64,000 nt of DNA from Mya arenaria (Eukaryota; Mollusca; Bivalvia; Myida; Myidae). Both the position numbers and the translations under genes were made by a program. How positions within the stretch are numbered: the stretch's first letter is position 1; every line of letters starts with the position of its first letter. Shown here in pieces: positions 1 through 64,000 of this stretch. Where the stretch lies: assembly GCF_026914265.1 (NCBI RefSeq), contig NC_069124.1, forward strand, positions 5,482,213 to 5,546,212, read 5' to 3'. The notes below the pieces were generated by a model, which worked only from the letters and a program-made list of their open reading frames with translations, had not been told where the DNA came from and searched no databases.

Positions 1-632
1 ATCTCATTATGACAAGGCCACTTTTTATTGCCTATTAAAGGTATCATTATCGGATAAAGATCTCTGTTGTTGGCGGTATGCTTTTGGTTAGTAAAATAGT
101 TTGAGTTATAAAGCAATAGCTGCTTTTGCGGAGTGCAAAATAATACCAAAATGCATATATCTTTGAATTCAAAGACACAAATGACAAAGAATAACCCTAT
201 TTATATATATTAATGAGTGCAAAATGCATTTTCCTCCAATGTTATAATTTAACATACAAGTACAAAGTTATTCAAACAACAATTTCAAATTCTTTCCTAT
301 CTCATATTTTTTAATCAAAAGAAAGGCAAGCTAACCTTTCGGAAAAAGGGTGAAAATAGCCCTGGAGACATTTTCATTATGTATACAATTTTTTTCACCA
401 TCTCCGAACATTGCATGTAGGTGTTGAAACGTTCTTAGATATTCCCGATTTTTTGGGGTATAAAACGCAGCGGTGCAGCCAATAAATATATATAGGGAAA
501 ACGCAGCTTTTTTAAAAATACATTTCTTACAGCTTAAAAAGGGTGGAAAAGGCTAGATTTTATTAATTTCCTTGACATTACATATTAAAAAAAAAACATA
601 TTGGTAGTATCGACTAGACACAAAAATGTGTA

Positions 633-1010
633 TTGCAAATTAGGTAAGTTTAATTTCGGAAATGTCAGAAATCTCATTGTTCCTTAAAGTAGTTAAGTAG
701 TTTAATTATACACTGATATATGTTCTTGTTTTTTTTTATTTACGAATGTTTGTAGTATTAGACCCTAAACTGAATACGATCTATTTAAAACTCAAACTCG
801 ATCTATTCCATTCTATTCGGATTGATTTGCCAAATAAGTAAGTTTAATTTCGGAAATATAAGATAGCTGATTCTCCTTAAAGAAGGTAAGTAGTGTATAC
901 ACTTCTGATCTTGTTGTATTTTGTTTAAGATTTTTTTTAAGTATTAGACCTTTAATAACAGAATACGATCTATTCCATTCAACTTAATTTATGCAAATTT
1001 ATTTCGGATG
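633..1010. repeat. Diverged tandem duplication, 194-bp period
   Basis: The phrase TAAGTTTAATTTCGGAAAT at 645 recurs at 839. It is followed in both copies by CTCCTTAAAG/TTCCTTAAAG, a T-rich stretch, GTATTAGACC and AATACGATCTATT. This gives two units of about 194 bp with many substitutions and small indels, so the duplication is old. No coding content is visible. Confidence 0.6.
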
Positions 1011-1900
1011 ACTTTAAACGTCGTCATAATATATTATTTAGTTTGGTCTTTGTAAATAAATTTCACTTCTTAAAGGCTGACTTAAGATGTTTTAATATTT
1101 AATATTTAAAACAATAAGATAATGTTACAACCAAAATGTTGATGAAAGATATAGAAAGGTTATAAATATCTTACCAGTCACAACTTTGTATAAAAATCGG
1201 TACCATTCATTTAAGTGATATGTAAAAAGACAATTTATTTGTTTGGTCTTCAATATTATTATTCTATAAAAAAAATCAATGAAATAAGAAAGTACACATA
1301 CTTTGGAGCTTATGGTAAATACGCTTTACAGTAAGCATACGTGTGTTAGTAAATTGTTGTTTTATAAATCAAAAGAGCTTTGCACAAATCGTCTTTAATA
1401 TAGACCTAAATCTTGTCCACATGACGTGATCATGGGCCAACAGTAGCTGTGTGTATCAATAAACGTGCTAATCCGTTCGTCATGTACTTGACGAGGGACA
1501 CGTGCTAATATCTGACACGCGTCCGTATACTAACAAGCATAAAAGTTTATCGATGTGCACCTGTCATAAACAGAAAAAGAATATTGAATAAAAAAAAGAT
1601 ATTTTGAAGGTTTTTTACCAATAAATTATTACTTACATGGCGACGTTATCAATATAATAACTGCTTCACCTAAAAAAAAATCATGTACAAATTTACGTAT
1701 TGTCGATAAATCAGAAATCCACATCATGATTCAATTGCAGGTGGTCATTGTGAGTCTGGTGCCAATGACATTAATGTGTTACCGAATTTCGGTGACAAGT
1801 AAAACAACCAGTCTGCGAAAAACGGAAAAAATCCCCCGTCAAATCCATAAATATTATAAATTATTGCATTTGTTACCTTCCAGAGTGTTTTGATAATATG

Positions 1901-1995
1901 AACCAATGCGACGACTGCGACAGATGGTACCACAAATAGTGTGTAAATGCGCCGTTGACGTTCGCTAGCAAATGCCGAGAATATGCGTGGTCTTT
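1901..1995 (+). pseudogene. Relic of a PHD-type zinc finger from a transposable element
   Basis: Translation from 1901 reads NQCDDCDRWYHK, a stop, then CVNAPLTFASKCREYAW. The pattern C-D-x-C-x-x-W-Y-H-x-x-C-V is the core of a PHD finger of the kind found in LINE ORF1 proteins and some transposon proteins. The in-frame stop and absence of flanking coding sequence make this a fossil fragment. The parent family cannot be decided from this much. Confidence 0.5.
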
Positions 1996-2261
1996 GTAAA
2001 TCAATTTAACAGAAATGAGTTAAATAACCATGATTAAATATAAACTGATATACGTTATTTATTATTTCAATAATTATTTATACGATACATATAATCCCCG
2101 AGAGATTTCTTCATCCCGAATTATTTCGTAATTGCGCCATGTGTACCGTACCACGCCTTTCATATAATAAAGTTTACTTTGTTATGTATCATATTTTTCA
2201 ATACATTTTATTTTCATATTCATTATCTGTTTATAAATATAATGTCGATTTATAGCATAAC

Positions 2262-2403
<142 letters not shown>

Positions 2404-2728
2404 TTGCATTTTTTTGGCAAAAAATGTTTTGATATGTGACATATCAATATTCCAGGTAAATCAACAGGTATATAACTAGTTGTATAACACTTATCTGTTT
2501 CGATAATTGTGTTTCTATACGTGTTGTTTAATAATATAAAAATCTTGAAATATTTAAATATAATGTTTTTTTTATTGTCATTGTGTTATTTTTGTTAAGA
2601 ATGACACTTAATAAATGAATCCAAAGTTTTTCTGTTTTACTAATGACACTTGAACCCCCGCAATTGGGCCATTGACACATTTTCCCTATATGTCTATATT
2701 GGCTGCGCAACCGCTGCGTTTTATACCG

Positions 2729-3282
2729 ACACAGTCCCGTTGCACGTCAAGACCGGTTACCTGGTTCTAACCGCAATGTAAAAATCGCGCGCGAGATCTC
2801 CCGCGCTTGTTTCCGTCTGTTTAATCATTTTTTCCAGTTGGCAGACACCACGTGTGAATATGCAGATAGAGGGTATTTTATTGTATAATTACATAAACCA
2901 ATCAATATATTTATTTCCTATATATGTGGTACATGAATTTCTTTCTCCTTATGGACAATTTTCTGAAATTAATAAATGATAGCGTACATCAGTACCAGTG
3001 GCTCGAATTTTGGAAACTAAGTTTTATACATGTACAATATAATTATTATTATTGACAATAAATGTGTTATGATCCACAGGCATTTGGCTCATTAGAAGAT
3101 ATGATATACCTTAGGTACAGGTCAGAAACTAGTTTGTCTCTAGCCACAATAATGTGCGTTAGGGAACTTTTTTAACATTTGGATATATTCTTTTTGTTCC
3201 CTAAACGCCACGAGTTGACTGATCCATATCAATGTAAACTATATTCTTCAACTGTTACTCCACAATACTAAACACTTAACTG
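2729..3282. other. Gene-free stretch
   Basis: A short GC-rich patch at about 2730-2820 (including CGCGCGCGAGATCTC) is followed by AT-rich sequence with no coding frame and no repeat that I recognise. Confidence 0.5.
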
Positions 3283-3510
3283 TTAGGGCTATTCCAGTAA
3301 AACATATGTCCCACCCCAGGAAGGCACTTTCAAAATGGACCATCCCCCTTCAGAAGTTTATTTGATGAGAAAAGAACCCCCTTTAGAATATTTTCTGAGC
3401 AAATTCGGACCCCCTTGAGAAGTTTATTTTTTTATACGTCTATATGCAAAGATTATTTGCAATTACTCTTTTGTAACTCTTTGATCAGGTGAGCTATATA
3501 GGACCTTATA

Positions 3511-3717
3511 GCTCACCCTAGTTTCTAAGCCAATCATCACCCAGAGATTTTCAAATCTTTGCTCGAATAGGTTTCATATAAGATCACATCTGCACCCAAT
3601 AAGTTAATTATTATAACTAGGTCAACAGACATGGCGCGCGCCAAATGAACTTCGAGCAGCCATTAGGCACGCTGTATACGGCCTTGTTCGATGATTGGCT
3701 TAGAAACTAGGGTGAAC
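3511..3717. mobile_element. MITE with 28-bp inverted ends and TATA flanks
   Basis: The left end GCTCACCCTAGTTTCTAAGC matches the complement of the right end with one mismatch over 28 bp. TATA lies directly outside both ends (3507-3510 and 3718-3721), as expected for a Tc1/mariner-like or similar MITE with a TA or TATA target. Just left of it, 3490-3517 is a further short palindrome (GTGAGCTATA...TATAGCTCAC). The element is nested in the larger TIR element. Confidence 0.7.
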
Positions 3718-4052
3718 TATAAGTCGGTTACAGCTCATGTAATGGAAAATAACAAAACTTATTACTGGGCTTAGCTTGTAATAAATTTTGTTATTTTCCA
3801 TTAATAAATTTGGTTATTTTCCATTATATGGACTATAACCTACACACCACGGTTCTCTTGTTTCTTCATATGTTGCTATAAGTGCATATTAAGCCACATG
3901 AGGCTGAAACTTTCACCCATGAAATTATATACAAACTAAAAATACCTTGTGGTCGAAATGTTAAGGGGACGAAACATTCGGATTTATAACATTTACGCAA
4001 TACGTACAAATTATGATTTCTAATAAAATTCTAGACAACTGTTGTCAATTTA

Positions 4053-5326
4053 CAGGGGTCGACACTAACCATTTTTCCAAGGGATCCCGAAGGGACACCA
4101 ACATTTGAAATCAGGTGTCCCTTCCTGAAATTAGGAGTCCCTTCCACTTTTTACATTTTTTCATTGTTGAGCCTGTTTTAATATTAAATTCAACATCCTT
4201 TTACTTTTCAATTTGTAATGCAAGTATAAACCACCATAATTATTATACATGTTTTCAGCAGCATGTAATGACAGGTTAGTAGCACTGAATGGCAGTGAGG
4301 TATATTTTGGTCTCTAAGTTGGTAGATTGGGTTCAAAAGCGGGAGAATGTCTAAGTCCCTTTTGTTTTCAGTCAAAAACAGAGATGGATACAATGTAAAC
4401 AAAAACTTGATGTTGTTACTATTTTTAGATTTTTGGAAAATACGCATAAAATACATCATGGTTCAGGGTCTTGTCAAATGCCGGTGCTTTTCATTAAGAA
4501 ACTGTAGGAATATTACATCTGGCTTGTGAAAACTCCAATCAATATTTAGTAGAGCTGTTGATAAATCAATCAGACTGCCCAACAGTCGTAGTGCATACTG
4601 GAAGAGCAGACGACCTAAAATTATTGAATACATGTTAATTTTCGCGCCAAAAAGTCATAAAATTTTATAAATTTATTGAATTAATGAATAAAACCCTGCA
4701 AATTTTATTTCTATTATTTTTTATCAAGGCATAAAATATATGTCTTTAAAATTAACAAAGAATATTGATAAGTTGAATGCCAATTAACAAAGAATGCTGA
4801 ATGTAGGATGCAGTTCTTTTGTGTCGTAAATGTTACTGTAAATACTCAAAGGTCGCATCATATTATATAAAAGGTATCACCAGAGTTGGCATCTTTTTTG
4901 GGCGGTTCTGACACATAAGCAAAACAATTCCAGATAAGTATTTTACCGATAATAAATCTCTGTCAGCTCTGACCTTGTTTAAAATATAAACAACAAAACG
5001 GAAGCGTTAACCTGCATGCGCCTGTGAAATGACCTGTTTATTTATAGATTCATGACGTAACTATAGTCAAATAGTCAGCTATACTTTCGCTTTGATGAGT
5101 CCGATAATGATAATTAATAATATTGTTTTGACATGTGCTGTCAAGAAATTTAGGGAGCCCGAATTTAGGTAATAAATTAATTAAATGCTACTTATTTATT
5201 GATATTTAGCGTTTATCAGTCAGAAATTTAAGTGTCCCGACGGAATACCGGACTTCGAAGTTCAGGTGTCCCTCCTGAAAAACTGGTGTCCTCGGGATCC
5301 CGGGACCCCGTTAGTGTCGAACACTG
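4053..5326. mobile_element. hAT-like non-autonomous element, about 1.27 kb
   Basis: The left end starts CAGGGGTCGACACTAAC. The right end read on the minus strand starts CAGTGTTCGACACTAAC. Both continue into GGGATCCCGA and GGACACC repeats. CAATTT lies next to both ends, though not as a clean 8-bp duplication. Ends of the form CAGNG are usual in hAT elements. No transposase frame is seen. The insertion lies just inside the intron that follows the SAM-like exon at 5344-5443. Confidence 0.6.
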
Positions 5327-5343
5327 CAATTTGGTATACTTAC

Positions 5344-5443
5344 CACGAAACGTATCCACACATGCGGCGCAACTATTGGTTTCTAGCCAATTTTGTAGGT
5401 TGGTCTTCGACCACGACTTTACAAATTCTGGCGCCTCCGCCAT
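5344..5443 (-). CDS. Lone first coding exon with a SAM-like N-terminus
   Basis: The minus strand reads ATGGCGGAGGCGCCAG at 5443 in a strong start context (AAGATGGCGG, also a YY1-type site found at many metazoan promoters). It encodes 33 residues starting MAEAPEFVKSWSK, then a near-perfect donor (G|GTAAGTATA) at 5343. The spacing W-S-x-x-x-L-x-x-W-L followed by F-R-G resembles the first helices of a SAM domain. No later exon can be found to the left in this window. It is either the start of a host gene with a long first intron or an exon captured by the surrounding TIR element. The function is unknown. Confidence 0.45.
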
Positions 5444-5777
5444 CTTGTTGTCAAGGGACGCAACTTCTTCTGATTTCCGGTACCGCGGAACCGACTCGTA
5501 ATATCGCGAAAATTTGTATCCAAACCAATTCTGTACACGACGTTCGGTAAAATATGTTATATGGATAAAAAAACCCGGTATTTCACCATCGGGCAGTGAA
5601 TATAAATGAGCAGATACGGTCAGAAGCAAAAAAGAAAATGACGCCCCCTTATAGAAGCGAAATTGGACTTATCACCACCCCCTACAGTAGCAAATTAAGA
5701 AAAAGACCTACCCCCTACAGAATTTCTTTATTTTGCCGTCCTGGGGTGGGACATATGTTTAACTGGAATAGCCCTTA

Positions 5778-7196
5778 AACAAAACCACAAAAGTTACACT
5801 TTAATTATTTTAGCCAATACGTTTTAATTTTTACACTTAAGTGTTTAATGAAACACAAATAATTAGTTTAATTTGACTTGTGTCAATAAAGCAACGCCAT
5901 TTTGAAACCATCTAGCAGGTGCCCGTTATCTTTCCGCTCAATATACTTAGCACTGGGATCTGTCATTCTTGGCTAGATAAAAAACAAGTGGGATGTGGAC
6001 GTGTGGAGTCGCCAAATCTAAAATCGTCAAAGACTCTGAAGCGTCTGTTTATATAGACTAGCTTGTATTTGTTAAAATACCTAATGGAAGTTTACTTTAA
6101 AGGCAAAAATGACCAATAATATATACGACCAACCCACAATATACATCATTAACGATACATGTATACACAATCTTGTCTTCGCGAACACATATTCATTTTT
6201 TCCGAGTAATCAAGTACTCGATCGAACGATCGTCCGAGTACTCGAGTATTAATTTTACTACTCGTTGCCATCCCTAGTTTTTTTCTGATCAATTACTTTA
6301 GAAGCCATTGTCCAAGTATCACCAAGTTTGGTTTGAATATGTATAGTCATAATATCTTAGTTATGTTCAATAACTGAGCCATATCACTCTAGTCACTCAA
6401 GAGCTATTGCCATTTAATTATGAAAAATTACCAAAAATCGCTCTTGCCTGATCAATTTTTTTTAGAAGCCTACATGTATGTCTGATCATCGCCACAAAAT
6501 TTAGACAATATTTCAATGGGCAGAAAGTATCAGGTTTGATAACCAGTTACTTTCCTTGATTCACTCGAAGAGATTTGACCCTCAAATTGGTAAAAACTGT
6601 CTTTACACTTTACAGTGTCTGCTGTTTAAATTTGGCTAACATACAACCAATTGTCACCAAACTTGAGTGACCTTAAAATAGGAGGGGTGTCAAGAACCAT
6701 CCACATAGATTTGTGTTGTTTCTTATTTCAACTTGTAAATTTTAAATTGCTGTCCCTGTGAAGTGTTTTTTTTTATCTAATATGGGGCTGAAATTGAGCC
6801 CTGTTCACAGTTTAAACAAGATGACTATTTTTCACTTAAGTATGAGCAAAATTCACATTCATTACCTATAATGTATTGTTCATGGAATTTTGTTCAGCAA
6901 GCAATGGTATAAACCCCATTTCTAGCATTTTTTTTAAATAATCAATGTTTTAATAATCTTGCTTTTCACAATTTGTTTTAACTATATTTTCAAGTGACAT
7001 CAAATGACCCCATTCACAAAATATAGAAAAAAACACCCTGCAAGCTGCATTTTACAAATAAGTTTTGCTTTAAAACCATTGATACAGTAGGGTGCAAAAG
7101 TATTTCTTAAATGTTGACTTATTAATATTTGCTGGTGCAAAAAGTATTCCTTAAATGGCAAATTATAAGATGTGTTGGCTCATTCATCCCTTGCAG
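5778..7196. other. Gene-free stretch with a hAT end and degenerate tandem units
   Basis: At 6200-6286 the sequence runs through CGAGTACTCGAGTATT to TACTACTCGTTGCCATCCCTA, a typical hAT terminus. From 6287 to about 6700 it resembles the tandem family at 15960-17640 (phrases such as GATCAATTACTTTAGAAGCC and AGTGTCTGCT). The rest is AT-rich with no coding frame. The missing PAICS start exon should lie in or beyond this stretch but I cannot identify it securely. Confidence 0.5.
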
Positions 7197-7228
7197 ATTG
7201 GTCGGCTCGGACAGAGTTTCCCAAGGAG
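7197..7228 (+). CDS. Candidate small upstream coding exon of PAICS
   Basis: CATCCCTTGCAG at 7185-7196 is a good acceptor and GTAATTAAT at 7229 a fair donor, enclosing 32 bases. Spliced to the exon at 7290 they stay in frame and read LVGSDRVSQG before [13 protein letters not shown]. The predicted N-terminus would then need another exon to supply a methionine. The call rests on splice signals and frame alone and could be chance. Confidence 0.3.
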
Positions 7229-7289
7229 GTAATTAATGTAACTACTAACACTAGGAACAAAATATAGATAGATACCCTATCATTTTCAG

Positions 7290-7487
7290 GAAATACAGTT
7301 GGTGACAAGGTTGTTGAGGGAAAGACGAAAATTGTGTATCGTCTAGCTGACAATCCAGACAAGGTTTTACTGCATTCTAAGGACCGTATAACAGCAGGAG
7401 ATGGGGAGAGAGCCCATGATCTGAAGGGAAAAGCTGAGATCTCGACAACTACGGCGTCAGCTATCTTTGAGATGCTCAATAATGCAG
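7290..7487 (+). CDS. PAICS: PAICS exon encoding the start of the SAICAR synthetase domain
   Basis: The acceptor is CATTTTCAG and the donor GTATTTTAG. The exon reads [18 protein letters not shown] and then [19 protein letters not shown], which includes the conserved nucleotide-binding GKTK stretch. It ends in phase 1 after LNNA. Confidence 0.92.
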
Positions 7488-10400
7488 GTATTTTAGTAGA
7501 GCAAGTTTAGAAATTGGGGCACACGCCTGATTTCTTCAATCTCAACATGTACAACAACGTAACATTCACATTTTGACGAGTACATGTAGCTACACATACA
7601 AGTCTAAGTACAAGTAGTGTTTTTCAAACTCAATTATGTAAAAGGCGTATTTCTAGATCAGCTTGTTTTGTGCAGAATGCCATCAGTTTTATTGATATGA
7701 AGTATTAAATCTGAGCAGTTATATTTCAGGGATAAAGTCACATTTCATCAAGCGAAGTGGACAGACATGTATGGTTTGCAACTACTGTGACATGGTTCCC
7801 CTGGAGTTTGTTACCCGCAGGATTGCAACGGGCTCCTTCCTGAAAAGGAATCCGGGAGTTAAAGAGGGTTACCGGTTCTGTCCTCCGAAACAGGAGATCT
7901 TCTTTAAGGTATATCAGCTCACTTGAACTGTCAGTATCAAATTTATACTATGACGCATCTTTCCCACAACCTTATACAATAACCTTTCATTACTGTAATG
8001 AAATTTGCTACATGCTTGAATTTAGTGAATTTATAATAGGTGTCTTATTCTACATGTTGTATAAATTGCTGAATCCATACATTGTGGATATAGTCCCAGC
8101 TGTAACTTCATCATGTACAGAGGGATTGTAAAATAAATGTGTTTGGTACATAAAGGCAGTGTCACATGCAAGATCCACAACCCTATGTCAAGTGCCAGGT
8201 CACACTAAGAGTTTAATCATCATGGGATGCTTCATAAATGCACGTAGAGTATCTTTGTCCTGGCTGTAGCTTTGTGAAATTGTCATGGATTGTGGAATTT
8301 TAAAATGAATAAGCCTTTGTGTTTGTTACATAAAGGGGATGTGCCTTGTGAATTTACCTCTCCCTCATCACTCCCAAACAATTGAGTTCAACAATCATAG
8401 GGTCTGGAGTATGCGATTTTGTTAGCTCTTCCTGAATGTCGGCATATCAGTAATTACATAATCCATCAAACTGGAAGGCACTTCGGGGGCATTGGTCACT
8501 TAATGTGACAGCTGTTGTTGCATGACTTATTTATGGATTTAATACTATTGATTCAGTATAAATCTCCCTTTCATGGATAACAAGCACTGTTCATCAAAGG
8601 CAATTGTAATAATGACATATATGTAAAGAAACATATGTATATAACTTCAAGCTTCACACTGTGACATATTTGCAATCTGCATGTACACAGGATGATGCCA
8701 ACCATGACCCCCAGTGGTCGTATGAGCAATGTGTGGAAGCCAAGCTGGAGTTTGGGGGTCGATTAATCGGGCGGGATGAGATCGATATCATGTGTAAATC
8801 GACCGTGACAGTGTTCGAGGTTCTGGAGAAAGCCTGGGCTTCTCTTGATTGTTCACTAATTGACATGAAGATCGAGTTTGGTGTCAACCCGAAGACTGGT
8901 AAGACTTAGACCGGTTAGAATGCAGAGGATGTGAACGGGGTTCAGTTTAGATAAAAAACAAATTTATAACAGTAGGACACATTCAACCAAGAAAATCTTA
9001 ATATTTTAAAGTGGGAAATAACAAAACTTACATAAATAAGCGACTAAAAATCAAGATTTAGGTTGATGTTATTAAACGCTGTTTAAAACATTGCGACAGG
9101 TGAAAAATTGTTTTGACATGTAAAATTTTAGTGTTTACCTGTCGCCATGTCCTGTGAAGAAAAAAAGCATTGTCTAGTGGTATGGGTGTTTGTCTCATCT
9201 AAGTGGTTTTGGGTTCAAGTCCCACATTCCAGTAAACTAGACGAGAGCATAATGCTATTAGTATTCAGCTTTTGACAAAAAAAAATGTTATCATAGCAAG
9301 TAACTTTATTTGAGATTAAAGTAAGATTAAAGTATAAAATGCAAAGTTGTTCCTAAACTATAAACCAATTGTTTTTGAAGAAATATATTATGTTTAGTAT
9401 TAGCATTATTCATGTCCAATATTATGAATGCATGAAGCTTACTAAATTAAGGAAAACAAATATTGTTGGAAGCAAATAACTTTAAAATGTAAAATGTTTT
9501 TTGACAGAATTTTGAAACTGCCATTAATATGACACTGGTTTTCAACAAACAATTAACAATCATTTCAACAAACAATTACCAATAATTTGAAACAATCAAT
9601 TTACCAATTAAGGGGTTATATTTAGTCAAAACGTAGCATAACGAAGTATAATCAAATGGATTACTTTGACCTTCCACTTCTGACAAGTGATCAGACAGAA
9701 CTAGGCTACCAATAGAACCATATTAAATGTGTAAATGGGACTGTACATAAGGAGCAATTGATAATGTCCTTAACAAACGCCCGTGCATCCCTCAGTCAAA
9801 AGTTGTATAAAGCTTATTTTACTGTGATTTTTGTTCATTTATAATAAAAAAAATCATTAGTATTGACTTCCCTCCAGGTGAAATTCTGCTTGCGGACATC
9901 ATTGACAGTGACTCATGGCGTCTGTGGCCAGCCGGAGACCGTCGCCTGATGAAGGACAAACAGGTGTATCGGGAACTGAGGGAAGTCACATCAGAGGCCC
10001 TAGACACTGTTAAACGCAACTTTGAGTGGGTTGCTGACAGGGTTGGGGTAAGTTTTGCCATTTTAACAGCTGATGTTTTAGCCTGCATGGGATTGTCAGC
10101 TGATGTATAAAATAAAAAGGTAATTAAGTAGTTATAGAAAACTGCGGCCAAAACTAGAACAAGCCGGCGAATCCTGCGTGTTAAAAAGTTGCTTTGTTCT
10201 GAATTTTACACATGCCGTGTTAAACAATCATAGGCCAATGTGAGATTTAGGCTATATTAGGTATTTGATCAACATCAAATGTTTCACCAAACTATTAAAT
10301 CCTAATCTGTATCGGCGAGCTGTAGTATTAATTGGCTCTCCCACAGACATAGGCCGCCTTGACAAGATTTGGGTGCTGAGTGGCACCTTTTTTACATCAC

Positions 10401-13400
10401 AAACTAAACTGTATTCCCATAATGTACTGTTTTCAGCAATTGAGCCCCAAACCATCTGGGCGTGCAGTGGTGTTTATGGGCTCTCCCACAGACATGGCCC
10501 ACTGTGAGAAGATTAGGGCGGCCTGCAAACTGTATGGGGTTCCTTGTGAACTACGGGTATCATCTGCTCACAAGGGCACAGACGAAACAAAGAACATCCT
10601 AGCCCAGTATGAAGGTAAAAGTCTTGGTTTATTTAAATTTATATTTGCTTGAGCAGACAGCTGATAAGGCCTAAAATAAAAAAAAAATTTGTTTGGAGTA
10701 ACGCGACCGACCCATAAAAATCGTTGCCGACTCAATTTTTTTTTTGGCATTTTGATCCGCAAATTTTTTTTTCAACGCCTTTCCGCTACTATTTTCTGTT
10801 TCTGCTCTTTTCTTCTGTTTCGGTTCTTTTCGATTTGTAGACACACTCGTAGAGCTTCAGTTTTTATCGCTGATCGCAATGAGCGTTTCGAAAACATGGC
10901 TGACTGCAAGTTTGTCGAACGTGAACCGAACGAAATTACGTTTTGTGTGACAATAAATTACTTAAATAAAAAAATTAAAAACAACTTTGTAAGAAAATTC
11001 AATGTCGACTACACATGGTACGATGTATTTGATATTTTAATGGAGAATGAAAATTCCGATAGAATTGATTTTATTTGGTAAAACATAATGAAACATTTTA
11101 CAATGTAAAATCAAACCAATTTGTTTCACATTTTCGTTTGCTTATCTTGAGTGTCATAAGTTTGTTTTGTTGAGTTCATCTCTGTGTCAGTCTTAAGTAG
11201 ATTGAAATTCTTTGAAATTAAAAAAATAAAGGATCAGAAGTTAAGATGTTTGTTGTTCAAAAGTTTATTACAATGCCTTGAATAACTAGTGTTATGTAGT
11301 GAATGTACTGTACACAAGATCCAGTTGTCGTTGGAGAAAAAAAAATAAAAAAAAAAATACCTACCTACCCACCTTAAAAAATCTGGGTAGGGTTACTCCA
11401 AACAAGAATTTTTTTAAGGTTGGCCTAATTGATAGAACTCACTCTGGAATCCTTTTCATCAGTGCTGTGTCCTATTTGAGAGGAAGAAAAACACCGAACA
11501 GTTTGAGAATATGATGTATTTTCAGCAGGAGGGAACAAAGTTGTGACATTGTGTTTGTTTAGTTAACTGCAATTCTTATAAAAAAATTTTTTTAGTTAAC
11601 TGCTATTCTTGTCAATTAAGTGTGGTTCTACCTGGCAGCTGATGGGTTTTTAGCTCGACTATTCGAAGAATAGGTGGGCTATACTACTCGCCCCAGCGTC
11701 GGCGTCCGGTTTAAGTTTTAGGGTAAGTTGGAATTTTCACTTATAAGTCCAATACCCTACATTCAATTGACTTAATACTTCACACAGTTATTCAGGGCCA
11801 TCACATGATGAGGTTAGATAACTCCATATTATTCTTTACACAGATTATGGCCCCTGATTGACTATGGAACTTGGGTTAAAATTTTAGGGCAAGTTGGAAT
11901 ATTTATTAATAACTTCTATATCCTTTGTTCAATTGACTTAATACTTCACACAGCTGTTCAGGACCATCCCACAATGAGTTTACATAACTCCATATTATCC
12001 TAAATACAAGTTATGGCCCCTGATTGACTTAGGTTAAAGTTTTAGGGCAGGTTAAAGTTTTAGGGCAAGTTGGGATTTTCACTTAAAACTCCAATACCAT
12101 TCATTCAATTGACTTAATACTTCACACAGATGTTCAGAGCCATCACATAATGAGGTTAGATAACTCCATATTATCTTTTATACAAATTATGGCCCCTGAT
12201 TGACTATGGAACTTAGGTTAAAGTTTTAGGGCAGGTTGGGATATTGTTAATAACTTCTATACCCTTCATTCAATTGACTTAATACTTCGCACAATTGTTC
12301 AGGACCATTACCCAATGAGGTTACATAACTCCATATCCTTAATACAAGATTGACTTAGGTTTAAGTTTTAGGCAAGTAAAAGTTAAGGGCAAGTTGGGAT
12401 TTTAATAAAAAGAACTTCTATACCGTTCATTAAATGCACTTAATAAAATTCAAAATTATTTACGACCATCTTACAACAAGAAACATAACTCTGTTTTAAG
12501 CCTAAATACAAGTTATGGCCCTTGATTTTTTAGATTTTTTATTATTATTATTTTTTTATTTCCTTTGAAAGGCATATTTGTATATTCTTAACCACATTTT
12601 CATAATGGGAAATCAAGTTATTTGAATGACTTGCGTCATTGTTTGGGCGTGCTGGTGGGAGGGCAGGATCAAAGTACCTTATGTATCAAATTATTTTAAT
12701 TAGGTTTGACATAAATAGACCAAACTTGGTATTTTTACATCCTTATTGTATTCTAAGTCAAAGCGGCATAGTCGAGCGCTGTCTTACGACAGCTGGAAAG
12801 GCAGGTTTGAATCTATGTCTCCTAAATCGAAATTCAGTTTATTTCTGTTTTTTTGTTTTTTGTCTTCAGCACACTGCATTTTAATAATAAATCATTTTTA
12901 TTGAATGAACATTGATTTGGATTGGATATCTTTTTTCAGACAAGATGTACCCTACTGTAAACAATTATCTTTGATTGATATATATTTTCATAAATATACA
13001 ACTGTTTGCAAATAAAATTAGCATTTCAAGTTTTTGATGCAATGTATAATCATGGTTTTATCGGCCCTAATCTATCTAGTGATTTTCAAATGACCAATCA
13101 GTTTACTTCACAAATCAAAGACAACAACTGCAGTCATCACTGAGATGATATTAACTTGAGAGTATTCTAATCTGTATTTTAGGTGAAGGTATCCCTACTG
13201 TGTTTATCGCAGTGGCAGGGAGGAGTAACGGCCTGGGACCGGTGCTGTCGGGGAACGCTGCATGGCCAGTCATCAACTGTCCCCCGATATCAGCTGACTG
13301 GGGTGCTGAGGATATCTGGTCCTCCCTCAGGCTGCCGTCAGGTGAGTTATGTCTCCAGGCCTTCTTCTATAGTACCCACTTTTTCGACTATCCGACCCAT

Positions 13401-16400
13401 TCCCAAAAGCAAAATATATATTTTTCCAAATCTTCAGAAAAAATAATATAATTAATGTGACGTAAATTTTTGGGGATAATTGAATACAGTAAATGTTGAG
13501 TTTCATCTTATTGAGACATCAGTATGAAATATTATCTGTCATGATTTATGGCAATAGATATTTACACCCCAAGGATTAATATTTCAGCCTTTTCAGGTCT
13601 TTTGAAAGGGAAAAGAAACTAATATTAATTTGTCCTTAAAAAATATAATCACAACTGCTTATTGGTGCCTAAAACCTGCATCAGATTGGATTAAACCTCC
13701 ACATATCCGTCCTTCAATTCTTGATGAACCAACTGGGTATGCACATTCCACTAATTATGCCCCCCTTCGAAGAAGAGGGGTATATTGCTTTGCACAGGCA
13801 TGTCAGTCGGTCGGTCGGTCCGTCGGTAGACCAAAGCTTGTCCGAGTGATAACTCAACAATTCCTGGACGTATGGTCATCAAACTTCACATGAAGGTTAG
13901 GCCTGATCAGTAGATGACCCCTATTGATTTTGGGGGTCATCGGGTCAAAGGTCAAGGTCACAGTGACCTTTAATGGTAAAATAATTGTAAAGCTTGTCCG
14001 AGTGATAACTCAACGATGCCTGCACCCATGGCCCTCAAACTTGACATGGAGGTTGGGCCTGACCAGTAGATGACCCCTATTGTTTTGGGGGGGGTCATCA
14101 GGCCAAAAGGCAAGGTCACAGTGACCTTGAATGGTAAAAGGTCGTCCGAGTGATAACTTGACAATGCCTGCACCCATGGCCCTCAAACTTGACTTGGAGG
14201 TTGGGCCTGACCAGAGCTGACCCCTATTGTTTTTGGGGCTCATCGGGTCAATGGTCAAGTTCACAGTGACCTTGAATGGTAAAAGGTTGTCCGAGTGATA
14301 ACTCAACAATGCCGGCACCCATGGCCCTCATAATTGAATTGGAGGTTGGGCCAGACCAGTAGAAAAACCCAATTGTTTTTGGGGGTCATCGGGCCAAAGG
14401 TCAAGGTCACAGTCACCTTGAATGGTTAAAGGTTTTCCTTGTGATAACTTGACAATGCCTGCACCTATGGCCCTCAAACTTGACTTGGAATTGGGCCTGA
14501 CCAGTACATGACCCCTTTTGTTTTTGGGGGTCATCTGGCCAAAGGTCAAGGTCACAGTGACCTTGAATGGTAAAAGGTTGTCCGAGTGATAACTCGACAA
14601 TGCCTGCACCCATGGCCCTCAAACTTGACTTGGAGAATTGGCCTGACCAGGAGATGACCCCTATGGTTTTGGGGGGTCATCTGGCCAAAGGTCAAGGTCA
14701 CAGTGACCTGGAATGGTAAAAGGTTGTCCGAGTGATAACTCGACAATGCCTGCAGCCATGGCCCTCAAACTTGACTTGGAGGTTGGGCCTGGCCAGAAGA
14801 TGGTCCCTATTTAGGGGTCATTGGGCTAAAGGTCAAGGTCACAGTGACCTGGAATGGTAAAAGGTTATCCGAGTGATAACTCGAAAATGCATGCACCCAT
14901 GGCCCTCAAACTTGACTTGGAGGTTGGGCCTGACCAGTAGATGACCCCTATTGATTTTAGGGGTCAAAGGTCAAGGTCACAGTGACCTTCAAAGCGACCT
15001 TGACAATTCCTGGACCTATGGTCATCAAACTTGACATGAAGGTTGGGCCTGCCCAGTAGATGACCCCTATCTTCTTTGGGGGTCATCAGGCCAAGGTCAA
15101 TGTGACCAGTAACCTTTAACGCAAAAAAGTTAACAAATCTTTTCCCACTGATATCTCAACAATGCCTGAACCTATGATCATTAAACTTGACATGGATGTT
15201 AAGCCTGATCAGTAGATCACCCTTATTGATTTTAGGATTCATAGAGCCAAAGGTCAAGGTCACAGTGATCTTGAATGGTAAAAGGTTGTCCGAGTGATAA
15301 CTCAACAATGCCTGAACCCATGGCCTTCAAACTTGACTTGGAGTTGCATCTGACTTGTAGATGACCCCTTATGATTAAAGGGGTCATTGGGTCAAAGGTC
15401 AAGGTCACAGTGACCTTGAACAAAAAAACTTGTCTGTGTGATAACTTGACAATGCCTGCACCCATGGCCCTCGAACTTGACATTTAGGTTTCTGGTGACC
15501 TGCTGATGACTCTGGATTTTGAGTTCATAGAGTCAAAGGTCATGGTCATAACACACTCTATCCTCACACTTTAATGGTCATAATCTTAAAACTGCCTTAA
15601 CGGCAACAAATCAGCTGTCATTTTGGTCCATGCATATTTCATTCAATTGTCCATATAATCCTGACAACATGGCGCGAGGGGGGCATAATGTTTGACAAAC
15701 ATCTCTTGTTAATAATCATGCATACACTTTCTGTGACGTCGCTGAGCAGAATTGTTTACTCCTTTATAACTTTAATGAATTGCGCCATTATATGAACAAA
15801 GCTTAGCTGTAAAACTATTTTTTTCTAAATCCTGTGTAATGAAAAAACAAAATACTATATCAATTTTAATTTTCATTATTTCTCCATTGGTATGAACCAA
15901 TTTTATATGACCATTTAAAAAAAAAAAAGGATGTATTATAGTTGTACTTGCAGTGTACAGGCGAGCGGCGTCCAGTATTTGTCCGCTCAATTTCTTTGGA
16001 AGCCTATGTCCAATCACCACCAAATTTGGTCAGGATGTCCATTGACATTATATCTTCGACACGCTCAATAACCAGCCATATTGCTTTCATCACTCAAGAG
16101 TTATAACCCTTTAATTATATAAATTACCTACAATTGGTCTTGTCTTCTCAATTACTTTAAAAGCCTTGTCAAATCATCAGTAAATTTGGTTAGCCTGTGT
16201 AGTGGTATAGTATCTCGACCAAGATTGATAACCAGCCATATCCCTTAAGTCACTTTAAAGTTATCACTCTTATCTTTTAGAAATTACCTCAAATCAGTCA
16301 TGTGATCAATAACTGAAGAAACTTTCGTCCAATCACCACCAGATTTAATCAGAATGTGTATGGGTATAATATCTTGGACAAGTTTAGATAATCAGCCATA

Positions 16401-18421
16401 TTGCTGTAGTCACTCAGGAGTTCTCACACTTAAATTATAGAAATTACCTAAATTTGGTCTTGTAAGCTCATTAAGCCTTCGTCCAATCACCACCAAATTT
16501 GATCAGAATTGGTATATTATCTTGGACAAGTTTGATAACCAGACATATCGCTGTAGTTGCTCGAGAGTTATCATCCTTTCATAATATTAATTTCTTAAAA
16601 TTAGTCTTTTCCGATCAATAACTTTTGAAACCTTTATCCAAACATCACTTTAGTCAGAATGCAGTGTTCTCAACGAGATCCGGCTGCCGGCCAAAATGGA
16701 TGGTTTAAATGGCAATTTGGCTGGTTCAAATTTGGAAAATAAGTGAATAAAAAGTAGAATAAGTAGGAGCTGGTCGGTAACATTACTATTTGCGTCAGTT
16801 CAACCGAAACTTATTGAGAACCCTGAGAATGTGTATGGGTATAATATCTCAGACAATTTTGATAACCAGCCATATTGCTGTAGTCATCTAAGAGTTATTG
16901 CCCTTTAATTATAGAAATTACCTAAAATTTCTTTTGTCTGCTCAATAACTGATGTAACCTTTGTACAATCACCACCAACATTTGGCAAGACTGTGTATTT
17001 GTATAATTCTTCGGACAAGTGCTAAATCAGCCATATCATTCTTGTCGCACAAGAGTAATCGCCATGTAATAATATAAATTACCTCAAATCTGTCTAGTCT
17101 GATCAATTTATTTAGCAACCTTTGACCAATCATCACCATATTTCATTAGATGGAATGGATATAGTGATTATATCTTAGATAAGTGGGATAACCAGCCATA
17201 TTGCTCTTGTCACTCAAAGGTTGTTCCCCTTTTATTATAGAAATTACCAAGAATGTCCTGTCCGATCATTAATTTTTTAATTTTATAATCCCTTGCCCAA
17301 GCAATTCATGGACAAAATTGGGTCAGAATGTGTATGGGAATAATATCTTTGGACAAGTTGGTTAACCAGCCATATAACTTTAGTCACATATAAATTACCT
17401 AAAACTGGTCTTTTCCGATCAATAACTTTAGAAGCCCTTTTTCCAATTGTCACCAAATTTGTTCAGAATGTGTCTGAACATGTCTTGGCCGGGTTCATTA
17501 ACAAGCCATGTCGCCTCAGTCACACCAGAGTTATGACTCTTGAAATGGCAGAAACAGTCCTTACAGTGTCTGCTCTCTTAATTTGGCTTAGCATATAACC
17601 ACTTATCATCAAACTTGGTGTCCTGAAATTGAAAGTTTAAATATGATGCCATTTCACAGTATGCATGTTTGTTTATTTATTTTTTTAAACAGAATCATAC
17701 TAAGTTAAAAAATATTGTTCAATATCGAACCTTAAATCTTGATTTCCGCTACTGATATTAACAATCCGGGCTATGTGAGTTACATCCCTTTCTTCCATTT
17801 ATTTCTCTATAAAACTATTTTAGCCAAATTTGACCTGAAATGAACTTCGTAGAGAAAAATGTTCAGAGGCCTAATACTATAGAAAGGACACAGAGGCTAT
17901 TTCTGTTTTTAAATTCTGGAGGACAAAAGTGCGTTCTATACACAGTCAATTCTCATTCAAATCAGGTCCCCAATACTCAGTTTACATGGTTACGCTACAC
18001 GACGTAATGAAATGAAATTTACAATATGATTTTAATGATATTAATACACAGTATTATTTGGGGTTTTTTAATTTATATTTTTAGAATTAAATTTCATGTT
18101 TTAATTGTCACATTGATATGTTTTTCAAAATTGGATGATGGATTTAATATTTGATTACATCAAAACTGCAAACTTATGTACGTTGAAAATAAATTAGAAA
18201 TCCATTACATATTTGCAGGTCTGGGCTGCACAACAGTAACCTCCCCTGATGGAGCGGCCCTCGCCGCAGCCCAGATTCTTTGCCTCAACGACCATATGAT
18301 CTGGGCAAAACTGCGCACCAAACAGCTCAACACTTGGGTAGGTCTGAAAGAGGCAGACATTAAGGCCAGGAAGACGAATTTCATGATTGAGAAATCCGAG
18401 GTCTTTCAAAATGGACATTAG
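7290..18421 (+). CDS. PAICS: Bifunctional phosphoribosylaminoimidazole carboxylase / SAICAR synthetase, seven exons
   Basis: The protein catalyses two successive cytosolic steps of de novo purine synthesis: AIR carboxylation to CAIR, then condensation with aspartate to SAICAR. Coding exons are 7290-7487, 7730-7908, 8691-8898, 9878-10047, 10437-10614, 13183-13341 and 18219-18421, all with GT-AG borders and compatible phases. The N-terminal SAICAR synthetase half shows [28 protein letters not shown] and DMKIEFGV. The C-terminal carboxylase half shows [29 protein letters not shown] and [11 protein letters not shown]. The seven exons give about 431 codons, close to the 425 residues of human PAICS, but the first exon with the start methionine is not identified. 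Introns are full of repeats; the longest (13342-18218) is 4.9 kb. The reading frame is intact throughout. Confidence 0.93.
7730..7908 (+). CDS. PAICS: PAICS exon with the [17 protein letters not shown] motif
   Basis: The acceptor is ATATTTCAG and the donor GTATATCAG. The exon covers [16 protein letters not shown] to KQEIFFK, with [16 protein letters not shown], the most conserved block of SAICAR synthetase. Confidence 0.93.
8691..8898 (+). CDS. PAICS: PAICS exon, C-terminal part of SAICAR synthetase
   Basis: It starts [14 protein letters not shown] after TGTACACAG and ends [13 protein letters not shown] at GTAAGACTT. The conserved substrate-binding IEFG segment is present. The overlapping minus-strand frame is an antisense shadow. 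Confidence 0.92.
9165..9235 (+). mobile_element. tRNA-derived SINE head fragment
   Basis: GTCTAGTGGTATGGG resembles a pol III A box and GGGTTCAAGTCCCACA a B box, about 40 bases apart, as in tRNA-like SINE promoters. The cloverleaf is not intact, so it is not a functional tRNA. It lies in the PAICS intron after the exon ending 8898. Confidence 0.5.
9878..10047 (+). CDS. PAICS: PAICS exon joining the two catalytic domains
   Basis: It reads [17 protein letters not shown] (the conserved D-S-D-S-x-R-x-W motif of SAICAR synthetase) and runs to FEWVADRVG, the linker to the carboxylase domain. The acceptor is CCCTCCAG and the donor GTAAGTTTT. It ends in phase 0. Confidence 0.92.
10283..10376 (+). 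pseudogene. Relic duplicate of the PAICS carboxylase exon
   Basis: The frame reads [19 protein letters not shown] and then RLDKIWV, against [21 protein letters not shown] in the true exon that follows at 10437. The nucleotide match is roughly three-quarters by eye, with 14 identical bases over TCTCCCACAGACAT. Many differences fall at third codon positions. No usable in-frame acceptor precedes it and no clear donor follows, so it is most likely a dead exon duplication rather than an alternative exon. Confidence 0.6.
10437..10614 (+). CDS. PAICS: PAICS exon opening the AIR carboxylase domain
   Basis: It begins [19 protein letters not shown] after TGTTTTCAG and ends LAQYEG at GTAAAAGTC. The GSPTD loop corresponds to the GSxSD phosphate/CO2-binding loop of PurE-type carboxylases, and [10 protein letters not shown] follows. 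A relic copy of this exon lies about 160 bp upstream. Confidence 0.93.
10668..11425. mobile_element. Harbinger-type TIR element of 758 bp carrying a coding first exon
   Basis: The left end begins GGCCTAAAATAAAAAA and then TTTGTTTGGAGTAACGCGAC. The right end on the opposite strand begins GGCCAACCTTAAAAAAA and then TTGTTTGGAGTAACCCTACC. TAA flanks both ends (10665-10667 and 11426-11428), a TWA target as in PIF/Harbinger. The inside holds a promoter-like stretch and a 60-codon exon but no transposase, so the copy is non-autonomous. It lies in the PAICS intron between 10614 and 13183. Confidence 0.7.
10896..11077 (+). CDS. Putative first coding exon inside the TIR element, unknown protein
   Basis: ATG at 10896 (AAAACATGGCTG, good context) opens 60 codons starting [16 protein letters not shown] and ending [11 protein letters not shown], with a weak donor (TTTG|GTAAAAC) and a stop immediately after it if unspliced. 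I do not recognise the fold. It may be the first exon of one of the parent transposon's genes or a captured host exon. The open frame extends upstream but lacks an earlier good start. Confidence 0.4.
11650..12640 (-). mobile_element. Pearl-like element with ~165-bp tandem core repeats
   Basis: It opens with TTAGCTCGACTATTCGAAGA and GGGCTATACTACTCGCCCC, the complement of the end of the element at 22608-23514. About five degenerate units follow, each with GACTTAATACTTCACAC, a GTTCAGGACCATC-like phrase and TTATGGCCCCTGATTGACT. It has no coding content. The class (non-autonomous, internal core repeats) is known from bivalves. Confidence 0.6.
13183..13341 (+). CDS. PAICS: PAICS exon, core of AIR carboxylase
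   Basis: It reads [19 protein letters not shown], then [19 protein letters not shown], and ends SSLRLPSG. The acceptor is CTGTATTTTAG and the donor GTGAGTTAT. The AGRSNGLGP loop is the signature of the animal enzyme. Confidence 0.93.
13754..15693. mobile_element. Pearl-like element with ~146-bp core repeats rich in nuclear-receptor half-sites
   Basis: The ends are inverted (ATTATGCCCCCCTTCG at left, CGAGGGGGGCATAAT at right). A CGGT-type simple repeat follows the left end. About 12 units then follow with phrases AACTTGACATGGAGGTTGG, AGTAGATGACCCC and TCAAGGTCACAGTGACC. At least seven units contain a perfect AGGTCACAGTGACCT palindrome. All ORFs here are translations of the repeat. It lies in the last PAICS intron. 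Confidence 0.75.
15960..17640. repeat. Degenerate tandem array, ~155-bp units
   Basis: About ten units share phrases such as CCAATCACCACCAAATTTGG, ATAATATCTTGGACAAGTTT, AACCAGCCATAT and TAGAAATTACCTAAAA. Divergence between units is high. The same family occurs near 6290-6700. It is interrupted at 16662-16825 by a MITE. No genes. Confidence 0.7.
16662..16825. mobile_element. hAT-like MITE, 164 bp
   Basis: It begins CAGTGTTCTCAA and ends TTGAGAACCCTG, its near complement. The 6-bp AGAATG is repeated directly at both edges (16656-16661 and 16826-16831). The inserted sequence breaks one unit of the surrounding tandem array, which gives a clean empty-site comparison with neighbouring units. Confidence 0.65.
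17641..18218. other. Remaining intron sequence before the last PAICS exon
   Basis: AT-rich intronic sequence without a coding frame or a repeat that I recognise. Confidence 0.5.
18219..18421 (+). CDS. PAICS: PAICS last coding exon
   Basis: After ATATTTGCAG it reads [20 protein letters not shown] and ends [10 protein letters not shown] with TAG at 18419-18421. [15 protein letters not shown] corresponds to the C-terminal helix of human PAICS. It sits 4.9 kb downstream of the previous exon. Confidence 0.92.
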
Positions 18422-19040
18422 ATGACGAGTTCATTGGGAAATTATTATTACTGTTATGAGATTTTTGGCAGATTTGGTGCATTAATGAATCTGATATTAA
18501 ATAGACACTATTGTTGTATATTGTTTTGCAAATCAAAAACATTAGTCAGGTTTAGTGAGATCTGAATCTGATACTGAATTATAAAATGAATAGACTTATA
18601 TCTTGTAGTTTAGCAAACCAGAGATGAATATATTTAACAATCAAACATTGAACAAAATTGTTTCTTTAATAGCATTTGTACCAGTGTATTTTTGAATCTG
18701 ATAACAAATTGACATTACTGTGAAATGTAAAGATTATCAGATGGTAACCTTTGTAAATCATAAATACTAGTAGTAGTCACCATTCATTCAGTTATAATGT
18801 TCATGGTTGTTAAGATTCATAGTTTGACATTTTTCAACAGCCAGTTTCGTATTTGTTTGATTTATTTCATTAGTTAATGTCATTATGTAAGACAGTTAGC
18901 TCATTATGAACCAGCATGATCTCAAAGTGGTGCCATTTTTATGAAATATAAGTTGTTTTTGTTTATTTCTAGTTGCGATTGAATGAACCGTTTTCAAGAG
19001 GAATGTTTTGATACCAAATAAACAGTATTTTTCTATATGT
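18422..19040 (+). terminator. PAICS 3' untranslated region with poly(A) signal
   Basis: AT-rich sequence follows the stop codon. AATAAA at 19017-19022 is the first canonical polyadenylation hexamer I see on the plus strand after the stop, so transcription probably ends shortly after 19040. Confidence 0.45.
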
Positions 19041-19505
19041 CCAGTTATTATCATGTCTCCCCCAAGACGAATTGTTTTTGCCCTGTTCGTCTGTACACCT
19101 CACTTTGTTTCCGCTCAATGACGAAAGAAGGCTTTGACCCAGGAACTTGATATGCAGGTTGGTAATGACCATAAGATGACCATTTTTTATTTTGAGTTAA
19201 GGTCAAAGGTCAAGGTCACAGTGACTCTTGAGATGAAAAAACAGTTTCTGCTCAATAACTGTTGATTCTTTGGGTCCAGGAACTTCATAGTGGGTATGGG
19301 AGTAGGTCATGACTATTAGATGACCCCTATTGATTTTGAGATCGGGTCAAGGCTGTGGCGACTTGATTCTGAAAAATTATTTCTTCTCAATAGCTTAAGA
19401 ATGCTAACACCAAGGAACTTCATACTTGGTATGCCAGTTGGTCATGACTAGTAGATGACCTCTATTTATTTTAAGATTAGTAAGTCCAAGGCCAGTCTGT
19501 TTATG
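19041..19505. repeat. Fragment of a tandem-core bivalve repeat
   Basis: Three degenerate units carry AGGTCAAGGTCACAGTGAC, CAGGAACTTCATA and AGTAGATGACCCCTATT, related to the arrays at 13754 and 60841. No coding sequence. Confidence 0.5.
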
Positions 19506-19565
19506 TCTTTAAAAAAACAAATAGAGGTTTTGTCTTTAACGTCATGGTTCCTCTAAATTATCTTA

Positions 19566-19644
19566 AACTTGACAAACCATTGCCAATATGCATCACAAAC
19601 TTGACTAACCATTTTCTTGAATGAGTTCATTGTGTAGGTAAATC
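19566..19644. repeat. Left remnant of the 32-bp satellite
   Basis: Contains about two units of the CTTGACTAACCATTGCC / AATATGCATC type directly left of the Penelope-like element, the same unit that makes the array to its right. Confidence 0.6.
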
Positions 19645-21675
19645 CAATAGATTGATAACATATTCTTCAAACACTACACTTACTTTTTAAAGCTGAAATT
19701 TTCGTCCAACACTGTGGACATCATCAGAGCAACTGGCCTGAATATCGCTCACTCGCAGCTCTGACACTCGGGACTTCCCGCCGAATTTCCGTAATCCGGC
19801 GAAAAGTGGGTCAAGGGTAAGTCCACCGTTGTATTGGATACCACTGACTATGAGGGGAAGGTGAGAGTGATGCTAGGTGATGAACGGACGTATGTGAAGT
19901 TAGATAAAGACCCCACATCAAATTATAAGAGGAAGTTGGTCTCTATATTGATAGGCTTCAAAAAAGATGACAAGATTACAGAAGGACAGTATAGACATTT
20001 ATACCCTACAGCAGAGCAGGTACCTAGAATGTATTGCACTCCGAAAATTCACAAGGAGGGGAACCCACTCCGACCGATTGTCGACTATACAGGATCTATC
20101 GGTTATAACAGCTCGAGGCTGTTAGCAGATGTATTAGGTCCACTAGTGGGATTAAGTGAGTACCATGTGAAAAACTCTAAACATTTGTCAGACTCGTTGA
20201 GTACAGTGATGATTGAAGACAACGAAGTGTTTGCCTCACATGACGTGGTGTCACTTTTCACCAACACCCCCATCGACAAGGCCCTATCAGTCATAAGAGA
20301 CCGCCTAGAGAAAGACAAGACCCTAAAAAAGAGAACCAAGCTGAGTGTGGATGACATCAAGAATCTAACAGACTTTATTTTGACGACAACATACTTTCAG
20401 TTCAGAGGTGACATATACCAACAAAAGTTTGGCACCGCTATGGGAAGTCCAGTATCTCCGATAGTGGCTAACCTGTATATGGAGTTTTTGGAAAGAGAAG
20501 CCATTGCAACTGCTCCGGTGACATGTAAACCAACCTTGTGGAAACGCTACGTAGATGACATATTAGAGAAGATTCAGAGAGGACAACTACAGAACCTCAC
20601 TGACCACCTCAACACTGTAGACGTTACCAATAACATCAAGTTCACCCACGAAGAAGAAAGCAACGGGGCAATTCCATTCTTGGATACTCTCATCACCAGG
20701 AAGGAAGATGGTAGTATCAAACTGCTAGTATATAGAAAGAAAGCCCACACGGACCAATACCTGAATTTTTCATCCCACCACCCATTACAGCACAAGCTGA
20801 GCGTGGTCAGAACTCTATTAGACAGGTGCTACAACCTCGTCAACGAAACTGAAGATAGAGATAAAGAGGAAGAACATGTAAAACAAGCTTTAGGCCAGTG
20901 TGGGTACCCTGATTGGACAATAAAGAGGGTTAAGACCGAGATTTTGAAAAGAAAAAATGAAAACAAGGACAAGAAAAAAGTGAAACATACAGATAGAGAC
21001 AATAAATCTAAAGGGATGGTGGTTATTCCGTATGTGAAAGGGCTATCTGAAGCAGTGAGCCGGGTGTTTAATAAACATCGAGTCGCCACGGCCATGCGCC
21101 CACATCAGACACTACGTAACATCTTAGTGCACCCCAAGGACAAACAGGAAACAACAGAGAAAGCAGAAGTAATTTACAAAATACCTTGTAAAAATTGTGA
21201 TAAAGTCTACGTGGGAGAATCGGGGCGAAAATTTGGAATAAGACTGAATGAACACAAAAAAGATTGTGAAACAAACTCAAATAAGGCATTTACTAGATCA
21301 ACTAGAAAACAATCAGAATTGACAATAGAAAAAAGTGCAATCACAGATCACCAGAACATAAATAATCATGAAATAGACTGGGAGGGGGCACGCGTAATAG
21401 AGAGAGAATCAGACTGGAGAGTGCGAAAAACGAAGGAGGCTATCTGCATCAAAACTGAGGGGGCAGTTATGAACCGGGACGAGGGGGCCTTCCTTTCTGG
21501 GATTTACAACCCACTTTTCGCCGGATTACGGAAATTCGGCGGGAAGTCCCGAGTGTCAGAGCTGCGAGTGAGCGATATTCAGGCCAGTTGCTCTGATGAT
21601 GTCCACAGTGTTGGACGAAAATTTCAGCTTTAAAAAGTAAGTGTAGTGTTTGAAGAATATGTTATCAATCTATTG
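19645..21675 (+). mobile_element. Penelope-like element with ~165-bp inverted terminal repeats
   Basis: The left 165 bp (19645-19812) is the near-perfect complement of the right end (21514-21675), both starting CAATAGATTGATAACATATT when read inward. Between them lies a reverse transcriptase/GIY-YIG endonuclease frame in plus orientation. The copy is short at its 5' side compared with full-length family members. Inverted terminal repeats on shortened copies are a known Penelope arrangement. The element sits inside a 32-bp satellite. Near-identity of the ends suggests a fairly young insertion. Confidence 0.85.
19834..21633 (+). CDS. Penelope-like reverse transcriptase with GIY-YIG endonuclease
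   Basis: The enzyme copies element RNA at nicked DNA in the nucleus. The 599-codon frame shows the RT blocks KIHKEGNPLRPIVDYTGSIG, FGTAMGSPVSPIVANLYMEF and the catalytic YVDD near residue 240. A C-terminal GIY-YIG-like segment is at about residues 445-480 (IYKIPCKNCDKVYVGESGR). The C-terminus lies within the right inverted repeat. The frame has no ATG where it opens and begins inside the N-terminal region of the family, consistent with a copy lacking its 5' part. The minus-strand frames here are shadows. Confidence 0.88.
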   Translation: MDTTDYEGKVRVMLGDERTYVKLDKDPTSNYKRKLVSILIGFKKDDKITEGQYRHLYPTAEQVPRMYCTPKIHKEGNPLRPIVDYTGSIGYNSSRLLADVLGPLVGLSEYHVKNSKHLSDSLSTVMIEDNEVFASHDVVSLFTNTPIDKALSVIRDRLEKDKTLKKRTKLSVDDIKNLTDFILTTTYFQFRGDIYQQKFGTAMGSPVSPIVANLYMEFLEREAIATAPVTCKPTLWKRYVDDILEKIQRGQLQNLTDHLNTVDVTNNIKFTHEEESNGAIPFLDTLITRKEDGSIKLLVYRKKAHTDQYLNFSSHHPLQHKLSVVRTLLDRCYNLVNETEDRDKEEEHVKQALGQCGYPDWTIKRVKTEILKRKNENKDKKKVKHTDRDNKSKGMVVIPYVKGLSEAVSRVFNKHRVATAMRPHQTLRNILVHPKDKQETTEKAEVIYKIPCKNCDKVYVGESGRKFGIRLNEHKKDCETNSNKAFTRSTRKQSELTIEKSAITDHQNINNHEIDWEGARVIERESDWRVRKTKEAICIKTEGAVMNRDEGAFLSGIYNPLFAGLRKFGGKSRVSELRVSDIQASCSDDVHSVGRKFQL

Positions 21676-22590
21676 ACTAACCATTGCCAATATGCATCCA
21701 AAACTTGACAAACCATTGCCAATATGCATCACAAACTTGACTAACCATTGCCAATATGCATCCAAAACTTGACAAACCATTGCCAATATGCATCACAAAC
21801 TTGACTAACCATTGCCAATATGCATCACAAACTTGACTAACCATTGCCAATATGCATCACAAACTTGACTAACCATTGCCAATATGCATCCAAAACTTAG
21901 TCTAACTATTGCTAATATGCATCACAAACTTGACTTACCATTGCCAATATGCATCCAAAACTTGACAAACCATTGCCAATATGCATCACTAACTTGACTA
22001 ACCATTGCCAATATGCATCCAAAACTTGACAAACCATTGCCAATATGCACCACAAACTTGACTCACTATTGCTAATATGCATCACATACTTGACTAACCA
22101 TTGCCAATATGCTTCACAAACTTGACTAACCATTGCCAATATGCATCCAAAACTTGACAAACCATTGCCAATATGCACCACAAACTTGACTAACTTTTGC
22201 TAATATGCATCACATACTTGACTAACCATTGCCAATATGCATCACAAACTTGACTAACCATTGGCAATATGCATCACAAACTTGACGAACCATTGCCAAT
22301 ATGTATCACAAACTTGACTTACCATTGCCAATATGCATCACAAACTTGACAAACCATTGCCAATATGCATCACAAACTTGACTAACCATTGCCAATATGC
22401 ATCACAAACTTGATGAACCATTGCCAATATGTATCACAAACTTGACTTACCATTGCCAATATGCATCACAAACTTGACTAACCATTGCCAATATGTATCA
22501 CAAACTTGAAAAATTAATTTCTGGAGCAGTCCGGAAAACTTTCACCCATACCCAAAACCATTGCCAATATGCATCACAAACTTGACTAAC
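21676..22590. repeat. 32-bp satellite array, about 28 units
   Basis: The unit is CTTGACTAACCATTGCC plus AATATGCATCACAAA. Two variants (ACTAACC after ATCACAA, and ACAAACC after ATCCAAA) tend to alternate in the left half, which suggests a 64-bp higher-order unit. The long minus-strand frame here is a translated repeat. Confidence 0.85.
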
Positions 22591-22607
22591 CATATAAATT
22601 ACAATAA

Positions 22608-23514
22608 AAAACAAGAGCTGTCACAGAGACTGTGCGCTTGACTATTACACCGCTTTTCAGTGTAAGGATTGAAAAGTTTTGGCGAAACATGGATCACTGT
22701 AAAATAAGATTAGATTTCAATGCAATACATGATGTATTTGCTGAGATATTAACATGAATGTTGTGACATGGAAAATTTTAACCAGAATTTTTAAGTCCAA
22801 TAATAAAGGGTCATTATTTGCAAAATACACTTATCTAACTTGGTTAAGTAGGTTGGGTGGTTGAGTACCATTGTATAAAGATTCAATGCAATACATGAAG
22901 TAGTTGCTGAGATATTAACCTATGTGTGCTACCATGCAAAATCTTAACCAGAATTTCTGAGTCGCAATATAAAGGGGCAAAAATGATATAATATAAATGA
23001 TTAGAGTTGTCTTTTATGATTAATTAAGAAGGTTGAATGGTTGGGAGCCTGTGTATAAAGTTTCAATGCAATACATGATATATTCAAATTTCTATGTTGA
23101 ATTAAAAGGGGCGATAATTTGAATTTTATGCAAAATAGAGTTATCTTACTTGGTTATTTTAGTAGATTGGATGGTTGAGTACCATTGTGTAAAGTCTCAA
23201 TGCAATACGTCAAGTAGTTGCTGAGATATTAACCTTTGTGTGCTTACATGCAAAACCTTGACCAGAATTTCTAAGTCAAATAATAAAGGCCCATAATTTG
23301 CATTATATTCAAAAAAGTGTTATCCCACTTCATTATTTTAGTAGGTTAAATAGTTGGGAATACATATCTTAAGTTTCAATGCAATACATGATGTATTTAC
23401 TGAGATAATGACTTAAATGTGCTTACATGAAAAACTTTAAACCAAGGTGTGACGCCAATGCTTGGGTGAGTAGTATAGCTCTCCTTATTCTTCGAATAGG
23501 CGAGCTAATAAGTA
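22608..23514 (+). mobile_element. Pearl-like element with ~190-bp tandem core repeats
   Basis: It starts AAACAAGAGCTGTCACAGAG and ends GAGTAGTATAGCTCTCC, then TTATTCTTCGAATAG and GCGAGCTAA. Four to five units contain CAATGCAATACATGATGTA, TTGCTGAGATATTAACC and AATAAAGGG. The same family lies inverted at 11650-12640. No genes. Confidence 0.65.
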
Positions 23515-25887
23515 CAAGAGACCACGTTTCATTCCCCATGAAACTTAGAATGCATGTTCATCTAGAAATCTAAATCAATTTGCGTCAACAAGATTTGTTA
23601 CTTGACCAAATTTAAGTATTAGAAAGCCTTGTAATAACAATATAGATGTCACATTTAGGTGTTTGCAAATTTTGGAAGGACTGTTCATATTTCAATATTT
23701 GAATTCAACAAGAATGTGAAAGTCTTTGTCTTTAATATCATAACAGAACATAATACATGAACGTATAGCAACATTTACTGCATATATATACATGTTAGCA
23801 CAATACCAAATTCTAGTATTCTAAATGCAGCTTGTGTACAATTTCAGAAGCACTCACAATTTCAAAAACATTGAAACTTAATAAATGGCACCAAAATAAA
23901 ATGGATCAATCATACTGCAACTTCTTAGACTCACAACATCCTTTGAAAGCACAAGGTAACGCAAATAAAGTCACAGATATGGTTATTTATACAAACATAA
24001 TAGCTATAAACTTGTAAAAGAGCACTGGGCGAACACCAACGCTTGTCTGTTGTTATTTTCATGAAAAAGGAACATAATTTGAACACTATAAAAGTTATGG
24101 ACCTTGCTTAAATATGCTCACCAAGCTTCATTTCAATATCTTAGAACTCATTTTTTTTTGCATGCAGCAGCTGTCAAAAACACCAAGGCTATGACTAACT
24201 TTCTTAAAAAAAGCTGAGCTCATCGTCAAACATCTTTTCTTCAACCTCACTAGAAAAACTAGGTCGTAAAACTGACTTGACAAAACACTACATTTAAATT
24301 AAGCGCTAAACTGTGCTTATAATGTGTGTATTAACTTGAAGCTGTAGTTCTAAAACTGCACTTTTACTGTACAATAAAGTTCTACCTGGGAAGAAAATTA
24401 ACAAACAATTGACTAAGCTTCTGGGAAATCACATGCCAAAACTTGCAGCTAAACAAATTATTTGTCTAGATAATTGAAAAGCTGACAAAAAGTGGCCAAA
24501 ATACATTTTATAGCTGATCTAAAAACAGTTTGACAGAGAATTTTTCCAAAAGTGCGAAAGCGCTATTCTGCTATTTTCTATATGCCATACGCCTGGAGGA
24601 TTGAAACACAAATTCCATTCCAATGACGAAGTTTTGCAGTCATTGTTTTATTGGGAAGTTCACTAGCAAAAATCTGTCTGTAATACACACAATTAAACGA
24701 ACATATTTTATATGAAACAATTTTTACATACCGGGGTATTCCAAAATCTGTATCTTTGTGAATTTTTTACTATTAAGAGAGTAGTGACTTCATTGTGACA
24801 ATTTTTTTTTTCACAGATGTTTACCACATTGTAATATCACTTGTACCAGTGTATTGCTTTCATCTAAGATAGATTAAATGACATGATAACAATGTAAGAA
24901 GCAAGTACCAGTATGTCTGCTCACTGATTGAACATGCACAGAAATGTGGCTTGAATGTAAATCATCGTAAATGCATTATCAACAACTAATTTGTTAAATG
25001 TACTGTAGACATTCAGAAAACAACAAAAATAAGATCGTTAACAACATATTGAATGCACCAAAACTTTGACATTCGTCAAACATTACTTATAATTGTTCAA
25101 TGTTAATTGAAACCATAACTCTTGCGTATGTATAGCTTGTACTGTTTTCCAGTTAAATCCCTTTACAGATCAGGCCGCAGGCAACATATACACACATTAA
25201 CTACATTCTAATATTGCACATAATATACAATTACCCACAATGCAATATTTTTATCCATAGTAAAAGCAGTCCATTACTGGTATTATGGTATAAATTGCAG
25301 TGGTCAGACAAATATCCATCCAAATCCATCATAATTTAGCCAGTAATTACCATGAATGACCAGCCAGCAAATCAAGGGGGCAAAAGCGAAACCTTTCTAA
25401 GCAACAACAATAATAGAATGTCTTAAAACATTTTTGCTTTACCTATCTTACCAGAAAATGGCCAATACCCAACAATTTTCAGACCGAGCATTCAGGGACA
25501 CATTGGGAGCGGGTTGGAGAATGGTCTTGGCATTTAAAGCTGAATGAGCAATTGACATACAAATTTACAATTAACATATTTATATGCATAACGATGCTGT
25601 CATCAATGGACACACCATATGATCACTTTTTCAAATCTATAACTCTTCCTTAATTAAATGCAGTTCCAGAAAAGTTGTTTGTAAACACTGTTTTAACAGG
25701 AAATTTAAGTGAATTAGCATGTTAAACAATTTGACATGTGTCATTATTCACTAACCTAATAATGAACTGTATTTATCATTCTTAAAACACTCGTTGATAA
25801 GAAAACCCCTATGTTCAGAAAAACATGCTTAGATTCATGACATAGTGTTTACATATACACAAAATACATAGCTTAAGTGCATAGTAT
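23515..25887. other. Gene-free stretch
   Basis: AT-rich sequence with only short chance frames. I see no repeats or domains. It may be intergenic space between PAICS and the 3' end of ANKRD50. Confidence 0.5.
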
Positions 25888-26620
25888 TAAAATGTCTTGA
25901 AAGTAGACGATAATCTTGGATGAAGGTTACTTGTCTTGAAAGTAGATACCACATCTGGGATTAGGGTTAAATGTCTTGAAAGTAGACGACACATCTGGGA
26001 TGAGGGTTACATGTCTTGAAAGTAGATGCCACATCTTGGATTAGGGTTAAATGTCTTGAAAGTAGACGACACATCTGGGATGAGGGTTACATGTCTTGAA
26101 AGTAGATGCCACATCTTGGATTAGGGTTAAATGTCTTGAAAGTAGATGACACATCTGGGATGAGGGTTACATGTCTTGAAAGTAGATACAACACCTGGGA
26201 TTAGGGTTAAATGTCTTGAAAGTAGACGACACATCTGGGATGAGGGTTAAATGTCTTGAAAGTAGACACATCTGGGATGAGGGTTAAATGTCTTGAAAGT
26301 AGACGACACATCTGGGATGAGGGTTACATGTCTTGAAAGTAGACACATCTGGGATGAGGGTTAAATGTCTTGAAAGTAGACGACACATCTGGGATGAGGG
26401 TTACATGTCTTGAAAGTAGACACATCTAAATGTCTTGAAAGTGGATGATACACTTGAAAGTGGACGACACATCTGGGATGAGGGTTAAATGTCTTGAAAG
26501 TAGATGACACACCCGGGATGAGGGTTAAATGTCTTGAAAGTAGACGACACACCCGGGATGAGGGTTTAATGTCTTGAAAGTAGACAACACACCCGGGATG
26601 AGGTTTAAATGTCTTTGAGT
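25888..26620. repeat. 40-bp minisatellite, about 18 units
   Basis: The unit is ATGTCTTGAAAGTAGACGAC followed by ACATCTGGGATGAGGGTTA, with 40-bp spacing and a few shortened copies. Variants differ by single bases (GACGACAC, GATGCCAC, CACCCGGG). There are no unique spacers, so it is not CRISPR-like. It lies on the 3' side of ANKRD50. Confidence 0.9.
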
Positions 26621-27995
26621 GACTAGTTTTGCGCAGCGACCTTCAGAAGAGCTGAACAACAGGAGAGCTGAAAGTAAAAGAAAAAAACATTTACATTATG
26701 TGACCGTTCAAAAGTCATCGGTATGCAAAACTTCATAAAAGCATTGTGTTTTATCTTTACAGCTCATAGAATGTAAGGACACAAATATTATAAAGCTATA
26801 GTTAGATTTAAAAGATAACATTTTTTTTCTCAGACAATCTCGAATAATTAATGGACAATGCATTATTCATATGTTTTGGTGGGGTCTTCCAGACAAAGTT
26901 AAAAAAATATAAATGAGCAATGCATATGACTTGTATGTTTTTGTTTTCTTCCGACAATGTTGAAAAATAAATGAAAAATGCTTTTGAAACTCATTAATGA
27001 TAACAATTATGTTTAATCTTTTTTAAGTTAAGTTTTTTTAAAATTTGTTTGATCATTATAATTTATGTCTTCTTAGTAAAGAATTACTAAAATAGACCGA
27101 ACAAAGCCAAATTACTGTCAGTACAGCCTTTTGAATAAATAAAGAGCTTCGAGTTTTGAAATCTACAATGTCGGCAAATGTCAGTTATTTCAGAGACATT
27201 TAATTTCTCGGGTATAATTATTCATATCATGTTTAATCTAAAATTATTTCAGTTTATACTCGAAACATGCAGAATAATGCACGCACAGTCACCAGTTATG
27301 GAGGTGCATTATCACATTGGGAGTTTTGACAACATACATGGATAATGTAAGATCCTATCAGCATGGTCTGAATCTGTTAGCTTTCAATTCGAGCATGAAT
27401 TATCATGCAAATATGCCAATAGTTGGACAGAAAGTTAAAGCATATAATCATTATTTATGCATTATAGCCATGACTAGTTTGTGGAGTTTAATAATGGTTC
27501 AATTTCATTGAATGTAACAAGAAAAAACACATGAAAATATGCTGCTTTTGCATGCCTCACAAACTATAATCACCTTTAATTGTTTCTAAGATCAAAGACG
27601 GAAGGCAATGTGAAGTGCAGTTCACAAGCTTAGGATAAGACCTTTTTCAAAAGCTCCTAATAACCTCAAGCTTATTTATTTTAGATGAATTGTTACAGAA
27701 CATGTAAATGATGATTGTAAACAATACCTTAAGTATCTTACAAGTAATGCAATTATGAATTACTAACTTCAAAACAATTCTGGTTACTAATCATGACAAT
27801 AACATTCCTTCCAAATATTTCAACATGTATCAGTTGCAGTAATGAAGTCAATGCTATTCTTGCACACAATCAGGAAGGAAAGAAAAAACTCCTATAAAAA
27901 AAATGTTAAATTACTTAAAGTGTCTTGTAAAAGAAACTTCAGGAATAGTGGAAGTGTAAATTTTTGCTTAAAAACAATTCTACCTGAGTAATTCC
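26621..27995 (-). terminator. Presumed ANKRD50 3' untranslated region and flank
   Basis: No coding sequence. Minus-strand AATAAA occurs at 27680-27675, about 315 bp after the ANKRD50 stop, and is a reasonable poly(A) site. Further AT-rich sequence follows to the minisatellite. Confidence 0.35.
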
Positions 27996-29720
27996 TTACA
28001 ATGGTGTTTCCTTCTTTAAGGGGAGTCCACTTGGTCGAACTGGCGCACGCTGGTCTCCAATGGCAACCATAGGAGATGTTCTACCGTTTGTTGACAAGCT
28101 ACCATCACTGCTGAGTGAGGCTGAGTTATCTCCCCTCTGACTACTCTCCAGTTGCGCAAGCTTTTTCATATGGCCTACAGAGTTAATGCCCTTGGCTTTA
28201 TGATTAGGATTTGTGACTATTCCATTTCTCTTTCGTCTTGTTTCTGGTGACCTCATTTCTAATGCACTTTGGCCCATGAATGGTTTTGACACATGGTCAG
28301 GAGTTTTCTTTCTTTGGTTTTCAAGTAATTGCATACTGGTTTTAAGACTAGAATGTGTATGGTGTGGATTGACCTTCCACACTTCATCATCACTAATATC
28401 TGCATTGTAAGGGTTCATGGTAATGTTTATATTCGTGGCAAGTTGGATTTTGTTCAAAAGATTTGCTTTACGACCTCTTGTAGGAGTTGTCTGTCCATTA
28501 TGACCATTTGTTCCCCCAAATAGAAGGCACTCACTATTTAAAGCTGGGGATCCCAATGGAGACTGAACAGGGCTGTGAGGCTCGCTGACCGGAGATAGGA
28601 GGCGGCTTATTGGTCGAGAGCGGTTGCGGGAGAGGGAGCACTGCTGAAGTTGCTGGGTGAAGGTCATACAGTCACTTTCAGTGGGTCCAGTCTGGGAACA
28701 ACTCATTGCACTGTTCAGCGAGCTCTGATTAGTTGAACTTGTCAAGTAGCTAGAGGACTTTGAGGAGTTGTTTGAAAGCATAGATTTTCTCCGATCGAAA
28801 GTGGAATCGGGTGATTCAGACGGGGAATTTGACATGTGGATGCCATTCATGACAACAGGATTGCCAGATGAAATGGTAACGCTTGAATTTACAGTCAGTA
28901 TGGCAGTTTCGGATGCCTGTAGTGATGGCTTGGTCTCGCTACTGGTGCACGAAGCAGAGGAAGAGCTACGACTTTTGTTTCCAGTTGGCACAGAGGCGCC
29001 ATACTCTTCCAGAAGTTTTATCACATTGAGGTGCCCACTCTTTAAAGCAACCTTCATAGGAGTACGTCCAAACTGATCTGCATGGTTTGGATTAGCGTGA
29101 TATTGTAGCAGCACTCTTACCACATTGTCATGCCCCTCCTGACTTGCAATACACAGAGCTGTAGCCCCTTGATTGCAGGTGTGATCAACAAAAGCACCCT
29201 TGTCTAGCAAATATTGCACGACCCTATCATGTCCCTGCCAGGCTGCTGTTTGAAGAGCAGTTCTGTTATCATTGTCAACAGCATCTATAATTGCCACTGA
29301 CCGACGACACATCACGTCCACAATCTCAAAGTGTCCTTGCCATGCAGCTACATGCAAAGCAGTGCGACCTTCAAGGTCAACCATGTCCATTCCCGCACCT
29401 TTCTGCAGAAGCAAATCAGCAATGCTATATTTGTTCTCCAGGGCCAATACATACAAGGTTGACCTGCCATCGGCATCCTGATAGTCAATATCTGATCGGA
29501 AATTAAGCAGATACTCCACGACATCCCGATGTCCCTCGATTGCAGCGGACCTAAGTGGTGTTTTCCCATCATGAGACCTCTGGTTCACTTGCGAGCCGTG
29601 TTGCACTAGCACTTGTAAAACAGGAAGGTGCCCCTCTTGGGCAGCCAGGTGCAGGGGTATACGACCTTCATTGTCTATCTCGTTGACCTTAGCCAGGTGT
29701 TCTATAAGAAGATCAGTCAC
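27996..29720 (-). CDS. ANKRD50: ANKRD50 exon with ankyrin repeats 10-17 and C-terminal tail
   Basis: The acceptor is ACTTTCAG before GTGACTGATC at 29720; the stop is TAA at 27998-27996. It encodes [20 protein letters not shown] and seven further ankyrin repeats. A low-complexity tail follows with [20 protein letters not shown] (human [20 protein letters not shown]), [11 protein letters not shown]-like text and KKETPL. Confidence 0.95.
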   Translation of the reverse strand: MTDLLIEHLAKVNEIDNEGRIPLHLAAQEGHLPVLQVLVQHGSQVNQRSHDGKTPLRSAAIEGHRDVVEYLLNFRSDIDYQDADGRSTLYVLALENKYSIADLLLQKGAGMDMVDLEGRTALHVAAWQGHFEIVDVMCRRSVAIIDAVDNDNRTALQTAAWQGHDRVVQYLLDKGAFVDHTCNQGATALCIASQEGHDNVVRVLLQYHANPNHADQFGRTPMKVALKSGHLNVIKLLEEYGASVPTGNKSRSSSSASCTSSETKPSLQASETAILTVNSSVTISSGNPVVMNGIHMSNSPSESPDSTFDRRKSMLSNNSSKSSSYLTSSTNQSSLNSAMSCSQTGPTESDCMTFTQQLQQCSLSRNRSRPISRLLSPVSEPHSPVQSPLGSPALNSECLLFGGTNGHNGQTTPTRGRKANLLNKIQLATNINITMNPYNADISDDEVWKVNPHHTHSSLKTSMQLLENQRKKTPDHVSKPFMGQSALEMRSPETRRKRNGIVTNPNHKAKGINSVGHMKKLAQLESSQRGDNSASLSSDGSLSTNGRTSPMVAIGDQRAPVRPSGLPLKKETPL

Positions 29721-32700
29721 CTGAAAGTACAATAATTGGTCATAAAGCTCGGACTATGAACTATTGCAGGTGACCAGTATGATGTCATTGTACCAGTGTC
29801 AATAAAAGGCTTTTGTCTTTGTGATACTTAATATAGAGGAGTGTAATGACCAAAAAAACAGATTTATTATAGACAATGAGTTATAGAAATAAAATATCAT
29901 GCAATGCAATAATTTTCATAATAACATAGACATTATTGATTTTATGAAAAGCAAACAGCAGAAGTGAAAAGAAAAGACTTGAACCAAAATCATGAATGCA
30001 GTTATTGCTGAATTAAAAGAACATCTAACAGACTGACATCTACACATTAAACATTCATAAATTGTATTGATCGTTTATTCTAGTGTGAAATTTGCAAGCC
30101 ATATATCATCACATAAAGGATGCTGTAAAATCCAAAACATATTTTTGCACAGTAAATTTTAAGCTAGAAAGTATTCCATGAATCATATTGTATGTATTCA
30201 TAAAAAGATGACATGTTAATTAGCAGAAAGCAAGATTTATTACAAAACAAGGTTGACTAATGTTTAGGCTAGTGAACTTTTCAATAAAATGCCTATAATG
30301 GTAATTAAACCAAAATGAAGCATGAATAATTTCAACATAAAATGTTTGACTGAATGAGCATGTTAATTCAAAATCCATCAAATTTCAAATTGAATTAACA
30401 TGTACAAGTTTAGAATTTCAATAAAGCAAGCATTGACCCTACTTTTAAAATCCCAGGGGGTACGTGAGTTTCCTTGTAGGTTGAAGTATATGTCATTTAG
30501 ACTTGTGTTGATATTTAAATTCAAATTTGCATCTTTCAAGGGTGAAATAACGCCAAGGGTTAAAATTGTAGCTAGTGATATACCTTCATTAGTATCTTAA
30601 ATGAAAATGGAGATCTTATCCTTTTACACATTTGAAAACTTGATCCACTTGGTATGATGGGAAAAAAACATAAATCACTACTGAATCTAGGTGAAACTAT
30701 GAAATGAAGATTATTAATGTTTTTTAACTGATGAATAAAATGTTTGAACAAACATTGAAATTGAACTGCATTTTGTTTTAAATGAAATAAAGATCTTTAG
30801 ATAAATAAAAAAAAATATAGGAAAAAGCAAAAAAGGAACATTATCAATTTAAGTTAAATGATAAGTGAAGACTTTTTAAGACTTTCACTCATGCCTCTGC
30901 TTATGGAACTGTTGGACGAACTCTAATTTATTAATTTAGAAAGACCCTGACGGAAACAAATTCCCATATAGTAATTATTTTGTTTACCGGTTAGAAGGTG
31001 CTATTTTGGGGCTTGTGCGCTACACTGAAAAGTATAAAGGCATTTGCACCAAAACTAAGTAAGATTTTTTTTTTCTTTACTTAACAATTAATTTGGCAGC
31101 ATGCATATGGCCAGCTTATACACCAAATTACTGATTTTAGTAAAGGAAAAATAAGCAATATCTGTTAGTTTAATAGTAAAGTTAAAAAAATATATATATA
31201 TATAAACACCAAAACGCAGTTTGCAATCGAAAACAATATATATTGAGTGTCACTTGATAACATAAAGTAGTGTTGGATAAAAATTGTATTAACGTAAAGC
31301 GAAGATTAAAACAAATCAATGGTGAATTAATCTTCGACAATTTTTATGCATGTACAAAACCCCTTAAATTTGCATTTTGACTGCATTATTTCATTATTAC
31401 CAAATGTGTATGTATTTTTTTCCATTTGTCTGCAGTTATTTTCCATTCATTTTGAAATGATTGAAATCAGACCCAAACAAGAGTGTTAATGCATACAAGA
31501 TATACTTTCGATAATCAATTGCGACAAAGTCCTTTACAGTAGTCACCAATGATGTTCTTTTCAAATGATTTTCTAAATTATAATTGATCAATTGGAACAA
31601 CACTACCCATTGATTACGATTGAGGTCTGCAAATTTTGACCTTTTTAAATAAGGAATTTAAACAGTCTAAAATCTTTTAAAGCATTTAACAAGGTATAAA
31701 ATCATTTATAATATCAGACAGCAAAATATGCAATTTATACATTTAGGATTTTGTAAATATTTAATCATGCGAATGGAAATTAACTTCAAACAAGCAGGCT
31801 TCCTATCAATTTGAGGGCATCAAATAGAGGTTAATTACATAATCAACAGCTATCAAAACACAGCAGCTAATAGAATTAAATCACACTGATTTTGAGTAAC
31901 AGAGCAGACAAGAATTATATAAAAATAACCACAGTTTGAAAGTTAAATAAACTAATTATGTCAGAAAAGAAACTCTTAAACACTGTACTCTGGACTAAAA
32001 CGGAATAAGGAACTGCATTGTTTTGTATGTTATTTCTACATTCGAGATTTAACAATAATGAAAAGAACAGCCAATACAGCATCCAGCCAATAAAAGCCCA
32101 GAGTTACATGTCATGTATTTTGTTTATTAGCATACCTGAATTAGTTGATTGATTAATTGGCCTGTGATGTCATTCTTGACCTTCTTTAATATATAGAAGT
32201 TAATACAATTTACAAGAATCACTACAAGTAGCTAACGCTTCCTTGTGATAATTTCATCTAATTTGTTATACATGAAATATGTATTAAGCAAAATTACAAC
32301 CAACAGGGGTTGCATATTTAAACTAATCAGTGTCCCGGGTACTACATCATAGTTACATTTTTTGGTCTTTCTTCCCATCCAAATTTTGAACAGGAATTAC
32401 TCCTGACATTTGATGAGAAAACCAGCACTGAGATCCAAATACTAAAGCCAGTAGCAATGAGGGGTAAAATGACAGAGGAAAACAGGAAAGGCCAGACAAC
32501 ATCAGGAGAACAGAGCCTCAAATGTCAGCCTCAACTTGGATAGTGGCTATTATGTTTGTAACTTAATTACATCTTGTACTTTCAGTTACGCCACATCAAG
32601 ACAAGTCAAGGTAAATTATCTACCAATAAGAAGGTGTTTGACATATTAAACGGAAAAATACACGAAACACATCATCGATACATAAAACAAGAGGGCCAAA

Positions 32701-35700
32701 TGGCCCTGAATCGCTCACCTGTCATATATTGCACATTCTTCCATTATATACAAATATTGAAAACCTAAGCCTATGAACACGGGGCGTGGCCAATTTTGAC
32801 CCCAGGGCTAAAGTTTGAACAATCTTAATAGTGGTCCGATAAACGATGCTTCAAACCAAATATCTAAGGCCTTCGCCTTTTGGTTTCGGAGAAGAAGATT
32901 TTTTAAGTTTTCATCATATACATATATAAGGAAACCCATGACCGCCCGGGTGGGGCCATTTTTTGACCCCAGGGCCAAAGATTGAACAATATTGGTACAA
33001 GTCAACTAGATGATATATCATGCCAAATATCTAAGCTCTTGTCACTACTTGATTTTACGTGTGTATCTATATATGTATATTTGTTATTAATTGTTGTATG
33101 TGGCCCATATTGAAAATTGGTATGTGTACTAAATATGTTATCCAGTTTAAATTAAGACGTTACTTGTCTTTGTGAGTTCGGAGAAGATTTTTTAAGTTTT
33201 CACTATAACACATATATTTATCTCTAAACATATAGAGAATACCCATGACCCCCGGGGCAGGGCCAATTTTGACCCCAGGGCCATAATTTGAACAAACTTC
33301 GTAGAGGTCCACTAGACGATGAATCATGCCAAATATCTAAGCTCTAGGCCAAGTAAGTTCAGAGGAGAAGATTTTTTTAAGTTTTCACTATAAACATATA
33401 GAGAAAACCCATGACCTCCGGGGCGGGGCCAATTTTGACCCGAGGGCCATAATTTGAACAAACTTTGTAGAGGTCCACTAGACGATGAATCATGCCAAAT
33501 ATCTAAGGTCTAGGCCAAGTTAGTTCAGAGGAGAAGATTTTTAAGGTTTTCACTATAAACATATAGAGAAAACCCATGACCCCCCGGGGCGGGGCCAATT
33601 TTGACCCCAGGGCCATAATTCGAACAAACTTTGTAGAGGTCCACTAGACGATGAATCATGCCAAATATCTAAGGTCTAGGCCAAGTAAGTTCAGAGGAGA
33701 AGATTTTTAAGGTTTTCACTATAAACATATAGAGAAAACCCATGACCCCCCGGGGCGGGGCCAATTTTGACCCCAGGGCCATAATTTGAACAAACTTTGT
33801 AGAGGTCCACTAGACGATGAATCATGCCAAATATCTAAGCTCTAGGCCAAGTAAGTTCAGAGGAGAAGATTTTTTAAGTTTTCACTATAAACATATAGAG
33901 AAAACCCATGACCCCCCGGGGCGGGGCCAATTTTGACCCCAGGGCCATAATTTGAACAAACTTTGTAGAGGTCCACTAGACGATGAATCATGCCAAATAT
34001 CTAAGCTCTAGGCCAAGTAAGTTCAGAGGAGAAGATTTTTTAAGTTTTCACTATAAACATATAGAGAAAACCCATGACCCCCCGGGGCGGGGCCAATTTT
34101 GACCCCAGGGCCATAATTTGAACAATCTTGGTAGAGGACCATTTGGTGATCCTAACTACCATATATCAACGGCCTAAGCCTTGTGGTTTGGGAGAAGAAG
34201 ATTTTTAAAGTTTTTCCTTTTGTTTGCCATGGCAACCAGAGTTCTGCATGGAATTGAATTCTTTGAACAACTTTGATAGAAGACCACCCAAGGAACATCC
34301 CTATGAAGTTTTATTAATATTGGCCAAGTGGTTAAGGAGATGTCTTTTAAGTAAATTGTTGACGGATGACGCACGCCGCACGCCGGACGCCGGACAAAAG
34401 GCGATCACAAAAGCTCACCATGTCACAAAGTGACAGGTGAGCTAAAAAAGCAAGAAAATTCTTGACTTCTCTTTTAGATTTGATTGTTTTCTTCATAATG
34501 GAAACCAGAGTATATATTAGGCAATTCCAAATATATAATTGAAGTTTAACATTCTTTTGAAAATCAAGAATCATTTAAGACTTGAGATTGAATCTTTAAA
34601 AGCAATGGCAGAGTTAATTGTAACTGTTTTCAAGTTACTATAATAACATGACAAATTAAGGAAGCAAAACTATTCATATTTTGAAAGCCATGTCATTCTG
34701 TTCTTTGAAGTCCATTAATACACATCAAAATATAATTGCAGATATAAATAGTACAAAATAATAATTGTCATGTTTCTGTGGTTGTCTCGATGTCTCCAAA
34801 GTTCAGTTCTAACCACCCGTGTAATGTTAAATAGCCAACCTTTTCGGTTAATTGAGTAGTAAGCACTTTGTCTACAATCTTAGGTTAGTCTGGTCACATT
34901 CCTATGGTTTATTTAGACTAAATATCTGTCTGGCTGTTTTCAAATCCATGACCCAGTATAATGATTGGAAATCTGATAAGCCACAGCTGTATTTGGTAGA
35001 GAATAATATCAGCATATTTTTTTCAGGAAATATGACTACCTCCTATACTTAGAAGAAGAGTGAATGACATTGCGCAATACTGAAACTTCCCAATTAGGGT
35101 GATGTCAGAGTTATTACCTTGTAAATTATTAATCAATCTTTGTACAAAGACAAACATGGAATAAAAAAGTTTCTATGTGAATATTATTTTCATCCTAATT
35201 TCATAACATGAATGAAAATGTCCTCATGAGAAATCAAACAAGAAACATTTCTATGTTTTGCTAGTCTTGCCCTTTCGAAATGGTTATCTGATAAATATTT
35301 CAGACAGACAGATATTGTGCATTTGTTTGTACTTATAATTGATCAACAGAAGCAAATGGAACATGGTAAAAAAATGCAATGAAGTTGACTCAGTCCTAAA
35401 ATGTAGGTAGTTTCATTGCCGCAATGGCAGTCAATTTCCAGTTTTATCCTTCATGTTTTTGTATGAACTATTTCTTGAATATATTGGTAATGATCAAACT
35501 AATAATCAATCAATGTGCTGCCACACCAGTTGGCTGCATGTACACCAGAGAAAAATATCCTCCAGTTGTATGGTTGTTTCTAAATCATTTTACGACATAT
35601 TTAATATTCATGGAAGTAATTGCTGTATCAAAAATCTTTAAAAAATTGCCATATAATTGTTTGGACAACCGGTAGTTGAAATCCTGTATGTCTGTCTGTC

Positions 35701-38700
35701 TGTCTGTCTGTATGTCTTTGTCTGTCTGTCCGTCTGTCTGTCTTCAATACCTCACTGATTGGTGGAATATTGATGGGTGCATTACCTGCATATGACATGG
35801 TAACTCATTGACAGGTGCAGACTCTTATTTCCTGCGGCAAGTGGCTTAACATTTCATAATTCTCCATGTGTGAACAAGTTTTACTGACGTGTGCTTTTTC
35901 TCTTTCTTACAACTTTAACATAATCAAAAACATGGAAAGTAACCCTGGGAGCAATATTTTAACATGTGTTTCATTAACTTGTAGCTCTCCTTCGAAGTAA
36001 TAGGCAATTAGCATAAATGCACGCTGAATGGAGGTTATATTGCCTTTTTGCATAAACATAATTTCAACAACTAATAGCAAAGTGTGCCATAAGCTTGCCA
36101 AGAATCATTCTGAAGCTATAACTGATGGATCACTCATCGCTGGCTTTCCTTATCTCTTTCTGAAACTGAATTTCTCCTCAAAATAAATATCTCTCCAACC
36201 AACAAAATGAACTCACAAAAATAATTCTAGGCCCTAAAAATCCATAAGTAATTGAAGTTTATCGATTACCGATTACTGGTATACTTATGAAATGTGTTTC
36301 AGGCTCTTTGCCTGACATCAACAGAATAGCTTCTAGAAATAAATATCTTGCAACTTTCAAGGATTTCTCAACAACAAAGGAATCAAAAATAGAATTATTC
36401 CCAGAACTCACTGCCAGATGGCCTTTTTCTTGCCAATGACAGGGAATTAACAGTTAACAGACCCAACAAACATGGCAGTGAAAATTGAACTATTTGAAAT
36501 GGTGTTATGCACATCAGTCCACATTGATTTATCTGTCAAACAACATGCATCTGCATGTTTAGAGTCAAAGCACAGTAAAATGGCCCATTACCCCAGGGAA
36601 AAATCGTGGCCTTTCCTGGATTTGTCATGTGCATTAACATGATCAACCAGAATTAATAAGTTGTCTGTATGGTGATGTATTGATTGAAAAAAAGCAATTA
36701 AATTCTTTATTAGAAACAGTTCAGTTTTTCCAAAGGGGCAAAAATGTCTTGAAAAATTATGAAGATGAAACAATGTTTGATTGAATGCATTAACAAAGTT
36801 TTATGTCTATAAAACAGACCGTGATGTAAACAAATCTCTTAAGCATTTTTTATTTTCTTTTTATGATAGATTTTTTTTGCAATTTTACTTGCAAATTGTA
36901 GCTTCATGATGCTAAAGACAAGATTTCTACTTGCGTGTGTCTAAAAATTGAAACATGCTTAATATCATACCTCTGATATAATATAGTGTTAATAGTACTG
37001 CATTTTGATCTGGGAGATTGTGTTCCCCTCAATCGTATTTTTCAGGTTCGGATTTCACGAGGTTACTAGAACAGTGAAATCAAAATCTGCAAAAATCCAC
37101 AAGTTGAATATGACATTCAGGATTAAAACATCGTACTCATAACACTTTTATTATATACATTACATAAAAACACATTATTTCATAGAATTATCATTTTAAT
37201 GATACACTATATTGTTTTATGTCATCATTTTTAACGAAGCCCAAAGATAGCCTGTATGACGTTACGTCAGCACCATATTTTGCGAGATGTATTGCGTGTG
37301 GATTTGCTATGGCTTTGTTATAAAAAATATTTATTCAGTCATTGAAATTAAAAGTTTAATTATTACAATCTTTATATGAGTATACATTCTATTACATAAT
37401 AATTTGGAAGCTAAGTAATATTATATGTTCACATATTAAATGTCAAAGGAGATTTTGGCACAGAGGCAGGCAGTGTGACCCCAAACTTTCACCAAGAATT
37501 CACATATTAAATGTCAAAGGAGATTTTGGCACAGAGGCAGGCAGTGTGACCCCAAACTTTCACCAAGAATTATCTTTGTTAACAAGCCAGTCTCCCACAC
37601 ACAATAATGATTAGTCTGCAATCCAGCTGCCAGCAAAACATTGCCAAAACATCATATGCATTTCTCCCATCAAAATGTTGCCAGCTGCAATGTCATGCTG
37701 AATTGCAATGTATAATAACTAGCACTTCAATGCAATTTGTACAGAAACGTGCATTCTGTGGGTTCCTTTCTTAAACGTATAAAGTAAATATTATGTGCAT
37801 GTCATAATGTTGCAGGTGCATGGCCTTACAACAAAACAAACCACAGAACATTGACAAGTATTCAGTCATACATTGATTGTGCTGATATATCATAATCTGC
37901 AGTACATCAATCAATCTTGGTAACCAACTGTACTGTTCAACCTTTATTATCATCATTTACTATTTGATAAATATGGCAATTTGAGGTTTTCCTATTACAA
38001 TGAATCCTGCAAAGCAAAGTCTGCTATGTCATTTCATTTCTTAATTGCAATACATAATTCAATCATAAAAAGCCTCACGCCCATACTGAACGTTCAATTC
38101 ATTTGCTGATAAGATACAGTTTTATTGCAACAAATATTTACACAGTCTGCAGCTTTCTCAGAAACAAATTTCATGCTGTTAACTGGATCGGACCTAATTA
38201 TCGTGACACACACGACACAATGGAAACCACACTATAACATGCGCACAACAACAGTTTTGCTACAAAGAGATGATTAGCAAGGATTTCTTATTGATCTTGC
38301 TCCAAGAAAAACACTAACACAGAATGTGATCCTCTTGTCCATAACAAACTTCATCACAGAGTCAGTCATTGACCAGCTGACATGAAATTATTGGACTTTT
38401 AGAGGTGACAATCTCTACAAATAGATTATCTTCATTATCTCTGGTAACATGATGAATTCCAGCAAGCTTAAATGGAGAACATTCCTTTTTCAAATATTGG
38501 GGGAACAAAAATCCGAAGTCCTTGGAAGTAAAAGGAATTAAGTTAATTTCTAAGTCAGTAGGAAATATTTCATTTATTTTAAACTTCAATAAAACAGATG
38601 TTAATAGCTATAACTAAATATATACACGTCATTCCTTTTTTTCTTTTAAAACTTTCAACAAAAAAAGGATGGGCTCCTCTTACAGCATTGAAATCTCCTG

Positions 38701-41700
38701 GTATTTGGAAGCAAAGAAGTTGCTGTATTGATTAAGTGAACATCTTGGCTTTCAATTGCCCCCTTCTTTAGTGTCAATAAAAATATGAAAGATTACAGAC
38801 GTTGTTACGTTACATCAATAAACTACTGTCTGTTATGGAAAACTAGAGGCTTAGATCACGACATGAAACAGTCTAGTGTGTTTTCTATTGTCTTCAGTTA
38901 CCCGATTTTATTGCCTGCAAATTACCGGTTAAAGATGATGCGCTTTGAAGCAATTGTCGGACTTTATTGCAAGGAATTAAGAATTTACAAAAAAAATGAA
39001 CATCACTTTTAACGCTTGCACTTTAAGAAAATGAACAAACAGCACGCAATGATCAACTTAATATAATCAAAGAAACATTTGATTGCTTGCTGTGCAAAAT
39101 AAGACGTTCAATATCTCTAAGAACATTTTATGTTCAAAATTATAGGGACGAAGATAAGACTTATTTTATTCTTGTCTAAATGATCGATACATCTAACCTT
39201 GAAACGATCATTAAAGTAATGAAATTCAAGATGTGGTAATAATTCTTATAAAGATGAGGTATAAAAAAGCTTAAGAAGTTATAATACAAAATGAATGTAT
39301 CATAATATTCCAATAAAGATAATGTTAAAGATAAACATTGTATCAGTGAAGTAATTTATACCTTTTTATGTCCCTCATAGGCAGCCATGTGAAGCGGCGT
39401 CATACCAGCGTTGTCACGATGCATCTCGTCAAGGCCTCGATCCAGCAACTGTTCAACTATGACAGCGTTGCCCTGACCAGCAGCAATGCTTAGAACCGTA
39501 CGTCCCTCAGAATCTATACTGTCAACAGCTGAGCCCCAGAATAATAACTGCGTAACAATTTGCTCATGACCCATCGATGCCGCTGCTAAAAGTGGAGTGC
39601 GACCGTTTTTATCACAGTGGTCAACATCAGCGTCCCATTCTAGCAGCATTTCGCACACTTCCTGGTGACCTTCGTATGCTGCGACCAGTAGCGGAGTCAT
39701 CCCATCCTTGTCCTGATGGTTAACTTCTGCCCCACGCTCAAGAAGCAAACTGACCACACTTTCATGTCCTTTACTGGCAGGAATGCACAAAGCAGCAACC
39801 GAAAGAGCCGACCTGCCGTCACGGTCAGCATGATCAATATTTGCCTTATAGTCCAACAAATGGTCTACGATTTCAGTATGTCCCATGTAGGCAGCAGCTA
39901 TCAGTGCTGTTCTGCCCTCATTGTCAGCTATATTCACATCCGCACCATGTTCCAGCAGTTTTGTCACTATTTCCTCATGTCCACCCCATGCTGCCGCCCG
40001 TAAAGCAGTTCTTTGGTCGTTATCACAACTATTTACAGAGGCACCTGCCGATAACAACACTACAACAACTTCTGTATGTCCACCCCATGCCGCTGACCTG
40101 AGGGCAGTTAAACCATCCTCATCAGCATTGTCCACATTTGCCCCAACCTCAACTAGAGCAGACACAACATCTGAGTAACCCTGCTTTGCAGCCAAGTTTA
40201 AGGGTGTCTGTTTGGATTTGTCTAAGGCTTCTATGCTGGCACCTTTTAATAGCAATAATTGAACAAGGTGAAGGTTGCCTTTATAAGCAGCAGTATGTAA
40301 GAGAGTTCGTCCATTTGCATCAATAATGTCAATGTTTTCATCAATATCACGCTCACTAATTTTTGGTGATTCAATCTGAGATTCTACAGTCAAACTTTCC
40401 TTCATGCTGACTGCATCACATTCATTTTCACATGGCATTTCAGCACCAGCATCTAGTAACAATTTCAAGACTTTCTGCTCCTTAGGAAAACCAGCTGTCA
40501 AACATCTCTCAGCATTTGCCCCAGATAATAACAACCACTGTACGAGTTGGTTATGCTCTATGCTACATTGAACAGTACTTTTTACTAGATGTAATGCAAA
40601 ATCCTGCACTTCCAGCGGCGTTAGCTTCGATGCGTGTAATGTGGCATAAAGGGCCAACATTCCATGACCTTCAGCAGCGTTGCAAAGATATTTCTGGGTG
40701 CAGTGTTTAACATCAAGTAACCACTCAGCAAAACTATGATGAAACAGAATACGCGTCCCATCTGGTGAGGTTATTAAAATCTTTGAGAGGATTTTCATGT
40801 GTTTCTCAAATTCCTCTTTCAAGAGCACAGTGTTCTTAATTTGAGCACATCCAAATAATTCCAAGTCTGTCAGTGGTTGTCTGGCAGCTAACATTACTTC
40901 TAAAACCGGTTTAACTTTCGTAAATTGCTTCCTGACAAACAGTCTTTGGCATAACCATAGGTAAAGTCCATTCAAAGTACCAGGGATTTCACGGATTTCT
41001 CGCAGCATAATGAAATGCTCAGCCACGCCATCTAATACTTTTTCCAGATACAAAAAACAGCCATTGCTCTTAATATGCAACTGGTTTAACATTTCAGCAG
41101 TCTCGCGGCTTAGGTGTTGTCTCAATTCTTCCTCTTGGTCAAGCCGGCATAAAATATACTGTTGCACATCACGAACAATGTAGGACTTTCGCAAGTCATC
41201 TAAACTAATTTTCCGAAACCCTGTGAACATTCTTGAGATTGTCTTATTTTGTTTTCTCGATGAACACATCAGTAATAACCATTTTGGTAGCAACGAATGA
41301 TGATTGGCTAACAATTCTGCTATCGTTTTGCTCCCTTCTTCATGTTCACTAGTTGTATGCAAGTAAGACTCATCAATAGAATCAACTAACATAAACAATG
41401 TCTTTTCTGGTGGTTCAATTTGCTGTAAGGGTTCAAGAACTGCCTGTTTGAAAAGGTCGTCTAAATTTGTGTCATAGTCCCGTTTGTGTAACAAAGTCTG
41501 GATTTCTGAAGATTTCACAATTTCATGGTAGCCAGAGATCATATCGGAACAACTTAACTGCTCAACCATATTTTTAATAAAATACGAGACAGACAATGCC
41601 TCGACATTATGTGCTTGACAAAAATGGTAACTTAGCATTCTATTATTGAGGGCAACTTGCTTCCCACCTGGGTTTGTTGGCCAGACTAGCTCGCAGCAGA

Positions 41701-41845
41701 GGGCTGTTTTCCCACTTCCTGGCCCTCCCATAATTAGGGCTCCACTGGTTTTGGCTGTAGGGCGATTTTCAAGACAGTGGCTTATTTTGCTGAAAGCCCA
41801 TTCCCGACAAAAGAAACGCTTCTCTCTTAGCAAACAGTGGCTCAT
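27996..41845 (-). CDS. ANKRD50: Ankyrin repeat domain-containing protein 50, two coding exons
   Basis: In vertebrates ANKRD50 works on endosomes with SNX27-retromer and the WASH complex in recycling cargo to the plasma membrane. Coding exons are 39362-41845 and 27996-29720, giving about 1402 residues (human 1429). The N-terminus ([16 protein letters not shown]) aligns with the human start and holds a P-loop GGPGSGKT near residues 40-47 and a Walker B-like [10 protein letters not shown] near 150-159, as in STAND/NACHT NTPases. Seventeen consecutive ankyrin repeats follow from about residue 500; the 9.6-kb intron splits the tenth. A Ser-rich tail ends in KKETPL, identical to the human C-terminus. 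The frame is intact. Plus-strand ORFs over it are antisense shadows. Confidence 0.96.
29721..32685 (-). other. ANKRD50 intron, first part
   Basis: AT-rich intron without coding frames or recognised repeats, apart from a short (TA)n at about 31190-31204. Confidence 0.5.
32686..34446. mobile_element. Pearl-like element with a homogeneous 166-bp tandem core
   Basis: The left end reads AAACAAGAGGGCCAAATGG then GCTCACCTGTCA. The right end carries GACGCACGCCGCACGCCGG then GTCACAAAGTGACAGGTGAGC, inverse to the left. Between them are about nine units holding CGGGGCGGGGCCAATTTTGA and AGGTCCACTAGACGATGAA. Anchors at 33585, 33751, 33917 and 34083 give an exact 166-bp period with very few differences, so the core spread recently. 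No coding content. Confidence 0.75.
35687..35745. repeat. (TCTG)n microsatellite
   Basis: About 14 imperfect TCTG tetranucleotides with TATG, TTTG and TCCG variants. Confidence 0.9.
37430..37571. repeat. Perfect 71-bp tandem duplication
   Basis: Two identical adjacent copies, each from CACATATTAAATGTCAAAGG to TTTCACCAAGAATT (37430-37500 and 37501-37571). No difference is visible, so it is a very recent duplication or an assembly artefact. Confidence 0.95.
39362..41845 (-). CDS. ANKRD50: ANKRD50 exon with NTPase domain and ankyrin repeats 1-10
   Basis: It starts ATG at 41845 ([12 protein letters not shown]) and ends AYEGHKK at donor G|GTATAA (39361). Very conserved stretches include [54 protein letters not shown] and [20 protein letters not shown]. 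The sixth ankyrin repeat carries the family's insertion [13 protein letters not shown]. Confidence 0.95.
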
Positions 41846-44292
41846 TTTGTTAGTATTTCTGGTCTATCAAATTACAAAAAGAATTAAATCACCACTTTTC
41901 ATCTGTTTGCTGCGTTAACACCTGTGCAAATCCAACTCTTTGACACAAAATGAATCATTTTTCCAGCAATCATATTTAAATAATTTCCAATCCTGTTTGC
42001 CATTCACTCATTCACTGGTGGTAAAAGGTTACAAACTTCTGAACCAGTTAGTTATGAATACTGATGGCGAAATTAAATGAATAATTCACCAGCAGGTTAA
42101 TCCACAAAGGCAGCCCTAAAACCTGATACCCTAGTCAAGCTGAATAATTAAGCAAACACTTCTTTTGCTATGAAAGGGTAGGATCAATATGAAGCCAGGA
42201 TCGTAGAATGCCACACAGTGCTTAGAACCATGGCATTTCCCTTCGCTCTGATTCAGAAGTCCTTATTTTCTCCAACACACATCGAGCATAATCAATATCC
42301 ATCAAACCTTCTCAGATCCCTTTATCGTGAGAAAAACCACAATGTTAATACTTAAATCGGTCAACTATGTATAGTTTAATGTCAGATGTAACAAGATGTC
42401 CATATATTTTATATACTGTACAGTTGCACTGGAGCGTTCAGTAATTAATGAATAAGTTAATGAAAATGACACTTTATCTATTGAGATCTAAAGTAAATAG
42501 TACATTCCCAGCAGGCAAAGAATTTCAGCTATTTCATTCACACCTTTTTACACATCCGAATAACACATTTGGTGGTTTTAATTTCGCTTAAACTTTCCAT
42601 AAATTAAACATGTATAACATGTATGACATCCATGTATACTAAAGCACTCCTTAACCAAGACAAGGAATTTACCGACAATGTATTCACATTTCACCAGAGT
42701 CTGCATGCAGATATTCAAATGATAAGGCTTTTCCTTGGAATAAAACTGCTGTGGGCCATGTTGTTCTTGGAGTCAGTTTCATTAATTTACATCAGACCAG
42801 GTTCTTTAAATAGACACTTTCTAAGCTATTTTGTCGTATAAATAATTCCTTGCATCTTTTCTTTTGAGGCTCTGCATGATTTCAAATATTTTGATGTTGT
42901 CAAAAATATAAATTGGACATTTCATTCCTGGGTCTAAAAGCTGTGATGAGTTTCAAAACTGTCTTCTTGATTGCGATGCAGGAAACTTCTGGACCACTTT
43001 ACATCAATCTTTCACAGGTTCCCCAAACAAGGCACAATCTAATATATTCCCACTTTCTCTGGTCAATAAAAACTTGCTATTTTCTTCATGGATAAATGAG
43101 ATTATCAGGATGAATCTATCAGAATGCCATAGCACTAACAGTTCCAATAAAATGTACAGAAAACAAATACTGGGAATCCTCAGATCTTTCTTATTTCCTT
43201 AAAAAGAAGTAAAAATTTCTGTAGAAAAACCTATTGCTATGTATGTTATCTCAGGCCTTCTTCAATTTCATTTTCCTTGTCACTGACGATCTTCAGAAAT
43301 TGCTGATTTTATGATGTACTGTACTTGAAACCTTGGAGATTGTTTCTATTTCACTTTAAGTCATGAACGGAAAACTAGTTAGTGTCATCTTTCCTTCTTC
43401 AATCAATAACAATTCTCTGTTGTATTGTTCTTTTATGGCTATTGTCTTGACTGTTTCCACATTAGGGTCGTTGGATCATCTTTCTGAAATCATACAGACA
43501 TTGCACATACCCATTGTAAGTATATTGAAATTGTGCCAACTCTTGTATAAATTGGATGGCAGGAAAATGTAGTGAATGAAAACATTTACAGAATTCCAAA
43601 AATCGGATGTCCCTCATTTTCTAATAACAGTCACCATAATCTTGACCTTTAAACTACTGACTCCAAATCAATCATCTACTGACCATGTCTTATGAGCATA
43701 CCAAGTTTGAAGACTATACAACATTTCACTCAAAAGTTTTTTATTGTAAACCATAGCGTGACAACGGTGATGCAGATGCTGCGGATGGACAAAGAAACAC
43801 CAATGTGTCTGCAATGCTTCACAGGCATCACAAAAAGGTATGCCCTAATATACAAGATTGCCCTTATAGACATCTTATTGGTCACCATGTGCTTACAGCA
43901 GACTTCCTGACATCCTAGGCAAGACTTGGCAAGTAAAAATAGGCTACACAACACCTATACTGTAAGGGCTACACAACACCAACATTGCAATGTTACCAAC
44001 AACATTCTTAAGAATTTTTTAGTAAAATATTTCCCTTTATGGTAGTGTTAAAACTAAGTCACTGACATCTTACAACCTCCAAGAAAATTTACTATATGTT
44101 CAAATTTTGCCAGCAATTTTGAAAAGCATTTGTAACGTGATGGGAATAAACATATAATTCAATGTATATCCCCACATCTGATGTCACAGAAACATAAAAT
44201 TTGAAGGGAAATGCGGGAAATACTCTTTAAGTTATTTGGAATTATATTTTGCATATCACAGAGATGAAATGAACTTTCCTTAAGGGCTTCTG
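41846..44292 (-). other. Upstream of the ANKRD50 start, probably a 5' untranslated intron
   Basis: No convincing coding frames. Since the coding exon begins close to its ATG and promoter-like sequence is only seen near 47.2 kb, this stretch is probably an intron in the 5' leader. That is inferred from context only. Confidence 0.35.
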
Positions 44293-44296
44293 TTAA

Positions 44297-44632
44297 AGCT
44301 GCACTCTCACAGATTGAACGTTTTGACAACTTTTTGTATTTTTTGTCTTGGAACAAGCCAATTTTTGCGGAAATCCATGTTAACCAGTTATATTTAAGAC
44401 TGCTGACAAAAAAATAGATCGCAGATTTTTATATTTAAGTTCAAAAATTGATGTTTATTGCATTTTTCTTAAACTGTTAGTTAACTTTCGAACAGAAATA
44501 TTAAAATCTACGATCTGATTTTTTGTCAGCAATCATATATCATTGGTTTGCAGATATTTACGCAAAAATTTGCTCTTTCCAAGACAAAAAATAAAAAAGT
44601 TGTAAAAATGGTATATCTGTGAGAGTGCAGCT
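44297..44632. mobile_element. piggyBac-like MITE, 336 bp, TTAA target
   Basis: It begins AGCTGCACTCTCACAG and ends with the exact complement, flanked by TTAA on both sides (44293-44296 and 44633-44636). The match continues with gaps over most of each half (AACTTTTTGTATTTTTTGTC against GACAAAAAATAAAAAAGTT), so the whole element can fold into a long hairpin. There is no coding capacity. Confidence 0.85.
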
Positions 44633-45309
44633 TTAAAAGAAGTTTGGAAGTACAATATTCGTTCTGTGCCAAAATTGAGTCCTTGGATTTTGAGAAAAAG
44701 CTTAAAAAACCTGGTATCAGTGTTACTTTGTAGTCACATTTTAAGTAAGTCTTGAAGTGAAATGAGTTACCTGGTATCTAAATACAATGTTGAGAAGTTT
44801 GCACATAACAGTTAACAATTATTTAATATTTAAAATATGTAGTTCAACAAAAAAGGAAAATTCTAAGAGTTCAAAAGAAATTTACTTTAATAATTCCGAG
44901 AAAAACTTCCCATATTTATTACACAGAAATTCAAACTTCGCGATTAATTAAAAAGGGTTTCCCTATTTCATGTTGATATGCTTGAATACTGTAAATGTGT
45001 TATTAAACTCACCAGGCACCTGTCTTTTTGAGAATCCTGCATTTTAAATAAGAACCATTTTTCAGCATTTATCAAATTTAAAATCCCTAGACAGTAGGTG
45101 CAGTCGTAAGCACACAAACGAACAATCAGCATCAGTATCCTCTGCATCGTAGTGTATACATACCCTGGTGTGTAAATCAATATCAGAGACCAAATGGTGA
45201 TATGTTGAGCTCATTGAAAGAGCCTTTGACACAGACATAATGCTCTTCCATGCAATTGCAACACAGAATAACATGGAGTTGAACAATACATGGAACCTGT
45301 AACACTACA

Positions 45310-45740
45310 CCTCATCATGGTGAACCTCCATGGCAAGTTTTTTTGAAAATCCTATAATGCATATTTAAGATACAGCCTGGACAAGGTTCAGACCTATCAA
45401 CAGTACTCATTTTGACATTTAACCTCCAAGTGTGACCTTGACCTTTGAGGTGCAGACCTGGGTCTTGTGCGCTACACCCCACCTCATCATGTTGAACTTT
45501 CATGGCAAGTTTTTTGAAAATCCTATGATGCATGGTCAAGATACAGCCCAGACAACAATCATTTCAACCTTTAATCTCTAAGGGTAACCTTGACCTTCAG
45601 GTCTTGTGCGCGACAGATCATCTCATCATGATGAATCTTCATAGCAAGTGTTTTGAAAATCCTTTAATGCATGATCAAGGTAGAGCCAATACATGGTTCA
45701 GTCAGTCCAGACGGCGCCACATACAAAGAACCATCATTGT
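45310..45740. repeat. Fragment of a ~150-bp tandem-repeat element
   Basis: About three units share CTCATCATGTTGAACTTTC, GGCAAGTTTTTTGAAAATCC, ATGCATGGTCAAGATACAGCC and TGACCTTGACCTTTGAGG. The overlapping ORFs are repeat translations. Confidence 0.6.
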
Positions 45741-47183
45741 GACAACTATGTCTTGCTCAACTGTCATCTACTCGTTATTGTAAGAAAATGTTGCTAAGTC
45801 CAAGACAAAAAGCAATTTTTTTATTTAATTAATCATGGAGAAAATTGTCGAGAAATCTAGAAAATAGACCAACAAAAAGATAATGGGACCATTTATTATA
45901 GCAAGCATATTTAACGCTACATTTTAATTTTACTATATATCTTCTGTTTTTGGTCTAAATTCAACTATACTTATGAGGTTTTTTTTTGCATATTATAGGA
46001 AAAAAATCATTTGGGTGCAAAATGTAAGAGTCCTTTGAAACTTTTACATTTTTATAGAGTTCTATTTAAATTTCTACACATTTATATTTTCTCATCGTTT
46101 TTCTCAAGTATAGTCAACGGGGCATAACTCCTAAATATTTAACAATGAAAGTGGCCTTCTAGTACATAATGTTCTAAGTATATCGGTTACGTGAATATTT
46201 TAAAAGCTTTTTTGTACAACTGTTATTGCAAGACACCATCAATGGTAATGTTGATGACACTAAGGCTTAGGTGAGTACCTACTTTACTTACAATGATTAA
46301 TGACAGATACTCCAGTTACACTCGATTTAGCTCTCCTCAAAGAAAGAAGTTGTTTTTTTCATTTACTGCCGAAAAACCAATGGCTACTTGAACCATGGTT
46401 GATACTTTTAATACATTGTACCTCATTGTACCTTTGACAACCGAAATTTAAGAAGAGCATTATCAGAGTCAAACTAGACTGCACCTTGTCAGCATGGAAC
46501 TTCTTTTTGCACAGAAATGGAGGTCTTTCTTGGATAATTAAAGAAATAGTGGATATATTTTTAATGAAAACTCAGTGAAAAGTTTGCCTCTGGTCTGATA
46601 ACTGTATAACAGTTATAATGTATACTTATGTTTATAATAAGTTCACATGCCAAACTAGCACAGTAAGATTCGCTGCAATGGCAGTGTACGGTGCCAGTGA
46701 TTCACCCACTTTAAAAAATTGCAATTAATAATACATAAAAACATCTTAAACAAATTTCCCCCTGAAATCAAACCAGAATTGCTAACAAGGCATTTAGAGA
46801 GTGGGCAAATAATTAGTATGGGCAAAAAAAGTGTTTCCTATTAAACCAGTCATTTGAAGTAAAGAAGTGAGTTTATTCATTCAATCTTTCAATTTGTGGA
46901 TCTCATATAGAAAACTAAACAATGTAATGAAAATGACAATAATTCCAACCAATTTTTAAACTTTTTCTACCCAGCTTAGAGCACTGTTTATAACGTGACA
47001 GTTGTATGATCTACAAATGGTTTGATGTTTAATCCGAATTATGCATATCCGAAAATACACTATGTATACAGTCTGCAAAATGCTTTTGTAAAATAATGGC
47101 AAAAGGTAAATGAATTCCTTTACACTACACCTATATATTTCTATATCGATACAACACATGCACATACAATATCACGTACTTAC
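45741..47183. other. Gene-free stretch
   Basis: AT-rich, no recognised feature. Probably still part of the ANKRD50 leader intron. Confidence 0.4.
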
Positions 47184-47292
47184 ATAAAATAGTGTTCTGT
47201 CCGAGGTTTCATTTCACAAAAGGCACTGCAATCTCAAAGTAGGAGGAGCTTGCTGATCACACCAATGTGTTTCATTGGTCATCAGTTTTCCA
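47184..47292 (-). promoter_or_regulatory. Possible ANKRD50 first exon (untranslated) and promoter
   Basis: On the minus strand a strong donor (TTTTAT|GTAAGTACG) ends at 47184 after a non-AT-rich segment containing CCTCGGACAGAAC. The stretch to the right is less AT-rich, and another donor-like signal on the plus strand (ATCAG|GTATGTTT near 47681) suggests a divergent start region. This is inferred from splice signals and spacing; no transcript evidence is available to me. Confidence 0.3.
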
Positions 47293-47299
47293 CAACGGA

Positions 47300-47362
47300 C
47301 ATTCGGAACTCCTCGGCCATTTTACCGTTGTTTTCGATAAAATGGCCGAGGAGTTCCGAATG
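47300..47362. mobile_element. 63-bp near-perfect palindrome flanked by 9-bp direct repeats
   Basis: Two perfect 25-bp arms (47300-47324 starting CATTCGGAACTCC, and 47338-47362 ending GGAGTTCCGAATG) surround a 13-bp loop. CACAACGGA occurs directly before (47291-47299) and directly after (47363-47371). This is the layout of a tiny TIR element with a 9-bp target duplication, or of a template-switch product. Confidence 0.7.
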
Positions 47363-47371
47363 CACAACGGA

Positions 47372-47937
47372 AGGTCAACAGGATACATTCCACTAATTTA
47401 TGATGAAACTAAATGCAAAGATTATGTGTTGTTAAATGACTGTTAAATATTAAAATGCATTCCGCACAATTTTATTAACATCATATTGTTGTGATCTGGG
47501 AACCAGTCACATTATTCATTTATGATAACCAGAAGCTGATGTAGGGAACCAGCTAGCAGGAAAACAGACAGACTTTGACTGACCACCACTGAGACCTGAC
47601 GGACTTATTACTTCTTGACGATCACCTTATATCCATCATCATCCGATACATAGATTCGACGCTAGTGCTCATCTTTATCAGGTATGTTTGTATGGATATT
47701 CGTTATTATGTCGGGATCACAATAATATTTCACATGGCAGGTCTCAGAATTCACCTGCTTTATTATAAAAGTGATAATCAACTGAACTGTTACGGAAATC
47801 GTTCGGAATTTCTGAATTTTGTGTTGGTATAATAGACTGGCCGGACAAAATCAAAATACGCACCGCTATGTTTTAAAAACATATAAGGAGAATTAACTGT
47901 GACGCACTTCCGGCGGTGCGGGGTGATACAGGAATCC
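47372..47937. other. Stretch with promoter-like traits, no coding frame
   Basis: Mixed base composition with an ETS-type ACTTCCGG at about 47909 and a donor-like CAG|GTATGT near 47681. A plus-strand untranslated exon is possible. Nothing is secure. Confidence 0.3.
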
Positions 47938-49045
47938 AGTGGATTTCACGTGAAATCCACTCAAAACGTGAAATCCACTCAGAACTCATTTATTTTAATT
48001 AATAATTTAATTTTTTGTATACATATTAGAAAGTGCCTCATGAAGGGTTTATATTTCAAATTTTATTGAAATTGGTCAAAAAATAAAGAAGTTAGAGCAA
48101 TTTTTTTTTTCCAAAAATAGATCGGAAATCGAGGTGAAATCCAGATTCCGATAAGTGAAATCCACTCATAACTCATTAATTTTAATAAATAATTTTCTGT
48201 TTTTGTATATTTATTAGAAAGTGCCTCATAAAAGGTTTATATTTCAAATTTTATTGAAATTGGTCAAAAAATGAAGAAGTTAGAGCAATTTTTTGAAAAT
48301 AGATCGGAAATCGAGGTGAAATCCAGTTTTCGAGAAGTGAAATCCACTCATTTCTCATTAATTTTAATAAATAATTTTCTGTTTTTGTATATTTATTAGA
48401 AAGTGCCCCATAAAGGGTTTATATTTCAAATTTTATTGAAATTGGTCAAAAAATGAAGAAGTTAGAGCAATTTTTCGAAAATAGATCGGAAATCGAGGTG
48501 AAATCCAGTTTTCGAGAAGTGAAATCCACTCTTTATTCACTTTTATTAATTATTAATTTTTATTTTTTGTATACATTTTGGAAAATGCCTCATGAAGGGT
48601 ATATATTTCAAATTTTATTGAAATATATCAAGAAATGAAGAAGTTAGAGCAATTTTTCGGAAATCGAAGTGAAATCCACATTTTGACAAGTGAAATCCAC
48701 TTTTTCAGACGTGAAATCCACTCACAACTCATTTATTTTTAACAAATTAATTTTTCTGTAGAACAAATAATTGAAAGGGCTTCATAATGGGTTTATATTT
48801 CAAATTTTATCCAAATTGATCCAAAAATAAGAAAGTTGTAGACCTATTTTGAAAAAAGATCGGAAATCGAAGTGAAATCCACATTTTGACAAGTGAAATC
48901 CACTTTTTGAGACGTGAAATCCACTCATAATTCATTTATTGTTAACAAATTATTTTTTTGTCGAACAAATAATTGAAAAGGCTACATAATGGGTTTATAT
49001 TTCAAATTTTATTCAAATTGATCCAAAAATAAGAAAGTTGAAGTT
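47938..49045 (+). repeat. Left long array of ~175-bp units, inverted relative to the array at 54290-55743
   Basis: Six units contain GTGAAATCCACTC, ATATTTCAAATTTTATT, AAGAAGTTAGAGCAA and GATCGGAAATCGAGGTGAAA. The outermost bases form the palindrome GTGGATTTCACGTGAAATCC. Variant units follow a fixed order from the outside in (GATTCCGATAAG type, then GTTTTCGAGAAG, then CATTTTGACAAG). The right-hand array shows the same order in reverse orientation. The short word GTGAAATCCAC recurs more than a dozen times. A frame of 61 codons here is a repeat translation. Confidence 0.85.
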
Positions 49046-49066
49046 ATATTGTGAGGGCGTTTTGTT

Positions 49067-49324
49067 TAGTTTAAACATATTTATTTTACAACGATTGTGA
49101 AACAAGTTATTACAACATTATATTAATCACTCTCGTTGGCACGATTTTACGCGAGAGTGTGGTCTTGTGTTGTGGGGGAAACTGGAGAACCCGGAGAAAA
49201 CCCACTTACCGGCTTGGTGACCACAAACTTGGTTGTCCGGTTAGCGCAGTGGTTAGCGCACTCGCTTCTCACCTAGGCGACCCGGGTTCGATTCCCGGCT
49301 TGGGCGCATGTGAGTTTGGTTTGT
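49067..49324 (-). mobile_element. tRNA-derived SINE with its 5' head inverted, 12-bp target duplication
   Basis: GGGCGTTTTGTT occurs at 49055-49066 and 49325-49336. Inside, 49067-49225 is the SINE body and tail on the minus strand (GGGTTTTCTCCGGGTTCTCC...). The tRNA-like head (GGTTAGCGCAGTGGTTAGCG, B box GGGTTCGATTCCCGGC at about 49282) lies on the plus strand, the opposite orientation. This is the product expected from twin priming by a LINE machinery. A related SINE in normal order is at 59198. Confidence 0.75.
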
Positions 49325-49336
49325 GGGCGTTTTGTT

Positions 49337-50157
49337 GTGTATGCATAATTGTTTAAAAAAATTTCATGATAAACACAATATCCATACACATCCAGGCCAT
49401 ACCACGTGGAGGCGCCCTCAATCATGGCCCTTTTTTACTTTCGAATTTTGAAAATATTAAAAATTTAATAAATAATCCGAAAATTGTTTTGTATTATTTG
49501 TTTATGCTAGACATTTATTTATGGTTATTTATACATGTACATTGGTTGATATACGTAATCATAAAAAAAATAAAAAAAGAAACGAACAAATACAACAGAA
49601 CAAAGTTACACCAAGTGAAATCATATGTTTAATTTGGTTTACAATAATGTGAGATAATGAAAAGGTATGTTCACAACAGTTAAGGAAAATAATTACACAA
49701 AATAAACAATAGCAACATATGAAAAAAATATACACAGGTAAACAGAAAGGGGAAACTTCAAAGACAAATTTCTAAGCAAAAGAAGTTTCAACGCACAGAG
49801 AAAACGCATCAATAATCTTGTTCGAAAAAGTGTACAATGCATTGAAATGAAGGACATAAGATTTCATAAGGACTATCACAGTGACATGGTGCACTACAAA
49901 AACAAAGGACACATTAAATACTTTCACGCCATCAGGAAACATATTACGTAATTTCACAGATTAATACGAGCTAAAAGCAATTATTGTGATGTTAGTTATA
50001 AATATGCTTTTTGTTGTAGTAATAGTAGTAGTAGTTCGCAAATGTGCTTATAAAAACACGTAGTTATTAATTTATTGTTGTTATAAAGTTGTTATTTATG
50101 TTTTCAAATGGGCTTCATTCAATCATTTAAAGATGTAGTAATATCTATTCATGATTG
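49337..50157. other. Gene-free stretch
   Basis: AT-rich sequence between the SINE and the zinc-finger frame. No coding evidence. Confidence 0.5.
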
Positions 50158-50460
50158 TTAATGTACTTTTAAACTTATTATGAAATATATTTTTGAAATG
50201 AATAAATATTGCATTAACTCATATAAAACGTCTCCGTTTTCAATAATAAGCATATTATTCAGTGCTGCTGTGTAGTTGTACTCATTCCCGACATAAGCAC
50301 ACTTTATACACGCTAACTTGAGATGACGTTGGTCCCAAGACTTAAGCTCAAGCTTGCCCATTTGACAACATGTACGATGGCACCACAACTTACAATTATC
50401 ACAATAAATTGAGTCAAGTGCACATGCCTCAAGGCATACACTACACGGAAAGGTTCCCAT
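50158..50460 (-). CDS. PHD-like zinc-finger ORF fragment, probably from a transposable element
   Basis: From ATG at 50460 the frame reads MGTFPCSVCLEACALDSIYC, DNCKLWCHRTCCQMGKLELK and then CIKCAYVGNEYNYTAALNN. The pattern C-x2-C, C-x2-C, W-C-H-x2-C and C-x2-C is PHD-like, as in ORF1 proteins of molluscan LINEs or in transposon accessory proteins. The downstream residues are low complexity and may be untranslated. It lies between the inverted arrays and left of the LINE on the same strand. It may be part of the array-bounded element or a fragment of another LINE. Confidence 0.45.
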   Translation of the reverse strand: MGTFPCSVCLEACALDSIYCDNCKLWCHRTCCQMGKLELKSWDQRHLKLACIKCAYVGNEYNYTAALNNMLIIENGDVLYELMQYLFISKIYFIISLKVH

Positions 50461-50768
50461 TTTATGAACAAATACAGCAGAAATATACAGAAACAATTAA
50501 TTATCCTTTTAAATATCCAAATATAATAAAACAAAATACACAGAAACAATTAATTATCCGTTTAAATATCAAATAATACGTATATCCAACACTACATGTT
50601 CATAGCATAAAAAATAAAAACATAGCAATGACAATTGCCATTTCTGATACATTTTATACTTGCCATATCTTCTCAAATTCTTTTTCGGCATAAAATAATT
50701 ACTGCCATTGTACTAAACTTCTTTAATTTTACCGCCGAGTATGTTATGTCAACTTTCTCGGATATGGT

Positions 50769-53700
50769 TTATAGTTTATAGTTTATTTATCTTTTCCCAG
50801 AAGGTCATAGACCCATGTGGTACAATTTGCAAAATATATAATATGGCAAACGTGCATCAATATTAAGTTGACATGATCTCATACATGCATTACGGTAGCA
50901 CATTTTACATAGGAAATGAAGACTTATATTCACCTATTACATGATGTACATGTTTATAATAATTCACATTTTCGTCGTATGTGTCAAAAGTATATATGCA
51001 ACATAAGACTTAAAAGAATAAAAAGTGTGACAAAAATCCAGTTGTACTGACATTACATATTAGATTAGACCTATCACTAGTGCTGTAGATAATTTGACAA
51101 ATTAAAACCTTTCTCATATTGAATTTAAATCACATTGATAACGAAAGTGTGAATTTTACATACATTTTTACATATTGCATACACCATTTTCGACAATAGT
51201 AATATTTAAAGAAATTTTTTAACAAATTTGATTTGATTGTGCACGGGAGATATTTGCTATGGTCTTAACACTCTACCTGTATATCGAGTTATGTAACATC
51301 CGCCGCGCTTGACCCGAAAGTGTGTTTTGTGCTTCAGAAAAAGAACCTCCAGTAGTGAATACAATACCTAGGTATGTAAATTTGTTTACAACTTCAACAG
51401 GACAATTATTATAATAAAACATAGTATCAACATTCAAACGGCCACCTTTGCGAAAAATCATAATTTTAGTTTTATCAGTGTTAACAACTAATTTCCACTT
51501 ATTACAATATTCATATAACATATCTAGACTATTCTGTAATTCATTTTCAGTGTTTGCAAATAAAACAATATCATCCGCGTATAAAATAAGAAATATTTTA
51601 AACATATTGACATCTATACCGTGCATACCACTATGTATATACATGTCTTCAATATCATTTAGAAACATAGCAAATAAAAATGGTGATAAGCATTCACCCT
51701 GACGTACCCCTAAAATATAATTAAATGGTTCACTTAAAGAGTTACAATATTTTACTCTTGATTTTACTGAGTTGTACATAGATCTTATAATATTCAATAT
51801 TTTGCCACGGACGCCTAATTGTATTAATTTCAGCCACAAGTTGTCTCTAACAACATAATCAAAGGCTTTGCTAAAATCAATAAAAGCGCAATATAATTTT
51901 TTACCGTTATTAATCATATGAGAAATAAAACCATGCAAAACAAATATATTATCTACCGTGCCCATTTTTTGCCTGAAGCCTGACTGGGCCTCAATATATA
52001 CACCATAATTTTCTGCCCATTCTACCAGTCTATTATTTAAAACACGTGAAAATAATTTACCTAATGTACTCAATAATGTAATTCCTCTATAATTGTTTTC
52101 ATCATTGATATTGCCTTTTTTATGTAGGGGTATTACAAATCCTTCAGACCAACTTTCTGGGAAATATCCTACTTCAAAAAGTTTGTTAAACAGGTTTAAC
52201 AAAAATGGCATTAAAACATGTTTACCATTAATAAAGAATTCGTTAAGGTATTTATCCGGACCACTACTTCTATTTGTCTGTAGTTGACGAATTGCTTTTA
52301 GTAAGAACTGTTCAGTAATAGGGACATTCAATTCATGAAACATTATATTAAAATCATTTTGTTCATATCTCTCTATAAAATACAAAACATCTTCATCAGG
52401 CCTAAAAAAGTGATCATCTGGGTTATTCACAGACTCAAAATATTTCTTAAATACATCAATTTGAATATTAGACTGTTTAACACCAGCACAAGTTTTAAGC
52501 ATTTTCCAATACAACTTTACGTTTTTATGTTTTGCCTCGGTTAATTTTGCCGTTTCATTGCGGTCATAATCCATTTTACATTTGCGTATACATGATTTAT
52601 ATTTCGTACGTGCATGAACCATATTTTGTCTATTAAAATCAGATCTATTATTTCGATAGACATTTAACATTTTGTGAAAAATAGTTCTAAGTTCAAAACA
52701 TTCTTGCGTATACCATTTACAATCAACAATATGAGTGGCTGAAGTATTGCTATCAGCGTTTAATGTGTGTTTAATATCCTTTTTAAACAAAGGGGACGCA
52801 ACCCCGTCAATAATATTAGAAAAATCAGTAATACATTCATCAATATCAGAAGAAGACTTAACATTATTCACCTTGACATTGAAATAATTAAGTTTACTCA
52901 TCGTATTTTCTGAAGATAGGTTTTCAGCAAACATATGCTTTTTACCGTTATTCCACACATATTTGAAGCTATCTCTAGTTTCACATGACTTGGCATTTTC
53001 AACATGTACAGATACAGGTTTATTAAAAACAAGAGATATATCCACAAGGCAGTGATCACTTAATATATTTGGATCTTGTACCTCAAAAACGTCAATATAT
53101 TGAAACAAATTTTGTGTACTTATTACGTAATCAACTAAACTACTACCTCTACTCCCAACAAATGTTTTGCGACCTATATATTTATCTTTGCCAAACCTTG
53201 AATTCAGAATTCTTAGGCCAGTATGTTTACAAATATCTAACAATGTTAAACCATAACTATTTACACGGCATTTATCTTGTGAATAACGATTCATAACTGG
53301 GTCAATATCATAATCAACAGGTAAAACATTCATATGAGCACAATAATTATCATCAGTGACAAAATCAGGATAATTACTTGTGTGAGCATTCATGTCACCA
53401 AATAACATAAAATTTAGATTTTCTTCACATGTAGACCCTAAGCTAGTAATAAAGTCCGTAAGACGATCAAACATACTTGTTTCTATCATTGATTGTCTAC
53501 TACTGTTCTCGGGAACTGCATAACATAAGCACACATACAAGTCGTTTTGCAAAGACAATAAATTACCACTAATTTTAATACATACAATATCATCATCGCT
53601 CTGAAATACGAGAGTATCATTTGAAACAAAGTTATCTCTCAGATATAAAATAATACCACCAGAATCTCTTTTGCTAGATTTTTTGCTCTGAGTTCTATGT

Positions 53701-53900
53701 AAAACGTAATAATGAAAATCATTAACATGCAAATCAACACTTTCATTTGACCAAGTTTCGGTAAATAGCACAATGTCATGCGAATTAAATACCGACTGCA
53801 GTTCAGGCGATTTTAATTTATCAGTTCGCTTCGTTTTTAAACCCTGTACATTCAGCAATGCACACCTAAGCGTGACCTTCTCAGCTGTGTCCTACTGACC
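50769..53900 (-). mobile_element. Non-LTR retrotransposon (LINE) with a shortened ORF2
   Basis: It reads right to left. An endonuclease-RT frame (53897-51273) is followed by about 500 bp of 3' sequence ending in AAGATAAATAAAC then ACTATAAACTATAAAC at 50784-50769, a microsatellite-like LINE tail. No ORF1 is present at the 5' side, so the copy is 5'-truncated. The C-terminal part of ORF2 after SGQA is missing, with the frame closing ten residues later. This points to an internal deletion between ORF2 and the 3' tail. Confidence 0.8.
51273..53858 (-). CDS. LINE ORF2: apurinic-type endonuclease and reverse transcriptase
   Basis: The protein nicks target DNA and primes reverse transcription of element RNA. 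The 861-codon frame shows the endonuclease blocks LNVQGLKTK, VLFTETW, LMLFGDMNAH-like FMLFGDMNAH and the late SDHCLVDISL. The RT blocks are VIPLHKKGNINDENNYRGIT, SGFRQKMGTVDN, FIDFSKAFDYV, GVRQGECLSPFLFAMF and catalytic LYADDIVLF. It resembles the jockey/CR1-like LINEs common in bivalves. The frame continues upstream to about 53897 without an ATG. It ends MLHNSIYR, which is not the usual continuation after KFTYLGIVFTTGG...SGQA, so the C-terminal region is lost. Plus-strand ORFs here are shadows. Confidence 0.9.
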   Translation of the reverse strand: MLNVQGLKTKRTDKLKSPELQSVFNSHDIVLFTETWSNESVDLHVNDFHYYVLHRTQSKKSSKRDSGGIILYLRDNFVSNDTLVFQSDDDIVCIKISGNLLSLQNDLYVCLCYAVPENSSRQSMIETSMFDRLTDFITSLGSTCEENLNFMLFGDMNAHTSNYPDFVTDDNYCAHMNVLPVDYDIDPVMNRYSQDKCRVNSYGLTLLDICKHTGLRILNSRFGKDKYIGRKTFVGSRGSSLVDYVISTQNLFQYIDVFEVQDPNILSDHCLVDISLVFNKPVSVHVENAKSCETRDSFKYVWNNGKKHMFAENLSSENTMSKLNYFNVKVNNVKSSSDIDECITDFSNIIDGVASPLFKKDIKHTLNADSNTSATHIVDCKWYTQECFELRTIFHKMLNVYRNNRSDFNRQNMVHARTKYKSCIRKCKMDYDRNETAKLTEAKHKNVKLYWKMLKTCAGVKQSNIQIDVFKKYFESVNNPDDHFFRPDEDVLYFIERYEQNDFNIMFHELNVPITEQFLLKAIRQLQTNRSSGPDKYLNEFFINGKHVLMPFLLNLFNKLFEVGYFPESWSEGFVIPLHKKGNINDENNYRGITLLSTLGKLFSRVLNNRLVEWAENYGVYIEAQSGFRQKMGTVDNIFVLHGFISHMINNGKKLYCAFIDFSKAFDYVVRDNLWLKLIQLGVRGKILNIIRSMYNSVKSRVKYCNSLSEPFNYILGVRQGECLSPFLFAMFLNDIEDMYIHSGMHGIDVNMFKIFLILYADDIVLFANTENELQNSLDMLYEYCNKWKLVVNTDKTKIMIFRKGGRLNVDTMFYYNNCPVEVVNKFTYLGIVFTTGGSFSEAQNTLSGQARRMLHNSIYR

Positions 53901-54289
53901 CTTGTCTGTAGTGTTGACCATAGTAGGGGAAAACAGTATGTGATGTATCACCTTAACCGCTAAATGCGAAAGTAACGGCACGTGAGAGTCGTGATCCTCG
54001 TCTTTGATAGATATAGATCAAAGACAAGAGTAATTATTAAACGATATTATAGAACTAATATATTGGATAGTGGTTACTTACAGTAAAAAACACACCAATA
54101 TATTGCATCTCAACTGATTCAGATATTAGATCTAATGTTATATAAGAAATCTCGACTAAAACGGATTAAATGATACTAATGTAAGTAAATAAAACATAAA
54201 AACATTAAAATATAATCATCGGACACAAGCAACTACTGTATTAATATTAAGATACTTGATTGAATTTATTTCTTTACACTTTTCTTTCC
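53901..54289. other. Gene-free stretch with a short hairpin
   Basis: 53998-54031 forms a hairpin (CTCGTCTTTGAT against ATCAAAGACAAGAG). A minus-strand donor-like ACTGTAAGTAAC is near 54085. No coding frame. Confidence 0.45.
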
Positions 54290-55743
54290 CAAATACTGGA
54301 TTTCACTTGTCAAAATGTGGATTTCACGTCGCTTTCAGATCTATTTTCAATATATTTATCTAACTTCTTCATTTTTTGACCAATTCCATTTAAATTTTAA
54401 ATATAAACCGATGATAATGCCTTTTCAATTATTTGTTCAACAAAAAAAAATTGTTAAAAATAAATGAGTTATGAGTGGATTTCACGTCTGGAAAAGTGGA
54501 TTTCACTTGTCAAAATGTGGATTTCACTACGCTTTCAGATCAATTTTAAATATATTTATCAAACTTCTTCATTTTTGGACCAATTCCATTTAAATTTTAA
54601 ATATAAACCGATGATAATGCCTTTTCAATTATTTGTTCAACAAAAAAATCATTTGTTAAAAATAAATGAGTTATGAGTGGATTTCACGTCTGAAAAAGTG
54701 GATTTCACTTGTCAAAATGTGGATTTCACTTCGATTTCCGATCTTTTTTCAAAATAGGTCTACAACTTTCTTATTTTTGGATCAATTTGAATAAAATTTG
54801 AAATATAAACCCATTATGAAGCCCTTTCAATTATCTGTTCTACAGAAAAATTAATTTGTTAAAAATAAATGAGTTATGAGTGGATTTCACGTCTGAAAAA
54901 GTGGATTTCACTTGTCAAAATGTGGATTTCACTTCGATTTCCGATCTTTTTTCAAAATAGGTCTACAACTTTCTTATTTTTGGATCAATTTGAATAAAAT
55001 TTGAAATATAAACCCATTATGAAGCCCTTTCAATTATCTGTTCTACAGAAAAATTAATTTGTTAAAAATAAATGAGTTATGAGTGGATTTCACGTCTGAA
55101 AAAGTGGATTTCACTTGTCAAAATGTGGATTTCACTTCGATTTCCGATCTTTTTTCAAAATAGGTCTACAACTTTCTTATTTTTGGATCAATTTGGATAA
55201 AATTTGAAATATAAACCCATTATGAAGCCCTTTCAATTATTTGTTCTACAGAAAAATTAATTTGTTAAAAATAAATGAGTTGTGAGTGGATTTCACGTCT
55301 GAAAAAGTGGATTTCACTTGTCAAAATGTGGATTTCACTTCGATTTCCGAAAAATTGCTCTAACTTCTTCATTTAATGATATATTTCAATAAAATTTGAA
55401 ATATAAACCCTTCATTAGGCACTTTCCAATATGTATACAAAAAATGAAAATTAATAATTAATAAAACTGAGTTAAGAGTGGATTTCACTTCTCGAAAACT
55501 GGATTTCACCTCGATTTCCGATCTATTTTCGAAAAATTGCTCTAACTTCTTCATTTTTTGACCAATTTCAATAAAATTTGAAATATAAACCTTTTATGAG
55601 GCACTTTCTAATAAATATACAGAAACAGAAAATTATTTATTAAAATTAATGAGTAATGAGTGGATTTCACTTATCGGAATCTGGATTTCACCTCGATTTC
55701 CGATCTATTTTTGGAAAAAAATAAAAAATTGCTCTAACTTCTT
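54290..55743 (-). repeat. Right long array of ~175-bp units, inverse of 47938-49045
   Basis: About eight units carry GAGTGGATTTCACGTCTG, GTGGATTTCACTTGTC, TTGGATCAATTTGAATAAAA and TTGCTCTAACTTCTTC. From the right edge inward the variant order matches the left array (GATTCCGATAAG, GTTTTCGAGAAG, CATTTTGACAAG types), with one unit fewer of the second type and extra inner units. The outermost ~150 bp of the left array has no counterpart; the array stops in mid-unit at 55743 against the transposase coding sequence. Confidence 0.85.
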
Positions 55744-55744
55744 A

Positions 55745-56506
55745 ATGCTTCCTAAATCTAAACTGCTTGAAGATTCAGACATGCTTCTGCTTACTCTGAT
55801 GAAAATCAGACTTAATCCACCACAAAAGGATCTGGCATACAGATTTGGGATCTCTGAGTCATCGGTGACGACCTACATACACTCAGCCATTCCAGCTCTG
55901 GCCAAAAAGTTGACCTTCCTCATTCACTGGCCTGAACGAGAAGAAGTTATGAGTTCCCGACCGCAGTGTTTCAAAGAGACCTATCCGAAATGTGTCTCTA
56001 TAATTGATTGCACAAAGGTTTTCATTGCTGCGCCAGCTGACTTTGAAGCAAGAAACGCGACATACAGTTCATACAAACATACTCACACAGTGAAGTTTCT
56101 AGTGAGCATCACTCCGGCTGGAGCTGTCTCCTTTGTTTCACCTGCATATCCTGGAAAAATTTCTGACAAAGTTTTAACTAATGACTGTGGATATCTTGAC
56201 TTCATTCAACATGGTGATGTGATACTTGCTGACCGTGGTTTTTTAATTGGTGATGAACTAAATGAGTTAGGTGCTGAACTTGTCATACCTGCATTTACCA
56301 GAGGTAAATCGCAATTGAGCGCAAGGGATGTTGAAAGTGGGAGAAAAATATCAAATGTAAGAATCCATGTGGAAAGGGCAATGGAAAGACTGAAGAACTT
56401 CAGAATCTTGTCAGATCGAATGCATTCGAATATGGTTCCACATGCTGACAGTATAATGACAATATCAGCGGCAATCATGAACTTGCATCCAAATCTGGTC
56501 AATTAA
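55745..56506 (+). CDS. DDE transposase of the Harbinger/ISL2EU group, N-terminally short
   Basis: The enzyme cuts and pastes its DNA element. From ATG at 55745 there are 253 codons; the open frame runs 96 bases further up into the repeat array, which is not natural coding. A helix-turn-helix-like DLAYRFGISESSVTTYI is followed by the catalytic triad: D in CVSIIDCTKVF, D in VILADRGFL and E in IHVERAMERLKNFRIL (residues 120, 195 and 242 of the longer frame). HARBI1-like DDE_4 proteins are usually longer at the N-terminus, so upstream coding sequence was probably lost or displaced where the array joins. AATAAA at 56657 follows. It converges on the YqaJ gene. Confidence 0.85.
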   Translation: MLPKSKLLEDSDMLLLTLMKIRLNPPQKDLAYRFGISESSVTTYIHSAIPALAKKLTFLIHWPEREEVMSSRPQCFKETYPKCVSIIDCTKVFIAAPADFEARNATYSSYKHTHTVKFLVSITPAGAVSFVSPAYPGKISDKVLTNDCGYLDFIQHGDVILADRGFLIGDELNELGAELVIPAFTRGKSQLSARDVESGRKISNVRIHVERAMERLKNFRILSDRMHSNMVPHADSIMTISAAIMNLHPNLVN

Positions 56507-57500
56507 CTGCTTTTATGCATTCCATGTACACTCATTTGTGATTTTAGAATAGTACTTGTATTATACAAATTTTTATGTCTCCAATGTTGATTATTTTATA
56601 ATACTTGTATTGACTGATTTGAATTCATTGTGTAAACTGACGTTCATGTCATAAAAAATAAAATATTTATTTATTTCCAAGAAGTTATTTCTTTTTAATT
56701 TTCCATGTTATATCATATAAAGTTAATAAATGTTATTAGACCTGGCATAGTCAGTTCTTACATGCAAATAAAATGAATCAAAATTAAGAGGCTGCCTTTA
56801 TAAACCATTTGTTTAGGAATACAGCTGCCGTCAATTGACTGTAAACAAACTCAAAGAACAAATAAGTTCCAATGCGCAATGCAATATAAACCTGGTTTAA
56901 CAATAGAAAAATAAGTGTTAAAGTTTTGGCGAGATCTTTAGTATAAGCTATCGATTCAAGATGACAGTGTGAGTAGAAATCCATATTTAATGTGTAACTT
57001 TAAATTGGCAAGCAATTGTCATAACATGATAATGCATTTCAAATGAAAGTCAACCTTATTTTCAACCAATTTTCTGTTCATTTGACACCAGGCCTTTACT
57101 AGGCATGCCATGGGGCAGATATCTTGACCAATCCCCATTGGCTTAAAACCCATCTCTACCTAGTGCTTCCAGTCTGATATAAGCTTTACTGTAAAAGTGA
57201 TTTGTTGCTAAAAATCATGCATGGAATGTGAATGGTACCAATACTTATGGTATTCAGTTAATCATTGCTGAAACATATATTAGGATTTAATGTAGGTTGC
57301 TGTATAATAATCAAAACAAGACAGTTTGAGCACTAAAGTAAATTTATATAGATTTCAAAACAAACATAAATTTCAATATATTCATGAATGTATGTATCTG
57401 AGCACTGACAAAATGATAAGCTTGCACTTTCATAAACTTGGCGTCCTACACCATGATGTTATGTCTTTTAAGGTGTCACCACATCACTGACCACCAGTTT
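56507..57500. other. Spacer between convergent transposon genes
   Basis: AT-rich, no coding frames. AATAAA at 56657-56662 probably ends the transposase transcript. A further 0.8 kb shows nothing recognisable. Confidence 0.5.
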
Positions 57501-59102
57501 CTATTTCTTACACCTCGGGCATAACCATCTACCCCTTGGTTTCCTTTTCACATTGACACAGCCATAATGACACCAGCCAATCTGGCAGTCCTCATTGGAG
57601 CACAGGATCATTTTCCCGTACTCGCGTTCCTCACATATGCACCAAGTCTGTACATCTTCAGTTGGCGTGTTCACTACTTGTTTGTTTCTCAGCTTTGATG
57701 TCATAAGTTCAGGGAGGAGGTGGTGAGACAAAAAAGCATTACACTTCTTTTCAAGGTTGTCAATGAATTGACTGTCTCTTTGAACTCGAATGATTACAAG
57801 ACTGGGTGTCCCAGAAGGCTGAGTCAGAACTACAAAGTCACAATACTGGACACCATAAACCAGCATCTGGAACTGCACTTGAGTATAGTATCTGTGCTTT
57901 TGTTTAAGTTTTAAGTTCTTATCAAGGCAGAATTCTTTGTCACATTTAGCGGCTTCTAGTGCCATTACAGATTTGTGCTTAAATGGACATTTGATCTCCA
58001 GTGTGCCAATTCCACAGCAGACACAACTTACAACGCCATCAGCTGTTGCTCCCAAGTATGGACTTGTTTCACTCACCAAAAGTCCAGACTGAGAACAACC
58101 AAAGTTTGAATGTTGAGACTTAACATGCTGTTGGTACATGTCTCTTGCACTGGATTCATTGTCAAGTCCCCACTTTACGCAATCCTTCTTGCTGAGGTCA
58201 TATGATTTGTATCCAGCAACACGCATCACCAAGTTATCTGGGCATGTAGAGTCTTTAAGAGTAAGAACATCATGAGCCTTTGTTGCTGTTATTAATTCTT
58301 CCTTTTCTATGATTATACCACAAAGGAGAGATGTTCTGTCCTTTTGTCTTGTTAAATAGAGTTATCACTTGATCAGATGTAACTTTAGTAGAAGAAATAA
58401 TGTCTTGTGCCTTAGATCGGAGTTCATTTTCAGGGAGGTTTTCATTGTTTTTATTGTACAAGTTCATGGGAAGCAGTGGAAGTGGATCTTCTCTGATTGG
58501 TGGTGCAAGTTTTTGGTTTGGGACAACACTTGGTATCAGGTTGAAAAATGATGCATTTGGACATGCGGCATACAGGGCCTTCAGCTGTTCTTCACTTGGC
58601 AGGGGATCGCGACTCGTTGTGTTGACTGACTCGACCTTCTTTTTTCTGTTCCCGAACAAGTGCTGCATCTTCGTTACAGGACTTGGGTCAACCTTATGTG
58701 TAAATATCACATGTTATTCATAACCGAAAAAACTACAAGTGCAATTACTGTTGCTCATGTATTATTTTGCTTCTTAGTTTTTCAATAAATTAGGTAGAGA
58801 ATGAAACATTCTTGGTGCCAATAAAATAACTAAAACAGTTTATTTTCACTGCATTTCTCACTTATACTCCAACATATTTGATTCCTACTGACAAGGCATC
58901 TTTAAATTGAAAATAAAACTTCTATCACAAATTTACCTGCTCTTTGAAATGCTGATTCCACATCCGACCGACATCTGTGGAGGACTTTTCTGTGTATCTC
59001 CATCGGACAGCTAGCTCGACTTTGAAGAGAATGGCAGCTACATGGCTACATGTTTCTCCCAACCTGAAAATTATTTTAGAAACATGTTTAAAAAAATGAA
59101 CC

Positions 59103-59136
<34 letters not shown>

Positions 59137-60186
59137 TCTGCTGAAAACAACCACAAATAGGCTCCATTGTGGCATTTAATATTTCCGACACAGAACAGTT
59201 CGGTTGTGTGGTTAGCACAGTGTTTAGCACACTCACTTCCCATCAAGGTATTCTGGGTTTGAATACCTGCCTGGCATTTCTGTTCCCCTGCAACACAATC
59301 CCACACTCTCACGGAACAATATGACAACAAGACTGACTATATTAAACTAATTATTATTATCCGTTGTTATTTCATTTAATGAAATTTGAGTGAACCCAAT
59401 AATCTTTATTATTTATTTGCCTTGGTATATTTGCGAAAAAAGTTAACATACCCTGCCATACATGTGCAATGTGCACAGTAGACTTCAGCGCTAACTTTTT
59501 CAAGACACACCCAGGCTGAATGGGGCTCGTCCCTGGTCCGCATAGACGGGGTGACAGCTGCTCGCAGAAAGCAGTATGGACTCTCTTCAACGTTGTAGTA
59601 GTGTACAACCTGCACATGTTTGCTTTCCACATATCTAGAAAATACATATTAAAGGTTTGTAACCCCAACCACTGACAAATATATGTAGTTTTATGATAGA
59701 TGTAAGTACTGACTCTTATTATGTACATGTATTTTGTTATAAGCTGAGACATCTTTACAGCACAGATAAAAATCACATATTATTAAAACAGTTTAAATAA
59801 AGAATATTGAAAAGAGCATACAATACATGTACAATGCAGTGCATGTACACGAATTTCATTAAACAACATGTAAACGATTATACTGTATGGTTTATATACA
59901 TGTTTCTGTACCTGTAAGCCTCAAGGCTCTTGTAATTTCTCATGGATGTGGGGTTGAAGAGGGCTGGACTCAAAATCAGGTAGGTATAAAGCTGTCCGAA
60001 ATCTAGACTGGGCCAATTTGTCAAATCACGACTCCATTTCTCATCAGGAACTTTGTACGGGTCTGGGAGAGTTTTCAGACCTTTATCAAACATCAGTTTG
60101 GAGAAATACCTTTTTCTCGCTTCACTATCAAGTCCTTTAACATAAATTGACACATCTGTCAAGATTTCCCGTACTTTTTCAGCCAT
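57501..60186 (-). CDS. YqaJ-type nuclease with SWIM and PHD zinc fingers, four exons
   Basis: Exons are 59912-60186, 59452-59634, 58937-59063 and 57501-58692, with GT-AG borders and matching phases (about 590 codons). The start is MAEKVREILTDVSIY. A SWIM finger (CAHCTCMAG|LGETCSHVAAIL) is split by intron 2. The YqaJ exonuclease core has the metal-binding motifs LGATADGVV, LEIKCPF and YYTQVQFQML. A PHD finger (WCICEEREYGKMILC...GRWLCPRCKK) closes the protein. One extra A in a run near 58300 shifts the frame just before EELITATKAHDVLTL, so this copy is broken or the base is an error. Convergence with a DDE transposase suggests the accessory gene of an ISL2EU-type transposon; a domesticated host copy is the alternative. 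Confidence 0.8.
59104..59135. repeat. (TA)n microsatellite in a YqaJ-gene intron
   Basis: Sixteen TA units at the edge of intron 2. It makes the Tyr-Ile runs seen in overlapping short frames. Confidence 0.95.
59198..59350 (+). mobile_element. Diverged tRNA-derived SINE
   Basis: GGTTGTGTGGTTAGCACAGT and TCTGGGTTTGAATACC are weak A and B boxes. The body continues with CCCCTGCAACACAATCCCAC and ACTCTCACGGAACAATATG, matching in normal order the SINE at 49067-49324. It lies in intron 2 of the YqaJ gene. Confidence 0.65.
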
Positions 60187-60300
60187 GACCTTTGAAATTT
60201 TACGGTTCAGATAATAACAACAATGGCGATTTGGCCGATCGATTGACGGCCAGCAAATGCGCATGCGCGGAAGTTGCGTCATTCTCGGGATTCCCAAATT
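60187..60300 (-). promoter_or_regulatory. Promoter of the YqaJ gene with NRF-1 and YY1-type sites
   Basis: TGCGCATGCGC at 60258-60268 is a full NRF-1 palindrome and CGCCATTG at about 60222 a YY1-type site. The segment is locally GC-richer with several CpGs and has no TATA box. This is a housekeeping-style promoter just upstream of the ATG at 60186. Confidence 0.5.
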
Positions 60301-60388
60301 CTTATTTATTAAAATTATATTTTATTATGTCTGTCTGTGCGCCGGTTTGTGCGCCGGTACGTGCATCTGTAAGTGCGGCTGTATGTAT

Positions 60389-60820
60389 GTCTAAAGTAAA
60401 CCTAGGAGGAAAAGTGCACCCGCAGTGCGTTCAGTAAGGCGAGCGTTTACAAAACGCTCGCAAACGTTTTGTTTTGTATCCCTGCTGCAACGCAGCGCAT
60501 ACACGTTAAGCGGGAAACCAAACAGCGAACGTTCGCCGCAAACATCTTTACTGAACGCGCGGCCGGTGTGGGGCTCGAACCCACGACCGCTGGAAAACTA
60601 GCACGGCGCTCCAACCAACTGAGCTAACCGGGCGGCTGGTTCTTACACACTACACTCCTCGCCCCATTAACCTTAAAGGCCGACGGAGGCACTCCTGCCG
60701 TTTACCGCTGCCACCAGTAAAGTAAACCTGGGAGGAAAATGCGCCCGGTGTGGGGCTCGAACCCACGACCGCCGGAACACTAGCACAGCGCTCTAACCAA
60801 CTGAGTTAATCGGGCGGCTG
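60389..60820 (-). mobile_element. Dimeric tRNA-Ile-like SINE, interrupted by a MITE
   Basis: Two tRNA-like heads on the minus strand (60818-60744 and 60636-60560) both read CCCGGTTAGCTCAGTTGGTT or a close variant, with B box GTGGGTTCGAGCCCCAC, most like tRNA-Ile. They are joined by a linker (GTAAACGGCAGGAGTGCCTC...). A tail CTTTTCCTCCTAGGTTTACTT follows the second head. The anticodon arms are degraded, so these are not tRNA genes. The same head-linker-head-tail order recurs at 62880-63172. Confidence 0.75.
60427..60558. mobile_element. Small TIR element inserted in the SINE
   Basis: It starts GCGTTCAGTAA and ends TTACTGAACGC (exact complements, 11 bp), with internal GCGAGCGTTT/AAACGCTCGC and CGAACGTTCG palindromes. 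It separates the SINE tail (CCTAGGAGGAAAAGTGCACC) from the head, while the neighbouring head at 60744 shows the uninterrupted form. Length 132 bp. Confidence 0.6.
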
Positions 60821-60840
60821 GTTCTTACCCACACACACTA

Positions 60841-61145
60841 CATGTCTGTCTGTACCTGGGAGTACTATTGGTCCCAGTCTGTACGTCTGTCTGTGCGACT
60901 GTCTCTGCGTCTGTCTGTATGTATGTACGCCTGTCTGTATGGTCAGTGGGTCAAAGGTCAAGATCGTGGTGGCCTTGTGCTGAAAATATTTTTTCCGATC
61001 AAGAACTAAAAAAACCTTCGTTCCAGGTGACTTCAAACTTGATATTATGCAGGTTGGTGAAGACCAGTAGGTTAACCGAATTGATTTTTGGTCAGTGGGT
61101 CAAGGTCGTGGGTACGTTACTTCTCCACTTTTGTAAATTAATTTT
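60841..61145. repeat. Fragment of a tandem-core repeat with CTGT simple sequence
   Basis: GTCTGTCTGTACCTGG and many GTCTGTCTGTATG words precede two units with CAGTGGGTCAAAGGTCAAG and ACTTGATATTATGCAGG, related to the arrays at 13754 and 19041. Confidence 0.5.
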
Positions 61146-62660
61146 AAGTATTTAATACATTTTCCGTCCGTGTACCATCAACAAATGTTTGATGTAAAAA
61201 TGGATTGATGACGTTCCTTTATGTGTTAAGAGTATGTTTGAATACTATGACTATACTTGGTCTATTGCTTCTTGTTTTAATTGCTAAATGCAGCTTTGCG
61301 TCCAAAATAATAATATAAAAAAATTCAAACTTGAAAACAAATTTAAAATTAATTATATATTTTTTTTCTGTGAAGTTAAAAACAACTATTGTATATATAT
61401 TTAATATAATGAAAACACCAGGGACACGCCCAGTATACCTTCTGGTAATACAGAGACATATCGAATTGGACCAGGTAAACGAGCTATGGCCTCGATCAGA
61501 GCTGGAAGGTCTTGGGTACTTTGTGAATACATTAACCCGGCGGTACACTATGCGATACATCGCCGTTACTTATGCCCAGCCTCTATGAGAGGACGGTCGG
61601 CCACTGGTATTACAGCATGGATATTGTGATTGTACATGTAGTTCCTCTGTAGTCAGACTGACCTACGACCTACGCTGGACCATTTTCAGTTTTCAAATGT
61701 TGGTATCCGTGAAATGAAATGGCCACAGTTGACGGTGGCGTATTCCATAAGAGGCCGCACCGTCAGAGTAGTAATGCGGACTTCTACGGTCTTTCTTGAG
61801 CATTGTTGAATGCTACATCAAAGGAAGGGTCGGATGGTGTTGGCTTTATGGTGAAAGTGCTGAGATGGTAATCAAAATCGGTGATTTGTGGACGTCGGGC
61901 CTTAATATTTTGCTAAAACGTATGTTTTCTTACTGTATGTCCAAGGACGTTGAAATGTCGTCTGCGTGACTTTCGTTTGTACTTTCAAATTACCTGGCAT
62001 TTTGGAGGAGTGCAACATCCTGTCATTGGAATGGATGTGGCGATAAAGCACACACTCGTCAACAAAGAATCTAGGTGTTGATTCAGTGAGATTTTGTTTG
62101 GAAAGTAACTTGTATTGGGAGAGGGCCGGAACTGATGTTGGTATAACTCGTGGCCCGATCCCTTAATTTGCATGTCAGATAATCACTCATTTGTTTTAAA
62201 TAAGGTATATATATATAGGTAAATATGATATATTTGTATTGATTTATTGTCAACATACCTGCAATAAACTATTATTAAACTAAAAGTTCGTGAACGCAAC
62301 AGTGTAAGTTGGTACGTACTCAATACAAATTTAACTTGGACCGGAGGCGTTGTATACCATGGTTGTCATTTTTCTTGCTTGTTGTTAATCCCAAGAAGCG
62401 TTTTAGTTTTTATAAAAATGTACACGTTTCATGCATCACTTCGACATACTAAATTAAATAATTAATAATCGACAATACGGAAATAAATCCGACTTTTGCA
62501 TAGTGGACTGTAACCAAAATCTTTTCTTTATTTTTACTTTGAGTTAATATCTTTTTTGACATTTTGCAAAACAAAATGAAATTAATGAAAACATAACAAT
62601 TTTCTTATATACAATCACTCACTGCATGAAATAGGAATCGAATAAGGCACAATAAACAAA
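61146..62660. other. Stretch upstream of the myotubularin gene, no gene recognised
   Basis: 61430-62170 is clearly less AT-rich than its surroundings and has frames on both strands (for example PGTRPVYLLVIQRHIELDQV on plus from about 61420). None matches a family I know. It could hold decayed transposon coding sequence or the promoter and leader of the next gene. Confidence 0.35.
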
Positions 62661-62801
62661 ATGGATTCAAACTCAATATCAGAATCCGCTTCCTATCCAA
62701 TCAATGAATCATCAAGCGAAAAAGACACCGGCTCCCCGTCGAAATCAATCTGCTCGTCAGCATCGTCTTCCTCTGAAAATGTACACGCCCATGAAATGAA
62801 G
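62661..62801 (+). CDS. Myotubularin exon 1 with start codon
   Basis: ATG at 62661 (AAACAAAATGG, acceptable context) opens 47 codons ending ENVHAHEMK. The in-frame stop follows two codons into the intron, so splicing is required. The donor G|GTTTGATG is weak, but frame and phase fit the next exon. Confidence 0.7.
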
Positions 62802-63933
62802 GTTTGATGTTTTTTTTGGTTTGATATCCTTACGTTTGGCTTATTGTTTTTACATATTGTGTATTGGGTAAGCACTTGCCGCCAAGTTAGCTCAGTTTGT
62901 TAGAGTGATGTGCTAGTGTTCCGAGAGCCGTGCATGTCTTCGAGCTGTCTTGGTTTTGTAGCAACACCCCAGGCCAGATTTATTCACTGGTGTCTGAAGT
63001 AAAGAGCAAGAATGCTTCGATCGGCCTGAAAGGTAATTTTGGGAGGAGTGAATAGTTTGTGGGTAAGAACCAACCATCTGGTTAGCTTACTTGGTTTTAG
63101 CACCATACTAGTGTTCAGCAGTCTTAGGTTCTAGCCCCACCATGCCCACACTTTTCCTCTTAGGATAACTTAACATCGGTAAAAAAAAAGGCCAGACAAG
63201 GATTACATTAATATCAATAACTTTATCACCCGATGTTCACTGAATTGTTGTTTACTGATAAGACCATCTAAAAGTAAAACTAAAACTAGTCTCACACTAT
63301 TTTGTAAGGCTCCAGTGACTTAGGTACACCATTGACAAACAAAATAAATAAGACAAAAAAATTCAATGAATTGAAAGCTTAAATATTTTGTGAACTGTAC
63401 TATGTTCATTTCAGGTTTTCAAAGACCATAAAAAATATGGCCACTCAGATGATCTTCCTCTGTTGCCAGGCGAAATAGTTCAGGATTCGTCTTGTAAGTT
63501 TGTGTGTTCAATTATTCCGTAAGTTTAATGAACACTGTAAGCTGAATAGGAATCAGTGATATTATAATGTATTGGAACCACCGTTTTTTTCCTAAAAGTA
63601 ATGAGTTTGGAGAGTGTGGTCTTACTGTGAATCAAAGCCATGAGGAAACCGGTCATGGTTTGTATATTGCTCTTTGAGTCTCCTGTGATTTAGGTGTTCT
63701 TTAACTTTAGGCAAAGACCTAAATGGCAAGCTTTTGAAAAGGCATGTTTGATAAAAGAAGTAGACATAGCAGAAAATGTATGTACAATGTTGCTCTGTTC
63801 TAAATTTATTTATTTCATAACTGCTGTATCTATTTCAGGGAAGGATGTCACCTATCTGTGTCCCTACTCTGACTGCATTAAGGGAACACTGACCATCACC
63901 AACTACAAACTGTTCTTTAAAAGCACAGACAGG
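62661..63933 (+). CDS. Myotubularin-family phosphoinositide 3-phosphatase, first three coding exons (partial)
   Basis: Myotubularins of the MTM1/MTMR1/MTMR2 branch remove the 3-phosphate from PI3P and PI(3,5)P2 on endosomes. Exons are 62661-62801, 63415-63493 and 63839-63933, with compatible phases. The first gives a Ser-rich start ([20 protein letters not shown]) as in MTMR2. The second ends [14 protein letters not shown], matching the PPLLPGENIKDMA segment. The third reads [20 protein letters not shown] and then [12 protein letters not shown], the opening strands of the PH-GRAM domain. The gene runs off the right edge; the catalytic C-x5-R domain is not in the window. The first donor (GTTTGATG) is unusual. 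Intron 1 contains a dimeric SINE. Confidence 0.85.
62880..63172 (+). mobile_element. Dimeric tRNA-Ile-like SINE, plus-strand copy
   Basis: The first head at about 62880-62955 (GCCAAGTTAGCTCAGTTTGT, weak B box), a linker with ATCGGCCTGAAAGGTAATTT and GGAGTGAATAGTTTGTGGGT, and a second head at about 63075-63150 (TGGTTAGCTTACTTGGTTTT, B box TAGGTTCTAGCCCCACC) are followed by CACACTTTTCCTCTTAGG. The order is identical to the copy at 60389-60820, but it is older and more diverged. It lies in intron 1 of the myotubularin gene. Confidence 0.7.
63415..63493 (+). CDS. Myotubularin exon 2
   Basis: Acceptor TTCATTTCAG, donor GTAAGTTTG. Reads [20 protein letters not shown] and IVQDSS and ends in phase 1. 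Confidence 0.8.
63839..63933 (+). CDS. Myotubularin exon 3, start of the PH-GRAM domain
   Basis: Acceptor CTATTTCAG, donor GTATGGTC. Encodes [20 protein letters not shown] through FFKSTDR, closely matching human MTMR2 [20 protein letters not shown]. Confidence 0.88.
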
Positions 63934-64000
63934 GTATGGTCTTGTAATTTGCTCTCCAGCCTTACACTTAAGATATAAAAGATTGTACTCAGCGGTTAAA

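Follow-up and report, generated by a model that had tools for sequence, protein, structure and literature searches.

The feature described here lies in a stretch of 64,000 nucleotides of Mya arenaria DNA (the window) and is interpreted, with a probability of about 0.87, as a non-autonomous and now broken member of a foldback family of DNA transposons that belongs to the Mutator class and is most likely of Rehavkus type. In this family the terminal inverted repeats are built from tandem satellite units, and the transposase would be a protein with a PHD finger and a MULE domain, of the type encoded in the genomic copy L036. Its relatives, transposons sharing these foldback-type ends, are scattered through the Mya arenaria genome.

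The foldback family and its copy in the window

Two inverted arrays with periods of 182 and 203 bp (Tandem Repeats Finder) flank 5.2 kb of DNA. The left arm (47914..49054, forward strand) comprises about six units, an outer type of 182 bp with two motifs and an inner type of ~203 bp with three. The right arm (54292..55745, reverse strand) is an inverted copy of the left array with about seven full units and part of another, its outermost ~170 bp being gone. The longest inverted pair, 48289-48958 and 55049-55718, covers 670 nt at 96% complementarity. Repeat and inverted-pair analysis thus bears out the first-pass annotation, which had described two inverted arrays around 5.2 kb. The mirrored order of unit variants it reported recurs, and its tandem arrays are real, while the unit length of ~175 bp was wrong. 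Among the 203-bp units of the right arm, mutual identity reaches 98-99%, so local homogenisation occurs.

The motif in these units is the 11-bp word GTGAAATCCAC, which had already been noticed to recur many times. With at most one mismatch allowed, it is found 36 times in the window, versus 1.4 expected and a maximum of four in 100 shuffles, and all occurrences are confined to the two arrays or the left end of the element. Over 39 arms, 318 of 581 intervals between words measure exactly 21 bp, and this regular spacing suggests a putative transposase binding site. A literature search on the word, judged by titles and abstract openings, led to no recognised related work, and an exact 32-bp array word had 0 matches in viral contigs.

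The true left terminus (47914..47937, forward strand) sits outside the array, which moves the left boundary from 47938, as first annotated, to 47914. It begins with one C or G (here C), followed by GGTGCGGGGTGATACAGGAATCC, and adjoins a perfect palindrome of 24 bp, AGTGGATTTCAC/GTGAAATCCACT (47938..47961), present at both ends of two-ended copies. The 9 bp immediately outside, CACTTCCGG (47905..47913), would be the left-hand target duplication. No partner with up to one mismatch occurs in 55701-64000, which is what loss of the right end of the window copy would predict.

Exact copies of the 23-bp terminus GGTGCGGGGTGATACAGGAATCC number 229 in the 1.216-Gb genome (reversed control: 0), and the 670-bp arm piece has at least 132 genome matches, with 40 of 526 candidates scored. 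A two-ended element with array and palindromic end on each side was present in 18 of 20 fetched regions; the regions were picked among the highest-ranking matches, a choice that leaves degraded copies under-represented. Arm length among the elements is ~0.8-1.8 kb. Exact 9-bp target duplications border 18 of the 21 elements with both ends read. The first 17 gave 14 exact 9-mers, one pair with one mismatch, one of 10 bp and one without duplication, and further exact 9-bp duplications were obtained for L028, L030, L033 and L036; an exact one is absent at L009. Among mispaired controls, 0 of 272 had fewer than two mismatches. Near-identical copies with different duplications occur on different contigs (L018/L020, 99.6%; L023/L024, 99.8%).

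Long inverted repeats of tandem units therefore recur with different interiors, which is the arrangement of a foldback-type element. The first-pass annotation had proposed this class together with a genome check, and the genome does contain paired inverted arrays that enclose interiors of varied length, keep their outer ends constant and are flanked by target duplications. An origin of the inverted pair at a contig join is unlikely, since the same arrangement turns up across different contigs, at many separate loci, and in most cases has a 9-bp duplication of its own.

The interior of the window copy contains two nested inserts. A SINE-like insertion (49067..49321, forward strand), with a tRNA-like stretch at 49235-49307 (ARAGORN), is edged by a ~12-15 bp duplication and missing at this position in L009, L010 and others compared. 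A nested non-LTR retrotransposon of 3.2 kb (50767..53936, reverse strand), with an endonuclease and reverse transcriptase frame at 51273-53858, shows a 4-bp junction overlap and is missing here in L009, L013 and others compared. The interior also includes a 69-aa vestige of a GDSL/SGNH-type hydrolase gene, from its 3' end (49742..49948, forward strand), a remnant of the MULE-domain frame of L036 matching its residues 2-20 (50035..50091, reverse strand), and the PHD-finger exon of the family (50254..50460, reverse strand). A splice-donor-like site after this exon is present in 12 other fetched loci and absent in the window copy.

Beyond the right arm, and outside the element, stands the remnant of an ISL2EU-type transposon (55746..60297, right limit provisional). 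It comprises a DDE_Tnp_4 and HTH_Tnp_4 frame running to 56506 on the forward strand, a YqaJ frame at 57501-58232 on the reverse strand and, attributed to the remnant by visual inspection, further reverse-strand frames as far as 60297. The published ISL2EU gene plan consists of a THAP, HTH and DDE transposase plus a YqaJ protein (PMC4482050), and the DDE frame of the window is without the N-terminal THAP part. For this reason its junction with the array looks like a breakpoint. As annotated, the DDE frame begins where the array stops, but it is N-terminally incomplete. The suggestion that array and transposase were joined by a rearrangement fits both the incomplete frame and the missing right end. 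The window copy is broken: it has lost its right terminus, probably in a rearrangement that joined it to the truncated ISL2EU element, and without this terminus it is probably immobile.

The candidate transposase and its affiliation

L036 combines both termini, both arms, the 9-bp duplication GGTCACTCC, a PHD exon and a frame of 529 aa. This frame matches PF10551 (MULE) with 35.9 bits (cut-off 27.6) and PF00872 (Transposase_mut) with 25.0 (cut-off 21), placing a MULE-type catalytic domain, which defines the Mutator superfamily, within an element with these ends. A genome search for MULE gave 54 matches, four of which lie 0.4-2.7 kb downstream of family PHD exons on the same strand; of these four PHD-MULE loci, L036 is the only one with both ends read. 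A fifth match lies 4.8 kb from a related PHD exon. The Pfam PHD scores of the window exon (16.5) and the L036 exon (17.2) are below the cut-off of 24, the related exon of L031 exceeds it (25.3), and the L028 exon has no Pfam match. The zinc-ligand positions are invariant across six aligned PHD-type exons. Of the start of the L036 MULE frame, the window and 14 more of the fetched loci retain just 16-20 residues, as internal-deletion derivatives would show.

The PHD and MULE protein encoded in L036 is thus the likely candidate for the family's transposase, and we infer that its two frames are joined by splicing over an intron. Binding of such a protein to the GTGAAATCCAC copies of the arms would pair the two element ends. 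The element would then be cut and pasted, resulting in the 9-bp target duplication, and copies without the MULE frame would presumably be mobilised in trans. Several other loci were considered as autonomous copies and set aside. Three of them (L031, L032, L034) contain related copies of the PHD exon and no transposase within the stretch fetched; at L035 the hydrolase gene was found and the transposase was not. L022 is rearranged, and L033 contains a nested mariner-like gene, named by eye from sequence.

The Rehavkus group is described as having few elements, in hosts limited to insects/arthropods and annelids, and as showing target duplications of 9 bp together with a PHD finger and a minisatellite, in the passages of PMC6446971 concerned with it. 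As far as sequence can indicate, the PHD finger, MULE domain, 9-bp duplications (not unique to Rehavkus) and terminal satellite arrays of the Mya family fit this description. The table in PMC6446971 gives repeats of 26-400 bp for the group, shorter than the Mya arms. The nearest likeness is Rehavkus-1_TC of Tribolium castaneum, for which the relevant part of PMC10218199 describes inverted termini in which a 164-bp satellite forms short arrays, mostly with five and eight monomers. By the same description, the Mya family differs in unit sequence, unit length, host phylum and its 24-bp terminal palindrome.

The Rehavkus label could be wrong, as it was set by group description and MULE groups of molluscs are already listed. 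With low probability, the family may instead be a MULE foldback from a different group, either Phantom/FB, to which Tm1 of nematodes may be compared, or one of the listed mollusc groups. Phantom, too, is consistent with a MULE domain, composite inverted repeats and duplications of 9 bp. The sections consulted of PMC6446971 and PMC3169594 report a minisatellite in some Phantom elements and the same plan in Tm1, and the former already records mollusc MULE groups 15 and 19. Tm1 (Meloidogyne, Mutator/Foldback) shares composite inverted repeats and 9-bp duplications with the Mya family, as well as few copies with a MULE transposase among many non-autonomous derivatives, according to the same portion of PMC3169594. 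Against this, Tm1 is described there with a ~14-bp motif and FLYWCH, whereas the Mya family has ~200-bp units and a PHD finger. Phantom proteins in general are described, in the excerpts used, with FLYWCH (or SWIM) fingers, and PHD is listed for Rehavkus. No FLYWCH match was obtained in the two L036 frames, searched unspliced at E 0.1. Unit length and array size also resemble Rehavkus-1_TC, as partially described, and favour a Rehavkus-type assignment.

Other sources of activity or of the arrays

Two further proteins, an OTU and DUF7869 protein of L028 (974-aa frame) and a 703-aa protein of L030, occur within elements that have both ends and an exact 9-bp duplication, yet it is highly improbable that either is the family transposase, as both genes appear to be part of other nested transposons. 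The L028 frame belongs to an insert that has separate 27-bp inverted repeats and, by comparison with L027 and L015, shows an ATAT duplication. The L030 frame has 13 other copies matching residues 5-703 at 98%, of which 0 of 13 are at known family PHD exon sites; in L030, though, the insert stands in place of 79 bp present in L009 and leaves no clean empty site, which weakens the argument against it. Relatives of the L028 frame were not confirmed in viral contigs, and a literature search on DUF7869/PF25273 found nothing.

Mobilisation by the neighbouring ISL2EU (PHIS) transposase, one of two alternatives first suggested, is equally hard to sustain, even though that remnant adjoins the array and an ISL2EU-type YqaJ gene is present inside element L019. 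An ISL2EU element carries transposase and YqaJ within it, and in the window both frames lie outside the foldback element. The DDE gene, apparently truncated, belongs to a different family and is therefore probably not what moves the element. Comparison with L021 shows the YqaJ segment of L019, an element rejected as an autonomous copy, to be nested, with an overlap of 2 bp, and no ISL2EU genes without nesting signs were seen in elements with these termini among the fetched loci. Furthermore, the element duplications are 9 bp long and L036 has its own MULE frame. Ordinary satellite arrays, inverted by local inversion or inverted duplication without transposition, would explain the satellite-like arrays and the homogeneous right-arm units, but are very improbable in view of the constant termini beyond the arrays, the exact 9-bp duplications and the 400-bp flanks of 17 elements, which have a single 31-bp match in common.

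Terminal arrays and their possible role

Long inverted ends with repeats are described for further elements too. Tetris, a foldback of Drosophila virilis, has ~220-bp tandem units within its inverted repeats, in variable number, and 8-10 bp duplications, and differs from the Mya family in being without a known transposase, as stated in the part of PMC4079207 consulted; the likeness is one of description. Galileo (Drosophila, P superfamily) has long inverted repeats with several binding sites for its THAP domain, one of them established by footprinting and others recognised in the tandem repeats, according to sections of PMC3688188. Its P-type transposase with a THAP domain sets it apart from the Mya family. 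For the end repeats of Foldback and Phantom, the same sections state that transposase binding is untested.

A tentative and rather doubtful proposal is that the arms serve as nucleosome-length docking arrays, in which each 182/203-bp unit wraps one nucleosome and exposes two or three GTGAAATCCAC sites in the linker, two helical turns apart. If true, each arm would offer 11 to 28 transposase-binding sites on one face, drawing the ends together, and selection would explain the repeated gain of ~160-220-bp units (TCsat23, TIR-220 and the Mya family). On the same proposal, the hydrolase gene fragment, found beside the lost transposase frame in most sampled copies, would represent Pack-MULE-like gene capture by the element.

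The Mya family has recently multiplied. Because its ends can be read, its arrays come in many variants, some of its copies are near-identical and at least one carries a likely transposase, the role of the arrays is open to direct testing. If the Rehavkus label is true, the mollusc host would lie beyond the insect and annelid range described in the passages cited from PMC6446971. The family also represents one route by which satellite-like units are scattered across a bivalve genome.

Arms, termini and target duplications

The window copy, at 47914-55745, belongs to a real foldback-type transposon family, and it is non-autonomous and broken. Tandem Repeats Finder and the repeat table both recover the two arrays that the first-pass annotation had described. 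Their tandem organisation stands, but the proposed unit of ~175 bp does not, the periods being 182 bp and 203 bp (Tandem Repeats Finder). Likewise, the six units of the left array hold, whereas the about eight of the right become about seven full units and a part (repeat table). The mirrored order of unit variants was read correctly, and the longest inverted pair in the window measures 670 nt (96%, repeat table). The 11-bp word GTGAAATCCAC does recur many times, with 36 window copies at one mismatch or fewer against 1.4 expected.

Across 39 arms, this word occurs 620 times with one mismatch allowed, or 11-28 times per arm. Its spacing is exactly 21 bp in 318 of 581 intervals and 18 bp in 38, the remainder being mostly 149-173 bp. 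Most arms carry two motifs per outer unit and three per inner unit, while in some a motif is absent or additional inner units are present. Within a single element, the outer 420 bp of one arm are on average 98.0% identical to those of the other, compared with 97.2% between elements, which faintly hints that arms may be homogenised within elements.

The window occupies C3:5482213-5546212 in a genome of 1,216,080,610 bases on 18 contigs. There, the 670-bp arm piece has at least 132 matches (40 of 526 candidates scored), several of them forming inverted pairs whose spacing ranges from 1.7 kb to 6.8 kb, the latter in the window. Twenty regions were fetched from the best matches, and 18 of these show a pair of palindromic ends, with a single end in L019 and L022; the paired inverted arrays, for which a genome check had been suggested, thus recur at other loci. 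The left terminus of L028 was obtained via the L029 region. Side-by-side alignment of both ends of each element places the family terminus outside the arrays, where it consists of one base, C or G, followed by the 23-mer GGTGCGGGGTGATACAGGAATCCA and then the palindrome. The 23-mer has 229 exact genome copies, 107 forward and 122 reverse (positions given for the first 100 of 229), and its reversed control has 0.

Target duplications were compared in 17 elements by one script. Fourteen are exact 9-mers; L016 has one mismatch, L025 has a 10-bp duplication, and L009 has none at the boundary used. All 272 mispaired controls differ by at least 2 mismatches. Four more exact 9-bp duplications, in L028 (with L029), L030, L033 and L036, bring the total to 18 of 21 elements, and together with the constant termini they bear out the foldback-type element as a transposon family. 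The pairs L018/L020 (99.6% identical) and L023/L024 (99.8%) lie on different contigs with different duplications, which points to recent multiplication of the family.

The right-hand join and accompanying elements

The right arm ends at ~55745, its outermost ~170 bp missing. Beyond this point, a plus-strand frame matches DDE_Tnp_4 and HTH_Tnp_4, and a minus-strand frame matches YqaJ. According to an excerpt of PMC4482050, most ISL2EU candidates have one ORF with DDE, HTH and THAP and another with YqaJ. Since the window DDE frame has no THAP match, the join would most simply be one between two truncated elements, an ISL2EU and a foldback. This favours the earlier suggestion of a rearrangement over its alternative, that the abutting transposase supplies the activity; this ISL2EU-type transposase is most likely a bystander. 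At L019:3138-6828, a foldback interior contains an inserted segment of an ISL2EU-type YqaJ gene, whose junction shows a 2-bp overlap.

Other elements were seen alongside. A 4.2-kb DNA transposon is nested inside the foldback copy at L028:2186-6411 (C8:51150500-51160000), with 27-bp inverted repeats starting CGTCCCATTAGAGC, an ATAT duplication and one 974-aa frame bearing OTU and DUF7869 domains. The genome holds 12 full-length stop-free copies at 99-100% and many divergent ones. DUF7869 is probably a transposase domain, given this frame in a transposon with repeats, duplication and many copies; a literature search by its name and accession found no paper. A 703-aa frame at L030:2678-4789 (C6:1737200-1746100), with no Pfam match at E 1, has 13 further copies that share 98% identity with it over residues 5-703; several of these sit in open frames of 970 aa. 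It looks like another uncharacterised transposon protein. Within the window, a direct repeat (60559-60650 and 60741-60832; units 91% alike, 182 bp apart) with tRNA-Thr(AGT) calls is perhaps tRNA-derived, and a 166-bp unit forms a tandem array of 5.5 copies (97%) at 33225-34141. A perfect 167-bp inverted repeat (19645-19811/21509-21675, 1.7 kb apart), adjoined by a 32-bp tandem array at 21673-22509, perhaps marks another transposon.

Interior, PHD exon and MULE frame

Family interiors are mostly 95-99% alike where alignable and differ by deletions and insertions. Comparison with them shows the window to hold the family interior with two additions, a SINE-like insertion at 49067-49321 and a 3.2-kb non-LTR element at 50767-53936. 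The interior also holds a PHD-finger exon, which in the window spans 50254-50460 (minus strand). In 12 of the 28 fetched loci (L009-L036), this exon is followed by an exact word, CG|GTAAGTGTAATATATA, that includes a splice-donor-like site; the word is absent from the window copy and from loci without that interior part. A genome search with this exon returned 103 rows: the top 59 at 70-100% identity, six shorter pieces at 76-96% and 38 at 37-67%. Eight positions are invariant in six aligned exons and fit the zinc-ligand pattern of PHD fingers. In the related copy L031, the exon scores above the Pfam PHD cut-off. This small element (L031:139-1791) has its own ~206-bp direct repeats at the right end, with a different repeated word, CGTATTTCGGT, and suggests a wider group of such families.

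The PF10551 (MULE) search gave at least 54 genome matches (150 of 153 candidates scored). Four lie downstream of family PHD exons on the same strand, at 846 bp (C13), 1.8 kb (C17), 2.7 kb (C15) and 0.4 kb (C8), and on C10 a match lies 4.8 kb from a 40%-identity PHD exon; ~0.01 chance pairs within 5 kb are expected (54 x 103 x 5,000 / (2 x 1.216e9)). The one PHD-MULE locus fetched, on C13 (L036), is 5.3 kb long, with both termini, both arms and the duplication GGTCACTCC. Its PHD exon (2974-3180) is followed by a 529-aa open frame (3372-4958), which scores 35.9 bits for the MULE domain (cut-off 27.6) and 25.0 for Transposase_mut (cut-off 21); two Asp, Cys-x2-His and Glu, presumably the usual MULE residues, are readable in it by eye. 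Just 16-20 residues from the start of this frame persist in the window and in 14 more of the fetched loci; these remnants would fit an internal replacement in an ancestor with the MULE frame.

The window and 21 of 27 regions (L009-L035) carry the 69 C-terminal residues of a GDSL-type hydrolase, which were not found in L016, L022, L029, L031, L032 and L034. L035 has a longer 156-aa frame (Pfam Lipase_GDSL_2 30.6 bits, slightly below the cut-off of 32.9), and a frame upstream of it bears a GDS word. L036 has no significant match to the hydrolase, and its MULE frame starts near the site of the piece in other copies. We infer capture of a hydrolase gene fragment by a non-autonomous lineage; alternatively, it was lost from L036. 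Excerpts of PMC4021074 and PMC5408684 report SGNH/GDSL genes in other mobile elements.

Relation to Rehavkus

Judged by its described features, the family belongs to the Mutator class, where it most likely falls into the Rehavkus type. Rehavkus elements, as excerpted from PMC6446971, have 9-bp duplications, 26-400 bp repeats, a PHD finger and a minisatellite, in arthropod and annelid hosts. Such traits alone are not decisive, because the excerpted table also has mollusc MULE groups and minisatellites in some Phantom elements. In Rehavkus-1_TC, 164-bp satellite units build the inverted termini, mostly as five and eight monomers (PMC10218199, excerpt). The foldback family agrees with those Rehavkus features that were testable; Tm1, Tetris and Galileo are analogues with the same architecture. 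Excerpts of oyster satellite and bivalve transposon papers (PMC8268682, PMC11136912, PMC10294476) name no bivalve foldback family, and none of the 8 paper titles retrieved for Rehavkus names a mollusc. If Rehavkus-type, the Mya arenaria family is possibly the first such family in a mollusc.
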